Positions 1-64,000 of a stretch of DNA of 64,000 bases are shown piece by piece; the first letter of the stretch is position 1; every line of letters begins with the position of its first letter. Source of the stretch: Hericium rajendrae (lineage: Eukaryota > Basidiomycota > Agaricomycetes > Russulales > Hericiaceae); the NCBI GenBank assembly GCA_033439255.1, contig CM065881.1, forward strand, positions 558,001-622,000, in the 5' to 3' direction. A program made the translations under genes and the position numbers. Under the pieces are notes generated by a model. That model saw only the letters and a list, made by a program, of their open reading frames with translations, searched no databases and was not told where the DNA came from.

Positions 1-232
1 ACCTATTCTGCCGAGCCTCCGCACTCTGAAGTTCATCGAACTTCATGCTCAGCAGATGCTGCCAGTCCAGAGATCCGCTTTTCTGGAAGCACTCGAGTCG
101 CGCAGGACATTCGGACTGCCGCTGGAGAAAGTGGTCTTGGAGCAGTGTTCACCTCTGGATGGAGAGTGGATTGACGAGCTGAAGAGGATCATACCGAGGG
201 TAATTGTGGACGGGAGTACTCTTAACGAATGA
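1..232 (+). CDS. F-box/LRR-like protein, C-terminal end only (5' end outside window)
   Basis: An open frame runs in from the left edge in frame 2 (77 codons including the stop) and ends in TGA at 230-232. The translation begins PILPSLRTLKFIELHAQQ and continues with FLEALESRR, PLEKVVLEQC, DGEWIDELKRIIPRVIVD. This is the ending seen in the other F-box proteins of the window: a last leucine-rich strand, a run of the type LxxRKxxGxPLxxxxxxxC, then a short helix with a Trp and a xVPxV strand. The F-box itself would lie upstream of the window. Function by family: likely adaptor of an SCF ubiquitin ligase. The frame and stop are certain; the family call rests on the C-terminal pattern only. Confidence 0.7.
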   Translation, partial: PILPSLRTLKFIELHAQQMLPVQRSAFLEALESRRTFGLPLEKVVLEQCSPLDGEWIDELKRIIPRVIVDGSTLNE

Positions 233-1755
233 CCACACAGTCCGTGTTATTATGGTGAACAGGAACGGCGATATGGCTAATTTCAGATGGGTTCTGGTTC
301 CCATTCAGAGGACGCGCGCACACCGAAGACGCATGCCTGCACCCGGTGATAACACGGTGCTTGTTGTCGTTTACATCTAGGGCATAGGGATGTAAGCAAC
401 GACTTTGACTTCTGTACACATACGAGATTTATATTGACGACCTATACGTCTCCGAGCTCCCAATACCGGCTGATGATAGGCGAGTCGAGAACCAAACCCG
501 TATGTCCTCTCGCGGTTTCCGTCATGCACATCTGACAATGGTAGCTTCTCATCGCAGTGAAGAGTTGGCTCCATGGTGGGACTTGCCTACACACGCATCA
601 GGTATGAGTCGGAACTCCGGCTCGACCCTTCTGACGACGATTGGCTGGTCGCGGGGCTCGCGAACCTTCACATCCATTTTTTCAGCGCGTAGACGGCGCT
701 GATCGCACGCACGCTCGTCGGGCATATGCTGAGCATGTGGGTGGTGACTCTCTTCAGCTGTGGCGGGGCGTGGCGCTACAAGGTGGGCGACGGCACTGAC
801 ACGGGTGTGGATGGGACTGCCATTGGAGATCCGGGACCAGAGCTATGAGATACGCTCGAAGGTGTCCTGCAGGACAAATGCATGCCGTTAGGTTCGGGTC
901 TGCTAGATTCACAAGATCTCAGCGGCTTCAAGTCGTCCACCATGCGCACCGTGCTTGGGCTCGACATGCCGCGGCGCTACGCGCAAGCGCCTCTTGCATC
1001 TCCTTCTGACTTCTTGACATGCAGTATCTCCAGTCACCGTACGCCATGGTATTAGACAATCAACGATGCTTCTATGCTGACGTAGATTGCTATGCATCAA
1101 TTGGACTGCTTCGTGGTTGTCCAACATAGCGATGACGGACGTACAGGGCGTATCTACTATCAACCCGTATCATCTCGATTGGCGCTCACACTTTTGTTCT
1201 AGCTTTTTCCACAATTGCGTCTTATGGCCAGTCCTCTTCGTGGTCTTGTAGGACCTCGAAGCCCTCTTCTTCTTCTTGACGTCGTTTCAGGCGGGGCACG
1301 TGGGGCCTTCATAGAGCTTCGAGGAACCGCTATGCATTAACCAGACTGCTTTGTCGTCGACCAACATGACAAGGGACCTACAGGCCGTGTCAACCCGCAT
1401 CATGCCGAATGGCGCTCACCCTTTTGTTCTAGTTTTCGCTACAATTGTGTCGCATGACTAGTCCTCTCACTGATCTCGTAGGTCTCTCAGCTCTCCTTTT
1501 CTTCTTGTCATCGTCTTGGTTTCAGGTGGGACACGTAGGACCGTCATGGCGCTTCGAGGGACTCTTTATTGCCTCCAGTACTAATTGTTAGACTACTAGT
1601 CCGTCGCGACGGGCACGTTGATATAAAGCTCCCCTCTGTGCGCTTTTCAGACCATCCATATGCAGCCTGTTCTCGACAAGGTATGGGACATCGCCTCAAT
1701 CATCGAACAAGATTCAGCTCACAAAGATTTTTTAAACTCATTTCGATATTAGGAC
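233..1755. other. Intergenic stretch with diverged tandem repeat
   Basis: No convincing gene is seen; the open frames are all under 90 codons and lack recognisable motifs. The right half (about 1090-1567) holds two diverged tandem units, listed separately. The last 100 bases are probably the promoter or leader of the F-box gene at 1756. Confidence 0.5.
1090..1567. repeat. Two diverged tandem units, period about 241 bp
   Basis: Unit 1 starts near 1090 (TATGCATCAATTGGACTGCT) and unit 2 near 1331 (TATGCATTAACCAGACTGCT). Matching landmarks follow in the same order: CACTTTTGTTCTAG against CCCTTTTGTTCTAG, ACAATTG-GTC, CAGTCCTCT against TAGTCCTCT, TCTTCTTG, TTTCAGGYGGGRCACGTRGGRCC, and CGCTTCGAGG or similar at the end. 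Divergence is roughly a quarter of bases by eye. Neither unit has a recognisable open frame. They may be remains of a duplicated gene or a promoter duplication. Confidence 0.7.
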
Positions 1756-3453
1756 ATGCTTCAGACGATGGAGTGGGAACATTCCTCAGATGAAACAGCT
1801 CACCATGCTCTCACAAGCGTGGCGACGGTCCCGCCAATTGCTCCTCGACAACCTGTCTCACGTCTTCCATGGGAAACTCTGATTCACATCTTTTTGTATC
1901 TATCCAACACTCAGCCGAACAGTCCTTGGCCGTCGGTGTCCTACATCCTTGGAAAACCGCGCCCTCGCTCTCTGAGGCTTGGTTGGATCGTCGTGACTCA
2001 CGTCTGCCGCGAGTGGAGAGGCGCAGCATTACGCGCTCACGAGCTCTGGAGGAACGTCTCCTTCTCGCTAGGGTCGCGCTGGGCCAAGTGTATGTTCTCG
2101 CGCTCAGCCAACAGGCTCCTCACTGTCCGGGCACACATGGGTTGTCCGCTACAGTCGTTGGAGGATGCGCTACGCATATCCCAGAATCTCTCACGAACAC
2201 AGGATCTGTGCCTCTCGGCGTCCGCAGATCGCTTGCCCACTTTCTTCAAAGGACTTCAGGGGAAGGTTCCTGTTTTGCATACCCTGTCCTTGACTGCGGA
2301 ACTTCATGGCCCTTGCATGGACGAGCGCGACATCACAATCCCTGAATTCAATCTGCTAGCCTGCGACGTGCCTGCTTTGCGGCATCTATCAATGCGCAAT
2401 GTGTTTGTCCAGTTCAGACCACACAGTATCTTTCACAACCTGAAGACTCTGTCGCTGGTGCTCCCATTCATCGGGCGTCGATATCCCCAGACCATTCACC
2501 GGGACCGCTTGATAGATACTATCGCGTGCATGCCTGACCTTCGGGCACTCAAGCTGCATGGGCTGCTTCAGTTTGTGTCATTGTTCTACTTGGATACAGC
2601 GAATACGGCGCGCAAAGTCTCCCTTCCCTTCCTTGTGCATCTCGACTTGGGCGGCGACATAGATAGTCTCGCGTTCATGTTGACACACCTTGCACTGCCT
2701 CTGGTAGCCCAGGCCGAGATCAAGCTCACGGGCTCTTCAAGGGACAGTTATTTTGTGGGCGGGTCGATACCCAGGCTGTTCTGCTCTTTGGCACGGTTGA
2801 TCGTGCCTGATGGAGATGAGACCCTCCCGATCCGCGACCTGCACGTCTCGCAGCCTTGTCCCAAATATTTCCGCTTCAAGGGGACAATACCACAGTCAGA
2901 CGACGAGATGACGTTGTTAGACATCAAGCTAGAGGTGGATATGGACCGTTACGATGAATCCGGTCGATCTACCAGGTCCCTTATATTGCGGGGTGCATTT
3001 GCGGGGATACAGCCACGCAGGCTTCTTTCACTTGAAGCTGACCGCATGGATATCCCCCCTGCGGATCTCGGGCATTGGTCTAAGGTATTATGGAACTCGC
3101 GGCGTGCAAAGAAACACCAACCGGTCATCAACTCCGTCACCATTGACGGTATAACATTTGACCAGTTTTCCTCTTTCCTCCGCATGCATCATGCGCATAC
3201 GATCACGAAGGTCAACGCGGTCTTACCGTATCTGAAGCTGCTGAGACTCTGCAATCTTGCGCTTTCGGAAATGATGCGGAAAAATATGCTGAAGTGGCTA
3301 CAAGCACGGATGGCGTGCAATGTTGCATTGCAGACCCTGATTTTTTACCAGTGTCCTTCGGACACACTTCCCGATAGCTGGTTGGATGAATTGAGGGAGG
3401 TGATGGCCGAGGACGGGAATGACGGCGCTGTAGTCGTGGAGAGCCCGATGTGA
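1756..3453 (+). CDS. F-box/LRR-like protein (565 aa)
   Basis: This single open exon encodes 565 aa. An F-box-like helix region (RLPWETLIHIFLYL, about residues 36-50) leads into the block LGWIVVTHVCREWR (75-88) and an LWRNVSFSLGSRWAK segment, which is the F-box layout typical of agaricomycetes. The rest is a degenerate leucine-rich array, for example LRALKLHGL and PFLVHLDLGGDIDSL, ending in WLDELREVMAEDG. The ATG at 1756 follows an in-frame TAG, so it is the first possible start unless an upstream exon exists; TAG|GACATG could also be read as an intron end. Family role: binds Skp1 through the F-box and presents substrates to an SCF ubiquitin ligase. Its closest relative here is the broken minus-strand copy at 11029-12744 (shared MFSRS, VRAHMG, LSRTQDL). 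Confidence 0.85.
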   Translation: MLQTMEWEHSSDETAHHALTSVATVPPIAPRQPVSRLPWETLIHIFLYLSNTQPNSPWPSVSYILGKPRPRSLRLGWIVVTHVCREWRGAALRAHELWRNVSFSLGSRWAKCMFSRSANRLLTVRAHMGCPLQSLEDALRISQNLSRTQDLCLSASADRLPTFFKGLQGKVPVLHTLSLTAELHGPCMDERDITIPEFNLLACDVPALRHLSMRNVFVQFRPHSIFHNLKTLSLVLPFIGRRYPQTIHRDRLIDTIACMPDLRALKLHGLLQFVSLFYLDTANTARKVSLPFLVHLDLGGDIDSLAFMLTHLALPLVAQAEIKLTGSSRDSYFVGGSIPRLFCSLARLIVPDGDETLPIRDLHVSQPCPKYFRFKGTIPQSDDEMTLLDIKLEVDMDRYDESGRSTRSLILRGAFAGIQPRRLLSLEADRMDIPPADLGHWSKVLWNSRRAKKHQPVINSVTIDGITFDQFSSFLRMHHAHTITKVNAVLPYLKLLRLCNLALSEMMRKNMLKWLQARMACNVALQTLIFYQCPSDTLPDSWLDELREVMAEDGNDGAVVVESPM

Positions 3454-4298
3454 GTCAATGTCGAGCATGTGCAGAATCCTGTTCATTGCCTCTATGTACT
3501 TCTATGTCAACTGTATGCCAATGCTACGCTATGCCCATGTCAGTAAAGTGTTGATCCAGTCCCAGCAAACTATTTAGACAACTGAATGAACTCCAACAGG
3601 CATTCTATCCTTTTCCGCCATCAAAATCTCTTGATTGGGCCCGATACTTCCCACTGATAAATCTGGCTCCGTATCTTACTAGACTGTGCAGAACTGTATA
3701 CTCGAGCGCCAGCCGAGAGCGACGGCCGCTTTGTGTAGTGTCGTCGTTTTCGCTCACTTCTCGTTCTTATGGAGAGTCGAATCCTGGGCCCTCTTTTCTG
3801 TGCGTCCCGCATTATGTCTTTTCCAGCTGTTAATTTCTTGAATTCTCCTTGCTTTCTGCATCTCTGAATCAGTTTAACATAGCGGTATGCTGATTATATC
3901 CGACGCAATCATGAAGCCATTGGTTGTACATGAATCGCTTCCGATTCAGTCGTGACCGTATACATTTCTTTCTTATCATGAGCGCCATTCTCATCATCAT
4001 GCCCGTCGAAATTGGTAAGGGATTCGACCGCGTGAAGACTCGCTGCATGCGACGAGTCACGCCTCGACGACAAGTCCGGCCTCGCATCGGCTCGATGATG
4101 GTAAGCGCAGAATCGGCACCGTGCCGAGCATCTACTTTCGAATGATGCATGAAGCCGAGTCATTGGAGCGAGATGTTGATGAAAGTCAGGAATCACCGAC
4201 CACGATTGGGAGCGAGAAAATGGCCAGCGACGGAGCATACCGAATGCAACCAGCAATACAGCAACTTACGGGACCAGCAATCCACAACCTCACCACCC
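3454..4298. other. Intergenic stretch
   Basis: This separates the F-box gene end from the tail of the broken ADC-like gene on the other strand. Only short overlapping open frames occur, none with a recognisable motif. I see nothing further in it. Confidence 0.4.
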
Positions 4299-5314
4299 TC
4301 ACTCCTCCTTCCCCTCCACTGCCTCTGCCGCAGAAAAATCAATGAACCCCTCAATCCGCCCCCCGATCCAGAATGGGCGAACTTCCGGATACGCAACCCC
4401 ATCACCAAATCTCCTCAATGTCCCATCCTCGACCGCCTCGATATACGCTAGCCCCAGCCTCCCGCGATACGTCGGGACAATCCCCAGTCACGGGTTCGCG
4501 CGCCCATTCTCGGGCTCGTCTGTCCCGATGACCGCCCTGCCGTCCTCGTGCCCCGGGGGATAGCGTCCACGCAGGAGCGGCGGCGCGACGATGCGCAGCG
4601 CGCGGGCGGCGAAGGGCAGCTTTGCGGTGTTGAGTGGGAGCGTGGGGAGGCGTGAGCGTCGCGGCGAAGAAGGGCACGCTGGGGCTCAGCGGCGCGGGGA
4701 TGGAGGGCGGGTGGTAGACTTTCAGAGTCTGCGTGTTGGGATCTGTGGCCGAGGGTGTCCATTCGAAGCGCGCGAGGTGCTTTGGGATGTCTGGCGAGAC
4801 GTGAATCGGTGAGCCTTCGCACAGACAGTGTTTGGGACTCACTCCAGTTCCTGCGCCCATTCCAGACACTCGCATTCGTGCTCACGTATATCGACCCGAT
4901 CCGCAGCGCAGTGCTGCCATTCGGTTCGTGCGGACAGGTGAACTTGCCTGCTATGTATATGAGCTCGTCGTAGGGCCCGACGGGGCTGTCCTTGTAACGG
5001 ACTATCATGATCTGCGGCAGGCCGCCACGGTACTGCTCTGATGCGCCCGGAGTGGACAAAGATGCAAGTGCAGAAGGATGATTAGCCTCGAGAGGAGGAT
5101 ATGTGCCATTAGGCAACCCCTGGAGGATGGATGGGTTGTTGTTGGGGTTGTGGCCGTTGGCCGACGACTCTGGACCTGTCTCGGCACTTGCTCTGGCTAT
5201 GAAAGCCCATACTTCGGCTTCGAGGACCCAAGGTGGGGGTACATTCGGGATGCCTGGTGGAGGGAGATTTCCCGGGACAGCAGGATCCAGAGAAGGCGGT
5301 TGGAATGGGGGCAT
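4299..5314 (-). pseudogene. Broken acetoacetate-decarboxylase-like gene (inverted paralogue of 9773-10784)
   Basis: On the minus strand, exon 1 (4843-5314) starts MPPFQPPSLDP and includes IMIVRYKDSPVGPYDELIY and SIYVSTNASVWNGRRNW. A 52-nt intron (4791-4842, GTGAGT...CCAG) joins to NIPKHLARFEW, exactly as in the intact copy at 9773. In exon 2, homology to the intact copy continues but the frame shifts near 4630-4655, where about 8 nt net are missing. In the resumed frame the codon matching Trp of NPWLAIVP is TGA (4488-4490). Homology then continues to a TGA at 4299-4301 and a little way into the 3' flank. With a frameshift plus a stop, the second half is not made as in the paralogue. The first half might still be expressed, but I read this as a recent pseudogene. 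Confidence 0.8.
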
Positions 5315-7616
5315 CTTCTGAAATCCAAAGGATATTGGCAGCTGGGTCGAGGGCTGACGGCTGTGTTCAAGCAGTCGATAGCCGCGGCCTCTTGCCGCTC
5401 CTCTTATACCAAAGGGGCACTCTGCACCCACGCCAACCGTCCCTTTTTACACGTAAAGGCGTTATTAGGAAATGGGATGGCTACCTATCTCGGATAATTC
5501 GGCACATGCCTCCCGATGGCACCCGCACTGCTAAAACAAGCGTAGAAGTCTTGATTCCGGTCAGCACGAAGTCGCACACACCGCAGCTGAGCGATGCGAA
5601 TAGCGTACCTTGAGAAAATTAGAGAAGTTCAAAAACATCTGCACAAAGATCCTTCACCGCTACATCCAAAGAGCGAAGGCGTCCTTGGGCGATAGATCTG
5701 CTAGACGTCAACGAGACGATCTGCAGTGAACGCTCCGCCAGCTCCACTCATGACGTTCACCTACTATCCTGCAAGTCCATTCCTGCGAGCCAGTCATACC
5801 TCGACTGAGATTCATACTTCCTGTGCATAGGTCTGTTTCGTTGCGATGGCTACCAATTTAGCATTTATGCAATTGTTGTTGCTCAGGCAGCCTGATGATT
5901 GACAAAGTGCAATCTATCTTATGATCTGCCACCTACACTGGAAAATTTTAGATAGATCTCCGGAGTCAATGGCGGCCTCGAAATTTGAAAAAGAAACTCC
6001 TCACAATGTGCAGGTAAAGCGGTGAGTGACGCGTTGGAGCACGCCGTAAAGCGCGGGTGAAGCCCAACATGGAAGCCCGAGGAACAAGTACTCCGAGCCG
6101 CGACTCGCTATTCGCTTTGGGAAAAAGCGATCGATGGAATTTTGACTGTGAGAGATGACATATATTCAGCAGGTGATGGACGTGCTGCAGGACTTCAGTA
6201 CTTCAGTCTCAAGCATAGATAGCAGCATTTGAAAATACAGACCAAAGCTCCCTATCGAGTCCAATATTGCCTTCCGCCAGTAAAACTGGCTCACGCATTG
6301 CCAAACCCTCTGAGGATACATATTCGAAAGAGCGTTAGTCTCACAAATGCAAGACTCGAGTCGACGCGCAGATCGATCACGAACATCTTTGGCATCGCTG
6401 GAGATATCTCGCAACTGTCCTGCATATAAGATGAACTCGGGGTATACGTGCGTCCCAAGTATGAAAAGGCTGGAGGCGTTGCCAGTGGGCATTAAGGGCG
6501 CGTGAATATGCCATCATGACCCTCCAAATGCATGACATTCGATGTGACGGCACAGACATTGCACCGAAGACCTCATCATCAGTGCGATGGCTAAGTCAAT
6601 CAATGCGACTGGCGAGGATCAAAGTGGAATACTCGCTGAAAACAAGACTAAGGCCGACGAGGCGAGTCGTCGGCCAGGAAAGCCGAAAAAAGTCGTCCTT
6701 ATAAATATATCTGACGTCCGCAAAGTGGGGAAATCAAAAACTTGGAGCTGGAGTGAGATATGTCCCGGACTTCGGCTTGCCTGCGCTGACAGACAGAGAT
6801 CCGGTTCCTTCGAAAGCAATCTTAGGATCCTTGTATGACAGTCGGGCCGTAGTCATCTAGTCATCGTTGAACAACTACGAAACCGGAAGAAAGCAGATGG
6901 ACGATACGTTCATCCCTAGAAAACGAGGCGATATCGCGATTGCCACGAGGAAAATTATGGCACTGTAATTTCACCGGCAAGGACAACAATGCAATAACGT
7001 CGATAGGCACGCTGTTCGGCCCTTCCTAAGAAACGTCCGAGGACAGGACCCTGGCGACGAAAAATGCGCGAGGACCCGCCCAGGACCTGTCCTCAGGCCA
7101 TGTGTTGGCCAGGAAATGGTATACCTTGTACTTTTTACGGCGCGCGGGCTGGGGGAGCAGGTTGCCAAGGGAGTCCGAGAAAATGGTGGAGGAAAGCAAG
7201 AAGCGGCAAGCTGCCTTTTGCGGATCAAGGTCGCGAGCCGCGACGCGAGTACTAGTGGCATCGGGCGGCGCGGGACGTGGTAACGGACCGGTCCATGGAC
7301 TTGGGGCCGATCGTCATGCGCTCGTTAGTTGGAGACGATAAATTGCTGTCCTCTTCTTCCCGACCACCCAGCATTTTATCCTTCTCCTCCTACTCCTCCT
7401 TACCTTGCTGTATTTCCCTCTGCTAGCATCTGCTTTTTCTCTCTGTCCCACAGTGCTCATTGCTCGTCGCGCCGACATCTCCATCTCATAAACGCCCATC
7501 ACACATCACCGCGATCGAAGTTCATAACTCAACTTTTCCTTTTCCCGCTCTCGCGACTTAATCTCAACGACAAACACCCATCTCCAACCACCCACATCTC
7601 CATCTCCACGTCTGCA
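5315..7616. other. Long intergenic stretch between two divergently placed genes
   Basis: It lies between the 5' end of the broken ADC-like gene and the gene at 7617. The open frames are short, overlap in all directions and show no family motif. The last 270 bases are a pyrimidine-rich leader, listed separately. No repeat or RNA gene was recognised. Confidence 0.4.
7345..7616 (+). promoter_or_regulatory. CT-rich promoter/leader of the gene at 7617
   Basis: From about 7345 to 7616 the plus strand is strongly pyrimidine-biased (runs such as CTTCTCCTCCTACTCCTCC and TTTCTCTCTGTCCCAC), followed by CA-rich sequence just before the ATG. CT tracts just upstream of the start codon are usual in well-expressed filamentous fungal genes. 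No TATA box is clear at a standard distance. Confidence 0.4.
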
Positions 7617-8431
7617 ATGTCGACCCTCGCAGCGCCCAACGGCTACTCCTCCATCTTCGCTTCGGGCCTCCTCGCGACCCCGCGTCCCGCACGCACCCAG
7701 TCGGGGAGCCATACCCCCTCGCGCCCCTCCTCGCCCATCGGCATGGACATCGAAACAACCCCCACCGCCCTGCGCACGATCTTCTCCGACTTCACCTTCG
7801 GCTCGCCCAACCCCAGCCTCCCGCCCGACACCGACGACGACGCGCCGCACTCCCGCTCGCGCGCGTCCAGCATCGCAAGCACGTCGTCCACCTCGGGCGC
7901 GCCGCGCCTCCGCCGGCGCAAGAGCAGCCTCACGGTCGGCACGACGACGCTCAGCAGCATCAAGTCGCCGCTGCGCACCGCGCGCGCCGCCGCGTCCGTC
8001 TCGCGCGCGCGCGGCGGGAGCCTCAGCGCCGCGGGCTTCGAGCTCGAGGTCCCGCCCATGACGACGGAGCACGAGCCGCCGATGACGGCGCCCATCAATG
8101 GGCGCATGCGCAGCGGCAGCCTCGGGCATGCGTTGCGGTACGTCTCTGTCTCCTCGTCTTAGCCTCGCCGTCATGATGCTGATCGATACGCAGCCCCCGC
8201 CGCACGGTCCGCAAGCCCGCCGCAGCGCCCCCGACTATGCCTCTGCCCCCGCCGCCGGTGACGGGCTTCGGCATACCGGCAGAACGCCGCCCGCTCGCGC
8301 ACCGCGCTCACACGTCGGACAACTTCTCGTCGTTTGCGCACGTGGGCGGGCACCTGCACAAGGGCATGGCGCTGGACAGCCCCGTCGACGGCGTGTTCTG
8401 GGACGGCGGGAATTCGATGAAGGAGAACTGA
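7617..8431 (+). CDS. Ser/Pro-rich conserved-looking protein of unknown function (252 aa)
   Basis: Two exons are predicted: 7617-8137 and 8194-8431, with a 56-nt intron (GTACGT...ACGCAG) that splits an Arg codon. The joined frame gives 252 aa. The N-terminal half is rich in Ser, Thr, Pro and Ala (SRPSSPIGMDIE, SRASSIASTSSTSGAP), with a basic RLRRRKSSL patch near residue 100. The C-terminal exon has a PLPPPP run and ends HKGMALDSPVDGVFWDGG. The GC bias and clean intron argue for a real host gene, unlike the F-box frames around it. I do not recognise the family. The low-complexity, phosphosite-like Ser clusters suggest a regulatory or scaffold protein, but this is only inference. The ATG at 7617 is preferred over the upstream in-frame stretch because that stretch is the CT-rich leader. 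Confidence 0.7.
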
Positions 8432-9772
8432 ACGACGCGACGCGGCGTCGCAGGCGGCGCCTGTATGAAAATGCGCGCGATGTGCGTATGTATGAACACT
8501 GCCGCGCTGGCTCTTTCCCCCGTCTCTCTTCGTTCTATCTATTGCACTCAATGACTCTTCACTCTTACCGTTACCCTTGCTCATCTCGATTCCCTATGCC
8601 TACTTATATGACTCTTCGTTCGCACATAATGCCGGGCTGCACCCGCGCTTTGCTTGTGTGTCATGATACCATGATACCTTATTTATATCCCCTACGTATA
8701 TAGCCCATGCACGCCCCACGCACTGCTATGACCGACCGCGCTGCTTATCGTATTGTATGGTAGATATTCGCTGCCGGTGCTTACTTACGTGCTTGTTGCT
8801 TGCGCGAGGCTGGGCCTCGCTGCTGCTGCCTAATGTTACTTTTCGGGGCGCGTCGCCTCGTACGGTTTTTTCTGAAGTACTTGAAAGCATTCTCATGCTG
8901 AAGTACGATTGGACGGGAGAGGGCCAGCTTGTATGTTTGCAGCCGTGAGAGCATGAAAATGCAATCCATCTATCGATTCACGCTCGCTCGATAGATCGCA
9001 TATGCCGGTCCCAGGTCACCGGTCCGGGCATCACTGAGCCGGGGCTCCAGCAACGAAACAAGTTCGAAGTCTCCTTCAAGTCTCCTTCGTGCTTGTATCA
9101 TGTCTTGTCTCGATGCACTCACAGTACCATGCATCAAGGAAAGGCTGGTTGCAACTAGAATACTGCATGACCGGATACAGAATCGGGCTCGCGGGGCAGA
9201 ACAAGTCGGTAAAAGGAGTCTTGCAGCTGACGTAGTGCTCGCTGTCCCGCACTGCTGACCCTTTTGTTACATGACATTAACAGATCGTCCAAAGCTAACG
9301 GCATTTTGGACTCGGATACTTATAGCCAATCGGGATCAAAGTGATATGTCCCTCAGTGTTCGGTTCCAATAGGTACGATTGGCGCCTCACCGACTTCGTG
9401 CGTACTGAGATCTCACTTGTTGCGTTGATCTGCAGTAGTCATCCAGCATTGCTCGTGCATCGTGATGCGCCTGCAGAACGGGGTTCCTCCGCGGGGTTTT
9501 ATATGCCGAATTGTCCGGGGCGTCATCACCCGTCTCGCTAGACGCCGGAACTCCGCGACGACGCGACACTACACAACCTGAAGCAGGCCAAGTCGTTTCT
9601 GCATACAGTGACTGGAGCACTCACGTGGGTGCATGAATCGCGCATATCATCAGGTGCAGATGCCGATCCCGGGACACCACTGTGGAACGAATCACATCGC
9701 GAGATGCTGTCGAAATATTCGATATAAAACACGAGCGCCCCAGGCTCTAGTACCGACAGCGCACGCACCAAG
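8432..9772. other. Intergenic stretch
   Basis: This is the 3' flank of the gene at 7617 and the promoter side of the ADC-like gene at 9773. It contains a small inverted repeat at 8968-8996. No coding frame of interest is present. Confidence 0.4.
8968..8996. repeat. Short inverted repeat (9-bp arms, 11-nt loop)
   Basis: ATCTATCGA at 8968-8976 is followed after 11 nt by TCGATAGAT at 8988-8996, a perfect 9-bp stem. It lies about 540 bp downstream of the gene at 7617. It may have no function; noted as a seen structure. Confidence 0.5.
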
Positions 9773-10784
9773 ATGCCCCCATTCGAACCGCCGCCTCCGG
9801 ACCCCTCCATCCCAGGCAGCCTCCCCCCGCCCGGCATCCCCATCGCGCCCCCGCCCTGGGTCCTCGACGCCGAACAATGGATCTTCGCCGCCCGCCCTTG
9901 CACCGACACGCACTCCTCCCCAACAGCAGGCCACAACCCGAACAACGACCACTCCGTCCTGCAGGGACTGCCAAATGGCGCGTACAACCCGCTCGAGACG
10001 CTCCACCCCTCCGCACTCGACGCACGGCCGCACCGCGGCGGCGTCCCGCAGATCATCGTCGTGCGGTACAGGGACAGCCCCATCGGGCCGTACGACGAGC
10101 TCGTCTACGGCGCGGGCGCGTTCGCGTGCCCGCAGGAGCCGGAACGCAGCGCGCTGCGCATCGGGACGATCTACGTGAGCACGAACGCGAGCGTCTGGAA
10201 CGGGCGGCGCAACTGGAGTATGTGCCCTTCCCTTCCCTGTCCCCGTCCCACTGGCCACTAACCAATAAATGGTTGCGCGGGCAGATATACCGAAGCACCT
10301 CGCGCGCTTCGAGTGGACGCCGTCGCCGACGGATTCGAAGACGCAGACTCTGAAAGTCTTCCACCCGCCCTCCGTCCCTGCGCCGCTGAGCCCCAGCGCG
10401 CCCTTCTTCGCCGCGACGCTCACGCGCTCGCACCTCCGCGCGCTCCCGTTCAACACCACCAAGCTGCCCTTCGCCGCGCGCGCGCTGCGCATCGTCGCGC
10501 CGCCGCTCCTGCGCGGGCGATACCCGCCCGACAGCGCGGACGGGCAGTCGGTGATCGGGACGGACGACGCGGCGAACGGGCGCGCGAACCCGTGGCTCGC
10601 GATTGTGCCTGCGTATCGCGGGGCGATGGGGCTGGCGTATATAGAAGGGGCAGTGGATGGGACGTTGGAGCAGTTTGGGGACGGGGTGGGGTATCCGGAG
10701 GTGCGGCCGTTTTGGATCGGGGTACGGTTTGAGGGGCTTATCGATTTTCCTGTGGCGGAGGTGGTTGGGGGGAAGGAGGAGTGA
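9773..10784 (+). CDS. Acetoacetate-decarboxylase-like fold protein (314 aa)
   Basis: Exon 1 (9773-10217) and exon 2 (10285-10784) flank a 67-nt intron (GTATGT...GGGCAG) lying between Trp and Asn of NW|NIPKHLARFEW. The product is 314 aa. It starts with a Pro-rich MPPFEPPPPDP and PPWVLDAEQW, then IIVVRYRDSPIGPYDELVYG, IGTIYVSTNASVWNGRRNW, NIPKHLARFEW, and near the end NPWLAIVP and FWIGVRFEGLIDFPV. This motif order matches, from memory, fungal proteins placed in the acetoacetate decarboxylase beta-barrel superfamily. I cannot point to a catalytic Lys, so enzyme activity is open. No signal peptide is seen. A broken inverted copy lies 5 kb to the left. Confidence 0.75.
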
Positions 10785-11028
10785 GGGTGGTGCGGGTATG
10801 GATTGCTGGGACTGCAAGTTGCTTCATCGCGCTTGACGATGTTCACGATTTCTACTGATCGCCCCAGAATTTGATTATTACAAGCCAATATTTCAGATAT
10901 GGGACTCAACCTTACAACCACTAACGTAGGTAAAGTGCTACGGCGGCATGCTAACAATTCATAAACATACATGAAAAGGTGGGCCTAATGTGCCGGCAAA
11001 CGCCATCTTGCACCTACTCGGCATATAC

Positions 11029-12744
11029 TCACGTCGGATTCTCCACGACCACAGCATTGAAATTTCGATCGGACATCACCCCCCGCACCTCCTCCAACCA
11101 CCGACCGGGCACAGCGTCCCTTCAACATCGATCAAAAACCATTTTCCGCAACGCAGCATTACGTTGCTTCCGCGCCCGCAACCATCCGACCATCTCCCGC
11201 CGCATCACATCCGAAGGCGCGAACTCCCTAAGTCTCAGCACCTCTAAATGGGGCAGCACCTCCCCGACCACATCGAGACACCCGATGCGCAGAAAGTCGA
11301 AAAAGCTGTCGAATGACGCCCCGTCGATGCTGACGGACCGGACGACCGCGGCGTGTCCGTACAGCGCGTCGAACCACTGCGGGGCGAAGAGGTTCAGGCG
11401 GGCGATGGAGAGGGCGAGGGGCGCGCGGAGCGGGATCACGGACAGCACCTCGGGGAACAGGGTGTCGAAGGTGAAGGAGGAAGACAGATCTTCCGAGCCG
11501 GTGTGCAGTCTGAGGTCTAGCGACGTCGGATCCCGGCCTGCGGCTGCATGGCGAGCGGTGCCCATGAAGCGGAAAGCACCAGAGAAGTGTTGCGAGAGAG
11601 ACAGCTCCGTGATTGGGAGGGTGCCGTCTCCGTCGGGCACGAGCAGCTGAGCCAGACGGCAGAATAAAGTCTGGGTCTCCGCGCCCCCATGCATCCGCTC
11701 ATTGAAAGAGCCAGTCAGTCGGACGTCCTTCACCACGGGCAGCACGAGATGCTTGAGCACGGCCACAACGGTTTTTATCTCGCCGTCCAGTTCGAGGCGC
11801 ACCAGGCGGGGGAGCAAGACTTGGCGCACCACTTTCGCGGCGCTGCGGTCCACGAGCGGAAGCGCCCTGCCATGCAGAGTGAGCGCCTCGAGATCGGGTA
11901 TGCATGCAAGGGCGTCCAAAAAGTCGGCTAGGTAAATATTTTTGAAAATGTTTAGGTGCCAGGACGTGTTGCTGTGCGACGGAAGCACAATCGCCAGGGT
12001 TTTCAGGTTCTGAAGCATACTGCACGACTGGAACGAGACGTATACGTTTCGAGCCGATAAGTGCCGCAAAGCGGGCGTAGCACATGATATGACATCGAAT
12101 TCCGGAATTGGGATGTCGTGCCCATTCTGGCCTAGATTATAGAGTTCTGCAGTCAAGGATAGTGTGCGTAAGACGGGGGCCTTCGTGTCCAGATGTTTGA
12201 GGAAGGTAGACAAGCAATCCGCTGAAGCCGAGAGGTGCAGGTCCTGCGTCCGGGAGAGGTGCTGTGCAATGCGTAACGCATCCTCAACCGACCCCAGCGG
12301 GCGGCCCATGTGCGCTCGAACAGTGACAGGTAGGGTGAATGAACGCGAGAACATGACTTTGGCCCAGTGCGATCCAAGCGAGAATGAGACGTTCCTCCAG
12401 AGTCCGGGATTGCCGAGCGCTAGTTCTCTCCACTCACGGCATACGTGCGTCACGGCGATCCAGCCGAGCCGCGACGATCGGGAGCACGAGATGCCGATGA
12501 TGGAGGACGCCGAAGGCCAGCGAGAGATCTCGGGCTTCATGGCGCTGATGATATGGAAGATTTCGACCAGTAATTCGCGGGGGAGATATGAGATAGGCGG
12601 AATCGTCGCGTTGAGATGGACCTTGACCTGTCTCGTCTATGCGATGACTTGCTGGAGTTGTTGCTGGAGCTGTCTACGTCCTCTCAGAGTCAGGCTGAGA
12701 GCATGCAGAGCATTATCACTAGTAATGAGATCTTCAGCCTGCAT
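11029..12744 (-). pseudogene. F-box/LRR-like gene broken by two in-frame stops
   Basis: The minus strand gives one continuous homologous frame from an ATG at 12742-12744 (MQAEDLITSDNALHALSL) to TGA at 11029-11031, interrupted by TAG at 12637-12639 and TGA at 11122-11124. The first stop falls between a Gln/Leu-rich helix (RRQLQQQLQQ) and the F-box (ISYLPRELLVEIFHII, then RLGWIAVTHVCREW). The second falls in the last repeat: the frame past it reads WLEEVRGVM and VVVENP, aligning with WLDELREVM and VVVESP of the intact relative at 1756-3453. No ATG lies between the first stop and the F-box. A splice removing the TAG is conceivable (an ACAG acceptor sits close by) but I see no good donor. Together the two stops make a pseudogene most likely. 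Confidence 0.7.
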
Positions 12745-13413
12745 ATGTAGAAGCCTGGATGGCGATGTCCTATTCCTAGGCTCGATCACTGTAGTCAGGA
12801 CTTCGACTTGCTCGGAGCCAAAGGGATGTTTCGCACCTGGAAAGAGAAGGAAGCCTTAAACGACTGTCCGTGAAAAGCGCACAATCATGAGGAGCTTTGT
12901 ATCAGCGGAAAGCTTTGACCACACAGCAGGGACAGATTAGGAAATTTTCAAAGCGCGAGTCTCAAGATCCTACGTACCTAGCATGAAGCAAAGCACGGAC
13001 GATAACAATAAGAAAAGCAAGGCTGCCGGGCTAGAACAAAAGGGTAAGCGCCGACTGAGGTCGTGGAGGATGATAAGGCCCGCATGTCCGTCATCGTCGT
13101 CATGAATGACTATGAAGGGTGCATTTGTGTGCATGGGCCAGTGTCTCCTGGAAGCATCGTTAATTGTTCAGTACAACACATGTATCGACTGCAGATGAGC
13201 CAAAAAGTCAAACGCAGAATGACTGCGAGCTAGCTGACATGTGATGCGGTACAAAAGTTGACCTGCCAACTGTCGTCAATTACCAAACAGTCCATTTATA
13301 CAAACCTGTGTCAAATCCACGTCCTCCAACCTTGTATGACCTCCATTGATCCCGCCCGGAGCTGGTCAAGCTGAGTTCCCGCTCAGCCACCACCCTTAGC
13401 ACCATACATCACG
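12745..13413. other. Intergenic stretch
   Basis: It lies between two minus-strand F-box loci. Around 13180-13225 is a 40-bp string (CGACTGCAGATGAGCC and flanks) that recurs with changes at 17797-17840. No gene is seen. Confidence 0.4.
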
Positions 13414-15057
13414 TTATCCGCCGCCTGACGATCTGCCCAACGCGGCGTCTGAAGGGTCTTCGAGCTCATCGTCCGAGAGCCCATCAAGGTCGCCGTCCGA
13501 GGACTCATCATCCGAGGGTACATCATCTGATACGATGACGCTAGGCACGATACCTTCCAATCGGCTGATCCAGTCTTCATCGACAGACAAGCATCCAAAC
13601 ATAGAGATCTTCTGTAGTGGCATCCCAATCTCCTTCCGCCTCTGCAGAACTTCCTGTAAATGATCGAGCCATGATTGCACGCCTAGGAAATTCATATTGA
13701 TGCACTTCAGCGAGCGAAGCTTTGGAACACTCGTAATTGGTTGTGAAGATAAAAATTTGGTGAATCCTCGAAGGCAACGAGGCTCATCGATAGCCACAGA
13801 TTTGATGGAAGCCATACTCCCGTGAGCAAATACACGCTGCCACTTGCTCTGAGACGTCAGCGGCATATCGCTCACGTCGATTCCAGAGATCTGGAGCTGC
13901 GGAAGGGCCACAAGGAATTGGTGTAAGACTTCGGCACTGCGAGCCGAATGCTCGAAGCTGACGAAAAGTTGACATGATGTACCACTCGGGAATGTCATAG
14001 AACCCCAGACTTCAAAATAATCACCTCCTGTAACTTTAAGATCCGTGATCAAGATGGGGTTTGCAGTACCGAGGCGATCCGAGATCATGCGGAAGAGGGT
14101 GGCTGCGTGGTTGGCATCATTGCAGGATATGCATGACAAGGTAAGATTGGAATTCGGTGGGGTTATCAGACGGCTCAACGCCAGTGCAACGTCCAACGTA
14201 GCTCCGCCCAGCGAAAGATCGATTATGCGAGGCAGCGCAATCTTACGATCTACGGGGAAGAGAATGTCGCGGGAGGGAGAGAAAGACGGCAGAACTCCAA
14301 TGACATCCAGTGTCTCCAGATCGGGCATCTGTTCAAGAGCGTCGAGAAATTGGGATAACGTCGGAATGCAATGCGCGAGACTTTGGGTTAGATTCGGAAC
14401 CGAAAGGTCCAGTATCTGAAGGTTGCGAAGCATGGGGGATGTCCACGGGACAAAAACCCCACACACTTGAAGGTTGCGCAGGCATGGGGAATCATTGCCT
14501 AAGAAATTGTCAGGAACAGTGGGATCGCGCTCAGGGTCGATTCCGCCGGGGCTCAGAAATTCTAGCGTGTGTAGAACAGGTGCAGGCGCAGTCAATTTTT
14601 GCAAGAAGGGAGATAGTGACTCATTTTCTGTCAATATCATGAGGCTGCAGGTGTGGATCATATGTTCAGCGATGAGCTTTGCGTCTTGCTCCGGAGGAGT
14701 GGATTGGTCCCCGATACGATATCTAATTTCAACGGGCACCTGATGAGAGCGTGATAAAATGCATTCAGCCCATTGGCTCCCTAAAGAGAAGGTATCTTTG
14801 GTCCAGAGAGCAGGACAGCCGATTGCAGTACTCCGCCAGCCGCTGCAGACGTGGGTGACGACTATCCAACCCAGTCCAGTGACACGAGTCCCACAAGGGC
14901 CGAGCCACCACGTGGGCTGGATGTCGCGGAAGATGAAAAAAATATAGGCGAGGAGTTCTGGTGGGAGACGGGAGACGAAGACGATTGCATCCTTGTGTGG
15001 GGTCGACGGCGACCCGGAGCGCTGATGGCGCTCTATGTTCGTTTCACTTAACGCCAT
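13414..15057 (-). CDS. F-box/LRR-like protein with acidic tail (547 aa)
   Basis: The open frame reaches back to 15087, but its first in-frame ATG is 15055-15057 (MALSETNIERHQ), giving 547 aa. The F-box core is VSRLPPELLAYIFFIF, then GLGWIVVTHVCSGWR and LWTKDTFSLGSQWAECILSRS. Leucine-rich repeats of LRNLQVCGVFVPW and FLDALEQMPDLETLDV type follow, with a conserved LSLGGATLDVALALSRLITPP segment. The C-terminus is an acidic Asp/Ser tail (SDDVPSDDESSDGDLDGLSDD). It is the nearest intact relative of 19652-21382. Compared with that protein its N-terminal lead-in is shortened: the homologous upstream bases are out of frame, which is why the start lies close to the F-box. Likely SCF adaptor by family. 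Confidence 0.82.
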   Translation of the reverse strand: MALSETNIERHQRSGSPSTPHKDAIVFVSRLPPELLAYIFFIFRDIQPTWWLGPCGTRVTGLGWIVVTHVCSGWRSTAIGCPALWTKDTFSLGSQWAECILSRSHQVPVEIRYRIGDQSTPPEQDAKLIAEHMIHTCSLMILTENESLSPFLQKLTAPAPVLHTLEFLSPGGIDPERDPTVPDNFLGNDSPCLRNLQVCGVFVPWTSPMLRNLQILDLSVPNLTQSLAHCIPTLSQFLDALEQMPDLETLDVIGVLPSFSPSRDILFPVDRKIALPRIIDLSLGGATLDVALALSRLITPPNSNLTLSCISCNDANHAATLFRMISDRLGTANPILITDLKVTGGDYFEVWGSMTFPSGTSCQLFVSFEHSARSAEVLHQFLVALPQLQISGIDVSDMPLTSQSKWQRVFAHGSMASIKSVAIDEPRCLRGFTKFLSSQPITSVPKLRSLKCINMNFLGVQSWLDHLQEVLQRRKEIGMPLQKISMFGCLSVDEDWISRLEGIVPSVIVSDDVPSDDESSDGDLDGLSDDELEDPSDAALGRSSGGG

Positions 15058-15605
15058 GACCTGATCCTCAATCTCTCCACTTTTCACGTTGCAAAGGATT
15101 GACTGACGATGGCGAAATTGGGACCTTCGGAGTCTTTGATGTGCCCACTGCCCGCCACTCGGTAGGGTCGGTAGGGTTCGTATGCGTGGAAGACTTCTGC
15201 TTTTCGTGATACATAAATTAGTTAGTAAGTATTAAGACGAGTTAACAACATACTCTTAATGTGCTAAGCTCTGGTGCAAAATCATCAGAGGCTGTTTGAA
15301 AGCAAGATGGACGTCGGAAGAGCCAAAGCACCTGCCATAGGTGCGAGCGCTCGCATAGCCGGCCGGTAATCGGCCGGAGGGCCCAGGATTCTGCGGCGAT
15401 AGCGACGTGGCGATTTATGCCTGCTGGTAACGTAGTGGTAACGTAGTGGTAACGTAGAGTGTGCTCATTTTCTATACTAATGCTTTGCAAGTGCAGACAC
15501 AAGTCTCTTGTCCTTTATTTCATCATCTTCTCTCTCTTCATTTTGGTCTCTGTATCTCCGGCAACAAATCGCACAACGCGTATCTGTTTGGTGTAGATCT
15601 CTGTC
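15058..15605. promoter_or_regulatory. Shared intergenic region of divergent F-box genes, with 11-bp triple repeat
   Basis: This region separates the F-box gene on the minus strand (start 15057) from that on the plus strand (start 15606), so it should contain both promoters. It carries three perfect tandem copies of TGGTAACGTAG at 15425-15457, about 150 bp before the plus-strand ATG. No TATA box is clear. Confidence 0.45.
15425..15457. repeat. Three perfect tandem copies of TGGTAACGTAG
   Basis: Units at 15425-15435, 15436-15446 and 15447-15457 are identical. The position upstream of a start codon makes a protein-binding site array possible, but a slippage repeat is equally possible. Confidence 0.8.
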
Positions 15606-17502
15606 ATGGATCGGGAGTACAATTCATCTCAGTCGTAAGTCGTGTTATGTCCGAAAGTGAACGCCGAGGACACACAATGATCATTGTCCAAACTTCCTAT
15701 ACAGACCCTCTTACTACCAGGACCAGATACCTCGAGCAGAGGAAGCTATATCTTTGATAGATCTTGATATGCGCATCCGCGAGCGTACCCTCATCCGCGA
15801 TAACCTGCGTGTGCGCCAACAACAAAGGATAGTAGATGAGATGCGTCGGGTGGAAGCCTCTTTATATGCCCTCCGGACGCGTTATAACGAGTGTTCGCTC
15901 ATATCGTCACTCCCGCTCGACATCTTCGACAGATTATTCACGATCCTCACTTGGGATGATCCGCCACGTAACATCGACCCAAAAGGCAAGGGCCCAAAGA
16001 GTTTGGGCTGGATCAACGTCACCCACGTTTGCAGGCACTGGCGGAATATCGCAATCGAAAACACAGCCTTGTGGACTGAGGTCGACTCGACTCTTGGCTT
16101 CGCATGGATGCGAGCCATGATGAGCCGCGCTGGCCAGCGCCCCGTGGTCTTTCGCGCAAAAATCCCATATACAATTGACTCAGCTTTTCCGGATATCCTA
16201 CCATGTCTCAAGACCGGCCTTTTCATGAAACACTTAAATTTGGAGTGTCATGGCACCATCTTTTCTGAATTCTTACTTTCGCTCAACAGCCCTGCTCCGA
16301 TGTTATCGATTGTGGATCTCAGCGGCTCTCTAATTTTGGGAGATGATGGAGCATGGGGCACCGTGTCCGAAATGCCTACGAATATCTTTGGTGGGTCTAC
16401 GCCAAACCTGCGAAAGCTACGCGTTACAGGCGTAAACATCTCGTGGGCATCACCGATACTTCTGGGCTTGACCGAGCTCAGTCTCCGATACCCTGCGTCC
16501 ATTACTTCAGCGGTGACACACCAATATTCACAGGTCCTTGACACTCTTGATAACATGCCTGGACTCGAGAAGCTTTGTCTCCACAATGCTCTTCCTCCAC
16601 CTTCCCTTCCTGACATTCCTCGAAAAGTGTGCCTGTCACGGCTCCGGTCATTCTCTTTGAAGGACGAAATCAGGACATGTTCTTCCTTTTTTCACCACTT
16701 CGAGCTCACTGCAGATATAGCAGTCGACATAACTATAAATACATTTGGCGACAACGGCGCTGCACATCATGTGCTATCGTTGTTGCGCGAAGACGTGAGG
16801 ACCGTTGAAGGCGAATCAGCCCCGGTTACAGCCCTCGAATTCTCTCAGTCATCGAAGAATAGACAGATTGAGACCACGATACGGGCGTTTTATGGCCAGC
16901 ACACTCTTGAGGAAATGAGAACCGTTGAATCATCCACAGGCTCCGCGATCGCCTCTCCATCTTCATCCCAGTCTCTCTCGCCTTTCCCGCCTAGGAGCAT
17001 CACGTTAATCCACATACCCCCGCAATTTCTTGTCACGATCACAAATGCATTATTCGCCCGCCCAGCAAGCATAACGCTGTGCACCCTCATCTTGCACCAG
17101 ATGCAGATCCTGAACGTCATGCCCTATACGCATTTCTTCGGCCCGAGGCTGAACTGCAGAGACGTCGAGAGTATCAAAGTCAGTCTGCCGAGCTTGCGCG
17201 CATTTCTGCAATATCTGTGTACAAGTGAAACGGGGCCGGGCGGCCAGGCGTCAAAGTCAGGGCATCTTCCCGCTTTGCGGAACCTCACCATCGAGGGCGA
17301 TTTCTCGGGTCATGTCCGCTCGAGCAGCCGCAAAGAACCCAAATTCTTGGTACATCTCCGAGAAGCTCTAGAGAGTCGTAGAAAGGGCGCAATACCCCTT
17401 CAAAGCTTGGAATTGATAGACACATTGGGGGTCCAGCGGGAACTGCATCTGGAGCCGCTGAAAAAGCTGGTTCCCGATGTGACGTACCGTTTGTGTCAGT
17501 AG
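15606..17502 (+). CDS. F-box/LRR-like protein (608 aa, two exons)
   Basis: The first exon is 15606-15634 (MDREYNSSQ plus two bases). A 70-nt intron (15635-15704, GTAAGT...TACAG) joins to exon 2 (15705-17502), giving 608 aa. The junction reads SQSPSYYQDQIPRAEEAISL and continues into an Arg/Gln-rich helix (RIRERTLIRDNLRVRQQQ) that is probably a short coiled coil. The F-box follows (ISSLPLDIFDRLFTIL, then SLGWINVTHVCRHWR and ALWTEVDSTLG). Repeats include VLDTLDNMPGLEKLCLHNAL and VCLSRLRSFSLKDEI. A Ser/Pro-rich insert (SSTGSAIASPSSSQSLSPFPP) breaks the later repeats, which no other F-box protein here has. Sequence is distant from its neighbours, so it is a singleton subfamily. Likely SCF adaptor by family. 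Confidence 0.82.
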
Positions 17503-19651
17503 AGTCGTACGTCTTTATAGATTGTGATCTCAACGTTGTGTTGCTCATGTGCATATCAGGCAGCAACACCCTGCCTTCATTGATTCGTCGTTGATTTCTT
17601 GAGCATTAGTAGTCCCGAGTTCAGCGAGCATGTGGACGTTCCTGCATGTAACAGAGTTAGTATGCAGTAACGCGGATACAAGAGGTCATGTATATTTTGT
17701 TCGAAGTCTGTGCTGTCCTGACTGGCATGCAGAAGGGCGGAATCGGCAGTGCATGTACAGTAGCTAAATCGGCAAATTCGCTCTTCAGCATTGGGACACG
17801 TATTGACTGCAGATGAGCCCAGAAGTCAGAAGGAGGCTACTATTACTCTACTATTACCCAGGACGCAGCGCAGCAATTGTACATGTTTGGTTGTAGTCTT
17901 GCTCGCGCGTCTTCTCTGTATTTGCCCATGTTTGGTTGTAGTCACCCTTGCGCAGAGTGTAGACTTCACTAGTACTTCACTTGCTTCCGTTCGTCTGTCC
18001 TGTTGCATTCGTCGATCGCTTCCGACACACGTCCTTCCTTCCTTCCTACGTCATGTTCGTCATTTAGACAGTACTGAATATGTCTGGCGTCATCCCGCAT
18101 TCGCCGCATGCACCATGCCCATATCGACCTTAAAGTCACGGAAGTCATACGAAGATTTCTCAATTCCCGTTCATGACTATGCCCCCGCACTCCCCTCTCA
18201 ACAGTTGAGCGGGCCTCATCTGCGACTGGAAAGAGGCCATGCGACGTACGCTGTCGGATCGGCTCCTGATGCAGCATTGTACGTTGTCTGGTGTATTTCG
18301 ACACAGATGCGTGCGTTAGAGGTATGCCTGTATTTCGTATTCCTCTTCTGCTCCTCATCGGCACATAAGCTAATTTCACATCTGTGTGCAGGCAGATATT
18401 CTGCCCGTCATCGTGACGAACTACTCAGCCACGATCGCTACCGAGCTGCGAATAATGTGTCGGGCAGTGCGAGATCTCGCACCCAGTGCCGTACACCGCG
18501 CCCTCGCTTGCACCCATTCTCGATGAGTTGGATGAGATGATTTTTCCTAATGCTGATGATGTGCACCTCACATGCAAGGACCTGATTTTTTACCAGGACA
18601 TGATGAACACACTCGCCCGACCCAATCTCGCGGCCGTAATGCAGCAAGACATATTAGTACGAATTTACCCCTCCTCGATTGCAGAGTATCTAATGGGCCT
18701 GTGCAGCACCACCTCGCTCGTTTATGCGCTTCGCTCACTCTGGACAAGGCCAGCATCTGTATGTCGTCGAGAGCTGAGTTGGCGTAGTCTCATGCCGCGC
18801 CTCGCGCTGCGTGGCGTTGCAGGTGCAGTCGCGTGTTCCGCCATACTGAAGTGAAAGTTACCGAACGCGATCACCGACCGACATATGCTATGACCGCGCA
18901 CATTCTCAGCGTGCAGTACCTGTCGGACAGCCTCAATTTGGTGGATCGTGTCTCTCAGCGCATCCTTTTTCTCTTCGGGTTCCAAATTCTGACTGGAGAT
19001 TATGCCATCGCGCGCATGTTCAACGGTCATTACTTTCGGAGAGCTTCGGCCTGAGCGCCGTGTTGATGACATATCTACTTACGGGGCACACGTGTCGCAG
19101 CCGATGGGCCGCCCGCGGAGATGTGCCTTCTCTCGCTCCGTTTTCCAAGTGGACGTGGACGCTCGGTGTGCAGTGTGTGCTCGTGGAGATTGTGCAATGT
19201 TTGACACATTGTGCCGATGGACGATGTGCATCAGCGTGGCCCACAACCGATGTTGTGCTCACTGAGAACCACACAAACCAGCATTTTTCTTGATTTTTGA
19301 GTCATATAGCTCTGCAGATTCTGGTAGCAATTTATGACTCTTCATGTACAAACTTCTGTCTGAGTATTTTCTGTCAAATGTGACTGATCATGAGCATCAA
19401 ATGCCACGTAACATTGACTGGAAATCTTGAACCTCTACCATTGCCAAGACCGGCGGAGCGCCAGCTCCGTCGTGTCTTGTAAGCGTGAAGCATGATGCGA
19501 TATGTCAGCTCGCCCTCTAACTATACTCAATGTGTCAAGTCTGTACATACGAACCTGCATCAAGCTCGTGTTCTCCAACGTCCTATGACACCCGTCAGAT
19601 ACCAATCTACATCCTGTTCGCCTGCCAATCCCAACATCGCGGACCACCCCG
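17503..19651. other. Intergenic stretch with possible decayed gene
   Basis: No whole gene is evident. Pieces of reasonable coding character appear on the plus strand: MPISTLKSRKSYEDFSIPVHD from 18115, a GTATGC...TGTGCAG intron-like gap near 18322-18392, and ADILPVIVTNYSATIATELR after it. Further pieces are APILDELDEMIFPNADDVHL (18500 on) and HILSVQYLSDSLNLVDRVSQ (18899 on). They fall in differing frames and match no family I know. I read this as a degenerate or unrecognised gene. A 17-nt direct repeat lies at 17882-17943. Confidence 0.35.
17882..17943. repeat. 17-nt direct repeat, 45 bp apart
   Basis: CATGTTTGGTTGTAGTC occurs at 17882-17898 and again at 17927-17943. The bases between differ in composition. 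No feature is attached to it. Confidence 0.7.
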
Positions 19652-21382
19652 TCATTCGCTACCTGACACTTCGCCAAGCTGGGCGTTCGAAGACTCTTCG
19701 ATCTCGCCACTTGAAAGGTCATCAAGTTCCTCGTCCGAAGACTCATCGTCCGAGGGCAAATCGTCCCGTACGACAACGCTAGGCACGACATCTTCCATCT
19801 GATTAATCCAGCCTTCGTTGAGGGAGAAACATCGATAGAAAGCGATCTCCTGTAGCGCCATCCCATCTGCTTTGCGCTTCTGCAGGACCTTCTTAAATCC
19901 ATCCATCCACGGCCGCAGCCGGGAGCCTCTGAAATTCATGCCAATGAATGTCAGCGACCGAAGCTTCCGTAGGCATGCAATCGGCTGTGGAGATAGGAGT
20001 CTGAAAAACCCTAGAAGACATTCGGGAGGTATCGTGATGGATATGGACTCGATGGACGCCATATTTTCGGGTGAAAATAAACTCTGCCATTGGTTCGGGT
20101 TGAGTGCGGTGTCAGTTATGTCGATTCCAGAGATCTGAATCTGCGGAAGCGCCGTAAAGAATTGCTGCAATAACATCTCGATGTCGTAGCTGGACTGTCC
20201 GAAGCTAACAGATAGGTGGGACGATGTGCCCAGCGGAAATGTCATGCTACCCCAGAATTCCCCCAATCCTGGAATGTTCAAGTCTTTAATCAAGACAGGG
20301 TCCATCCCAATGTGATCCGACACAGCGTGAAAGAGATCGGCGGCGTGGCTGAGATGGTAGCAGGATATGCATTCCAACATAAGCTGGGCCTCCGGTGGGG
20401 TTATCAGGCAGCCCAAAGCCAGTGCGACGTCCAAGATATCTCCGCCCAACGATAATCTCCAGATGCGGGGCAGCGCGACCCTACGAGCTACTGGAAAAAG
20501 CACATGGCTGGCGGAGAAAGTGGGAAGAACTCCTCTCACAACAAGTCTCGTGAGATCCGGCATTTGTTCGAAAGCATCGAGGAATTGGGTGAGCGTCGGG
20601 ATCCAGTCCACAGGGCGTTGCGTGAGCATAGGCAACGAAATTTCTAGACATTCAAGCTTATGAAAGACGGGGGACGTCCATGGGATGAAAACACCACTAA
20701 GGTAAACGTCGCGCAGTGATGGGGAACAATTGCCTAAGAAATTGACGGGAGCCGAGGCTACCAGACTGAGATCTCGTTCAGCTAAATCATGGAAAGGGCC
20801 GTAAAAGTATAGCGAACGCAGAACAGGCGCATGCATAACGAGTTCGTGTACGAAAGGGAATACCGATGTATCGTTCGTCCCGATGTTGAGGCTGTGGGTG
20901 TGGGTCAAGTGTTTAGCGATGAGCTGTGCATCCTGTTTTGTAGGCGTGGATTGATCCTCGACCCGATACCTAATTTCGACTGGCACCTGTTGAGAACGTG
21001 ACAAAATGCATTCGGCCCATTGGCTCCCCAGAGAGAAAGTATCTTTGTTCCAGAGAGCAGGACAAAAGATTGCAATGTTCCGCCAGCCGCTGCAGACGTG
21101 GGTGACGATTATCCAGCGTAATCCCGTGGCACGAGTCGCACCCCATGGATTTGGTTGCATCTCGCGGAGGATGAAAAAGATGTGAGTTAGAAGTTCCGTT
21201 GGGAGACGGAAAATGGGGGCGATTGCATTAATGCGTGTTTTGATGTTGTTCGAGACAGAAGTCACTCTAGAGAGCAACTCGAAAAGCTGCCCGCGTTCAA
21301 CGCGTATATCACTTAAGGCCCTGAATTCGTATTCGATTTTTTCACTTTGAGATTGTAGTGAGTTGACTGACGACATTGACAT
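19652..21382 (-). CDS. F-box/LRR-like protein with acidic tail (576 aa)
   Basis: An uninterrupted minus-strand frame of 576 aa starts at ATG 21380-21382 (MSMSSVNSLQSQSEKIEYEF). The N-terminal 60 residues form a probable coiled coil (ALSDIRVERGQLFELLSRV). The F-box is IFRLPTELLTHIFFIL, then GLRWIIVTHVCSGWRNIAIF and LWNKDTFSLGSQWAECILSRS. Leucine-rich units follow (FLDAFEQMPDLTRLVV, IWRLSLGGDILDVALALGCL), and the C-terminus is acidic (SDDESSDEELDDLSSGEIEE). This is the fullest member of the 13414/19652/21794 subfamily and shows what the shortened N-terminus of 13414 lost. Family role: substrate adaptor of an SCF ubiquitin ligase, bound to Skp1 by the F-box. Confidence 0.85.
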   Translation of the reverse strand: MSMSSVNSLQSQSEKIEYEFRALSDIRVERGQLFELLSRVTSVSNNIKTRINAIAPIFRLPTELLTHIFFILREMQPNPWGATRATGLRWIIVTHVCSGWRNIAIFCPALWNKDTFSLGSQWAECILSRSQQVPVEIRYRVEDQSTPTKQDAQLIAKHLTHTHSLNIGTNDTSVFPFVHELVMHAPVLRSLYFYGPFHDLAERDLSLVASAPVNFLGNCSPSLRDVYLSGVFIPWTSPVFHKLECLEISLPMLTQRPVDWIPTLTQFLDAFEQMPDLTRLVVRGVLPTFSASHVLFPVARRVALPRIWRLSLGGDILDVALALGCLITPPEAQLMLECISCYHLSHAADLFHAVSDHIGMDPVLIKDLNIPGLGEFWGSMTFPLGTSSHLSVSFGQSSYDIEMLLQQFFTALPQIQISGIDITDTALNPNQWQSLFSPENMASIESISITIPPECLLGFFRLLSPQPIACLRKLRSLTFIGMNFRGSRLRPWMDGFKKVLQKRKADGMALQEIAFYRCFSLNEGWINQMEDVVPSVVVRDDLPSDDESSDEELDDLSSGEIEESSNAQLGEVSGSE

Positions 21383-21793
21383 CGTGTTCTTCCGTTTGAG
21401 GTGCCCGCGTAGGACTCGTACACGGGAGAGAGACTTCCATGATACATAAATTAGTCAAGTGACACTGCGATTGATTGCGAACGTACTTTGAAATATGTCA
21501 CAAACCAAAGGCTACTGGGAGGCGGTAAGGAAGGACGGCGAGTAGCTCTCAGTTGAAGTAAGTAGAGGCAGAGCACAGTCAAAAATGAGAAGAGGCCGGA
21601 TCACGCCGGCCCGCCTTCCCGATCCTACTCACCCGGTCGTGCATTCAAGTTGTCCATAAGACCGAGCTCTTGCCCGGCGAATGTCCGGGAAATGAGCCTA
21701 GTGCGCATACTGAACAGACGGGGGTGACAGTTTGCGAGCTACACCATAAAAGCCGATGACCCGTGTCACTGATGAATCAAGGCCCGCCAGGGA
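21383..21793. other. Intergenic stretch (promoter side of 19652-21382)
   Basis: About 410 bases lie between the start of one minus-strand F-box gene and the decayed end of the next. It should hold the promoter of the gene that starts at 21382. No motif or repeat stands out. Confidence 0.4.
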
Positions 21794-23445
21794 TTAGCAT
21801 TGGTATAAGTCTGTCCACTTATTGCTGAGCGACGGGCATCGACAGAATGCAATTTCCTCTAGCGCCATCCCACATTCCTTGCGCTCCTTTAAGGCATTCG
21901 TCAGATAATCCAGCCACCACGGCATGCAGCTAAAATCCATGCAGTCAAAACTCAGGTAGCAAAGGTTCTGCAGTCTTGAAATCGGTCGTGGAGATAAGAG
22001 TCCAAAAAAACGAAGGAGAGAGTCCGAAGGCACAGTGATGACCATGAACACCATGGAAGCCATATTCTCGTGGACGAGTAAATGCTGCCACTGGCTCAGG
22101 TTGAGCGGCATGTCGGTTATGACGAATTCGGAAATGTGTATGTGCGAAATAGCTATCAAGAATTGCTGCAGGATTTCGACATTCCAAGGAGACCGCTCGA
22201 AGGTTACGTTTATATGAGAAAGAAAGCCAGTGGGAGATATCGTGTCAGCCAGGAAAAGAAAAGCATTCGAGGCCACCCTGACGTCAGACAGACGATCCTG
22301 AGGCACGAAGCGTTGAGTCCTGTCTACTCTGCCTCTGGGAGACTACCCTGACGTCGAGATCTGCAGTCAGGATGGGGCTGCAATCCCAAGCTGATCCGAA
22401 ACCAAGCGAAAGGGATCGGCTACATGGCCGAGATCGTCGAAGGATGTGCATCCCAAGAAAAGCTTTATCTCTGGTGGGGCTTAAATGCAGCTCAACGCCA
22501 GCGCGACGTCCAAGATATCTCCGCCCAGTCCGATATGCTCGATATGAAGGAGCTCAACCCTATGTGCTACGGTAGAGAGAACATTGCGCACATGGAAGAA
22601 AGTTGGCAGGATCCACTCGGTCTCTAGATGTTTCAATTCGAGCATACGTTCGAGGGCATCGAGGACTTGAGGCAACGTCGGTATCCAATGTACGGGACGC
22701 TGACCTCAATGATTGAACATAAGGCGTAAACGTTGAAGGTTGCAAAGTATGGGAGATGACCATGGGATGAACGCCCCGTACAGCTGAAGGTCGCGCAGGC
22801 ATGGGATATCGTTGGCAAAGAAGTCGGCAGCAAAAGACCGGGATCTTCGCATGCTATATCGCCGAGGAAATCCAATGTGAGCAGAATAGGTGCAGGTACA
22901 AGTTCTCTCAAGCGAAAAAGATGACAATACGTTCTTGGGTGTGCCCGCCGAAATTTCAGTGTGTGAATGTGGGACGAATATTTAGCAATGAGCTTCGCAT
23001 CTTGCATTACAGACCGAGTTGGCTTCTTGGGTCGATACTCGATCTCCATAGGACCTGTTGGAAGTGTGACGGCATGCATTTGGCCCATTGGCACTTTAGA
23101 AAGAAGGTATATTCGATTCAAATTGAAAGAGAAGAGCAACCGATTGCAGTACTTCGCTGACTGCTGTAAACGTGAGCGACGACTATCTCGCCCGACACCT
23201 CGAGAGCGTAGGCACCAATGAAAGCGTAGGACACGGGCTGTATTGTCATGGAGGATGAAAAAAATCTGAGTCAGAGGTTCCGACGGGAGATTGATAACGG
23301 GGGTGGTTGTATCGATGTGCGCTTTGATGTCGCTTAGCATTGAAATTTCTCTAGAGAGCAAGTTAAAAAGTCGATGAGGCTCCATATATGCGATGCTTGA
23401 AATCTTGACCTCTGTCGACCTCCGCAGTTTGGGATTGTAGTGAAA
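21794..23445 (-). pseudogene. Multiply broken F-box/LRR-like gene
   Basis: Successive pieces of the 13414/19652 subfamily appear in order on the minus strand but in different frames. Near 23385 are LFNLLSREISMLSDIKAHID and INLPSEPLTQIFFILHD (F-box). Then come a piece with NDIPCLRDLQLYGAFIPWSS (about 22815-22740), a piece with VLDALERMLELKHLETE and HIGLGGDILDVALALS (22670-22485), and a long C-terminal piece with MPLNLSQWQHLLVHENMAS and FFGLLSPRPISRLQNL (22306-21794). The LGWxxVTHVCxxWR part is scrambled. At least four frame changes or small deletions are needed to explain it. Traces of the N-terminal lead-in reach about 23445. No acidic tail remains. Confidence 0.85.
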
Positions 23446-25654
23446 CCAGAGACAATCTGTCCTTCACGACGTCCATCGTACCCTTAAGAACTGATCTTGC
23501 GACAGGATTCCTGGCTTTCTTAACACAAAAGAATCAGTCGAATGGCATCGAGATAGAACGCGAGCGTACTCTTGAAACAACAGCAAGATGAGATCTCGGA
23601 GTAGAGCTGACGGGGCAAACGCGAACACTCCGAGCTGTGATGGGCGCCAGCATAAGAGGAAGCCGGATCCCCGATCCGCTTTCCAATATCCAGCTTAACA
23701 TGGACCACAGTGTGAGTCCCGTACTGCAGCTTCCGTTGGCATGCGCAACAGCGCGCGTGTGCGGTTATAGGCTCTTTGCATAGAAAAATCAGGCAGTGCG
23801 CCATCGACCTGCGACCCATATCGCGATCAAAAAGAAGAACATCCCAAGCAGTGTGTACAAACCAAGTCTCGACGCCCCACGACATCTGTTGTGTGGGAAG
23901 CTGCTGAGGTGCTTCAAATCGTGATAATAATTGATGGAAAAGCTCGGTCTTCGATACAGTATTCATTATTTGATGCCGACTACGCTGGCATCGGTCCTTA
24001 TTGGTCCGATAGGCCAGTCCATGCAAGATCATACAAACATATCCGGTCCTTCCCGAGCTGATACGCGCGCGCCCTTCAAGCAAGGACTTCGCCTGGCGTA
24101 CATGGATGCAGATGTGGGGCCATTGGCATGACGGACCAAAATAATACCACTCCGCGTAATGTTGTCTACACCGCCCAAGCGGGAACCGGCATTCCGCCAT
24201 CCATGACAGCTGGTTTTGCCAGATTGTCGAGGTCACAGCCCAGGAGTAGTCCTCGATTAATAGCGCGGATTGCCGAGGTTATCAACGATGTCCAGACCGC
24301 CCCCAGAGGATGATGCAAGGACGACAGATAGAGATGGGTACGACTTGGATCGATCCACTTGTAGTGCACGACAGAGAGGACCATACCGAGGGCATAAAAC
24401 AGCACCACAGTATCACATACGCATACTGTTGGATAACGGGAGGCGCAGAAGTGGCAGTGGCGGAGGTAGACAATGAAGGCCGAGGCGGTGAGAACATACT
24501 GAGAGAGGTCGAGGCCAGGTGAGGCGATGCGAGAAACTGTGAATGAACTGTCAAGACGCAGATACGTATAGAGCTCCGGCTTGATTAGAAGCCCGACACG
24601 GCAGACGCCAATGCTTTGATTTCCAGGGCTCTGTAAAGGTATGCCGTCCATCAGGACGATCGCGCGCAAGACGTATCCCGCGGTTCCTGCCGCGAAGCTG
24701 CCCTTCCATACAAGGACAGAAAGACAGAGATTTGAATGAATGGCAGAGATTTGTATATGACTCGAAGCAGAGGTGGGAGGACACGGCTCGAACCCATGGT
24801 TGTCAACTGTTCCGGCCTGTCAAGGGAGTTACTAGACTGTCCAAGTCGAGGAGCTGGGGCGATCCAATGATAGGTGATCTATCCGAAGGTTCGGCCCATC
24901 TGAACCAAGTCAGACCTTCGAGATATTCATCAATTCCCCGGCGTCAAAAAGGGTATTAAGGACGATTGAGGTCTGTCTTCGAAGTCGTATAATGTCGGCA
25001 AGACTAAGAGTCTGATACTCACAGTTTCAACCATTTCGGGACAGGTGAAGGGATAGAAACAGATCGTTATCCATTGAGAGGTCTCTGCCCAACATCAAAA
25101 GGTGAGCTCTCGTGTCATCTAGATCTGCCGTGAACTACGTATTGCGAGGAGCGGGCCGCCGACACATCTTCTCGGCGTAACCTTTGTCCCTGTGACTCAT
25201 CTTCGCTGGCACTTTCAGGCAGGATATCATTCAAAGAGTGAATACGTAGACATGCCCGGACGCAGCATGCAGGGGGGCGAAGACAGGCTGTCGCAGCGCT
25301 AGCGCCTGCTAAGCTAGCTGGAGCCTGCTGTATTCTCGAGTTAAGAGTTCCCTCAGTAGACCAGCAACTCATGCACATACCTGCACCTGAGTGTTTACAA
25401 GTCCTGAATGCCTCACTCTTGCGCATATCGAGCAGCGTACCGAGTAGGAAGACAAGTTGTGTTTAGGCGCCGCGGCGAGTGCCGCACACGTGTGGACCCG
25501 CGCCGCCACGGTGGCGCCGGGCCATCCAGCCACCGAGGAGTATATTTCGGAATGTCCATCATCCACGCTTTCCTTCCACCCTCGACAACCACAACGATAA
25601 CCCAGACAACGAGCACCGACCGTGACGACGACGACCTCGTCGATCAAATAACTG
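23446..25654. other. Intergenic stretch with unrecognised hydrophobic frame
   Basis: The only frame of note is a minus-strand one at 24166-24669 (167 codons) with hydrophobic stretches (YVLTASAFIVYL, VVLFYALGMVLSVVHY, AVWTSLITSAI) that would suit two or three membrane segments. It is followed in another frame by MSWGVETWFVHTAWDVLLFD near 23880-23820. I do not recognise it and there is no clean exon structure, so it may be a decayed membrane-protein gene. The 25400-25654 part is the promoter side of the J-domain gene. Confidence 0.35.
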
Positions 25655-26660
25655 ATGCATTTGATTCATACAGCTCGTCTGCAAGCACTCCCTATTCACC
25701 TGCAGTTTCTACTGCATGCGCGTTTTGCGTCCACTGTCGCTTCCAACGGCAGCGGCTCCTCCAGCACAGGGGACACGCGCTTCCCATTCCCTAGACACCC
25801 CAATCCCACGCCATTCCAGATCTTTCACCTGAAACCTGGTGCATCCGATCAGGAAATTAAATCGCGGTGTACGTATACGTATATCTCACCATCTGTGGCA
25901 TTATTACCATAGGCAGTATACTGATGCGCATCGCGTGTGGTCGTGGCGACTGGCCACCATATATACCTGGCGAGCAGATTATGACCTCGTCCGCATAAAC
26001 CACCCCGACTCGCCCGCTGCGCGCCTCCTGCCTCCCGGCCAGGCACATGCCCGCTTCCACGCTATAACAGCAGCGTACGACCGCCTGCTGCGCCGCTCAG
26101 GACCCTCCTTGAGCTCCTCTTCGCCCTGGGGCATGCATGGGTCCTATTCAGACGACCCGGTCATGCAGGAGCTCGAGAGGCGCCGGCGGCAGTTCCACAG
26201 ACGACAGCAATACCAGCAGCGCTGGGCCGGCCCCCACGGTCCCGCTCACGGATCTGCACCTGGAGCTGGTGGAAGTCCCGCAGAACATTCAGGATGGCGC
26301 GATCGGGCCATCCTCTTGTTCGGCATTTCGGTGAGGCGCCCGCATATGTACTTTGTTGTACTCAACGTGCTCACATGACCTTCCAATGTTCCCCCTCGGT
26401 TGCCCTTATATCTCTGCATGCGCGTGGTCGGCGGTTAGTGTCTTGGTCTCTCTCTTTACTCCACTGCCTTCGGGCCTATGGCTATTCACGACCAGCACCA
26501 TCGCATGGCCGCCAACAATCTCGCGCGCGCGAGGAGGGAAGCTCGTGAGTTCGGGGCGGAGAGGCGGGTAGCTATCAAGAAGCGAGTAGAAGAGTACAGG
26601 CAAGAGCAGGAGAGAGAGACGCCAAGGTGTAGTCAGGACGCCTGTGGTAAACATGGTTGA
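25655..26660 (+). CDS. J-domain (DnaJ) protein, probably mitochondrial (262 aa)
   Basis: Three exons, 25655-25868, 25978-26330 and 26439-26660, give 262 aa. The introns are 109 nt (GTACGT...GAGCAG) and 108 nt (GTGAGG...GGTTAG). The N-terminus (MHLIHTARLQALPIHLQFLL) is basic and hydrophobic without acidic residues, like a mitochondrial presequence. The J domain follows: TPFQIFHLKPGASDQEIKSR, YYDLVRINHPDS with the HPD motif that activates Hsp70 ATPase, then ARFHAITAAYDRLLR. The middle is Gln/Arg-rich; a short hydrophobic run (AILLFGIS, LGLSLYSTAFG) crosses the second intron and may be a membrane anchor. The C-terminus (NLARARREAREFGAERR) is strongly basic and helical. The layout resembles fungal inner-membrane J proteins of the Jid1 type. 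The first intron was placed by requiring KSRYYDLV across the join; the last exon end is less sure. Confidence 0.72.
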
Positions 26661-28233
26661 GCAGTCTCTTGTAAGTTCTGCAGTCTATCCACATACAGAT
26701 TGTTTTCGCGGATATGGTCCTTCGCCAAAAGACCTCTTTGGTCCGCGGTGGTCGCTGCTGTAGGTGTGATTTAGTTTGCTTAGGAAGGCGACGGTAGGAT
26801 GTTGGATAAAGATGCGTCCCTTCCTAAGTCGATATGTCTGACAATGTCTTCGGCTATGTCAGGCGTCAAGTGCTCTCGGTCGCAGTCTCCTCCTCCTCAT
26901 TCCCGCACCTCTCCTCTCTGTGGTCGAATCCTTCTATGCCTGTTGAAGTCGACACATGACATAGCATCAAGGTAGGAGACGCGATGCATGGATGCTAACC
27001 AGAGCAGGACCCGACGTGCTCTGCGACGATGCCTGCCATTCTATCACCGCGCTGCGCGGAACCATGTCAATTATCCCCTTCACACTGCGCGCTTGCCTCG
27101 TCTCTCCATCGTCTACTCTGCTCTCACCTGGCGAGGCTGCTGGACGACATGGTGGCCAAGGACAAGCTGCATATTTGCTAGCAGTGCTGGACTACGCACA
27201 CTCCACTACGTATCGACCCGTGACACTTCTTGGGCTTCAGCAGCAATGTCTCCTCCTCGACGCACGACCACTAGTCCCTACTCAGCTGCCCTAAATTCCT
27301 CGTACTGAGCTCAATCTGTGCGCTTTACAATGTCTACAAACTCGCAACGGGCCCAGCGTGCTACCCAGCAGCGGGACTGTTGCGAGACAGAACGGGGGTG
27401 GATAGTTTGCTGCCAATGTGCACAAACGTTGCGTGCGGAGCACATGGATGTCAACGTTCGTACTCTCACTCTCGCTTTACTCTGCCGTAGTTGAGCTACA
27501 TCTACATTTCTCCGATAGACGGCCTGCCATGCGCGAAAGCGAACGGGGCGCTGCAGTTGCCAGTGCGTCCGAGACGCGTACCTATCACCTTGGCCTAACT
27601 GTATATCTTGCATAGGCCCCGACCTGTGGACATGATTCACCAGGGTTTTGCGTGTCCGTCGTGCAAGAAGGCGCGTTGAGACGAGTACAACGCGTTGAGA
27701 CAGGTGCGACGCCCACAGACTAGCCGAGGTTGCCACTAGCTGAACAGGCCCCAACTTCCTTTGCCACCTTCAGGATGGGAGTCCCGCTCGTTCTGTCGTT
27801 CAATCCGGCTTCATTCGCATGGGACATTCAAATCATTATACCCTCCATATACCCAATATCACCATTCTCTCCCTAAAATCACCCCGTCCTTTCTCTGGGC
27901 CTTGGGCACGACGATTGGCCTCAACTGGCGCGTCGCATGTTTGAGATGATTGGGAATATTTGTTACACTATACGCGGTTGTAGTTAGTATCGTGCGCGCA
28001 AAACATACTTAGCACTTCGTTCAGACCAATGATGTATCCATATTTTTGAAGGATTGCCATATGGCGCTTAAGTGGTCGGACAGTCCCGAAACAATAATGA
28101 GCGCTGAGCGCTTGGGCTTTGATCTAGCGCTCAACTCCTCAGCAGGTCCTATAAAGCGATCAGACAAGCCGCTGATACCGTGCTTCGTGGCCCACACTTT
28201 CACTTGACCTCCCTACTCACCTCGCAATACGCT
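26661..28233. other. Intergenic stretch
   Basis: Only short frames are present. One at 27330-27494 on the plus strand (54 aa) has a Cys cluster (DCCETERGWIVCCQCAQ), and about 300 bp upstream there are short Cys/His-containing frames. I cannot assign any of them. The final 200 bases are the promoter side of the F-box gene at 28234. Confidence 0.4.
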
Positions 28234-30120
28234 ATGGACGCTTCCAATTTTGCCTATAAGGTAAGATTCGGGAAAATGACTGAAAAGATTCCCTGGGTCG
28301 AAGTCCCCGAGGATCCCAGTCGTCGGTGGGAGTGAGTGTCTGGTTTCTTTCAGCTTAGATTCACTAGTTGCTGACCGAATTCTGACAGGACGCCGAGTAA
28401 AGATTGGCGGAACGCCCGCACCTCCTATTTTGACTGGTCGTCTATTGAAGAGGTCGAGGAAGACTTCCGCGAGGTGTATGGCTCTCTGTTGGACGAAGCC
28501 GATGAACCCGTCATATACAAGTGTTCGACCATTGCAGTCTTACCTGCGGAGCTTCTCGTCAAGATCTTCTCATGCCTTTTGACTGAAGACCCTCCTCGCA
28601 TTCGCGAGACTTGGGACGCTTCGGGATCACACATCGTGGCGGCGCCGTACTTTGGGTGGCTCAGTGTCACCTACGTTTGCCACTCGTGGAGACGAGTCGC
28701 TATATGCTCTGCTGCCTTATGGACTGACCTCGGACATGGCCTTCTTTTAGGACCTTCCTGGACAAAGGAGTTCCTGTTGCGTGCCAGGTGGGCAAGCATT
28801 AGCATCCCTTCGTTTGAACACTACCCCAAGGTCATCGAGATGCTAGAGGACTGGATCCTGGCGCATTTAGCCCACATCCGCGACCTCACGCTCTCTGGCA
28901 ACTGGACGCACCTCCGCTTACCAGGCCACGTCATCCAGAAGTCTTTTCCCGAGCTCATATCGGCGGATATAGACACGGGCGACGAACACAGCATCTCGAC
29001 GCCCGATCTCTTCTACAGTTATGCGCCGAAGCTGCGCCGCCTCAGGTTGTGCAATATCAAGGCTTGGCAGTTGCCCGGAGACTTTCAAGGTCTTGTAGAG
29101 CTCGAAGTCTATCACTACTGTGCTTGGTGCCATGGCAAACGCCCAGGATCCATTATCCCGACGATGAAGAATATGCTACCATCTTTGACCGAGATGCTCG
29201 ATGTCCTGGACGAGCTAGCCCCTACCCTGGAACACCTTCGGCTCCACTTCTCCTTGCCATACTGCGATCCTGAAGCACCTCCTACGACGCGCAAAGCCAG
29301 CCTGGCTTGTCTCAAATCTATGGCCCTCTCGGCGGAAGTGGCAAACTTGGTCCAATTTCTCAGACATGTTGATTTTCCGCTCAGCACGCGCCTGAATTTG
29401 ACTTGCATGCCCGACGAAGTGGACGGTCTGCGTCCTATTTGCAGCCTGTTGGCCGATCGATTTTCACACACGGAGGGCGAGTCCATAAACATTACGCGCA
29501 TTGAATTGGGCACTGGGAGATACGGAGACAAAGTTCTGATTTGTGCTTATGCTGATCATCTCGCTGAACATGTGCAGAGAGACTCGCTACCCTTGTCTCG
29601 CCGAGCTGCAGAGCCTATCTTGAAGCTCTCGCTGGCATATGCATCAGGCAACGATTATATCGATATGTTCATGACGTTCTTTAGGACGGTGCCATTACAA
29701 GATGTCTATCATCTCACTATCTATGGGAGCTGGCATGTCGACCCCGAAGAATGGCACACTATCATACAGGATAGCTTTATTCGCCTGCAGAATGTCCGTC
29801 TGCTAGTCCTGGGACAAGATGCTGCCCAGTATTTCTTTCACGCTATTCACGATACGACGCCATCAGCCACCCGCGACGCAGTCCCATTCCCGCGTCTAGA
29901 TACCTTGATCCTTCGGAACGTGGACGTGTCTCTGTTTGCTCACAGCGTGACGGACCGGGCTCCGTTCGAGGATCAAATGCTTTCGGTCCTACAGGAACGA
30001 AAGGATCGTGGGTGTCCACTTCGGGCTCTCATCTTTATCTCTTGCCAGGGTATTGGTGAAGCCTGGATCGCGAGGCTGAGACAAGTTGTGTCGCCAGGTG
30101 TCGTGACGACCGGCTTTTGA
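28234..30120 (+). CDS. F-box/LRR-like protein (609 aa, two exons)
   Basis: Exon 1 is 28234-28331 (32 codons plus two bases; MDASNFAYKVRFGKMTEKIP). A 57-nt intron (28332-28388, GTGAGT...GACAG) splits a Glu codon, and exon 2 runs 28389-30120. The 609-aa product has a charged lead-in (DWRNARTSYFDWSSIEEVEE), the F-box IAVLPAELLVKIFSCLL, then EDPPRIRETWDASG, FGWLSVTYVCHSWRRVAI and LWTDLGHGLLLGPSW. Leucine-rich units such as MLDVLDELAPTLEHLRLHF follow. The C-terminus is PLRALIFISCQGIGEAWIAR plus a short beta strand. It is the most divergent member of the 28234/33292/41895/45201 subfamily: its first exon is longer and its intron splits GA|G rather than CG|N. Likely SCF adaptor by family. Confidence 0.85.
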
Positions 30121-30458
30121 ACATCAATGGTCAGTCGATTCTAAGCTCTTCTACCCATCCTCCGTAACTGATGGCTGTCACAGATAAAAGACAAGAACAT
30201 GCTGGAACTTTTGTACCTTTTGTAAGACTATTGTCACCGTGTCTGTTGTCCTGGAACATCGATCATTGCTTCGTGTTTTTGTGTAAAACAACCCCATACC
30301 GTAAGGATGTTGAGATGTAGAGCATAATTAAGATTTGCATTAGAAATGATCCTGAGCTGCGCACGTCGAACAGGAAAGAAGTTGCGGAAGGCATGGAGGT
30401 GATCTTCAGTGGACGGGATAGACGCCGTGCTGTCGGTCAAGCGCCAGCAACTGAGCAA

Positions 30459-32410
30459 GCGCCCCACTGTCCGGCGCCTATTGCGTTCAATGTTGTACAC
30501 CACGCCACTATGTCAGACCGTCCACGGCACTCACAGATGCCCGACATACAACGCGTCCCATCTGACTCCATGGTGTATGAGGTGTGTATCCGTGTCCTAC
30601 CAAACTTCCCCGTGATGTTGTTTCCAGCACAACGTCAAGCTGAGCGTATTATTGTTCACAGAAACGGAGACAATTGTATCTTCGCGATGGAGATGACTCT
30701 TATTGTCTTCGGTCTTCGTATCAAAGCCTATGTGCTAAACAATAATACTTGCTCCTATATCTACCGCCATTCATCGACGTTTCGGGAACGCCTTGTTCTC
30801 CTTTCGCCCCCTCACGTTCGTATTCATGGATCGGACTTCCGACTGCATCGTGTTGACAAACTTCAGGCGTCAAAAGAAGGCGGCGCAGAGAAGCCAGTAC
30901 CTGATTTGCGGCGCACTGGCAGTCTGCAGATCTGGGGATGATTCAGGCATGACGTCTGCGAGATAACCTACTCGCGAATGGCGCTGGTGGAGAGATTCTA
31001 GGTAAGCGCACACTTATATTTTAGCCATTCGTACGCAACATTCGCTGAAACAGGTCTTGATTCACTATGCAATTGCCGGTCGGTTTCGTACAAGAGATGG
31101 GTTCAGGGTGGCGGACGGGGCGTCGTCGTTGTCAGCAGCTAAGTCATCACCGCCACGTCTAGCATTCTAGGAATGCGATCTTCTATTGAATGCTCTGACG
31201 GCTATACTACCTATCAGGAGATGCAGTGGATTCCGGCGCGGGCGTGAGACCGCTCCGCGCTGAGGCGTTTCGACGACGTTTGAAGGCTAGAATCGAAGCC
31301 CCGAATCACTACCCGCGGGTCCTGGCTGCGCTTCTCCCAGATAGGATGCTGTTCTTGAAACGTGCTCCGTGGAAATCGAGTTGACGTTCCTTCCGGGCGA
31401 ATACGAGGCCGAAGAGTCTGCGTTGCCCTCGAATTAGCTGGATCTCGGCAACAATCACCCCAGGCGCCTTCTCTGTGCAGTTCTCAAATGTGCCATACAT
31501 ATAGTGCGGCGTGGCAGATCGGCTTCGCGTTCCATCCTCCGTGACGCAACGGATGTCGACTTGGGGCGCCGGAATGTACATCCAGCTCGAGCGACCTTGG
31601 ATCTTGTGCTCTTGAAAAAAATTATCTTCTCGACGACTCGGGACGAACGTACACCTAGATCTGGCATGGCTTCAGCACAGCGTATATTCAGATCTCCCGT
31701 ACAGCCATGAGGTCGTCAAAGCGTTGTGGCACTCTAACGCCATACACCTGCGCTCGACCCCTGCCTGACGGCACCCACCTCGAAAAGGCTCCGCGGCTCG
31801 CCTTCACGCGTCGTTCACTGGGTGGCGCTCTGATCTTCTTTATGACAAATACATAACTACATATCTGCGAATGTGCCCAGGCTGCGTCAACGGAACGCCT
31901 TCCCTCCTCCTAGCTCGTACAGATTCGCAATCAGCAGAGGTTCTATTTGTCATCTTTGAAGTTCGACGCCTCCGCTCCTGCTCCGCAGCTTTCAATTTGA
32001 TTCCGGACCCCACCGTTTGGCGTTGGTCCTCACTTAATTCCAAAGGTCCAGGCTGTCCGGCTCGTGCCCTCATCTAACTCTGATCTATGGCAACCGCGCC
32101 TGTGCACCTTTAGCGTTCTAGGAAATACTATGGATTCTGTGCGTCCGCAGTGACGCTTCGATCTCTGTGTCCATCGTCTGGGGTCAGGAAAACGTGGTCA
32201 TCGCGCATCCCGCCGCCTCTGCACGTCCTGATCTGGTGGTTCATACAGAGTGCCCCCGCGCCTTCCAGTGTTGTTCGTCGTAGACCCTTGCCACATAGCA
32301 CCGCCGCCCGAAATGAGTACTCCTGCGGCGCACTCAGCTTCAATGGCAACGCATGTTCGCGCATCGACTGTTGCCACAGCGCTCTGTTCGTTGGATGTGA
32401 CCCTCGCCAC
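30459..32410. repeat. Direct repeat of about 1.95 kb, copy A (copy B at 36655-38628)
   Basis: From GCGCCCCACTGTCCGGCG near 30459 to CTGACCCTCGCCAC-like sequence near 32410, this stretch matches copy B in order along its whole length. About 85-90 percent of bases agree by eye and small indels are present. The sequence on either side differs between copies. Inside, the minus strand has frames with coding character in copy A only (for example EKAPGVIVAEIQLIRGQRRL near 31480-31420 and GIKLKAAEQERRRRTSK near 32010-31960), so a decayed gene on the minus strand is possible. I recognise no transposase, reverse transcriptase or other family. It could be a segmental duplication or two copies of an unknown element. 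Confidence 0.8.
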
Positions 32411-33291
32411 TTCCTCTTCGCTCCGTTTATCCATCAGAACGTCCCCCTTCGGAACTTCCCCCTTACTGAACGCTCCCTCCTAACCCTCTATCGAACACCT
32501 GCGCTCCCGAACATCTAAACGCGTATGTGCGGGCCTCCTCTTTGCTTGACTTTCTGGATGCTGATCATTGCGTTGGCAGACGTCATGCCGTCCGACCCTC
32601 AACACTGTGAGTCAGGACATCGGGGGCCAAGGTCACAGAATTGGACTGCCGGGCAGCCTCAGCCAATATCAGTACAGATTTGTACTTGGGAACAACCCAA
32701 AAAGAGCGATCCGCATTATCGCTTCAACGAATCCGTCCGGGACGAAATTTACCTTCAAGGTTCGTCAACTTCCATGTGTATGTTCTGTTCATAAAATTGA
32801 AGTCTTTTTTGCTACAGCTTCTCGAAGCAAACGCTTTCCCATGAGTCGACGAAAGAACCATGTTGGCAGTGCAGGAGTTGATGTTGCGACCTATTCCCCC
32901 ACACTTGACACGGACAGATTGAGTTTCGAATTTTATATAGTTTTCTCGCGTCCAGTCCTCACTTTTTAAGTTACCTTCGGCATTTTATTCACTTATCTCA
33001 CCCTCAAGCATGCAAAAGTGTGATTGTAGAGATGGACTTGTACATACGACTTGACTTTCAAATAAACATAGTCAACCGGACTCATTGACATGTTGACATA
33101 AACGCGATCTTGATAAGATATGTAGACCGTTTCCGGCTCGGCGATGCAAGATGATAATCGCATCACTACTACATAGTACTTGAGATCGTTACTTGACCGT
33201 ATACCACTTATATCATCCTCTCGAGTCTCGAAGGCCTACCTGCTCATGAACCGACAGGAAACAAGGCTCTCTCCAATCTACAGCATTCAAT
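32411..33291. other. Intergenic stretch (promoter side of 33292)
   Basis: This is rather AT-rich sequence between repeat copy A and the next F-box gene. The frames are short and unassigned. Confidence 0.4.
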
Positions 33292-35153
33292 ATGGTACGA
33301 ATTATCTTCAACGATTCAGAGGATGAGGCGAATCACAAAGCAGGGCTACTGCGGTAATCCACCACTTACCACTCACGTTCAAAGCTCACAAGACTCTTAA
33401 CAGCGATCCGGCGGATATTGAGGAGCTACATGATTACCTCGTCCACAAGAAAACTTGGCTCGATACTTGCGATTTTTGCATTCGAAGGGCCGAAGAGGAG
33501 TCAGATGTCCCGTCAGCCTCTCAGCCTTCCCTGTACATTCGTGATGACGACAACGTCAAGAAGATGCCAATATTGGGCCTGCTTCCTGAACTTTTGGTGA
33601 ATATCTTTCTGTTTTTGATGCAAGACGATCCTCCACGAGTTCAGGAGACATGGGATGCCTCGCAAACCAATGTTCTCCGGAACCCATATCTCGGTTGGAC
33701 TTGGGTCACCCATGTATGCAGGCGTTGGCGAGTGGTCGCAATTTCAGCGGCTGTTTTATGGACGGACGTCTGCCAAGGTGCTGTTCTTGGTCCATCATGG
33801 ACGGAAGCATTCATGTCAAGGGCAAGATCTGCTGCTGTAACAATCAGGCGCTTTGACGATCACCGCAAGTCTTTGGAACTGCTGTGCGATTATATTCTAG
33901 ACCATCCAGCCCATCTTCGCCATGTTGCTCTATCTGCATCGTGGGCCCCGCCTCCTTTACTTGTAGAATGGACTTCCACTTGGTCTTCGGTGCTGGTGTC
34001 AGCTGATCTAGATGGCGGCGTTGGCCATTACCTGTCTCCTCCTTTATTCGGTGGATACGCACCAAACCTACGACGTTTGAAACTCTCTAATATCCACCCC
34101 TGGAGATGCCATAGTCTCCTTAGTGGTCTCGTCGAGCTTGACGTCTTCCTTTGCAGCTCCTTCCCGCCCGACATGGCCTCGGGCGATCCCGATCCGATCC
34201 TGATCGGAATTCTCCCGTCCATTTCACAGGCGCTCGATGTCTTGGATGAAGCGCCGATGCTGCAACGTCTAGCACTCCACTATGCCTTCCCCTCAGATGA
34301 TTTGCCTGTCGCTGATCGCCGGAAGGCATATCTAAATCAGGTCCAAGAGTTATCTCTTTCCGCGAAGATTATGGACTGCGTCTCTTTCTTCACTCGGGTC
34401 GTTGTTCCCTATAACGCAACCTTGAATCTGACATGCATCCCTGGTTTACACTCGGAGAAGTTTCATGACTTGTTCTGCATATTGTCAGGCGGTCTAGGCC
34501 ATATAGGTGGCGGTGAGCCATCGATCATATCCCGCCTAGAAATTGGTACAGGGAAATTTGGCGATATATGTCTGTTCCGCGTGTATACAGATTCACGTGG
34601 GGTCATTCTACAGCAGATCGAAACAGCGCAGAGATGCAATTTCTTACCGAAGCCCTTCATTACACTATCTTTGGCTTATGCGACTTCTCCGCAACATGTT
34701 TATGTCGTGCAAAAGTTCTTCGCTACGATGCCTCTGCACGACTTGTCATACCTTGCAATTTACGGGTGCTGGCATATTGATCCTGATGGCTGGCGGACGA
34801 TAGTCAGATACAGCTATGCTTATTTGCAGAGCGTGCACTTCCTTGTGCTGAGCCGGGATTGCGCGCAATACTTCTTCCATGCGATCCATGATGACGAGAT
34901 GTTGACATCCGAGCTGCACCCTCTGGCTTTCCCGAATCTAGACACATTGATCCTCCGTAACATTGACTTCTCCATGTTGTCTTGTGCATTCGACAAAGTC
35001 TCATTCCAGGAGCAAATGATGTATGACTTACACGATCGAGAACGCAGAGGGAGGAAGCTGCGAGTCCTTTATTTTATTTCCTGCCAAGGACTTGACGAAT
35101 CGTGGGTCACAGACCTGAGAGAAGTCGTTCATTTCGTTGTATTCGGATTCTGA
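33292..35153 (+). CDS. F-box/LRR-like protein (603 aa, two exons)
   Basis: Exon 1 (33292-33353) is 62 nt: MVRIIFNDSEDEANHKAGLL plus CG of a split Arg codon. A 50-nt intron (GTAATC...AACAG) joins exon 2 (33404-35153), giving 603 aa. The join reads LLRDPADIEELHDYLVHKKTW. The F-box is LGLLPELLVNIFLFLM, then DDPPRVQETWDASQ, LGWTWVTHVCRRWRVVAI and LWTDVCQGAVLGPSW. The repeat part contains MASGDPDPILIGILPSISQ, MLQRLALHYAFPSDDLPVA and LNLTCIPGLHSEKF, nearly word for word as in 41895-43788. The end is KLRVLYFISCQGLDESWV. The donor GTAATC is unusual, but the position is fixed by the same CG| split in its relatives. A decayed FMP52-like gene follows tail to tail. Likely SCF adaptor by family. Confidence 0.87.
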
Positions 35154-35337
35154 CCTTTCAAATAACGGTCAGTCCATGTTCTACCATTCGGTGTGACGCG
35201 TGAATTACTTGGCTCACATAGTCTCTGCGCAACAGGTGTCTGTCAACTATAACAATTTAGTTTCACGAAGGAACAAGCAGTCAACTAGAATCTCACCCTC
35301 ATTAGTACACGGAAGATACAACAAAAAAAATCAACAC

Positions 35338-36270
35338 CTATGCGTCCGTCTCGGAAAACTTTACTGCCGTCTTGTTCCCAATCGCGACTTATCTCGTCTC
35401 GCCTGTACTCGCAGGCAAGTTGGGAGCCGAGTTGTCCTGCGACGCACATTAACTTGACCAGGCACAGAAAGCGGATCTGGAGAGAAGAGGTGAACTGGGA
35501 GAAGATGACAATGAGGCCACTGCAGCGAGACGAGAGGAGGGAATGGAAAAGCACAGGGAGGAAACGACGTACCTGGAGGTGGTCTCCAGATGCCAGAACT
35601 TGGATCTCAGGGTTCTTGAAGAAGCTAGGGTAGAAGACGACGATCTTCGAAGTCGCAGAAGGCTGAGAGGTCAGGCGCTATTCTGTCAGGCCTATGGAAT
35701 GCGGGGAGAATGCGAAGGATCTCCGAGTCTGGTCGGAGCCCGCCGCTTACCGCGAGGACACGGTTGAGGACACGAAGGATGAAGACGAAGTTCCGGAACT
35801 CACGGAGAGATAGAGAAGACATAGTGAGTGGTTCGGAACGTTTGTCCGGGCAGTTTTGGCATACGATGGTGTATCTAGGAGGATGGACTGGCTGGCTCAT
35901 ACTACGAGGACGAGCGAGAAGGTGGTTCGCGATTTTTGACAGCAGCAAGCGATCCGGCATTCTTCGCTGTGCTTCCAAGTCTGTCTGTATTCTTATGTAC
36001 CATATGTACGATACGAGTCTTGATCGAGTAGTAAGTATATTGGTGGCGAGATCATCAGGCGTGAAAGATCTTTCACGCACCCTTCATTTAGTATTACACT
36101 TAGTAGGTAACGAGAAAAGTCGAGCAGAGAATTTCGTACTCTCTGCCACCGCCCATTGAAATTGAATGACATTCTTGCAATCCGGATCCCTGAAAGAAAT
36201 GATGTCATCACGGAGGACATCGTGGGCTACGAGTCGAACGCGTTGGACGAAGGTAAGTAATATTCTTAAT
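35338..36270 (-). pseudogene. Decayed FMP52-like gene, copy A (behind F-box 33292)
   Basis: The minus strand shows pieces matching the intact FMP52-like gene at 51710-52754 in the same order. Near 36250-36180 is AHDVLRDDIISF against GRHVLRELLLSP. Near 35990-35940 is LGSTAKNAGSLAAVKNRE against LGTTAKNAGSSAAFEKIDRE. Near 35640-35590 is KIVVFYPSFFKNPEIQV against DTIVFRPGFLKNADRGEF. Then come VIFSQFTSSLQI against GIFSHFTSTLEI, AGQLGSQLACE against AGQLGSKDLPP, and finally VAIGNKTAVKFSETDA with the stop at 35338-35340, against VAIGNRGAVKLAEVDA. The pieces lie in differing frames with many small indels and the glycine-rich nucleotide-binding motif is not readable. This is a host gene relic. Confidence 0.8.
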
Positions 36271-36624
36271 GAAGTCAATGGCTTTGACATTTGAATCCTC
36301 GTATATACCTCTCAACGTCATCAGACCAGTCCCGTTCCCTGACGCCATATAGGAGACGTCAAAACAAGCCATAGGCATCGATGGATTGAAAGGTGAATGG
36401 AGTAACCTCTGTGCAAACCTGCAAGGAGGAAGGAGGAGGACTCTGTGGCCGATGTCGACATGGTTTGACAGGATTGCCTCAACCGAGTCAGACGAATCAC
36501 AGTAAGGGTCTCGAATCACCCCTTTCACTTCTCCAATTCATTGCCTCACAGACCGGCGTCGGCATCGCCAGCTATCATGGTAGTATTGTCTAGTCGCGAG
36601 CGGATGGGAGCCGCCATGCGATGG

Positions 36625-36679
36625 TAGGCGCCGGACAGCGGGGCGCTTCATGATGAAGCGCCCCGCTGTCCGGCGCCTA
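36625..36679. repeat. Perfect 27-bp inverted repeat with 1-nt centre
   Basis: Left arm 36625-36651 (starts TAGGCGCCGGACAGCGGGGC) and right arm 36653-36679 are exact reverse complements with a single G at 36652 between them. The right arm is also the first 25 or so bases of repeat copy B. Copy A has the right arm with one change but only a poor left arm. Such a perfect palindrome could form a cruciform, or be a trace of an inversion or hairpin-ended insertion. The bases from 36271 to 36624 hold no gene that I can see. Confidence 0.9.
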
Positions 36680-38628
36680 TTGCGTTCAACTTGCACTTCA
36701 AGTTGTACACCGAATCTACTGTATAGGGTTCCACTGCGCATACCACTCCATGTACCCAGCATTCGACGCGTTCCATCTGGCTCTGCGAGGTGTGTATCCT
36801 TGTCCTGTCAAGCTTCCTCGGGCCGTTGTTTCCAGCACAACGTCAAGCTGAGCTTATTATTGTTCGTAGAAACGGAGACAATTGTCTCTTCTCGATGGAG
36901 ACGGCTCTTATCGTCTTCGGTCTTCGTATCAAAGCCTCTGTGCTAAACAATAATACTTGCTCCTATATCTACCGCCATTCATCGACGTTTCGGGAGCGCC
37001 TTGTTCTCCTTTCGCCCTTCACGTTCGTATTCATGGATCGGACTTCTGACTGCATCGTGTTGACAAACAGGCGTCAAAAGAAGGCGGCGCAGAGAAGCCA
37101 GTACCTGATTTGCGGCGCACTGGCAGCCTGCAGATCTGGGGATGATTCAGGCATGACGTCTGCGAGGTAACCTACTCGCGAATGGCGGTGTAGAGGGATT
37201 CTAGGTGAGCTGACACTTATCTTTTAGCCATCTGTACGCAACATTCGCTCCAACAGGTCTTGATTCATTATGCAATTGCTGGTCGGTTTCGTACAAGAGA
37301 TGGGTTCAGGGTAGCGGACGGGGCGTCGTCGTTGTCAGCAGCTAAGTCATCACCGCCACGTCTAGCATTCTAGGAATGCGATCTTCTATCGAATGCATTG
37401 ATGCCTATACTACCTATCAGGCGATGCAGTGGATTCCGCCGCGGGCGCGAGACCATTCCGCGCTGAGGCGTTTGGAAGACGTCTGAAGGCTAGAACTGAA
37501 GTCCCGAATTTCTATCCGCAGATCCTGGCTGTGCTTCTCCCAGATAGAATGCTTTCCTGTGAAACGTGCTCCGTGGAAATCGAGTTGGCGTTCCTTCCGT
37601 CCGGGCGGACACGAGGCGGAAGAGTCTGCGTTGCCCTCGAATTAGCTAGATCTTGGCAGCGACCCCCCAGGCGACTTCTCTGGGCAGTTTTCATTGCGCT
37701 ATACATATAGTGCGGCGTGGCAGGATGGCTTCGCATTCTGTCCTCCGTGACGCAACGGATGTCGACTTGGGGCGCCGGAATGTACATCCAGCTCGAGCGA
37801 CCTTGGATCTTGTGCTCTTGAAAAAAATTATCTTCTCGACGACTCGGGACGAACGTACACCTAGATCTGGCATGGATTCAGCACAGCGTATATTCAGATT
37901 CCCCGTACAGCCATGAGGTCGTCAAAGCGTTGTGGCACTCTGACGCCATACACCTGCGCTCGACCCCTGCCTGAAGGCACCTACCTCGAAAAGGCTCCAC
38001 GGCCTGCCTTCACGCGTCGTTCACCTGGTGGCGCTTTGATCTGCTTTGAATACATAACTACGTATCCGCGAATATGCCCAGGCTGTGTCAACGGAACGCC
38101 CTCTCCCCGTCCTAGCTCGTACAGACTCGCGACCAAGCAGAGGTCCTATTTGTCATCCTTGAAGTTCGACGCCTCCGCTCCTGCTCCGCAGCTTTCAATT
38201 TGATTCTGGATCCCATCGTTTGGCGTCGGCCCTCAGTCAATTCAAAAGGTCCAAGCTGTCCAGCTCGTGCCCTCACCTAACTCTGATCTATGGCAACCGT
38301 GCCTGTGCACCTATAGCTTTTTAGGAAATTCTATGAATTCTGTACGTTCGCAGTGACGCTTCGATCTCTGTGTCCATCGACTGGGGTCAGGAAAACGTGG
38401 TTATCGCGCATCCCGCCGCCTCTGCGCGTCCTGATTTGGCGCTTCATACAGAGTGCCCCCGCGCCTTCCAGCGTTCGTCGTAGACCCTTGCCACATGGCA
38501 CCGCCGCCCGAAATCAGCTAACGCTGGACGTGCCGTTACTCCTGCGGCGCACTCAGCTTGAATGGCAACGCGTGTTCGCGCATCGACTCTTGCCACAGCG
38601 CTCTGCTCGGTTGGATCTGACCCTCGCC
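36655..38628. repeat. Direct repeat of about 1.97 kb, copy B (copy A at 30459-32410)
   Basis: This is collinear with copy A at an offset of about 6.2 kb. Shared landmarks include the near-identical run through CAACGTCAAGCTGAGC (36840 against 30633), the string AACAATAATACTTGCTCC, the stretch AAAAAAATTATCTTCTCGAC, and the ending CTCTGYTCGGTTGGATSTGACC. In this copy the minus-strand frame that looks coding in copy A is shifted, which suggests decay after duplication. The left end coincides with the inverted repeat at 36625-36679. No family is recognised. Confidence 0.8.
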
Positions 38629-39336
38629 ACCAGCACTTGGTGTCATCGACGACTATAAAATCCCCACCATGGTCGTCTGTCAATAGCATCCCACATCTGC
38701 TTCGCTCAACCAATCTTCCGAATCCTCCGCTCTCAACGCTCCTAGGTCAAAGCTCCTCGCCAGCTCTACCCTCCTCGCCAGCTCTACCTCTTTGCCCGTC
38801 CTGCCTCCCTGCCCGTCCTGCCTCCTCTCCCGGGATTTTCCAGTTTTAGGGCGGATCTCGACATTTTATCCCAAGTGAACGATGTCGCCACTGCAACGTC
38901 AGACCATCGCCTGTAAATCCGGATGTGTCTTGCAAAATTGTCAGCATGTTTTCATTGTAAGTGATCGGGATGTTTATTTGTTTATTCAACTGACCGTATC
39001 GTTCGGAACTTTTGGTATATCGAAGTCTCTCGCTCAAATTCCACCTTCGGCGAGCTCCAGGAAAACAAATGCTCCGGCTCCTTCAAGACAAGAACGACGA
39101 CTCGACAGGTCTGTTTGCATCCTGAGCGTCAAGAGGTGGGCGGGTCGCAAGTCCTCGACACGAGGTGCAAGGTTTTTGACAAGGGGGGAGGGGGGGTATG
39201 TAAGCACGTCAACGTCAGGATCGGGTAAGGAGAGATCTCGCGGGACCCCAGAACATGCCTATAGCTATCCAAGTCGACAGCTTTGACGCAGCTCGTTCAT
39301 TGTAGCTGGTATTTTATAGAATCTAACAACATGATG
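38629..39336. other. Intergenic stretch
   Basis: This lies between repeat copy B and the mobile-element fragment. It has a CT-rich part with short GCTCTACC-type duplications near 38760-38820 and a G run near 39183-39197. No gene is seen. Confidence 0.4.
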
Positions 39337-40995
39337 CTATTGTACATACAGTGGGAATCGAGACTGAGAAACAGTGACACAGAGAGACGTAATGTGGCCA
39401 ACAGTGGGCATGACTCGAGTGAATACAGTATGATTTCGAAGCGTGCGAAGAGATGGGATTCCTGAGCACTGGCTCATAGCGTAGAGAAGGGCACGGCCAC
39501 CCATGCGATAGATCAATGTCGATACGTCCATGTCCGAGGTGGTGAAATTAGCAGGGCGGTAAAGGCCCTCGACGGCACTTCTGATCTTGCGTACTATCGC
39601 AGAGATGCTAGCGCCATTTCGCAGCGCAGTCTGGACAATGGCGTGGACTCGAGGGACGTTTTTCTCCGCAATCGCCATGACAAAGCGCCTGTAGTCGGCC
39701 GCTTTTTGCGTCGCGGTGCCTATCTTTCGAGCCATGTTGAGCATCTTATAAGATTTTGATTTAGCATAATGAAGACACGACGAGATAGTAGTGAGCTTAC
39801 CCTGAGCTTCCACCTGTTAATCTCAGTATTGCGATCTGCAAGTAATCCACGAAGCTGCGACGCGCTGAAGTACGAATGGCCAGCAAACTGGAGCCCTGGC
39901 GTGCAAAACCGATGAGGGTGTCGATGCGCCTTGGAACGTCGCTGCATGCGTTACAAGGCTCCGGTTGCTTCAAACCCAGAGCTTTCCGGCTGCATACTTT
40001 TGAGAATGCGCGGCGCTTGCCATTCCTATCGGTGGTCACGATGAAGGTGAGTGATTTGGGCTCGTCGCCGATACGAGACCAAGGGAACGTGTTGTTAAAA
40101 TTCCCGAGGTCATCCGGCCAATGTATCTCGATGCCTGGACACTCGTCGAGTGACGCTGTTGCACCGGAGGTCGATTCGACAGGTTCGCTTGAGGACCGCT
40201 GTCGCCTCATACTAGAATAGCGGCTACACGGTCACCATTAGTAGCTATACAGAAAAATATATTCAAACTACTGCAGCTTACCTTTTATATAAGAAGTCTT
40301 GTTCAGGCTCTTCAAGATGTGCTTTTTCAGGAAAGGGGAACGTGAGCGAACGCGTGCGCGACAATTGATTATTGTTGCTCGGTGCTCGCCAAGTTTGCAG
40401 CAAGCTGTTCGCGCTGTGTCGTGATACAAGTCAGAGAGCACCGCTTGCGACTGTTCCGGTGGCTCTCCAGGGTGTTGAAATGACCAGAAGCTGAGCCAAA
40501 CGAGTTGATGGCCTTGATTCCAGATGAGATCCATTGTTCGCAGTCCGGGCATTGGACCTCCCAAGATCCCGAGTCAGCTCTGGCAACAAGTAGTCCGAGA
40601 CTAAAGGCTTCATGCAGCGCGACCATGGAGTTCTGTATGGGAAGGCGTACACGATGGGCTTCTGGAGAGTTGTTACGAGTCGGAAAGAATGACTGAGACG
40701 CCGTCGACGGCGAAGGTGTGGGAAATAGAAAGGACGAGGAAAGCGCCGGTCCTGGCGCTAAAACGAACGGATCATCGGCTTGACGCGTGAGATTTGTCGT
40801 TACGGAGTTGTTATTGAGTCGAGGAAAAGGTTCAGATGCTCTTCGAGAAAGCTGAAAGGCAGACTGTAAAGGAAAATCATAAGGAAGGGGCTCTGGTATG
40901 AGAGTAGAGTCGAGAGTTGGAGGATCATGCATGGAACTAGGAAGAGGGCTGAAAAATGGATAATTATGATTGAATTGATTGTCCGGTGAGGCCAT
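39337..40995 (-). mobile_element. 5' fragment of a multi-copy agaricomycete element gene (possible DNA transposon)
   Basis: The minus-strand ATG at 40993-40995 opens a Pro/Ser-rich frame leading to a zinc-site-like part, WEVQCPDCEQWIS ... FNTLESHRNSRKRC. After probable introns near 40290-40215, another part reads CPGIEIHWPDDLGNFNNTFPWSR, VCSRKALG, CNACSDVPRRIDTLIGFA, then (in another frame) SQLRGLLADRNTEINRWKLRV. An intron follows from about 39797 and the last part is FVMAIAEKNVPRVHAIVQTA, DVSTLIYRMGGRALLYAMSQ, GIPSLRTLRNHTVFTRVMPTVG, ending at 39337. From memory this is the N-terminal half of a large protein family, very numerous in mushroom genomes, whose C-terminal half looks P-element/THAP9-transposase-like. 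That half is absent here, and the frame change near 39900 agrees with a dead, truncated copy. Confidence 0.6.
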
Positions 40996-41894
40996 GATGC
41001 GATTATAAGTATTTAGAGGGTTGTATGCACTGATTATACGAAGGGATGTATGCGACAAGAGGAGGACGCGACGCGTCGAACGCGACGCGTCTTTCGAATG
41101 GATCACGAGATCCAGAGCCGGAAATCCATGAGTAAATGACACTTTTATTCGTCTGCACGAAATACACTTTGTTACCCGTCAATTTAACCACCTAGAATAG
41201 ATTTTATATACTACTTTTGGGGGTGTATAGTTGGTCACTTCAACGATACACTGAAGCGTTAAGTTGTGTTCACGGTTTTTCGATTTTGAGTGCAGAGATT
41301 CACCTCTGAGGACCCCGGACAGTAATTAGAAGGGGGGTTGTCATCGGGCCGAGGGGTACCTCGTGTCGGTCGCTTTCCATCCGCCCACCTCTTGCTGAGC
41401 GTTCACATGAATATGGAAATATTTACTGTCGATCCCAGCCATATCGGCCATCAGCGAATGAAAGAGCCAGTCGTCGTGCAAGCGTGCCAACAGCACTACC
41501 AGTAATATTATGTTGTCAGCATGTCCATCTGCTGATTGACTCTATCATGGACCGAGCCCTGCTTCCCCTGTCTGTATTTAAACATGTTGTTCTTCTCAGT
41601 CCGCACAGCGCAGACATACATTAATGTTAGTAGCCACTTTGACCTTAGTGTAGCTGGAAATGTGCTCCTTAGCGGCTTCCACGACTGTGACATGATTCCC
41701 AACGCTCGGAGGAGTTCGGAAGAATGATGGCGGTATCAAGTTATTTAGACTTTACTGCAAGACGCCAAGCGCCAACAGGCGCCGACCCAACCTCGACGCG
41801 TGCGCCTAGCGTGCGCGCCGTTCATCGATTATCTATCCACTGCAACTTGCTCGCCAGACATTGCACGACTCTGTACCTCTTTCTCCACTCAAAC
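40996..41894. other. Intergenic stretch
   Basis: This lies upstream of both the element fragment (minus) and the F-box gene at 41895 (plus). It includes a doubled CGACGCGTC near 41068-41091. No gene is seen. Confidence 0.4.
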
Positions 41895-43788
41895 ATGGTT
41901 CATATGCACTTTCATGATCCTATATTCGAGGCTGATTTCAGGGCCCAACTACTTCGGTAAGTCACTCCCTGCCTTGCGTTTTAATATCGATAGGACATCC
42001 GACACCTATAACAGCAATCCGGCCGACATATTGCAACTTGACGATATACTTGCAAATAGAAAGAAGTGGCTGGATACCTGTGACGTATGTTTCAAGGAGA
42101 GTGGCGATGGGATCGATGCTCTATCACCTTCAGCCACGGCATACACCTGTGAGCCCGAGAATGATTTCACCGGAGGCTCTCCGATAGTTCGCTTGCTTCC
42201 AGAGCTATTGATAGAAATCTTTCTTTTATTGACGAAAGAAGAACCGCCACGGCTTCGAGAGACTTGGGATGTCTCCTGTAACCGCATCATCACAAATCCG
42301 CATCTAGGTTGGATCCCAGGAGTCACACATGTCTGCAGTCGCTGGCGTAGTATCGGTATCAACGCAGCCATCCTTTGGGCAGATCTTAGCCACGGCGCTA
42401 TTTTAGGATCATTGTGGACACAAGAGTTCATGTCGCGGGCAAAGTCTGCACCCATAACCATTAGACGGTTTGACGAATGTCCCATTGGCTCTATAGGCTT
42501 GTTATGTGACTATATCCAGGACCACTCTCCACACATCCGCGACCTCACTCTGTCAGCAGATTGGACTTCTTACAGTCTTGTGGATGACGTATCTGGGACG
42601 TTCTCCTCGATGTTGGTCTCAGCCAGTCTGGATCTTGGTATCGGGGGTTTCATGGCCCCTGTTCTTTTTGGTGCTTACGCGCCAAATCTCAAACGGCTTA
42701 AACTCACTAACCTTCATCCATGGAAGTCTTTCAATTTCCTTGAACACCTGCTCGAACTTGATGTGTTTCTGTGTACTTCTTATGGGCCTGACATGGCTTC
42801 GGGCGACCCGGATCCAATCCTAATTGGAATTCTCCCTTCCATCTCGCAGGTGCTCGACGTCTTAGATGAAGCGACAATGCTGCAACGTCTGGCACTTCAC
42901 TATGCGTTCCCCTCAGATGACCTACCAGTTGCTAATCGCCGAAAAACATATCTGGACCACATCCAAGAGCTTTCCCTTTCCGCCAAGATCGTGGATTGCA
43001 TCTCTTTCTTTTCCCGGGTCGTCATTCCATACAACGCATCGTTGGATCTGACATGCATCCCGGGTCTACACTCGGAGAAATTTCAGGACCTGTTCGGGGT
43101 GTTGACAGACCGTCTGGCGCCCCTAGGCAGCGAGCCATCAATTATATCCCGCCTAGAAGTTGGTACGGGAAAAGTCGGCGATAAATGTCTGTTCCGCATC
43201 TATACAGACTCCCATCGGGCAGTTGTTCAGAAGGCCAGAACATCGTCAAGAGATATAGTGCCTCCGCGATGCGATTCGTCGTCGAAGCCCTTTATCACGT
43301 TGTCTTTGGCGTACGCGACATATCTGCAACACGTATATGTTCTGCGAAACTTCTTCTCTACAATGCCTCTGCACGACTTGACATACCTCGCGATTTTCGG
43401 GTGCTGGCATGTTGATCCCGATGGCTGGCGGACGATATTCAGAGACAGCCATACTTTCTTGCAGAGTGTGCGCTTCCTTGTACTAGGTCAGGATTGCGCT
43501 CAGTACTTCTTCCATGCGATTCACGACGAGGAAATATCGGCCCCCGAGCTGCGTCGTCTGGCTTTCCCGAATCTAGACGCCTTAATCCTCCGTAATATCA
43601 ACTTCGCCACGTTCTCTTGTGCTCTCGACGAAATATCATTCCAGGAGCAGATGATACACAACTTACATGATCGAGAGCGCAGAGGGAGGAAGCTTCGAGT
43701 CCTTTATTTTATTTCGTGCCAAGGACTCGATGAATCATGGGTCGCAGACCTGAGAGAGGTCGTCCGTTTTGTTGTATTCGGGTTGTGA
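41895..43788 (+). CDS. F-box/LRR-like protein (611 aa, two exons)
   Basis: Exon 1 (41895-41956, 62 nt) encodes MVHMHFHDPIFEADFRAQLL plus CG. A 58-nt intron (GTAAGT...AACAG) precedes exon 2 (42015-43788), giving 611 aa. The join is LLRNPADILQLDDILANRKKW, matching LLRDPADIEELHDYLVHKKTW of 33292. The F-box is VRLLPELLIEIFLLLT, then EEPPRLRETWDVSC, LGWIPGVTHVCSRWR (with an extra residue after the Trp) and LWADLSHGAILGSLW. The middle repeats MASGDPDPILIGILPSISQ and MLQRLALHYAFPSDDLPVA are almost identical to 33292, so the two genes are recent duplicates. It ends KLRVLYFISCQGLDESWV. A decayed FMP52-like gene follows tail to tail, as with 33292. The open frame runs further upstream of exon 2 but has no ATG there; the two-exon model is preferred. 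Confidence 0.87.
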
Positions 43789-43933
43789 CGTTCCAAAAAA
43801 TGGTCAGCCCGTTTTCTGCCATTCAGCGTGAATAAATTGGCTCACATAGTCTCTGTGCAACAGGTGTCTATCAACTATAATAATAATTTCACAAAGGAAT
43901 TCGCGGAATTTACAATTAAAAAAAATGCAATAC

Positions 43934-44810
43934 CTATGCGTCCATCTCGGACAACTTTACTCCCCCCTTGTTCCCAATCACGACTTATCTCTTCTCGCCT
44001 GTACTCGCAGACAAGTTGGTCAAGCCTAGTCATCCTGCGATGCACGTCAGCTTCGCCACGCGTGAGACTTGAATCTGAAGAGAAGACGTGTATGGGATAG
44101 GATGACGAGATGAGACTACTGCAGCAAGAGGTTAGGAGGGAATAAAGGAGAGGTGGAGGAATGACGTACCCGAAGGTTGTCTCTGCGGGAACTTGAGGTT
44201 CAGGGTTCTTGGAGAAGCTAGGGCAGAAAGCGACAACTTTCGAAGTTGCTGAAGGCTGAGAGGATCTGCTCTGAAGGATGTCGGGTTGGAGCCTGCCGCC
44301 GACCGCGAGGGCAAAGTTGAGTACACGAAGGATGAGGGCAAAGTTTGTGGACTCACGGAGAAGTAGAGAAGACACGGTGATGACTCGGAACGTTTGTCGA
44401 GGCAGTTTTGGCGGACAATGGGGTATTTGGAAGGATGGGACTGGCTGGTTCGTATGAAGGCGAGCGGGGAGGTTGTTCGCAGTCTAACTTAATTTCCGAC
44501 AGCAGTAAGTAATTCGGTATTCTTCGCTGTGGTTCCAAGTCTGTCTGTATTCTTACGTACCATATGTACGATACAAGCCATGGTCGACTGGTATATTGGT
44601 GGCAAAACTCTCAGACGTGAACGGCCTTTCAAGTTTACGCATCCTTCTAGTATAGTAGGTATTGAGGAGAGTCGACCAGGGAAATTTGTACTCTGTGCCT
44701 TGGCACATCGAAACTGAATAACACTCTGGCAATCAGTAATCCTCGCATATGAGAAGAGGAAAGCCGCCATCAGTGAGGCAATGGTAGGCCATCGAACGCG
44801 TCAGATGAAG
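43934..44810 (-). pseudogene. Decayed FMP52-like gene, copy B (behind F-box 41895)
   Basis: Matching pieces on the minus strand, in order, begin near 44790-44740 with a faint match to the first helix region. Near 44560-44500 is DRLGTTAKNTELLTAVGN against LGTTAKNAGSSAAFEK. Near 44260-44190 is KVVAFCPSFSKNPEPQVPAE against DTIVFRPGFLKNADRGEFRL. The last piece is VVIGNKGGVKLSEMDA with its stop at 43934-43936, against VAIGNRGAVKLAEVDA. Shared intron-like bases just before the LGTT block also match copies A and C. The pieces sit in different frames. Copies A and B stay alignable past the gene, to about 36360 and 44910, so the duplicated block included flanking DNA. Confidence 0.8.
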
Positions 44811-45200
44811 GTAAGTGATCTAGATTGGTCTTTGAAATTTGAGTTCTCGTATTTACCTCTCAATATCATCAAGCTAGTCCCATTCTCGGCTGTACGTGAT
44901 GTAGAAGACGTTTGAACAAGATTGAGGTTCTGACGAATTGAGGTTGCATGAAGGATAACCTCAGCCTGTCGACGGCCCAAGGAAGGAAGGAAGGACGCAA
45001 TTTCCTGAGATCATCGTGATGACGTGTAAGCCACAACCCCGTCCAACTGTGGCCAACTGTACCGACACCGCCGCGGTACGGCCCGCTCGAGTCCAACCAC
45101 TTATTGTCGCCACCGTGACAGAGAAGACGACTTTTTCAACTCACCTCTGAGTCTTGCACTCTTGCACTTAATCACACACTAAAACTTTCTTTGTTCGAGA
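44811..45200. other. Intergenic stretch (promoter side of 45201)
   Basis: Its first 100 bases still match the flank of decayed copy A (36270-36370). The rest should be the promoter of the F-box gene at 45201. Nothing else is seen. Confidence 0.4.
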
Positions 45201-47095
45201 ATGCGTACACTTATCGCATCCCCTGAAAACGAAGAGTACTTCAAGGCGTCGCTTATTCGGTACGCTCGACACCTTGCATTCCACCTCGGAACAGATAAAG
45301 CTTACCATGGAATTTCAGCTATCCTTTTTACATGGAAAACCTTCAGCACAATTTGAAACACCGTAAGGATGAAATTCTCGCTTGTAAAGGATGCCCGCAG
45401 CTGCAGCAACAAGGTGAAAACCTTCTATACACCAGATCAGTCAGTGCAGTGCTCGATGATGATCATGTCTGGGCCGGATCTCTTGCCATTTTGTCTATTT
45501 CGACCTTGCTTCCCGAGTTGTTGTTGGAGATATTTCATATCTTGACTTTGGAAGACCCTCCGCTTATCCGGGAGACTTGGGATGCTTCAGCAACAAAGAC
45601 ACTTTCGACGCCACATCTCGGTTGGATCCATGTTACTCACGTCTGCAGGCGTTGGCGGCGTCTAGCGGTCGGGACAGGTGCTCTATGGACCAACTTCGGT
45701 CACGGTCTGATTCTTGGGTCATCATGGACACATGAATTCATAGCTCGGGCAAAAGGTGCGAATGTGTCGATCCCACCATTTGACGATTATCCTCGGTCGC
45801 TAGACTTAATATCTGGTTATATCATGGATCATTCATCGCACATCCGCGACATAACGCTGTCTGCAGAGTGGACGTCCGTGTTTTTGATATGGGATTTTTG
45901 CGATCTCTTCTTACCAATGACGGTTTCGGCCAATCTGGATGCTGGAAAGTATAATTGGCACAACGCCGATCTTTTTGGAGGTTATGCTCCAAACCTCAGG
46001 CATCTACGCTTATGCAATATCGTTCCCTGGACAGCTCACTCTTTCCTGGGAAATTTGATTGAACTAGACGTGTTTATGTGCGACGATGAGCCCATCTGCG
46101 AGGCTGGAGGCGTAATCACGGTGACAGGCGAAGTTGAGCCTGTCGGACTGTTTATTTTTCCTCCTCTCGCGCAGGTTCTTGACGTCTTAGACGAGGCGTC
46201 CAGCTTGGAACACCTTTCACTTCATTATGCGATTCCCCCGGAGGACCCATCAGCCGAAGAGTCTCGCAAAGTACATTTTCCTCGCCTCAAATCCTTTTCC
46301 ATGTCTAGTAAAGTTCGGGATTGCGTCTCTTTCCTGAACCGGATCGTCCTTCCTCATGGCGTGACACTAGACTTGACTTGCATACCTGGCTTATCTCCAG
46401 AGACGTTTCGGGATCTTTTCCATGCCTTAACATACGGCGTTCATAGCGCAGGAGAGCCATGTCCGCCTATAGACCGCTTGGAGCTTGGCACAGGCAGAGT
46501 TGATGACAGGGTCTTGATCCGTGTGTATGGCGGTCACGCAAACTGTCTCACGAGAACTCATTCTTCGGAGTTATTCAATCTACCACCGAGACTGATGATT
46601 ACCTTGTCTTTGGCTTATGCCTCACCCCAGGATCACAAAGTTGTATTACAGAGTTTCTTTTCGTCGATGCCCTTACAAGACCTCACCTACCTCAGTGTTT
46701 ACCGATGCTCAACCGTTCAGCCCGAAGGCTGGCGATCCATTATCAGGGATAACTACGGTTTCTTGCAGAGCGTTCGTTTTCTGGTACTCGGCCACGATTG
46801 CGCCCAATACTTCTTCCATGCCATTCACGACAAAGACGACTTTCTGTCCGGCTTCGGCCCAACCGCCTTCCCAAATCTCGACCGTCTCATCTTCCGCCGA
46901 GTCGACTTCTCCATGTTTCCTCAAGGCGATGTCTCTGGAGCATCGTTCCAGGATCAGATGCTCTATCATCTTCGGGAGCGGATACGCAGAGGCAAGCCGC
47001 TGCGGGATGTCTTCTTCTTTTCGTGCCAGGGGATCGAGGAGGAGTGGCTCCGAAGTCTGGAAGAATTGGTCAAATTCGTCAGATTGGGATTATGA
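45201..47095 (+). CDS. F-box/LRR-like protein (611 aa, two exons)
   Basis: Exon 1 (45201-45259, 59 nt) encodes MRTLIASPENEEYFKASLI plus CG of a split Arg codon. The intron is 59 nt (45260-45318, GTACGC...TTTCAG) and exon 2 is 45319-47095, giving 611 aa. A charged helix with a Cys pair (RKDEILACKGCPQLQQQ) precedes the F-box STLLPELLLEIFHILT. Then come EDPPLIRETWDASA, LGWIHVTHVCRRWRRLAV and LWTNFGHGLILGSSW. The repeat part has VLDVLDEASSLEHLSLHYAI and LDLTCIPGLSPETF, and the end is PLRDVFFFSCQGIEEEWL. It shares gene plan and subfamily with 33292 and 41895 but is more diverged. A decayed FMP52-like gene lies behind it. Likely SCF adaptor by family. Confidence 0.87.
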
Positions 47096-47265
47096 ACCCC
47101 CGAAGAAACTGTGAGTCTGCGCTTCGTCGTTCGAGATTCAACTTATTGACGTGTCGGGCCAAGGAGGACGCCTATCAAATGTATTTATACCACCAACGCA
47201 AAAGAGTCAATTGGAAATCTCATTTCGGACACGGAAAACAATGTAAAAGCAAAATTAAAACACCT

Positions 47266-48000
47266 CTTTGCGTCCACTTTGGCCAACTTTATTTCTATTC
47301 ACGATATGTACTTGTCTTTGCCTCACCCGCGGACTCGAACTTCTCCGCCTTCACGTGCGTAGGCAAGTTGGAAAAGCTGACATCCTCCGCGATACTTATC
47401 ACCTTGGCCAGTGGCGAGACGTCGATCTGGAGAGAAGAGAAGAAGTGAAAGAAGATGCCGGTGGGGCCGCGGCAAATGATTGCGAAGGAATGAAGGATGG
47501 GAGGGAGGGAAGCAACGCACCCAAAGACGGACTCCACGAGCCAGAATTTGGGTTATCTGAGCGGCGGAAGACGGCATCCGGGAAGGCGAGCGCTGCAAGA
47601 CGTTGCTTTGATGTGATCCTTGGAAGCAGATAGAGGCGAAGGATTCCGGGTGGGAACACACCATCCGCAAGAATGCAACATACGACGAGAAGGGCAAACG
47701 CGAGGTTCGAGGACTTACCGAGCGGTACGCGAGGCGTTGCTTATAATTGAGAGATCGGTCTGTGCGACTTTAGAGTGGAGTTGATGAAGGTGTCTAAGAA
47801 GACGGGAGAGGTTGGGTCATGTGAAGGTGGGCTGGGAGTACTGAAAGCACTCGGAGTCGTGATCTATCTTTTCGTATGCAGCGGGGGATCCAGCATTTTT
47901 CACTGCATTTCCAATCTGTGTATACCATAAGGACCGAATGTACGATACGAATCGTCATTCATCATTTACCGGGCGCGTCCCCGACGTCGGATTCCATGGT
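47266..48000 (-). pseudogene. Decayed FMP52-like gene, copy C (behind F-box 45201)
   Basis: Minus-strand pieces begin near 47900-47860 with IGNAVKNAGSPAAYEKIDHD, against LGTTAKNAGSSAAFEKIDRE. Near 47470-47400 is IFFHFFSSLQIDVSPLAKVI, against GIFSHFTSTLEIDVARLAKAI. Next is FSNLPTHVKAEKFESAGEAKT, against SKDLPPSAEAEKREAAGEGKT. The last is KLAKVDA near 47285, against KLAEVDA, with no stop codon left at the homologous place. Several frame changes separate the pieces and the N-terminal nucleotide-binding part is not clear beyond about 47970. This copy is of the same origin as A and B but more eroded at its 5' side. Confidence 0.78.
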
Positions 48001-48271
48001 TGAGGCAATCTTGTCATGATTATCGCATCAGACGAATCATACTTAGTGTATCGTACCGTCTCTCTCACCTCTAAAACTTATCCGACCGACATCGAAGGCT
48101 CGCCTGGCAGTACTTACGATTCGAGTGAAAGCCGCGAAGGAGGATGGACGGGATCCCGCACCGCGCGCCGGCCGTGATTGGATGACGTAATCCATGCGGT
48201 GCCCGTGCTCCCCATAACCCCGGCCATCGCCCGCGTAGTCTACGACTTATCCTTGTTCCTCCTGGAACACC

Positions 48272-51013
48272 ATGTCTCTACAGGTAAACCTATCTAGTCC
48301 AGATATATCCAAGGCATATCAGGATGTCCTGAATTCGCGTGGGATCGATTGGGCGATCTTCACCTACGACAAAGGCTCGAACGACTTGAAAGTGCAGGGA
48401 ACGGGCGATGGCGGGCTCGAAGAGCTCGAGGAAGAGTTTTCAGATGGGCGGTGAGTGTGTCCAAGACGGCTATTGACATTTATTAATTTCTGGCATCAGC
48501 ATTCAATATGCGTTCGCGCGAGTGACCGATCCAAACGTAGGCTCCCAAACGTGACGCGTATCGGAGGTTGTGCTGATGACTTGGACCTCCAGAGTCAACT
48601 GCCGAAATTCGTGCAGATAAATTGGTGTGGTGATGGTGTACCCGTAGGCAAGAAGGGTCTCTTCCATACGCACTCCTCTGCCGTATCACACTTCCTCCAG
48701 GGCACGCATGTTGTCGTCAATGCGCGTAACGAGGTCAGTACTTCTTCTTGGTCTTCTACCTCAACTTCCCATCGTATCAGGAGACACACCGAATTCCATT
48801 CTACCTGTCTCGCCGTCTGATGTCTAACCGTGACTTCTATCTGACAGGCCGATGTCGCTCCTGCCCTCATCATGTCCCGCATCGAATCGGCGTCCGGCTC
48901 GAGGTACTCCGCCCACAACGAGCAAGCCCGCAAATTCGAGCCCATCACGCCCGTGGGCACGAGCTATACCCCCGTAGGCAAAGTCGACATCGCAGCACTC
49001 CGGCGCACGCCCCAATCCGGCACGCCCTCCGCATCCGCATCTCCCGCGCCACCTACCGCGGCGCGCCCGGTCCCACCACCTACAAGCAGGCCCGTTCCGC
49101 CCCCGGCGTCGCGGGCTCCTCCGCCAACTGCTGCGCGGCCAAGCCAGGCGTCCGTCCCCATCTTCGGCCAAAGGCAAGCCCCCGCTGACTCGTGGGACGA
49201 CGAGCTGCCCGCTCCGGCAGCTGCTCCGCCGCCGCCTGCCGCACCTAGACCCGCCTTCTCAGCAGCACCGTCTCCCGCCGCGTCGAGGCAGGCATTCTCA
49301 GCGGCGTCACCTGCTGCTGCCCCCAGGCCAGCCTTCTCCGCAGCGCCCTCTTCGCCTGCGCCATCCTTCTCCCCAGCTTCGACGCAGCGCGTCCCCGAGG
49401 CGAAAGCGTCCACCAAGCCCGCCGAAGAAGACCGCATCGCGCCCGTAGTATGTCTCACTCACACCTTCCCGCTTCCGTACACCTGCTCATCCCACCCGGC
49501 AGGGCACGGCCTACACGCCCGTTTCGCTCCCCGCGCCAAAAAAGCTCCACAACCCCTTCGCGCGCTTCGAAACGCAGGCCGCACAGCCCCCGCCGCCGCG
49601 CCCCGTCTCCGGCGCGCACACGGGCGGGAAGCTCACCTGGAGCGAGCGGCAGGCGCTCGCAAAGAAGCGCGACGAGGAGGAGGAGGCGCGCAGCCGCGGC
49701 GCGGGCATCGCGGCCCCAAGCCCGCCTGCGTTCAGCGCGCCGTCGTTCGGACGCGCGGTGCCGCCGGCGCCGTCGAGTGGGTTCGGGAGGACTGCGGCTG
49801 CTGCTGCGGGCGGCGCGGCGGTTGGTGCGGCGGGTGCTGCTCTGGCGCGTTCTGTGCTCGAGCCTGAGCCTGAACCTGAGCCCGAATGGGAGCCGGAGCC
49901 TGAAGCTGCTGTGAGTATCTGGTACTATTTCTCGTTGCATGGAGTCTGATTTTGTACTTGCGTAGCCTCCGCCGCCGCCGCCGCCCCCACCGCCTGCTGC
50001 AACGCGGCCGCCGGTGGAGCCTGAACCCGAGCATGAAGTCGAAGAGGAAGCTCCACCGCCTCCGCCTCCACCGCCTCCTCCACCGCCGCCCGCGCCACCT
50101 GTTGCGCAGGTAAGCCTGAATTTAATCGTGATGGACGTGCACCTTGTTGACGATGAGATTTCAGATGGCGCAGCTCAGCGTCCAGGAGCCCGAGCCCGTG
50201 CCTGAACCTGAACCGGAGCTTGTGGCCGCTCCGGTACCTGCAACGGGAGGACAAGGTCTCGTCGCCGTGGTCCTCTACGAATACGAGGTGCGTAGTGTCG
50301 CTGCATGCGACGACTGGAGACTGACTTACTCCCGTCTAACAGGCTACGGAAGACAACGAGATGTCGCTCGTCGAGGGCGAGTATATCGAGCAGATCGAGC
50401 AGCTTGACGAGGGCTGGTGGTCTGGCGTCGGCCAGGGCGGCGCGAAGATGGGCTTGTTCCCAGGTGCGTCGCTCTATACTGTGCAGTTTTAGTTCATGTA
50501 GCTGACAGTTTCGGTGCAGCCAATTATGTGGAGCTCGTCGAGGTGGAACAGCCCACAGAGCCCGAACCCGAGCCGGAGGCCGAGGCCCCTCCTCCGCCTC
50601 CGCCACCACCGCCGCCTCCCCCGCCTCCTGTAAGCATCGTAACTTCTCACTATCGAATGCCATCTGATTGACAAACAGCCCGTCGCGGCGGCTGCGCCCG
50701 AGCCCGAACCCGAGCCTGCCGCAGACGAAGGCAGCGTCGCCATCGCCTTATACGAGTACGTCCCCATCCTTTCCTCTCGCGCCCGTTTAGCTGACGTCCC
50801 GCGTCTTTAGCTACGAGGCGGGCGAGGACAACGAGATCTCGTTCCGCGAGGGCGATCGGATCGTCGAGATCGAGGCGGCGTCGGATGACTGGTGGTCCGG
50901 GAAGAACTCAGCGGGGCATGTGGGGTTGTTCCCTGGTAAGTTCTTTTGTGCTCTTCGTTGGTCGGGTGATGGGGCTGATGGGTTGTGTAGCGAATTATGT
51001 TGAGCTGCAGTGA
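48272..51013 (+). CDS. ABP1: Actin-binding protein Abp1/drebrin-like (695 aa, 12 exons)
   Basis: Exons: 48272-48450, 48500-48536, 48593-48733, 48848-49447, 49503-49910, 49966-50109, 50165-50287, 50343-50463, 50520-50629, 50679-50755, 50811-50935, 50991-51013. All introns are GT-AG and the join is open for 695 aa. An ADF-homology domain (residues 1-135; YQDVLNSRGIDWAIFTYD, FARVTDPNSQLPKFVQINW) binds F-actin. A long Pro/Ala/Ser linker follows, with PAFSAAPS repeats and an acidic patch (DSWDDELP). Then come EPEPEPE runs and polyproline tracts. Two SH3 domains end the protein: VAVVLYEYEATEDNEMSLVE...WWSG...LFPANYVELVE (about 536-592) and VAIALYDYEAGEDNEISFRE...WWSG...LFPANYVELQ (about 640-695). 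It acts in cortical actin patches and endocytosis, recruiting partners through SH3. The polyproline tracts begin or end at phase-0 introns, so exon skipping could change them. Confidence 0.93.
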
Positions 51014-51709
51014 GTCCGGAAATGAGTTGGCAGACAGTCGTAGGTACAGTAGAATCGTGGTTTTTCTGTGCCTTCAAAGGGAACGAAATGAACGAAGTTA
51101 GACTTGAATGCTGACGCCGAAGTTGAGCGTCTCGCTCACGGTCTTTGTTGGTCATATTCATTGTTTGTCGACGGTACGGCGCTCGCTTCGAGACTGGATA
51201 AGTATCACCGCCATTGATAGGCATCGTTTTACCATGCGCCATCCCTCATACCTACCATGTACCCATTATAACAACGCATATCTACTGTGCTGTTGACGCG
51301 AGCTCTGCAGTCAAATGCCGGCTCTCGGCGAAGACGCGTGTCCATCATGAGAGATCATGAGCCGATGGAACGCGTCAGAACCATCGCCGAAGACGTGCAC
51401 TTCTCAATATTGTGCCCATTGGCTCTATGGAGCTACTTGCATCACATGTAGACCGTCAGAGGCCGTCGAGTTCTCTGACCAAGGTGAGAGCACGCCAATA
51501 AATAGCTTACTTCGGAATTTCCAGTTTGCGCCCAACGTAAGGACGACCGTACGCTTTCTAATCTGCTAAGGCCTACGTCACACCATTTCATGCCCATACC
51601 TCGTCTTAATTGGAAACGAGGTCTACCCCTGTTCGCTGTTCTCACGTCTGCTCTCTACCTTTATCTTCCCGAACGCAACAGCGTCGACTTAAATCACACG
51701 AACTACAAC
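51014..51709. other. Intergenic stretch between ABP1 and FMP52-like gene
   Basis: This is the 3' flank of the Abp1 gene and the promoter and leader of the FMP52-like gene. No separate gene is seen. Confidence 0.4.
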
Positions 51710-52754
51710 ATGGCAGCAGCAGGTACGTCTCATCCTCATGCGAGTGTCACTCTCAAGTTCACTCATAGCATCGTCCCAGCACCACAATCTGCACTTATCA
51801 TCGGCGCGACGGGCGCCGTGGGCAGGCATGTCCTGCGCGAGCTGCTGCTCTCGCCGAAGTGGAGCCGCGTCGGCGAGTACGGGCGGCGCGTGACGCCCGA
51901 CGGGCAGCTCGGGCTCGCGGGCGTCAGTGCGGAGCAGAAGCAGAAGCTCGAGCAGAAGGCGATCGACTTTGAGAAGGTCGAGCAGGAGGGGCTGAAGGAG
52001 GGCAAATGGGACGTCGTGTTCATTACGTGCGTTGCGCTCTCATCCTCTGATACGAGCTGACTTGAACATTGACTTACAGACTTGGGACCACGGCGAAGAA
52101 TGCTGGATCCTCTGCTGCTTTCGAGAAGATAGATCGCGAGTATGTCCATGAAACCTCGCTGCCTCGCGTCGAACTTCCCAACCTGATCGACATCTTAGAT
52201 ACGTCATCAACTCCGCCAAAGCTGCAAAGACCGACGACCCCGAGCACAAGCAGCGTCTCGTCTACCTCTCCGTAAGCCTCGCACTCTGTCCCCATACTTT
52301 TGACGCTGAAGTCCTCCTCCCAGTCGATAGGCTCGAACCCGAACGCCTTCGCCCTCTACCCGCGCTCTAAAGGCCTCACCGAGCAGGGCCTCGCCGCCCT
52401 CGGCTACTCCGACACGATCGTCTTCCGCCCCGGCTTCCTCAAGAACGCCGACCGCGGCGAGTTCCGCCTCGCAGAGTCCGTCTTCGGGTGCGCGCTCTCC
52501 TGCGTCCTCCTCGTTCCACTTGAATTCTAACGCTTCGGTGCAGCGGCATCATCGGCATCTTCTCCCACTTCACATCTACGCTCGAGATCGACGTCGCACG
52601 TCTGGCGAAGGCGATACGCGTTGCAGGGCAGCTTGGGTCGAAGGACCTGCCGCCGAGCGCGGAGGCGGAGAAGCGCGAGGCTGCGGGCGAGGGGAAGACG
52701 TATGTGGCGATTGGGAACAGGGGCGCGGTAAAGTTGGCCGAGGTCGACGCGTAG
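51710..52754 (+). CDS. FMP52: FMP52-like NAD(P)-binding Rossmann protein (255 aa, 6 exons)
   Basis: Exons: 51710-51722, 51780-52026, 52080-52139, 52199-52271, 52324-52487, 52544-52754; the join is open for 255 aa. The first exon codes only MAAA. The nucleotide-binding motif is SALIIGATGAVGRHVLREL (the GxxGxxG type of atypical short-chain dehydrogenases). Then come RVGEYGRRV, WDVVFITLGTTAKNAGSSAAF, RLVYLSSIGSNPNAFALYPRSKG with the Tyr-x-x-x-Lys-like YPRSK, TIVFRPGFLKN, IDVARLAKAIRVAGQLG and VAIGNRGAVKLAEVDA. This is the plan of yeast Fmp52, a mitochondrial outer-membrane protein, and human HTATIP2/TIP30. The substrate is unknown. No clear presequence is seen. The gene is the only intact copy here; three decayed copies lie 4-17 kb to the left. 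GC content and codon use are more housekeeping-like than in the F-box genes. Confidence 0.88.
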
Positions 52755-53286
52755 ACGGTGCTTCTCTTTGCTTCTCTTTTCTTTCCCTGTGTACGAATTA
52801 CATTTTCAGCCACTTGTTTGTTCTTTCATGGTATTGTCACGCGTTGTCAGATATCTGGCGTGCGATGGATTGACCATTTTCCAGATGCAAAGTCCGAGAT
52901 TTACCAAATGGATGACCTCTCTCAAGCTCGCGACCCACGCCTCGTCGAGCGTACTTATGCTGTACGGGTTGGTGATGTCGATGATAGACAGCTCCGAGTC
53001 TGCGTATCATAGAAGTTGAAGGAGCGATAAGATAAGATGGGGGCGCTTAAATTGCTGGCCGTCGCGTCAGTGCACCGCCCGCAACTGTTCAAGTTAAGAA
53101 CACCGACACGTCGAGTCGCCTCAGCTATCTTGTTTCATTTTCTCTGAGGATAGAAAGGTCCGAATATCTCACTATGTCATACCAATAACTCTTGCTGACG
53201 AATAGGACATCAAATGACGCCTCAATGCTCGTTCGGTCTCCATAGGGCTGTCGAGGGGATCAAACATCGTCTCTGGCCCGCCGGGG
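52755..53286. other. Intergenic stretch
   Basis: This lies between the FMP52-like gene and the next F-box gene. Short frames only. Confidence 0.4.
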
Positions 53287-54912
53287 ATGAGTCTACGTCG
53301 AGACTTCCGGTCAGCAGAACACGGCGTCCTTACATGGGACGCCATTGATACAGGACTCAGCAGCAAAGCTCTCACCCCGGTCTTCAGACTCCCACCTGAG
53401 CTACTTTCCGCAATATTTCTACTTCTTCGCGACGTGCAGGAACCGGACCCTCCTCCAGACATAATGGGGCGTAAACAACCACCGGTGCCGCCCTGTGTTC
53501 GTAGGCTCGGCTGGATGCTCATGTTGCAGGTATGCCGAACGTGGCGCGAGGTTGCAATAGGGAACCCTTTACTCTGGAAGCGCGTTCCCTTCTCTCTCGG
53601 ACATCTCTGGGCCAACTGCATACTATCGCGCTCCCAGAACGCTCCCATCTCCATAGAGATCACCCGCAAGGACTTTTCTCGCTTCGATAATCAGGCCCAC
53701 AAGGATGGAGAGCTGGTTGCTCGACATTTATCTCACACCCACGCTCTCAAGATGACGGGCAGCCATCATTGGCTCCAACTCGCTTTAGCATGGCTATCCA
53801 AGCCTGCGCCTATGTTGCACACGCTTCATCTTGCGATATCTCGCACTTTTCATTTGATGACCCCGTGTATCCCCGCTCCCGACGATTTGTTTACTTGCCA
53901 CACTCCTAATTTGCGAGACGCCGTTCTCTACGACGTCTTTGTACCATGGACATCTCCACTGTTCACTGGCCTACAGTCCCTCTACATTCAATACTCTTTT
54001 CGACTCCCTGGCTATGAATACGAAGAGTGGGCACCCACGTTGACAGAATTCCTAGATGCACTAGAGAGAATGCCGGCGTTGAAAGAACTCTGCATCGAAG
54101 GCCCACTTCCCTACTATGACTCCGACATTCATTCTCTGACCCTTCCATCTAATGCACGGAAGGTTTCACTTCCGGAACTTAAACATGAGTTGCAACTTGG
54201 TGGAAGAATGCTTGACGTCGCTCTATCTTTAAGCCATCTTGTCACGCCTGAGCGTGTCTCCCTCGGACTGGAGATCATACCCTACGACGAAGATGAAGAA
54301 CTTGAAATGCGGGAATTCTTTCGCGTGGTCTCCAATCGTATAACCCCTCGCTCACGCGATCACATTCCTGTAGAGGAAATGTATATCAACGATTACCGCG
54401 GGCTTTATCTCTCCGCCTGCCCCGAATTTGGATACTCGGGCCATGTGTATTTTGAATTCGCCCGCAACGATATGGACAAGCCCGGTGTCCTGCACCATTT
54501 CCTTGAGATGCTTCCTTTCCGCCCTATCATCCGCGTCGAGATATCAGGACTCGAATTCGACAGGAATCACTGGTTGGAGGCATTTGGCGAAGCAGATGGA
54601 AATGCATCCAGTATCATATGCAGATCAATTGAGGGTGGTTATCTGGAAGAGTTCTGTTCCTTCCTTGGGGGACCCGACCGCGCGTTACCACCTGCCGAGT
54701 TGGAGCTGCCGTTGTCCGACCTTGAATCCCTGGAATTCAAAGAGTACAGTTTTGGAGCTCCGTCTAGGCGGCTTCTGTTGGAGGCTGTACGAAAGCGCAA
54801 GGAGCAAGAGGTACCATTGGACTGGGTGAAGTTCACGCATTGCTCCTCACTTGACTCTGGTTGGCTTGATACGCTGAGGGATCTCGTGCCGGAGGTGGAA
54901 ATAGAGACGTGA
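53287..54912 (+). CDS. F-box/LRR-like protein (541 aa)
   Basis: A single open exon starts at ATG 53287 (MSLRRDFRSAEHGV) and encodes 541 aa. The F-box core is VFRLPPELLSAIFLLL (about 32-47), then a Pro-rich insert (EPDPPPDIMGRKQPPVPP), RLGWMLMLQVCRTWREVAI and LWKRVPFSLGHLWANCILSRS. Leucine-rich units follow (FLDALERMPALKELCIEG, LQLGGRMLDVALSLSHLVTP). The C-terminus DSGWLDTLRDLVPEVEIET has the usual Trp helix and closing strand. The MLMLQVCRTWR version of the usual VTHVCRxWR block sets it apart as a singleton, though the ILSRS and LGGxxLDVALxLS stretches recall the 13414/19652 group. The lead-in is short and an extra 5' exon cannot be excluded: the frame stays open back to 53218 without another ATG. 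Likely SCF adaptor by family. Confidence 0.82.
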   Translation: MSLRRDFRSAEHGVLTWDAIDTGLSSKALTPVFRLPPELLSAIFLLLRDVQEPDPPPDIMGRKQPPVPPCVRRLGWMLMLQVCRTWREVAIGNPLLWKRVPFSLGHLWANCILSRSQNAPISIEITRKDFSRFDNQAHKDGELVARHLSHTHALKMTGSHHWLQLALAWLSKPAPMLHTLHLAISRTFHLMTPCIPAPDDLFTCHTPNLRDAVLYDVFVPWTSPLFTGLQSLYIQYSFRLPGYEYEEWAPTLTEFLDALERMPALKELCIEGPLPYYDSDIHSLTLPSNARKVSLPELKHELQLGGRMLDVALSLSHLVTPERVSLGLEIIPYDEDEELEMREFFRVVSNRITPRSRDHIPVEEMYINDYRGLYLSACPEFGYSGHVYFEFARNDMDKPGVLHHFLEMLPFRPIIRVEISGLEFDRNHWLEAFGEADGNASSIICRSIEGGYLEEFCSFLGGPDRALPPAELELPLSDLESLEFKEYSFGAPSRRLLLEAVRKRKEQEVPLDWVKFTHCSSLDSGWLDTLRDLVPEVEIET

Positions 54913-55077
54913 GGAGCGCTGACGGGAAGCAGCGCAAACTTTTCCGGATAGGTTCGCCACCTTTCTCTGCCTTCTGACCAGACGTTTATCAGTTTGTACC
55001 ATCACAGAAAATTTAATACCTTTAGAATCATAGTTTATATTTCTGAATTTCATTCCGCAACCCTGCTCCACGAAATA

Positions 55078-55378
55078 ATGGCCGCTGCGAGAACCTCTAA
55101 TTATGGTGCGTCTGCATGCAGCGGCTCTGTTTCTCTTCTAGATGAATTCACACTGACGATCTCCTGATAGGCTTAATCGAGAATACGCTGGGCCTTTTAT
55201 CGTCCCTAAGGCCTGAAGTATCGCGCGTCAAGATCACTGGAAACGACGCCGCAGTATTGCTGGCCTGCGAGCTCCTCAATCGGCGGATGAGCTGCAGTGA
55301 AACTTTGTCCTGCGCTTCGGGACAATATCGTGATATTGAAAAAGTCTCAACCTTCCAATTGCTTTGGTTATTGTTCTT
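55078..55378 (+). CDS. Possible small or partial gene of unknown function
   Basis: An ATG at 55078 (MAAARTSNY) leads, after a 65-nt GT-AG intron (55106-55170, GTGCGT...GATAG), into IENTLGLLSSLRPEVSRVKI, GNDAAVLLACELLNRRMSC and DIEKVSTFQLLWLL. This has amphipathic helical character and an even codon pattern. The frame stays open to 55784, but beyond about 55380 it runs antisense to the F-box gene at 55479-57266, so it probably ends or splices near the GTGCGT at 55379. I do not recognise it. It may be a small real gene or a gene fragment. Confidence 0.3.
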
Positions 55379-55478
55379 GTGCGTATTTACCGACGTTTCG
55401 CAAAGCGCAAATCAGACTAGCAGGGCATCCGGCGATAGCGTACATGTATCCGAACGCCCATATATAACTGCTATCTAC

Positions 55479-57266
55479 CTAGTATCTATCCTCGTCTTCG
55501 CTCTCGTCCTCGCATTCGCCTTCGTCTTGGTCCCAATCGATACATGCCATAGATTCCAATCTCCCTGCCCATTCTGCCTTGATCGAGCAGCCCTTCAATT
55601 CCATATCAAGTTCCGGGACACCCCTGGCCTGTCCACGGTCAGCCAACCATCCAGTGAGCATCGAGTCCTTGATATCGCAACCTTCATACCGCCAATTGCG
55701 GAAGTCTGCACCCAACAATTGCAGATATTCGAGCTTTCCGAAGAAGACGTCCTCCTGCCTGCAGTTCTCCAACCGGGGGTCTGATTTGTAGTCTGTAGCT
55801 GTGCCGAGAGCCGTACAAAACGTTGTGCCCCATTCACCACTAATGGAGGCGCTGTTAACGCCCTTGCATTGGCCCAAGAGATCGATCCAGTCACTGTACG
55901 AGATATACACATCTGCGTCGACGTGCAGCGTCTGAATGGTTCGTAGCGGTAGGGCCTGACACAGGGCTTTGATGGGACGGAGTGACTGCTCTGGGCTGTG
56001 AAACCATATCGCCAAGTCAGCGTACGTCTCAGGATTAAATGTCTCGTCTTCATCAAGTGCGTCGGACATACGCCACATTTTGAGGTGAAAGCGATTGTTC
56101 CAGTCGGTCCGTGCGATTGAGAGCGTGTGCCAGGAAGGCAGATCCGCCCCGTTGCTAACATGGGCCGTCAAGAAGGGAAGGATGTCCATGATGTCTGCAT
56201 CACCGCTGCACAGAAGGTGCGCTTGGCAGGATGGAGGTATGTGCAGCCGCTTCGCGATGCCGAAACAAGCGGCGGACGGCCCTTGCAACTGAAGGACCTT
56301 CAATCGAGGTAACAGTATGCAAACATCGCTGCCAACATCTTTCCAAGGTCCAGATGTAAGACAATCCTTTAGGATCAAATTCTCCAGCGCCGGCATGTTC
56401 CTGAGGGCACCGAATAACGCTTCCCGAGAAGAGCTTGAGTGGCCAGCTGCTGCAGGACTGCGCGAATCATATAGCTGCATCTCCAGGTATGTCAGGCCAC
56501 AGAGAATGGGTGCGGACCAAGGAACCCAGAATGTCCTAAGCGAAAGACGTCGAAGCAAAGGCAGACGGAATCCGGCTATCGCTCCAGGTAGCTCAAAGCT
56601 GTCACCAGGACCTTGTAAGACGTCGAGGTTGACAGGGCCTATCTCCATTGTCTCCAACGTCGTGGGCAGAGTTGGGAAAGCGTCAATAGTCTGCTTGAGA
56701 ATGGCCGGCGGGCCGACGAGCATGAGCTGGCGCGTATGATAAAGATGTTCGGAGATGCGGTTCAAGCTGCTCTGGGACGCTCCGGAGATGTTCCTACGAA
56801 GAGATATCGGAGCCGCTTTCGCATGGGCTAGCATCATGTCTGCCCATTGCGAGCCAAGCATGTAGCAGATGTCACCCCACAGACTAGGAAATTGGAGGGC
56901 AGTATCACGCCAGTGCCGGCAGACGTGCGTGACCTCGATCCAGCCGAGCCGATGCTGCTTATACGACGCAGGCGGGTACGCAGCAGCGCAGAACTGGAAG
57001 ATGCGAGCGAGGGCTTCGGCGGGGAGGGCTGCAATGGGACAGAGGGCATTAATGCGTGTTCGAAGCGAGCACATCGCGAGGTGCATGGCGGAGAGCTCGT
57101 CGTTCAAAGCTCGTCGAGCGTGAATGACGGCGCCACTCGTATCTCGGGGTGAGATTCCTTCGGTTTGAATGAGCCGGGGCAGGACGAAGGCGGACCAAAA
57201 GGTCTGCGGACTGGATTTAACGCGTAAGCCAACGTCGAGCTGGGACAAGGGAATAATGTGACCCAC
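55479..57266 (-). CDS. F-box/LRR-like protein with acidic tail (about 595 aa; 5' end unresolved)
   Basis: The minus-strand frame is open from a GTG at 57264-57266 to the stop at 55479. The frame contains VGLRVKSSPQTFWSAFVLPR and an RRALNDELSAMHLAM helix. The F-box IAALPAEALARIFQFC comes next, then HRLGWIEVTHVCRHWRDTAL and LWGDICYMLGSQWADMMLAHA, leucine-rich units (LEYLQLLGADFRNW) and an acidic C-terminus (DQDEGECEDESEDEDRY). The first in-frame ATG is only at 57084-57086, just before the F-box. Upstream, an ATG at 57299-57301 opens another frame (SKADDFTISEWVT). A similar ATG and SEWVT stretch precedes the relative at 57879-59623, so the true first exon probably lies there, but I cannot place a normal-sized intron. 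Likely SCF adaptor by family. Confidence 0.75.
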   Translation of the reverse strand: MGHIIPLSQLDVGLRVKSSPQTFWSAFVLPRLIQTEGISPRDTSGAVIHARRALNDELSAMHLAMCSLRTRINALCPIAALPAEALARIFQFCAAAYPPASYKQHRLGWIEVTHVCRHWRDTALQFPSLWGDICYMLGSQWADMMLAHAKAAPISLRRNISGASQSSLNRISEHLYHTRQLMLVGPPAILKQTIDAFPTLPTTLETMEIGPVNLDVLQGPGDSFELPGAIAGFRLPLLRRLSLRTFWVPWSAPILCGLTYLEMQLYDSRSPAAAGHSSSSREALFGALRNMPALENLILKDCLTSGPWKDVGSDVCILLPRLKVLQLQGPSAACFGIAKRLHIPPSCQAHLLCSGDADIMDILPFLTAHVSNGADLPSWHTLSIARTDWNNRFHLKMWRMSDALDEDETFNPETYADLAIWFHSPEQSLRPIKALCQALPLRTIQTLHVDADVYISYSDWIDLLGQCKGVNSASISGEWGTTFCTALGTATDYKSDPRLENCRQEDVFFGKLEYLQLLGADFRNWRYEGCDIKDSMLTGWLADRGQARGVPELDMELKGCSIKAEWAGRLESMACIDWDQDEGECEDESEDEDRY

Positions 57267-57878
57267 TCTGAGATGGTAAAATCATCCGCCTTTGACATCA
57301 TAGCACGTCAACACGGTGTGAACGTTGGATTTCTGAGAGGTAATACAGATGGTAGCACTGTGGATGAAAATGCAGCCTTGACAAAAGCCGGCAGAGAGGG
57401 AGCTAGTGTCCAAGTTTGAAAAGACGTGCCTCTTATATGGATATAACCGGTTTCGAAGGAGGACGTCCGCCAGAATGTGGCATCCTTTCCAGCAATGCTC
57501 CCTTTCAAGCAGCTGCAAACAAGCCGCGAACAATGAATTTCCCGTGAACAAAGACCTTTGACGTTTTGCGCTCACCAGTCCAGACCTTCTGAGTGCAGCG
57601 AGTACGTTCTGCTAGTTAATACCGAAGCAACTTACCAGCGGCATGCCATCACAGCATGGAAATTTAGAAGTCGTGACTTCGGAAGAGGTAGTAAGATGCA
57701 ATAAGCGCCCACCAGGCGGCGACTCGTGGCGGTCGTCGAATGCTCGCAAGTACCTTTTCTCACCCAATCAGTTGTACAAGAAGATTGACCATCATTTTCT
57801 TCAGTCTGATTAAACCGGTGACTACCATAGATTTAAAGCTGTGAAAAGTTGTCCAACATATCTACTTTTATCTGCCAA
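57267..57878. other. Intergenic stretch (5' side of 55479-57266)
   Basis: It holds the unresolved 5' exon of the F-box gene to the left (ATG at 57299-57301 on the minus strand) and the 3' flank of the broken relative on the right. No other gene is seen. Confidence 0.4.
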
Positions 57879-59623
57879 TCACCCATCCGAAGAACTGTCG
57901 CTTTCTTCGTCGCTTTCTTCGCTCTCATCCTCAACCATGCCTTCGTCTCCGTCCCACTTGACTCGACGTGCCTCAGTTCTCAAATTCTGCACCCATTCGT
58001 GCCGAATCGAGCAGCCCCTCAAGTCTATCTCGAACTCTGAGTCAGCATCAACCCTCTTACGTTCAGTCAACCATTCTATGAGATCCACGTCGCCGTCAAG
58101 CCAGTCTTTATACTGCCACGGCCAATTGTTGCGGAAGTCCGTGCCCGACAATCGCAGGTATGCAAGGCTTTCCAGGAAAAGGGCCTCATGCACGCCGTTC
58201 GCTGAACTGGCGGCTGGCGCATTGTCCATGGTCATGCCGAGTGCTAAGCAAAACGATGTTCCCCAGGGGCCAATGACGGAGGCGTCCTGGATGCTCGTGC
58301 ATCGACCGAGGAGATTTACCCAGTTGCCCTCCGAGATGTTCCTATCCACCCTGATACAGAGTGTTAGCATGGTATGAAGTGGCAGTGTCTGGGACAGAGC
58401 TTTGAGGGAATCGAATACTGTGAATAGTTGCGGGCTGTGGTACCAAATCGCGAAGTCGGCCGTCGTCTTGGGGTTATAGCAGTCCTCTTCCTTGTTCAGG
58501 TCATCAGAGCTGCGCCACATTTCGAGTCGAAATCGATTTCTCTGGCGGGTGATTGACAGTGTGTGCCAAGGGGGCAGATCCACCCCGTCATGAAAATGTG
58601 TTGTCAGGAAGGGGAGGATCTCTGCGACACCTGCAGGCTCTGCAGCGTCTCTGCATCGAAGTTGCACTTGACAGAATGGGGGTATCTGTAGCCGCGCCGT
58701 GATGCCGAAACAAGGTATTGATAATCCTCGTAATTGCAGGACCTTCAACCGGGGCAACTGTAAAATAACATGGCCAGCATCCTTGCACAGTCCAGAAGGA
58801 TAACAGTCCTTCAGGATCAAACTCTCCAAATCTGGCATATTCCTGAGAGCATCGAATAGTGCCTCCCAAGAAGTGCTTGAGTAGCCCAAGGAACCCACAG
58901 TGCTCGAAGAGCAAGATGGCGGAGTGAGGGAAGACAGCTTGCAGCTATCGCTCCAGCCAGCTCGAAGCTAGGACCTTTGAAGGCTTTAATGTCGGCAGGG
59001 CCTGCTTCCAAGGTCTCCAAAATCATGGGCGGTGGCGGGAGCGCGTCAATAATTGACTTGAGGTTGGCTGGCGGGCCGACGAGCCTGAGCTCGCGCATGC
59101 GGGAGAAATGTTCGCAGATGCAGTTCAGGTTGCTCTGCTCTGCCCCGGTAATGTCTCGATAAAGCGAGATAGGTGCCGCTTTTGCGCGTTTGAGCATCGT
59201 CTCGGTCCATTTCGAGCTGAGCGTGTAGGAGACGTCGACCCACAGATTGGGAAACTGCAGGGCCGTATCACGCCAGCGCCGGCAGACGTGAGTGACCTCG
59301 ATCCAGCCGAGTGGGTGCCGCTTGCGTAAGGCTGGCGGGTACATGGCAGCACAGAGCTGGAAGATGCGAGCCAGGGCTTCAGCAGGAAGGGCTGAAACGA
59401 GGGCAAGTGCGTTGCAACGTGTTCGGATGGAGCACATCGCGAGGTGCATGGCGGAAAGCTCAGCGTTCAACGCCGTTCGAGCGCGCACAACGGCGCCGTT
59501 CTTATCTCGAGGCGAGACACCTTCAGTTTGGACTAGACGGGGCAGGACGAAGTTCGACCAGAAGGTCTGCGGGCTGGATTTAACGCGTAAGCTGAAATCA
59601 AGAGGGAAAGCGATGTGACCCAC
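57879..59623 (-). pseudogene. F-box/LRR-like gene broken by an internal deletion
   Basis: It is a close relative of 55479-57266. The first part (59623 down to about 58893) reads LRVKSSPQTFWSNFVLPR, VSALPAEALARIFQLC, LGWIEVTHVCRRWRDTAL and HLALRALWVPW. The homologous protein then has about 25 more residues before SSSSREALFGALRNMP. Here VPW is joined almost directly to YSSTSWEALFDALRNMPDL in another frame, at about 58881-58892. The second part stays open to 57879 and ends in an acidic tail (DESEESDEESDSSS). One deletion of roughly 70 bases that shifts the frame explains this. No splice signals surround the join, so I call it a pseudogene, although both halves are otherwise well kept. The damage therefore looks recent. 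Confidence 0.78.
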
Positions 59624-61521
59624 TCTGAAGTGGTATAATCATCCGGCATAGTGAGTCTGAATCAATATATAGGATTAGCGTTCGATGTCTGAGAGAGCAA
59701 TATGGATGATAGCATACATAAAACACTGTGTTCACAGATGGTAGACACTGAGATGTCCTAAGCGCCTTTTGAGCGCCCGTCGTCGGCGCGTCGTGAACGC
59801 GTCCCGTCACAGCCCGTCACACCGTCACTACATACTGACGCCGCCAACGTATCATACACAACGATCAGAGCCGGTCGGAAGATATAGAGGTAAGATGGAG
59901 AATCCATATTCAATCTGTTGCCTTCATCTGATGCGTCAAATGTTTAGCATTGCCTCAGTTATGTTGATCTCGTCATTCTCACGTTTGGTTGGGATGCCAA
60001 ATGGCAAACTCGACTTTGCTTAATACTCAGAATGGTGTGGAGGGCCTTTTATCACCATGAACGACACCAGCGCCGCCAGCACCCTCAAATTGTCACGCAC
60101 TTCGGCGACGAAAATTCTCGCGTTGTACCATCCTCTGTCGGATCGTAGGTTGTATCCCGACGGCAACTGATTTAACTTCATCGCTTCAGATCTCAGATTC
60201 TTATTTATCTGCACAAAAGTCGACCTGTAGCTGCGCCGCAACTTCCGCCATCCATACGGTGATACGCATCATCATCAGACATCTGCCGTCGTCGCGCTTC
60301 TATTGAAATCGCAACACACGCTGGCCGGACTCGAAGCCGCTCGACCACAGGGCGCGGCCCCAGCATCGGTGGATAGCCCAACGGCAATGTGCACAGCAAT
60401 TTCCTTGGCGGCCGGTTTGCTTCCGTCTCATGCACTGCAGCTGTATTGAGTATTCCTCCAAGTAACCGCTCGCCCCGGTTACCTCGCCGGTGACCCCCGC
60501 GTAGCGCAAGCGGGGTGACCGGTTCAGTACACGCTCCGTTGCCAGTACTGGCGCCGGATCGGGCCCTACCCGCGCTTCTGGTGTCGGTCCTCCCGCCTTC
60601 CCAGCCTCGGCAGCGGCTCGGCCGGCGGCGCATCGCGAACCGGATCGGATCGTAAGCGTTAAGCGCGGCGCCTGGTCCTGGGCGCTTCGGCTGCCGTGAC
60701 GGGGCGCGCGCTTCCTCTCCTCTCTGCCCTCTCTCCTCCCTTCGACGACGACCGACGGACAACGCTGAGGCGCCGGTCCTACTGCCCATCGTCGCTCGCT
60801 CGCCCTCTCTGCGTCGCGTGCGCGCACGCGCCGCATGCGCCGTTTCCCAACGCGCGCCATAACCGACAATAATCTCATTGCCGCCGATTCGGACGCCAGC
60901 CAGCTCGGCACGCACGCGCTGCCACTCAATTTTCCGCCCTCTGGCTCCCCCCTCTTCACGATTTCACGACCTCGACATCGCTGCTGTCGTTCGCGCTTGC
61001 TCGCCAGTCAACAGATTGCCCTCCACTCTCTCGATCTGAGGTCCCACAGCAGCACTATCTGAACTGAGCATCTGTTGTGCTTGCAGCTCGCTTGCACTCG
61101 ATCGCCCCACACCAGCACTACCACTAGGCCCCGGTTTGTCCTTCTCTGACAGGTCCTGAGGCTTGCGGTCGGCGAGGAGCCAGCCGCGCTTTTTTTCCTA
61201 CCATACACATCTCCTAATCTATGCTAATCCACGACACTAATCCACCATTCTAATCCGCCATCACACGTCGCGCCCACGCGCTGCGCTCGACGACGTACCT
61301 AAATTATATATTAAGTTATCGCCCCAGCATCCCTCTTCCAAGTGCGCACGCTCTCTCTCCCTCCCGTTGCTCCTGTCTTGTCTGCGACACCCAGGCGACG
61401 CGTCTGCCCGTGGCACGTTCCCCCGCAACCCAAAATTTCCTGTAAGTTGCATCCTAGCCTGCACGCACACTCGGCGTAGCGCTGACTGTGTCCCGTGTGG
61501 CGACCGGCAGCGCTCAACTGC
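59624..61521. other. GC-rich upstream region of the recombinase gene
   Basis: From about 60,200 the base composition becomes GC-rich and open frames appear on both strands by composition alone. CT-rich runs (60716-60745 and 61340-61380) and a probable 5'-UTR intron (61442-61510, GTAAGT...CGGCAG) precede the ATG at 61522. No terminal repeat of an element is recognisable. Confidence 0.45.
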
Positions 61522-64000
61522 ATGGCTGCCGTACCATTCCAGCCGCTCCAGTTTGTATTCTGCGATCCGTCTCCGGACGCGCTCCCGCACGTCCAAGCCG
61601 TCTCGGCCGCCCCCTCGGCCGCCCCCGCACCCAATGCGCCTGTGCGTGACCCGGCATCTGCTGGGAGCAGCAGCAGCAGCAGCAGCGAGGCACTCTGCGC
61701 GGACTCGCACGCAGGAGACGTGAACAGCGCGTGCGCTGCCCCCCACCATGCCTCTGCCGAGCTTCCGACGACGGCGCCGTGGACGTTCCCCTCGCTGCCT
61801 TTCCTGCCCCCCGATGGCATCGACGCCGACCTCTCGCGGCATGTGTCCGTCGCGATCGCACGGTCGCGTTCGCTTCCGCAGCTGTCGCCGTCGCTGCTGC
61901 CATGCAAGAGTGGCAGCGGCACCCCGAATTTGCCGCCTCTCCCCCCCGCCGTGCCGTGTGTACAGATTGGCACTGGCACCGACGGCGCGTCTGCGATGCA
62001 GGCCGGCGCCTCCGCATTCGAGCTCCTGGAGGTCGACTCGCACCAGTTCCGCATGGATCTCAGTGCCCGTGTGCATGCCGACACGGCCACCGGCGCGAAG
62101 TACAAAGCCATCTACGACAGCTACACGAAGTGGTGGGACGCCAATGCACCCGACCTTCTCGCCAAGCATGGAATCGAGGCCGTGATCCCCGCACTCCCGA
62201 TCACGGCCATGAAGGTCTCTTTTTTTCTTCAGCACGAGACCACGCGCGAGAAGGTGAGCACGCATTTGCGGCGTGACACACTCGTCTCTCGTCCCTGGTG
62301 TGCTGACGCCGTGCCGCCTCCTCTAGCGCAAGCACGGCAGCAATGAGACGATCGCGGGCTCGTCCGTCGGCGCGTCCCACATCGCCGGCGTGATTACCGC
62401 ACTGGAGAAGTACCGCAAGGATTTTGCCCATCTCCACAAGTCAGATCCCGAGGCACAGAAGAAGCTGCGCGACGATGCGCGCATCTCGGCGATCGAGCGC
62501 GCCATGCGCCACAATGAGCCGCAGCGCAACGATACCGCAAATGCCCTCAAGGCGAGCGGTACCTCCTCCGGTGCGTCTCGAGGCTCGCATTTCGTGTGTG
62601 GTGCCTGGCGCTGACATGCGCGCGATTATCTGCAGATGCCTACACGCCCGAGGACCTCCAGATGTGCGCCCTTTGGTGCATCACATCCAACAGAACAGCA
62701 GAGCAGTTGTCGCTCGGTCTCCGTGACCGTGCCATGCTCCTCGTGTGCGCAGGCACCGCTTTCCGCGGCGACAGTGCACGCGCGCTGCAGTGGTCCGACC
62801 TCTTCCTCACCCAGGCCTACATCCCCGACATCGGGCCTGATTACCGGCTTCCGGTGAGTTCTGGGCGCAAGCGCAAGCTGTGGATTCACCGCTGATTGCT
62901 TGCCAGGTCCTCGGCATCCTCTCGGACAATGCGAAGCACAATCAGCAGGGCCGCGTCGACGAGCACGGCATTATCCGCCACCGCATTGTCGAGCTGTGCC
63001 CTGTTGGTGCTGTCGCACTGCACCTGTGGGCATATTTCCACGTCCTCTCCAAGCCGGTGCCAAACTTCGTGCCCGATTTCACGGACAAGGCATTCGGCGA
63101 ATTCGGGCGGCGGGATTGGTACCTCTACCACCTGTTCTATGCCAAGGACATCAGCCGGGAAATGACATACGAGAGTGAGTGGTTCTCGGACCCGTCGCCA
63201 CCTGAGACGGAGCTGATGCAGCACGGCCAGACCACCATCAGCGCTTGAAGCGCATGCACATCCTCAACGACATCGCGATCTCCAAGGTCACGCATGCGAC
63301 TCGCCATTATGGAGCGCTGAATGCGAGGAACCACGGGGCATCGATCGCAAGCACAAAAGCGATGGGCGGCTGGAACGAGTCCTCGGGCGCGTTCCGGGGT
63401 TGCTACGACCGCTCACTGCCGCTGGATGCACTGCTGGCGTCCGCAATGTTCAACGGGCGGCAGCCGTCGTCGTACTTCCTTGCGCGCGATGTTCTCGGTG
63501 AGTGCACGGGCTGGCATCTATCCCTGCTCCCGAAGAGCTGGAATTTACTGATGGATGTGCATCCCTCCCCTGAACCAGCACCACCCGAGCACCTCCTGTG
63601 CCTCATTTTCCCCTGGGTCGAGCAAGAGCAGCGTGCCCTGGCCGAGCGCGCCCATGAACGCGTGGGATCTGACATCGCACTGGAGAACTTCCTCAAGATC
63701 CTCGTCTGGTTCCGGCGCGTGATCCTGCAAGACGCGGCCGTCCTCTTCTCACGCCGCCCTGCGCTCCCGATTTTCTCCTGGCCGCCATTCAACACGCCGG
63801 AGTTCCGCGCGTTCGCCGAGGGAACGAGCGACAAGATTGCCGCTGCCGAAGAAGAGGCACGTGCGGCTTACCAGAACCTCCCGCAGGTGCTCGTGCAGTC
63901 CATGCAGGGCATCACGACCGGGTGGGTGCTGGATCGCGAGCGCGAGCGTGCGGAGGCCCGCGCACGGTACGCTGAGATCAGCGACCAGTTGCTGGAGGTC
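61522..64000 (+). CDS. Crypton-like tyrosine recombinase gene, 3' end outside window
   Basis: Exons 61522-62253, 62327-62570, 62636-62853, 62907-63174, 63222-63497 and 63579 to the window edge give 720 residues so far. The N-terminal 170 residues are low-complexity Ala/Ser/Pro. A helical core-binding region follows (KYKAIYDSYTKWWDANAPDL), then YTPEDLQMCALWCITS. The recombinase domain shows GTAFRGDSARALQWSDLF (first Arg, about 369), VTHATRHYGA (His512-x-x-Arg515) and GGWNESSGAFRGCYDRSLP (nucleophile Tyr about 549), the R-HxxR-Y set of tyrosine recombinases. Its form is that of fungal Crypton and Ndc10-like proteins. Downstream is a charged helical region (RERERAEARARYAEI). No stop or shift is seen, so it looks whole within the window. 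It may be a mobile element gene or a domesticated one. The fourth intron (47 nt) was placed to keep frame. Confidence 0.8.

Follow-up and report, generated by a model that had tools for sequence, protein, structure and literature searches.

In a window of 64,000 nucleotides, the whole stretch of Hericium rajendrae DNA analysed here, three F-box-like genes are each followed by an inverted, disrupted copy of part of an FMP52-like gene that stands intact nearby. The arrangement raises the question of whether F-box and FMP52 genes were once partners, of which one was kept and the other decayed, or whether a piece of the one was carried along as the other multiplied.

The F-box genes and the intact FMP52-like gene

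The genes concerned are the following.

33292-33353 and 33404-35153, plus strand: F1, F-box-like gene; intron 33354-33403; open frame of 603 codons
41895-41956 and 42015-43788, plus strand: F2, F-box-like gene; intron 41957-42014; open
45201-45259 and 45319-47095, plus strand: F3, F-box-like gene; intron 45260-45318; open
28474-30120, plus strand: F0, the nearest other F-box relative
51710-52754, plus strand: intact FMP52-like gene of 255 amino acids; six exons, 51710-51722, 51780-52026, 52080-52139, 52199-52271, 52324-52487 and 52544-52754

F1, F2 and F3 each consist of a short exon 1 and a remainder set off by a single intron, and F1 is 68% identical to F2, 49% to F3 and 43% to F0. Against the Pfam F-box-like model (PF12937), F3 (E 6.8e-6) and F0 score over the cut-off of 24.3, and F1 (15.5 bits, E 0.015) and F2 (11.6 bits, E 0.24) score under it; F1 and F2 cluster with F3 and F0 in the tree, which reads (F0,(F3,(F1,F2))) with support of 0.966 and 1.000 and places F0 outside F1-F3. 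The genome holds at least 82 scored F1-like matches, F1 itself counted. For the FMP52-like gene, the splice model was read by eye and then translated; the predicted protein, a member of the NAD-binding family by sequence, matches Pfam NAD_binding_10 (E 5.8e-7) and, in the PDB, TIP30 (2bka, E 8.3e-17).

The relics are intron-bearing fragments of FMP52

A preliminary description of this DNA had placed a convergent, minus-strand relic of FMP52 behind each of the F-box genes at 33292, 41895 and 45201, and these relics are real.

35338-35980, minus strand: relic 1, FMP52 exons 6 to 3 with introns 5-3; blastn E 9e-44
43934-44540, minus strand: relic 2, FMP52 exons 6 to 3; blastn E 3e-28
47270-47914, minus strand: relic 3, FMP52 exons 6 to 3; blastn E 2e-49

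Local scores against FMP52 are 158, 142 and 171 for relics 1, 2 and 3, and none of 400 same-length pieces of real DNA, drawn from 20 other F-box loci of this genome, reaches the relic score in any of the three cases (control maxima 46, 43 and 43). Nucleotide alignment with 51710-52754, the check that the preliminary description had proposed, likewise puts each relic above all of its shuffles (0/200 as high). Pieces of real DNA were used as the control because shuffles alone proved too lenient: among 40 locus-and-strand scans of other F-box loci, in which only scans scoring >26 were shuffled, 18 beat all 30 shuffles. Exons 3-6 were each detected in every relic (12 of 12 combinations, with 0/200 shuffles as high, or 1/200 for exon 4 in relic 2), and introns 3-5 lie at corresponding alignment positions in all three, at 50-54% identity. 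An origin as retrocopies (processed pseudogenes) was rejected on account of these introns.

Frame-shifting exon indels are present in each relic. Relics 1 and 2 also contain internal stops within the matched frames and, in the alignment, keep the final TAG in register; in relic 3 the stop codon is gone and the frameshifts are its own. With significant similarity to a functional gene, retained introns and a destroyed open frame, the relics are, as far as their DNA tells, non-processed pseudogene fragments of FMP52, for which absence of a protein is predicted. Rfam gave no match at the gathering threshold. Inverted relative to the F-box genes, the relics start 185, 146 and 175 bp past the stop codons of F1, F2 and F3, a range of 146-185 bp. 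Their extent had been overestimated, with ends set at 36270, 44810 and 48000; the similarity of relic 1 to FMP52 stops near 35984. A match once thought to run from the first helix to the last residues stands for exons 3-6, and exons 1-2 were not found.

Units 1 and 2 share one relic history

Relics 1 and 2 are ~80% alike and have indels in common, frame-shifting ones among them: +1 at 52411, -2 at 52452 and -27 at 52673 in FMP52 coordinates. The likeness reaches into the F-box genes: between F1 and F2, 24 of 79 fourfold sites are alike up to about codon 289 of F1, which is saturation, and 67 of 105 beyond it, with a change point at that codon (window position 34206; 2dLL 57.8, 0/500 permutations). 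The outer end of the similarity lies at 36489 in unit 1 and 45043 in unit 2.

34206-36489, unstranded: part of unit 1 that was homogenised with unit 2 (counterpart ~42830-45043, the start in F2 read off by eye); contains the F-box 3' half, the relic and part of the relic 5' flank

On these alignments, the F-box 3' halves and the relic of units 1 and 2 are a segment homogenised later, and from the abrupt change of synonymous divergence within the gene, a criterion of gene conversion, we infer that conversion was the process. Relics 1 and 2 thus represent one relic homogenised later, which leaves at most two relic histories; the independent decay in three copies that had been proposed is contradicted by the shared lesions and the homogenised stretch. 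Selection on the F-box part, also proposed, was borne out. The F1-F2 dN/dS is 0.18 over the whole gene (NG86, with dS saturated in the 5' half) and 0.19 (NG86) or 0.36 (YN00) in the 3' half, and the differences between relics 1 and 2 are spread evenly over FMP52 codon positions (28/145, 29/145 and 29/144).

Exons 1-2 were found in no relic

When the upstream flanks were scored against real-DNA controls, none of the three relics yielded exons 1-2, which make up the NAD-binding half. The scores of 10.8, 11.1 and 13.1 for relics 1, 2 and 3 each lie under the real-DNA mean, and 391, 383 and 188 of the 400 real-DNA pieces, respectively, score as high. Simulated exon 1-2 copies at relic divergence were recognised in 300 of 300 cases, with a lowest score of 37.9 compared to a real-DNA maximum of 37.0.

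35981-36655, unstranded: relic 1 5' flank; 44 bp common with relic 3, ~424 bp, then ~200 bp

The ~424 bp are matched in unit 2 and show no match to FMP52 exons 1-2; the last ~200 bp are alignable with unit 3, where blastn finds only 54 bp. In length, the ~424 bp approximate what would be expected of lost exons 1-2 with their introns and leader.

Relics 1/2 and relic 3 are 58-59% alike in exons 3-6 and have no frameshift in common there. Changes assigned by codon position are nearly even in relics 1/2 (18, 12 and 12) and in relic 3 (22, 21 and 26), and those separating FMP52 from both relic groups number 11, 2 and 18, with second positions avoided (2/110). The lack of a common exon frameshift and the scarcity of second-position changes imply that drift in the common relic ancestor had been slight, or that constraint on it persisted. 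This is what would be seen if a complete convergent F-box and FMP52 pair had been duplicated and the FMP52 copies had then decayed separately, the F-box genes being kept: a constrained ancestor is expected to yield FMP52-side differences of the 11, 2, 18 kind, each decay would carry its own frameshifts, and the ~424 bp spacing upstream of relic 1 would suit lost exons 1-2 and makes their separate loss conceivable. However, exons 1-2 were found in no relic despite their recognition in every simulation, the ~424 bp (46% GC) hold no exon 2 trace, and relics 1 and 2 do not count as separate cases. We therefore consider duplication of a complete pair rather unlikely, and the preliminary claim that an intact partner decayed in all three units lacks support in that form.

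The relic DNA has changed slowly

Between units 1 and 2, K80 is 0.21 in the relic and 0.17 in the 3' flank, compared to 0.52 at fourfold sites of the adjoining exon (mismatches about 106/587 versus 38/105, Fisher p 7e-5, the first of these counts being rebuilt from a rounded rate). This slower change of relic DNA is unaccounted for by passive carriage. Fourfold sites between F1/F2 and F3 are near saturation (37/121 and, with windows summed, 47/127 alike), whereas relics 1/2 and relic 3 retain their 58-59% likeness in exons 3-6, and by a rough reckoning a common date for F-box genes and relics would need relic DNA to change 2-3 times slower.

A working role would account for the slow change, if the relic was kept for the F-box gene as a supplier of its 3' end or of read-through FMP52-antisense RNA. 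However, the contrast with synonymous sites is smaller by the YN00 estimate (dS 0.43 in the F1-F2 3' half), and repeated conversion may itself account for it. In addition, 10 of the 17 indels that separate relics 1 and 2 have lengths not divisible by three, no relic matches the FMP52 message exactly over more than 13 bases, which is short for silencing, and F0 does without such a stretch: no FMP52 relic was found behind it (downstream score z 0.7; scanning the window with exons 3-6 gave no match there). Retention for such a role thus appears improbable, and slightly more so the fuller proposal that the inverted fragment is a working 3' end or antisense element that owes to this function both its retention and its homogenisation along with the F-box 3' halves.

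The F-box gene and relic were duplicated as one block

Units 1 and 3 form one continuous alignment from F-box coding sequence into the relic (33565-36024 with 45492-47958, E 4e-124), and both flanks of relics 1 and 3 are alike (0/400 real-DNA controls as high for each), in agreement with the block duplication first described. F-box gene and relic share one duplicated block, but its FMP52 part is exons 3-6 only. The flanks of relics 2 and 3 match poorly (controls as high: 61/400 on the 5' side, 2/400 on the 3' side). The FMP52 3' flank shows suggestive homology to the 3' flank of relic 3 (3/400 controls as high), weak homology to that of relic 1 (17/400) and none to that of relic 2 (159/400). 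The strong divergence of relics 1/2 from relic 3 might indicate that FMP52 fragments were inserted separately behind each F-box gene, but the identical orientation and 5' limit, the similar distance, and the flanks shared on both sides by units 1 and 3 make this very unlikely. Chance similarity of the relics to FMP52 is the least credible reading of all, given scores of 142-171 that no real-DNA control equalled.

The pairing looks local to the window

A genome-wide protein search with E up to 10 returned the one intact FMP52 gene at 51710-52754 and the three relics; relic 1 appeared at only E 0.03, a sensitivity at which a more decayed relic could escape. Further F-box and FMP52 pairs elsewhere in the genome, as the preliminary description had suggested seeking, were found neither in this search nor in 20 loci around other F-box relatives, out of the at least 82 F1 matches. 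At the protein level these loci yielded nothing at E up to 1, and 4 of the 20 showed weak DNA matches to exons 3-6 (L026, E 0.002; L027, E 0.006; L032, E 0.047; L042, E 0.92). Forward exons scored slightly higher there than reversed letters (maximum 45.8 versus 34.6, mean 28.5 versus 23.7); a small FMP52 trace at these loci is conceivable. Searches with relic DNA were insensitive, one finding only its own query and another missing relic 3. Overall, the pairing looks local to the window.

Proposed history of the locus

We consider it probable, if well short of certain, that the relics descend from a 5'-truncated, inverted DNA copy of FMP52 carried as neutral cargo through tandem duplications of F-box genes. 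A DNA-level partial copy of the nearby FMP52-like gene would have been placed in inverted orientation behind the ancestral F-box gene once the latter had split from F0. The copy would have held exons 3-6 with introns 3-5, perhaps together with a piece of the 3' flank, but not the NAD-binding exons 1-2, and in that place it probably never worked as a gene. As the F-box unit then duplicated in tandem, the fragment would have gone with it, into unit 3 on one side and the forerunner of units 1 and 2 on the other. In a subsequent gene conversion or unequal exchange, F1 or F2 would have passed its 3' half and relic to its counterpart, hence the lesions common to relics 1 and 2. Purifying selection has kept the F-box genes while the fragments drifted. 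We infer both the truncation at birth and this order of events; ordinary genome evolution, not a partnership between F-box and FMP52 genes, is the most likely explanation.

The pseudogene fragment is then a passive tracer of the growth of a tandem F-box cluster, and a well-preserved example: it identifies the F-box genes of common descent, and the lesions shared by its copies reveal an exchange between F1 and F2 that is invisible in the whole-gene protein tree. It also advises caution, in that relics in homogenised paralogues should not be counted as independent losses.

Comparison with known systems

Yeast Fmp52 is described as a member of the SDR family that resides in the mitochondrial outer membrane and is required to tolerate trans-2-hexadecenal (PMC12124835). 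The intact gene resembles Fmp52 and TIP30-like short-chain dehydrogenases in its NAD-binding family, assigned by sequence, with putative orthology only; the relics differ in lacking the NAD-binding half. The at least 82 F1 matches are in keeping with mushroom-forming fungi, which have many F-box-like genes, some clustered, as in Flammulina filiformis with 210 annotated F-box genes (PMC7567395). The sharp synonymous change within a gene and the homogenised 3' part correspond to interlocus gene conversion between tandem paralogues, for which PMC3966223 gives a general description, whereas the stretch here crosses the gene end into a pseudogene. Finally, with introns in place, the 5' part missing, frameshifts and, between relics 1 and 2, no codon-position bias, the relics resemble other non-processed truncated pseudogene fragments and do not differ from them in kind; here, such a fragment has been multiplied as the cargo of another gene family.

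FMP52-like relics behind three F-box genes

The genome surveyed comprises 46.8 Mb on 19 contigs, with the window at C4:558001-622000. Three F-box-like genes, F1 (33292-35153), F2 (41895-43788) and F3 (45201-47095), follow a common plan of an open frame with a short exon 1, a single small intron and a long exon 2. F3 and the F-box relative F0 (28474-30120) lie above the Pfam cut-off for F-box-like domains, while F1 and F2 lie below it and are assigned by similarity. The intact FMP52-like gene (51710-52754, plus strand), the sole intact copy found in a genome search, encodes 255 residues in six exons according to a splice model drawn up by eye, and its protein matches Pfam NAD_binding_10 and TIP30 structures; the label FMP52, adopted from the preliminary description, does not imply orthology with the yeast gene. 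Between F3 with its relic and this gene, 48272-51014 holds what is probably a gene; it opens with a cofilin/ADF domain, also has an SH3 domain and resembles actin-binding protein Abp1.

Behind each of F1-F3 lies a remnant matching exons 3-6 of the FMP52-like gene, the F-box gene and its relic together forming a unit:

35338-35980, minus strand: relic 1, E 9e-44, local score 158
43934-44540, minus strand: relic 2, E 3e-28, local score 142
47270-47914, minus strand: relic 3, E 2e-49, local score 171

Real-DNA controls (400 same-length pieces from 20 other F-box loci in the same genome) had maximum scores of 46, 43 and 43 against relics 1, 2 and 3, respectively. Exons 3, 4, 5 and 6 were detected in every relic (12/12), with 0/200 shuffles scoring as high except for exon 4 in relic 2 (1/200). 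The relics, well above both shuffles and real-DNA controls at nucleotide level, are genuine, as the preliminary description had proposed. Exons 3-6 of the relics are 66-69% identical to the FMP52-like gene, and introns 3-5 are 50-54% identical; since these introns occur at matching places, the copy was made from DNA.

The same description had placed the start of the match at the first helix. Exons 1-2 were sought in the 5′ flanks of relics 1, 2 and 3 and not detected; the scores (10.8, 11.1 and 13.1) were below the random-genome averages in all three flanks (15.3, 15.3 and 13.9). All 300 simulated exon 1-2 copies, with 34% of sites changed plus indels and placed in random flanks, were recognised, the lowest (37.9) scoring above the highest real-DNA piece (37.0). 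Given this power, the data do not support a match that starts at the first helix, and the relics appear to be without the front half of the gene. Likeness of relic 1 to the FMP52-like gene ends ~4 bp upstream of exon 3, and its likeness to relic 3 extends to 44 bp upstream, where it is interrupted by ~424 bp that units 1 and 2 have and unit 3 lacks. Past this gap, weak likeness between units 1 and 3 returns for ~200 bp (54 bp of it by blastn). A ~30-base match in opposite orientation between 36466-36494 (unit 1) and 47985-48016 (unit 3; 81%, E 0.005) is perhaps a small inversion.

Joint duplication and later homogenisation

A single uninterrupted alignment joins units 1 and 3, running from F-box coding sequence on across the relic, and relics 1 and 3 resemble each other in both flanks (controls as high, 0/400 on each side); F-box gene and relic were therefore duplicated together, and the proposed block duplication stands. 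A tree of 13 F-box proteins places F0 outside F1, F2 and F3 (F1-F3 group with support 0.966, F1-F2 with 1.000), and no relic was found downstream of F0. In the simplest order, the ancestor of F1-F3 would have split from F0, the FMP52-like fragment would have arrived after that split, and a duplication would then have given rise to unit 3 on one side and to the common ancestor of units 1 and 2 on the other.

As far as codon 289, 36% of third codon positions are identical between F1 and F2, and 67% are identical thereafter, a breakpoint with 2dLL 57.8 (0/500 permutations); fourfold sites are alike at 24/79 before it and 67/105 after. No comparable breakpoint was found in F1-F3 or F2-F3 (53/500 and 261/500 permutations as high). 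Relics 1 and 2 are ~82% alike in pairwise alignment (K80 0.21, 587 sites); the four-way alignment puts their identity at 80% for exons 3-6 and 75% for introns 3-5. They have in common lesions of +1, -2 and -27 in exons 5 and 6. The breakpoint, the likeness of the relics and their common lesions together show later homogenisation of the 3′ halves and relic, the 5′ halves having begun diverging long before. We infer conversion or unequal exchange between the two units. Relics 1 and 2 are therefore not independent, and the claim that one partner was kept and the other lost three times over, independently, fails as stated. Its selective component is upheld: dN/dS for F1-F2 (0.18 over the gene by NG86; 0.19 by NG86 or 0.36 by YN00 in the 3′ half) indicates purifying selection on the F-box genes.

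Decay and rate of change of the relics

Differences between relics 1 and 2 are even across FMP52 codon positions (28/145, 29/145 and 29/144). Only sites identical in relics 1 and 2 were used to assign changes, with disagreeing or gapped sites excluded. For codon positions 1-3, the common branch of relics 1 and 2 carries 18, 12 and 12 changes (of 109, 110 and 108 sites), relic 3 carries 22, 21 and 26, and 11, 2 and 18 separate FMP52 from both relic groups; 3, 1 and 4 sites differ in all. These counts suggest that the relics drifted after splitting, with little drift before; either the fragment multiplied soon after arising or its ancestor was still constrained. Such limited early drift, and the lack of any exon frameshift common to relics 1/2 and relic 3, would suit the history put forward in the preliminary description, duplication of a complete FMP52-like partner with the F-box gene, the copies decaying separately, but exons 1-2 are missing in all three relics, and we consider that history the less likely one. 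We favour a 5′-truncated, inverted fragment behind one F-box gene, copied along as neutral cargo.

Fourfold sites are alike at 37/121 in F1-F3 and 47/127 in F2-F3 (summed windows), near saturation, and therefore allow no absolute dating. Between units 1 and 2, the relic and its 3′ flank have diverged less than the fourfold sites next to them in the F-box exon:

35154-35980: less diverged stretch, unit 1
43789-44540: less diverged stretch, unit 2

Divergence is 0.21 in relic DNA versus 0.52 at the fourfold sites (mismatches ~106/587, a count rebuilt from the rounded rate, versus 38/105; Fisher p 7e-5), and the contrast lessens when YN00 dS (0.43) is used instead. Relic DNA also seems, roughly, slower than fourfold sites for units 1/2 versus unit 3. 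Several causes could each play a part in this apparent slowness: constraint on the relic, conversion that recurred, gaps in the alignment that make non-coding DNA look more alike, and fast F-box synonymous change. A relic function is not otherwise indicated, given that 10 of the 17 indels separating relics 1 and 2 are frame-shifting and the longest exact matches to the FMP52 message are 13, 11 and 12 bases (relics 1, 2 and 3).

Other duplications in the window

A ~2 kb repeat (88% alike) lies behind F0 (30457-32410) and behind unit 1 (36656-38630), with two copies in all found in the genome. A palindrome (36627-36677, 25-base arms), whose arm has no further occurrence in the window, marks the left edge of the copy behind unit 1. 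Nested inverted duplications lie within 1927-5317 and 9770-12519:

1927-2465 with 12519-11981: outer pair, 70% alike, in F-box-like ORFs, one above and one below the Pfam cut-off
4260-5317 with 10823-9770: inner pair, 74% alike, no Pfam match at E 0.01

Tandem copies at 13412-14990, 19650-21228 and 22053-23370 are 65-71% alike and carry long minus-strand ORFs (19655-21382 weakly F-box-like; 13417-15087 with no Pfam match at E 0.01). Tandem duplicates at 55495-57288 and 57916-59645 are 67-75% alike, also with minus-strand ORFs (55482-57266 weakly F-box-like; 57882-58898 with no Pfam match at E 0.01).

Generality and relation to known systems

Searched genome-wide, the FMP52 protein matched the exons of the intact gene, all three relics and, weakly, one place on C3 (E 1.16). 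Relic 1 came up at no better than E 0.03, and weaker relics could therefore be missed. At 20 loci drawn from the surroundings of other F-box relatives (at least 82 matches to F1 in the genome, F1 included), no protein-level match appeared (E up to 1); four of the loci gave weak DNA matches (best E 0.002). In the literature on FMP52, basidiomycete/Agaricomycetes F-box expansion, pseudogenes with gene conversion, and TIP30 with F-box and pseudogene, the titles and opening abstract lines of the matches listed, mostly open-access, mention no F-box and FMP52-like pairing. The analysis confirms the relics as pseudogene fragments, truncated and borne along by a tandem F-box cluster in which two units underwent an exchange, a phenomenon of an ordinary kind.
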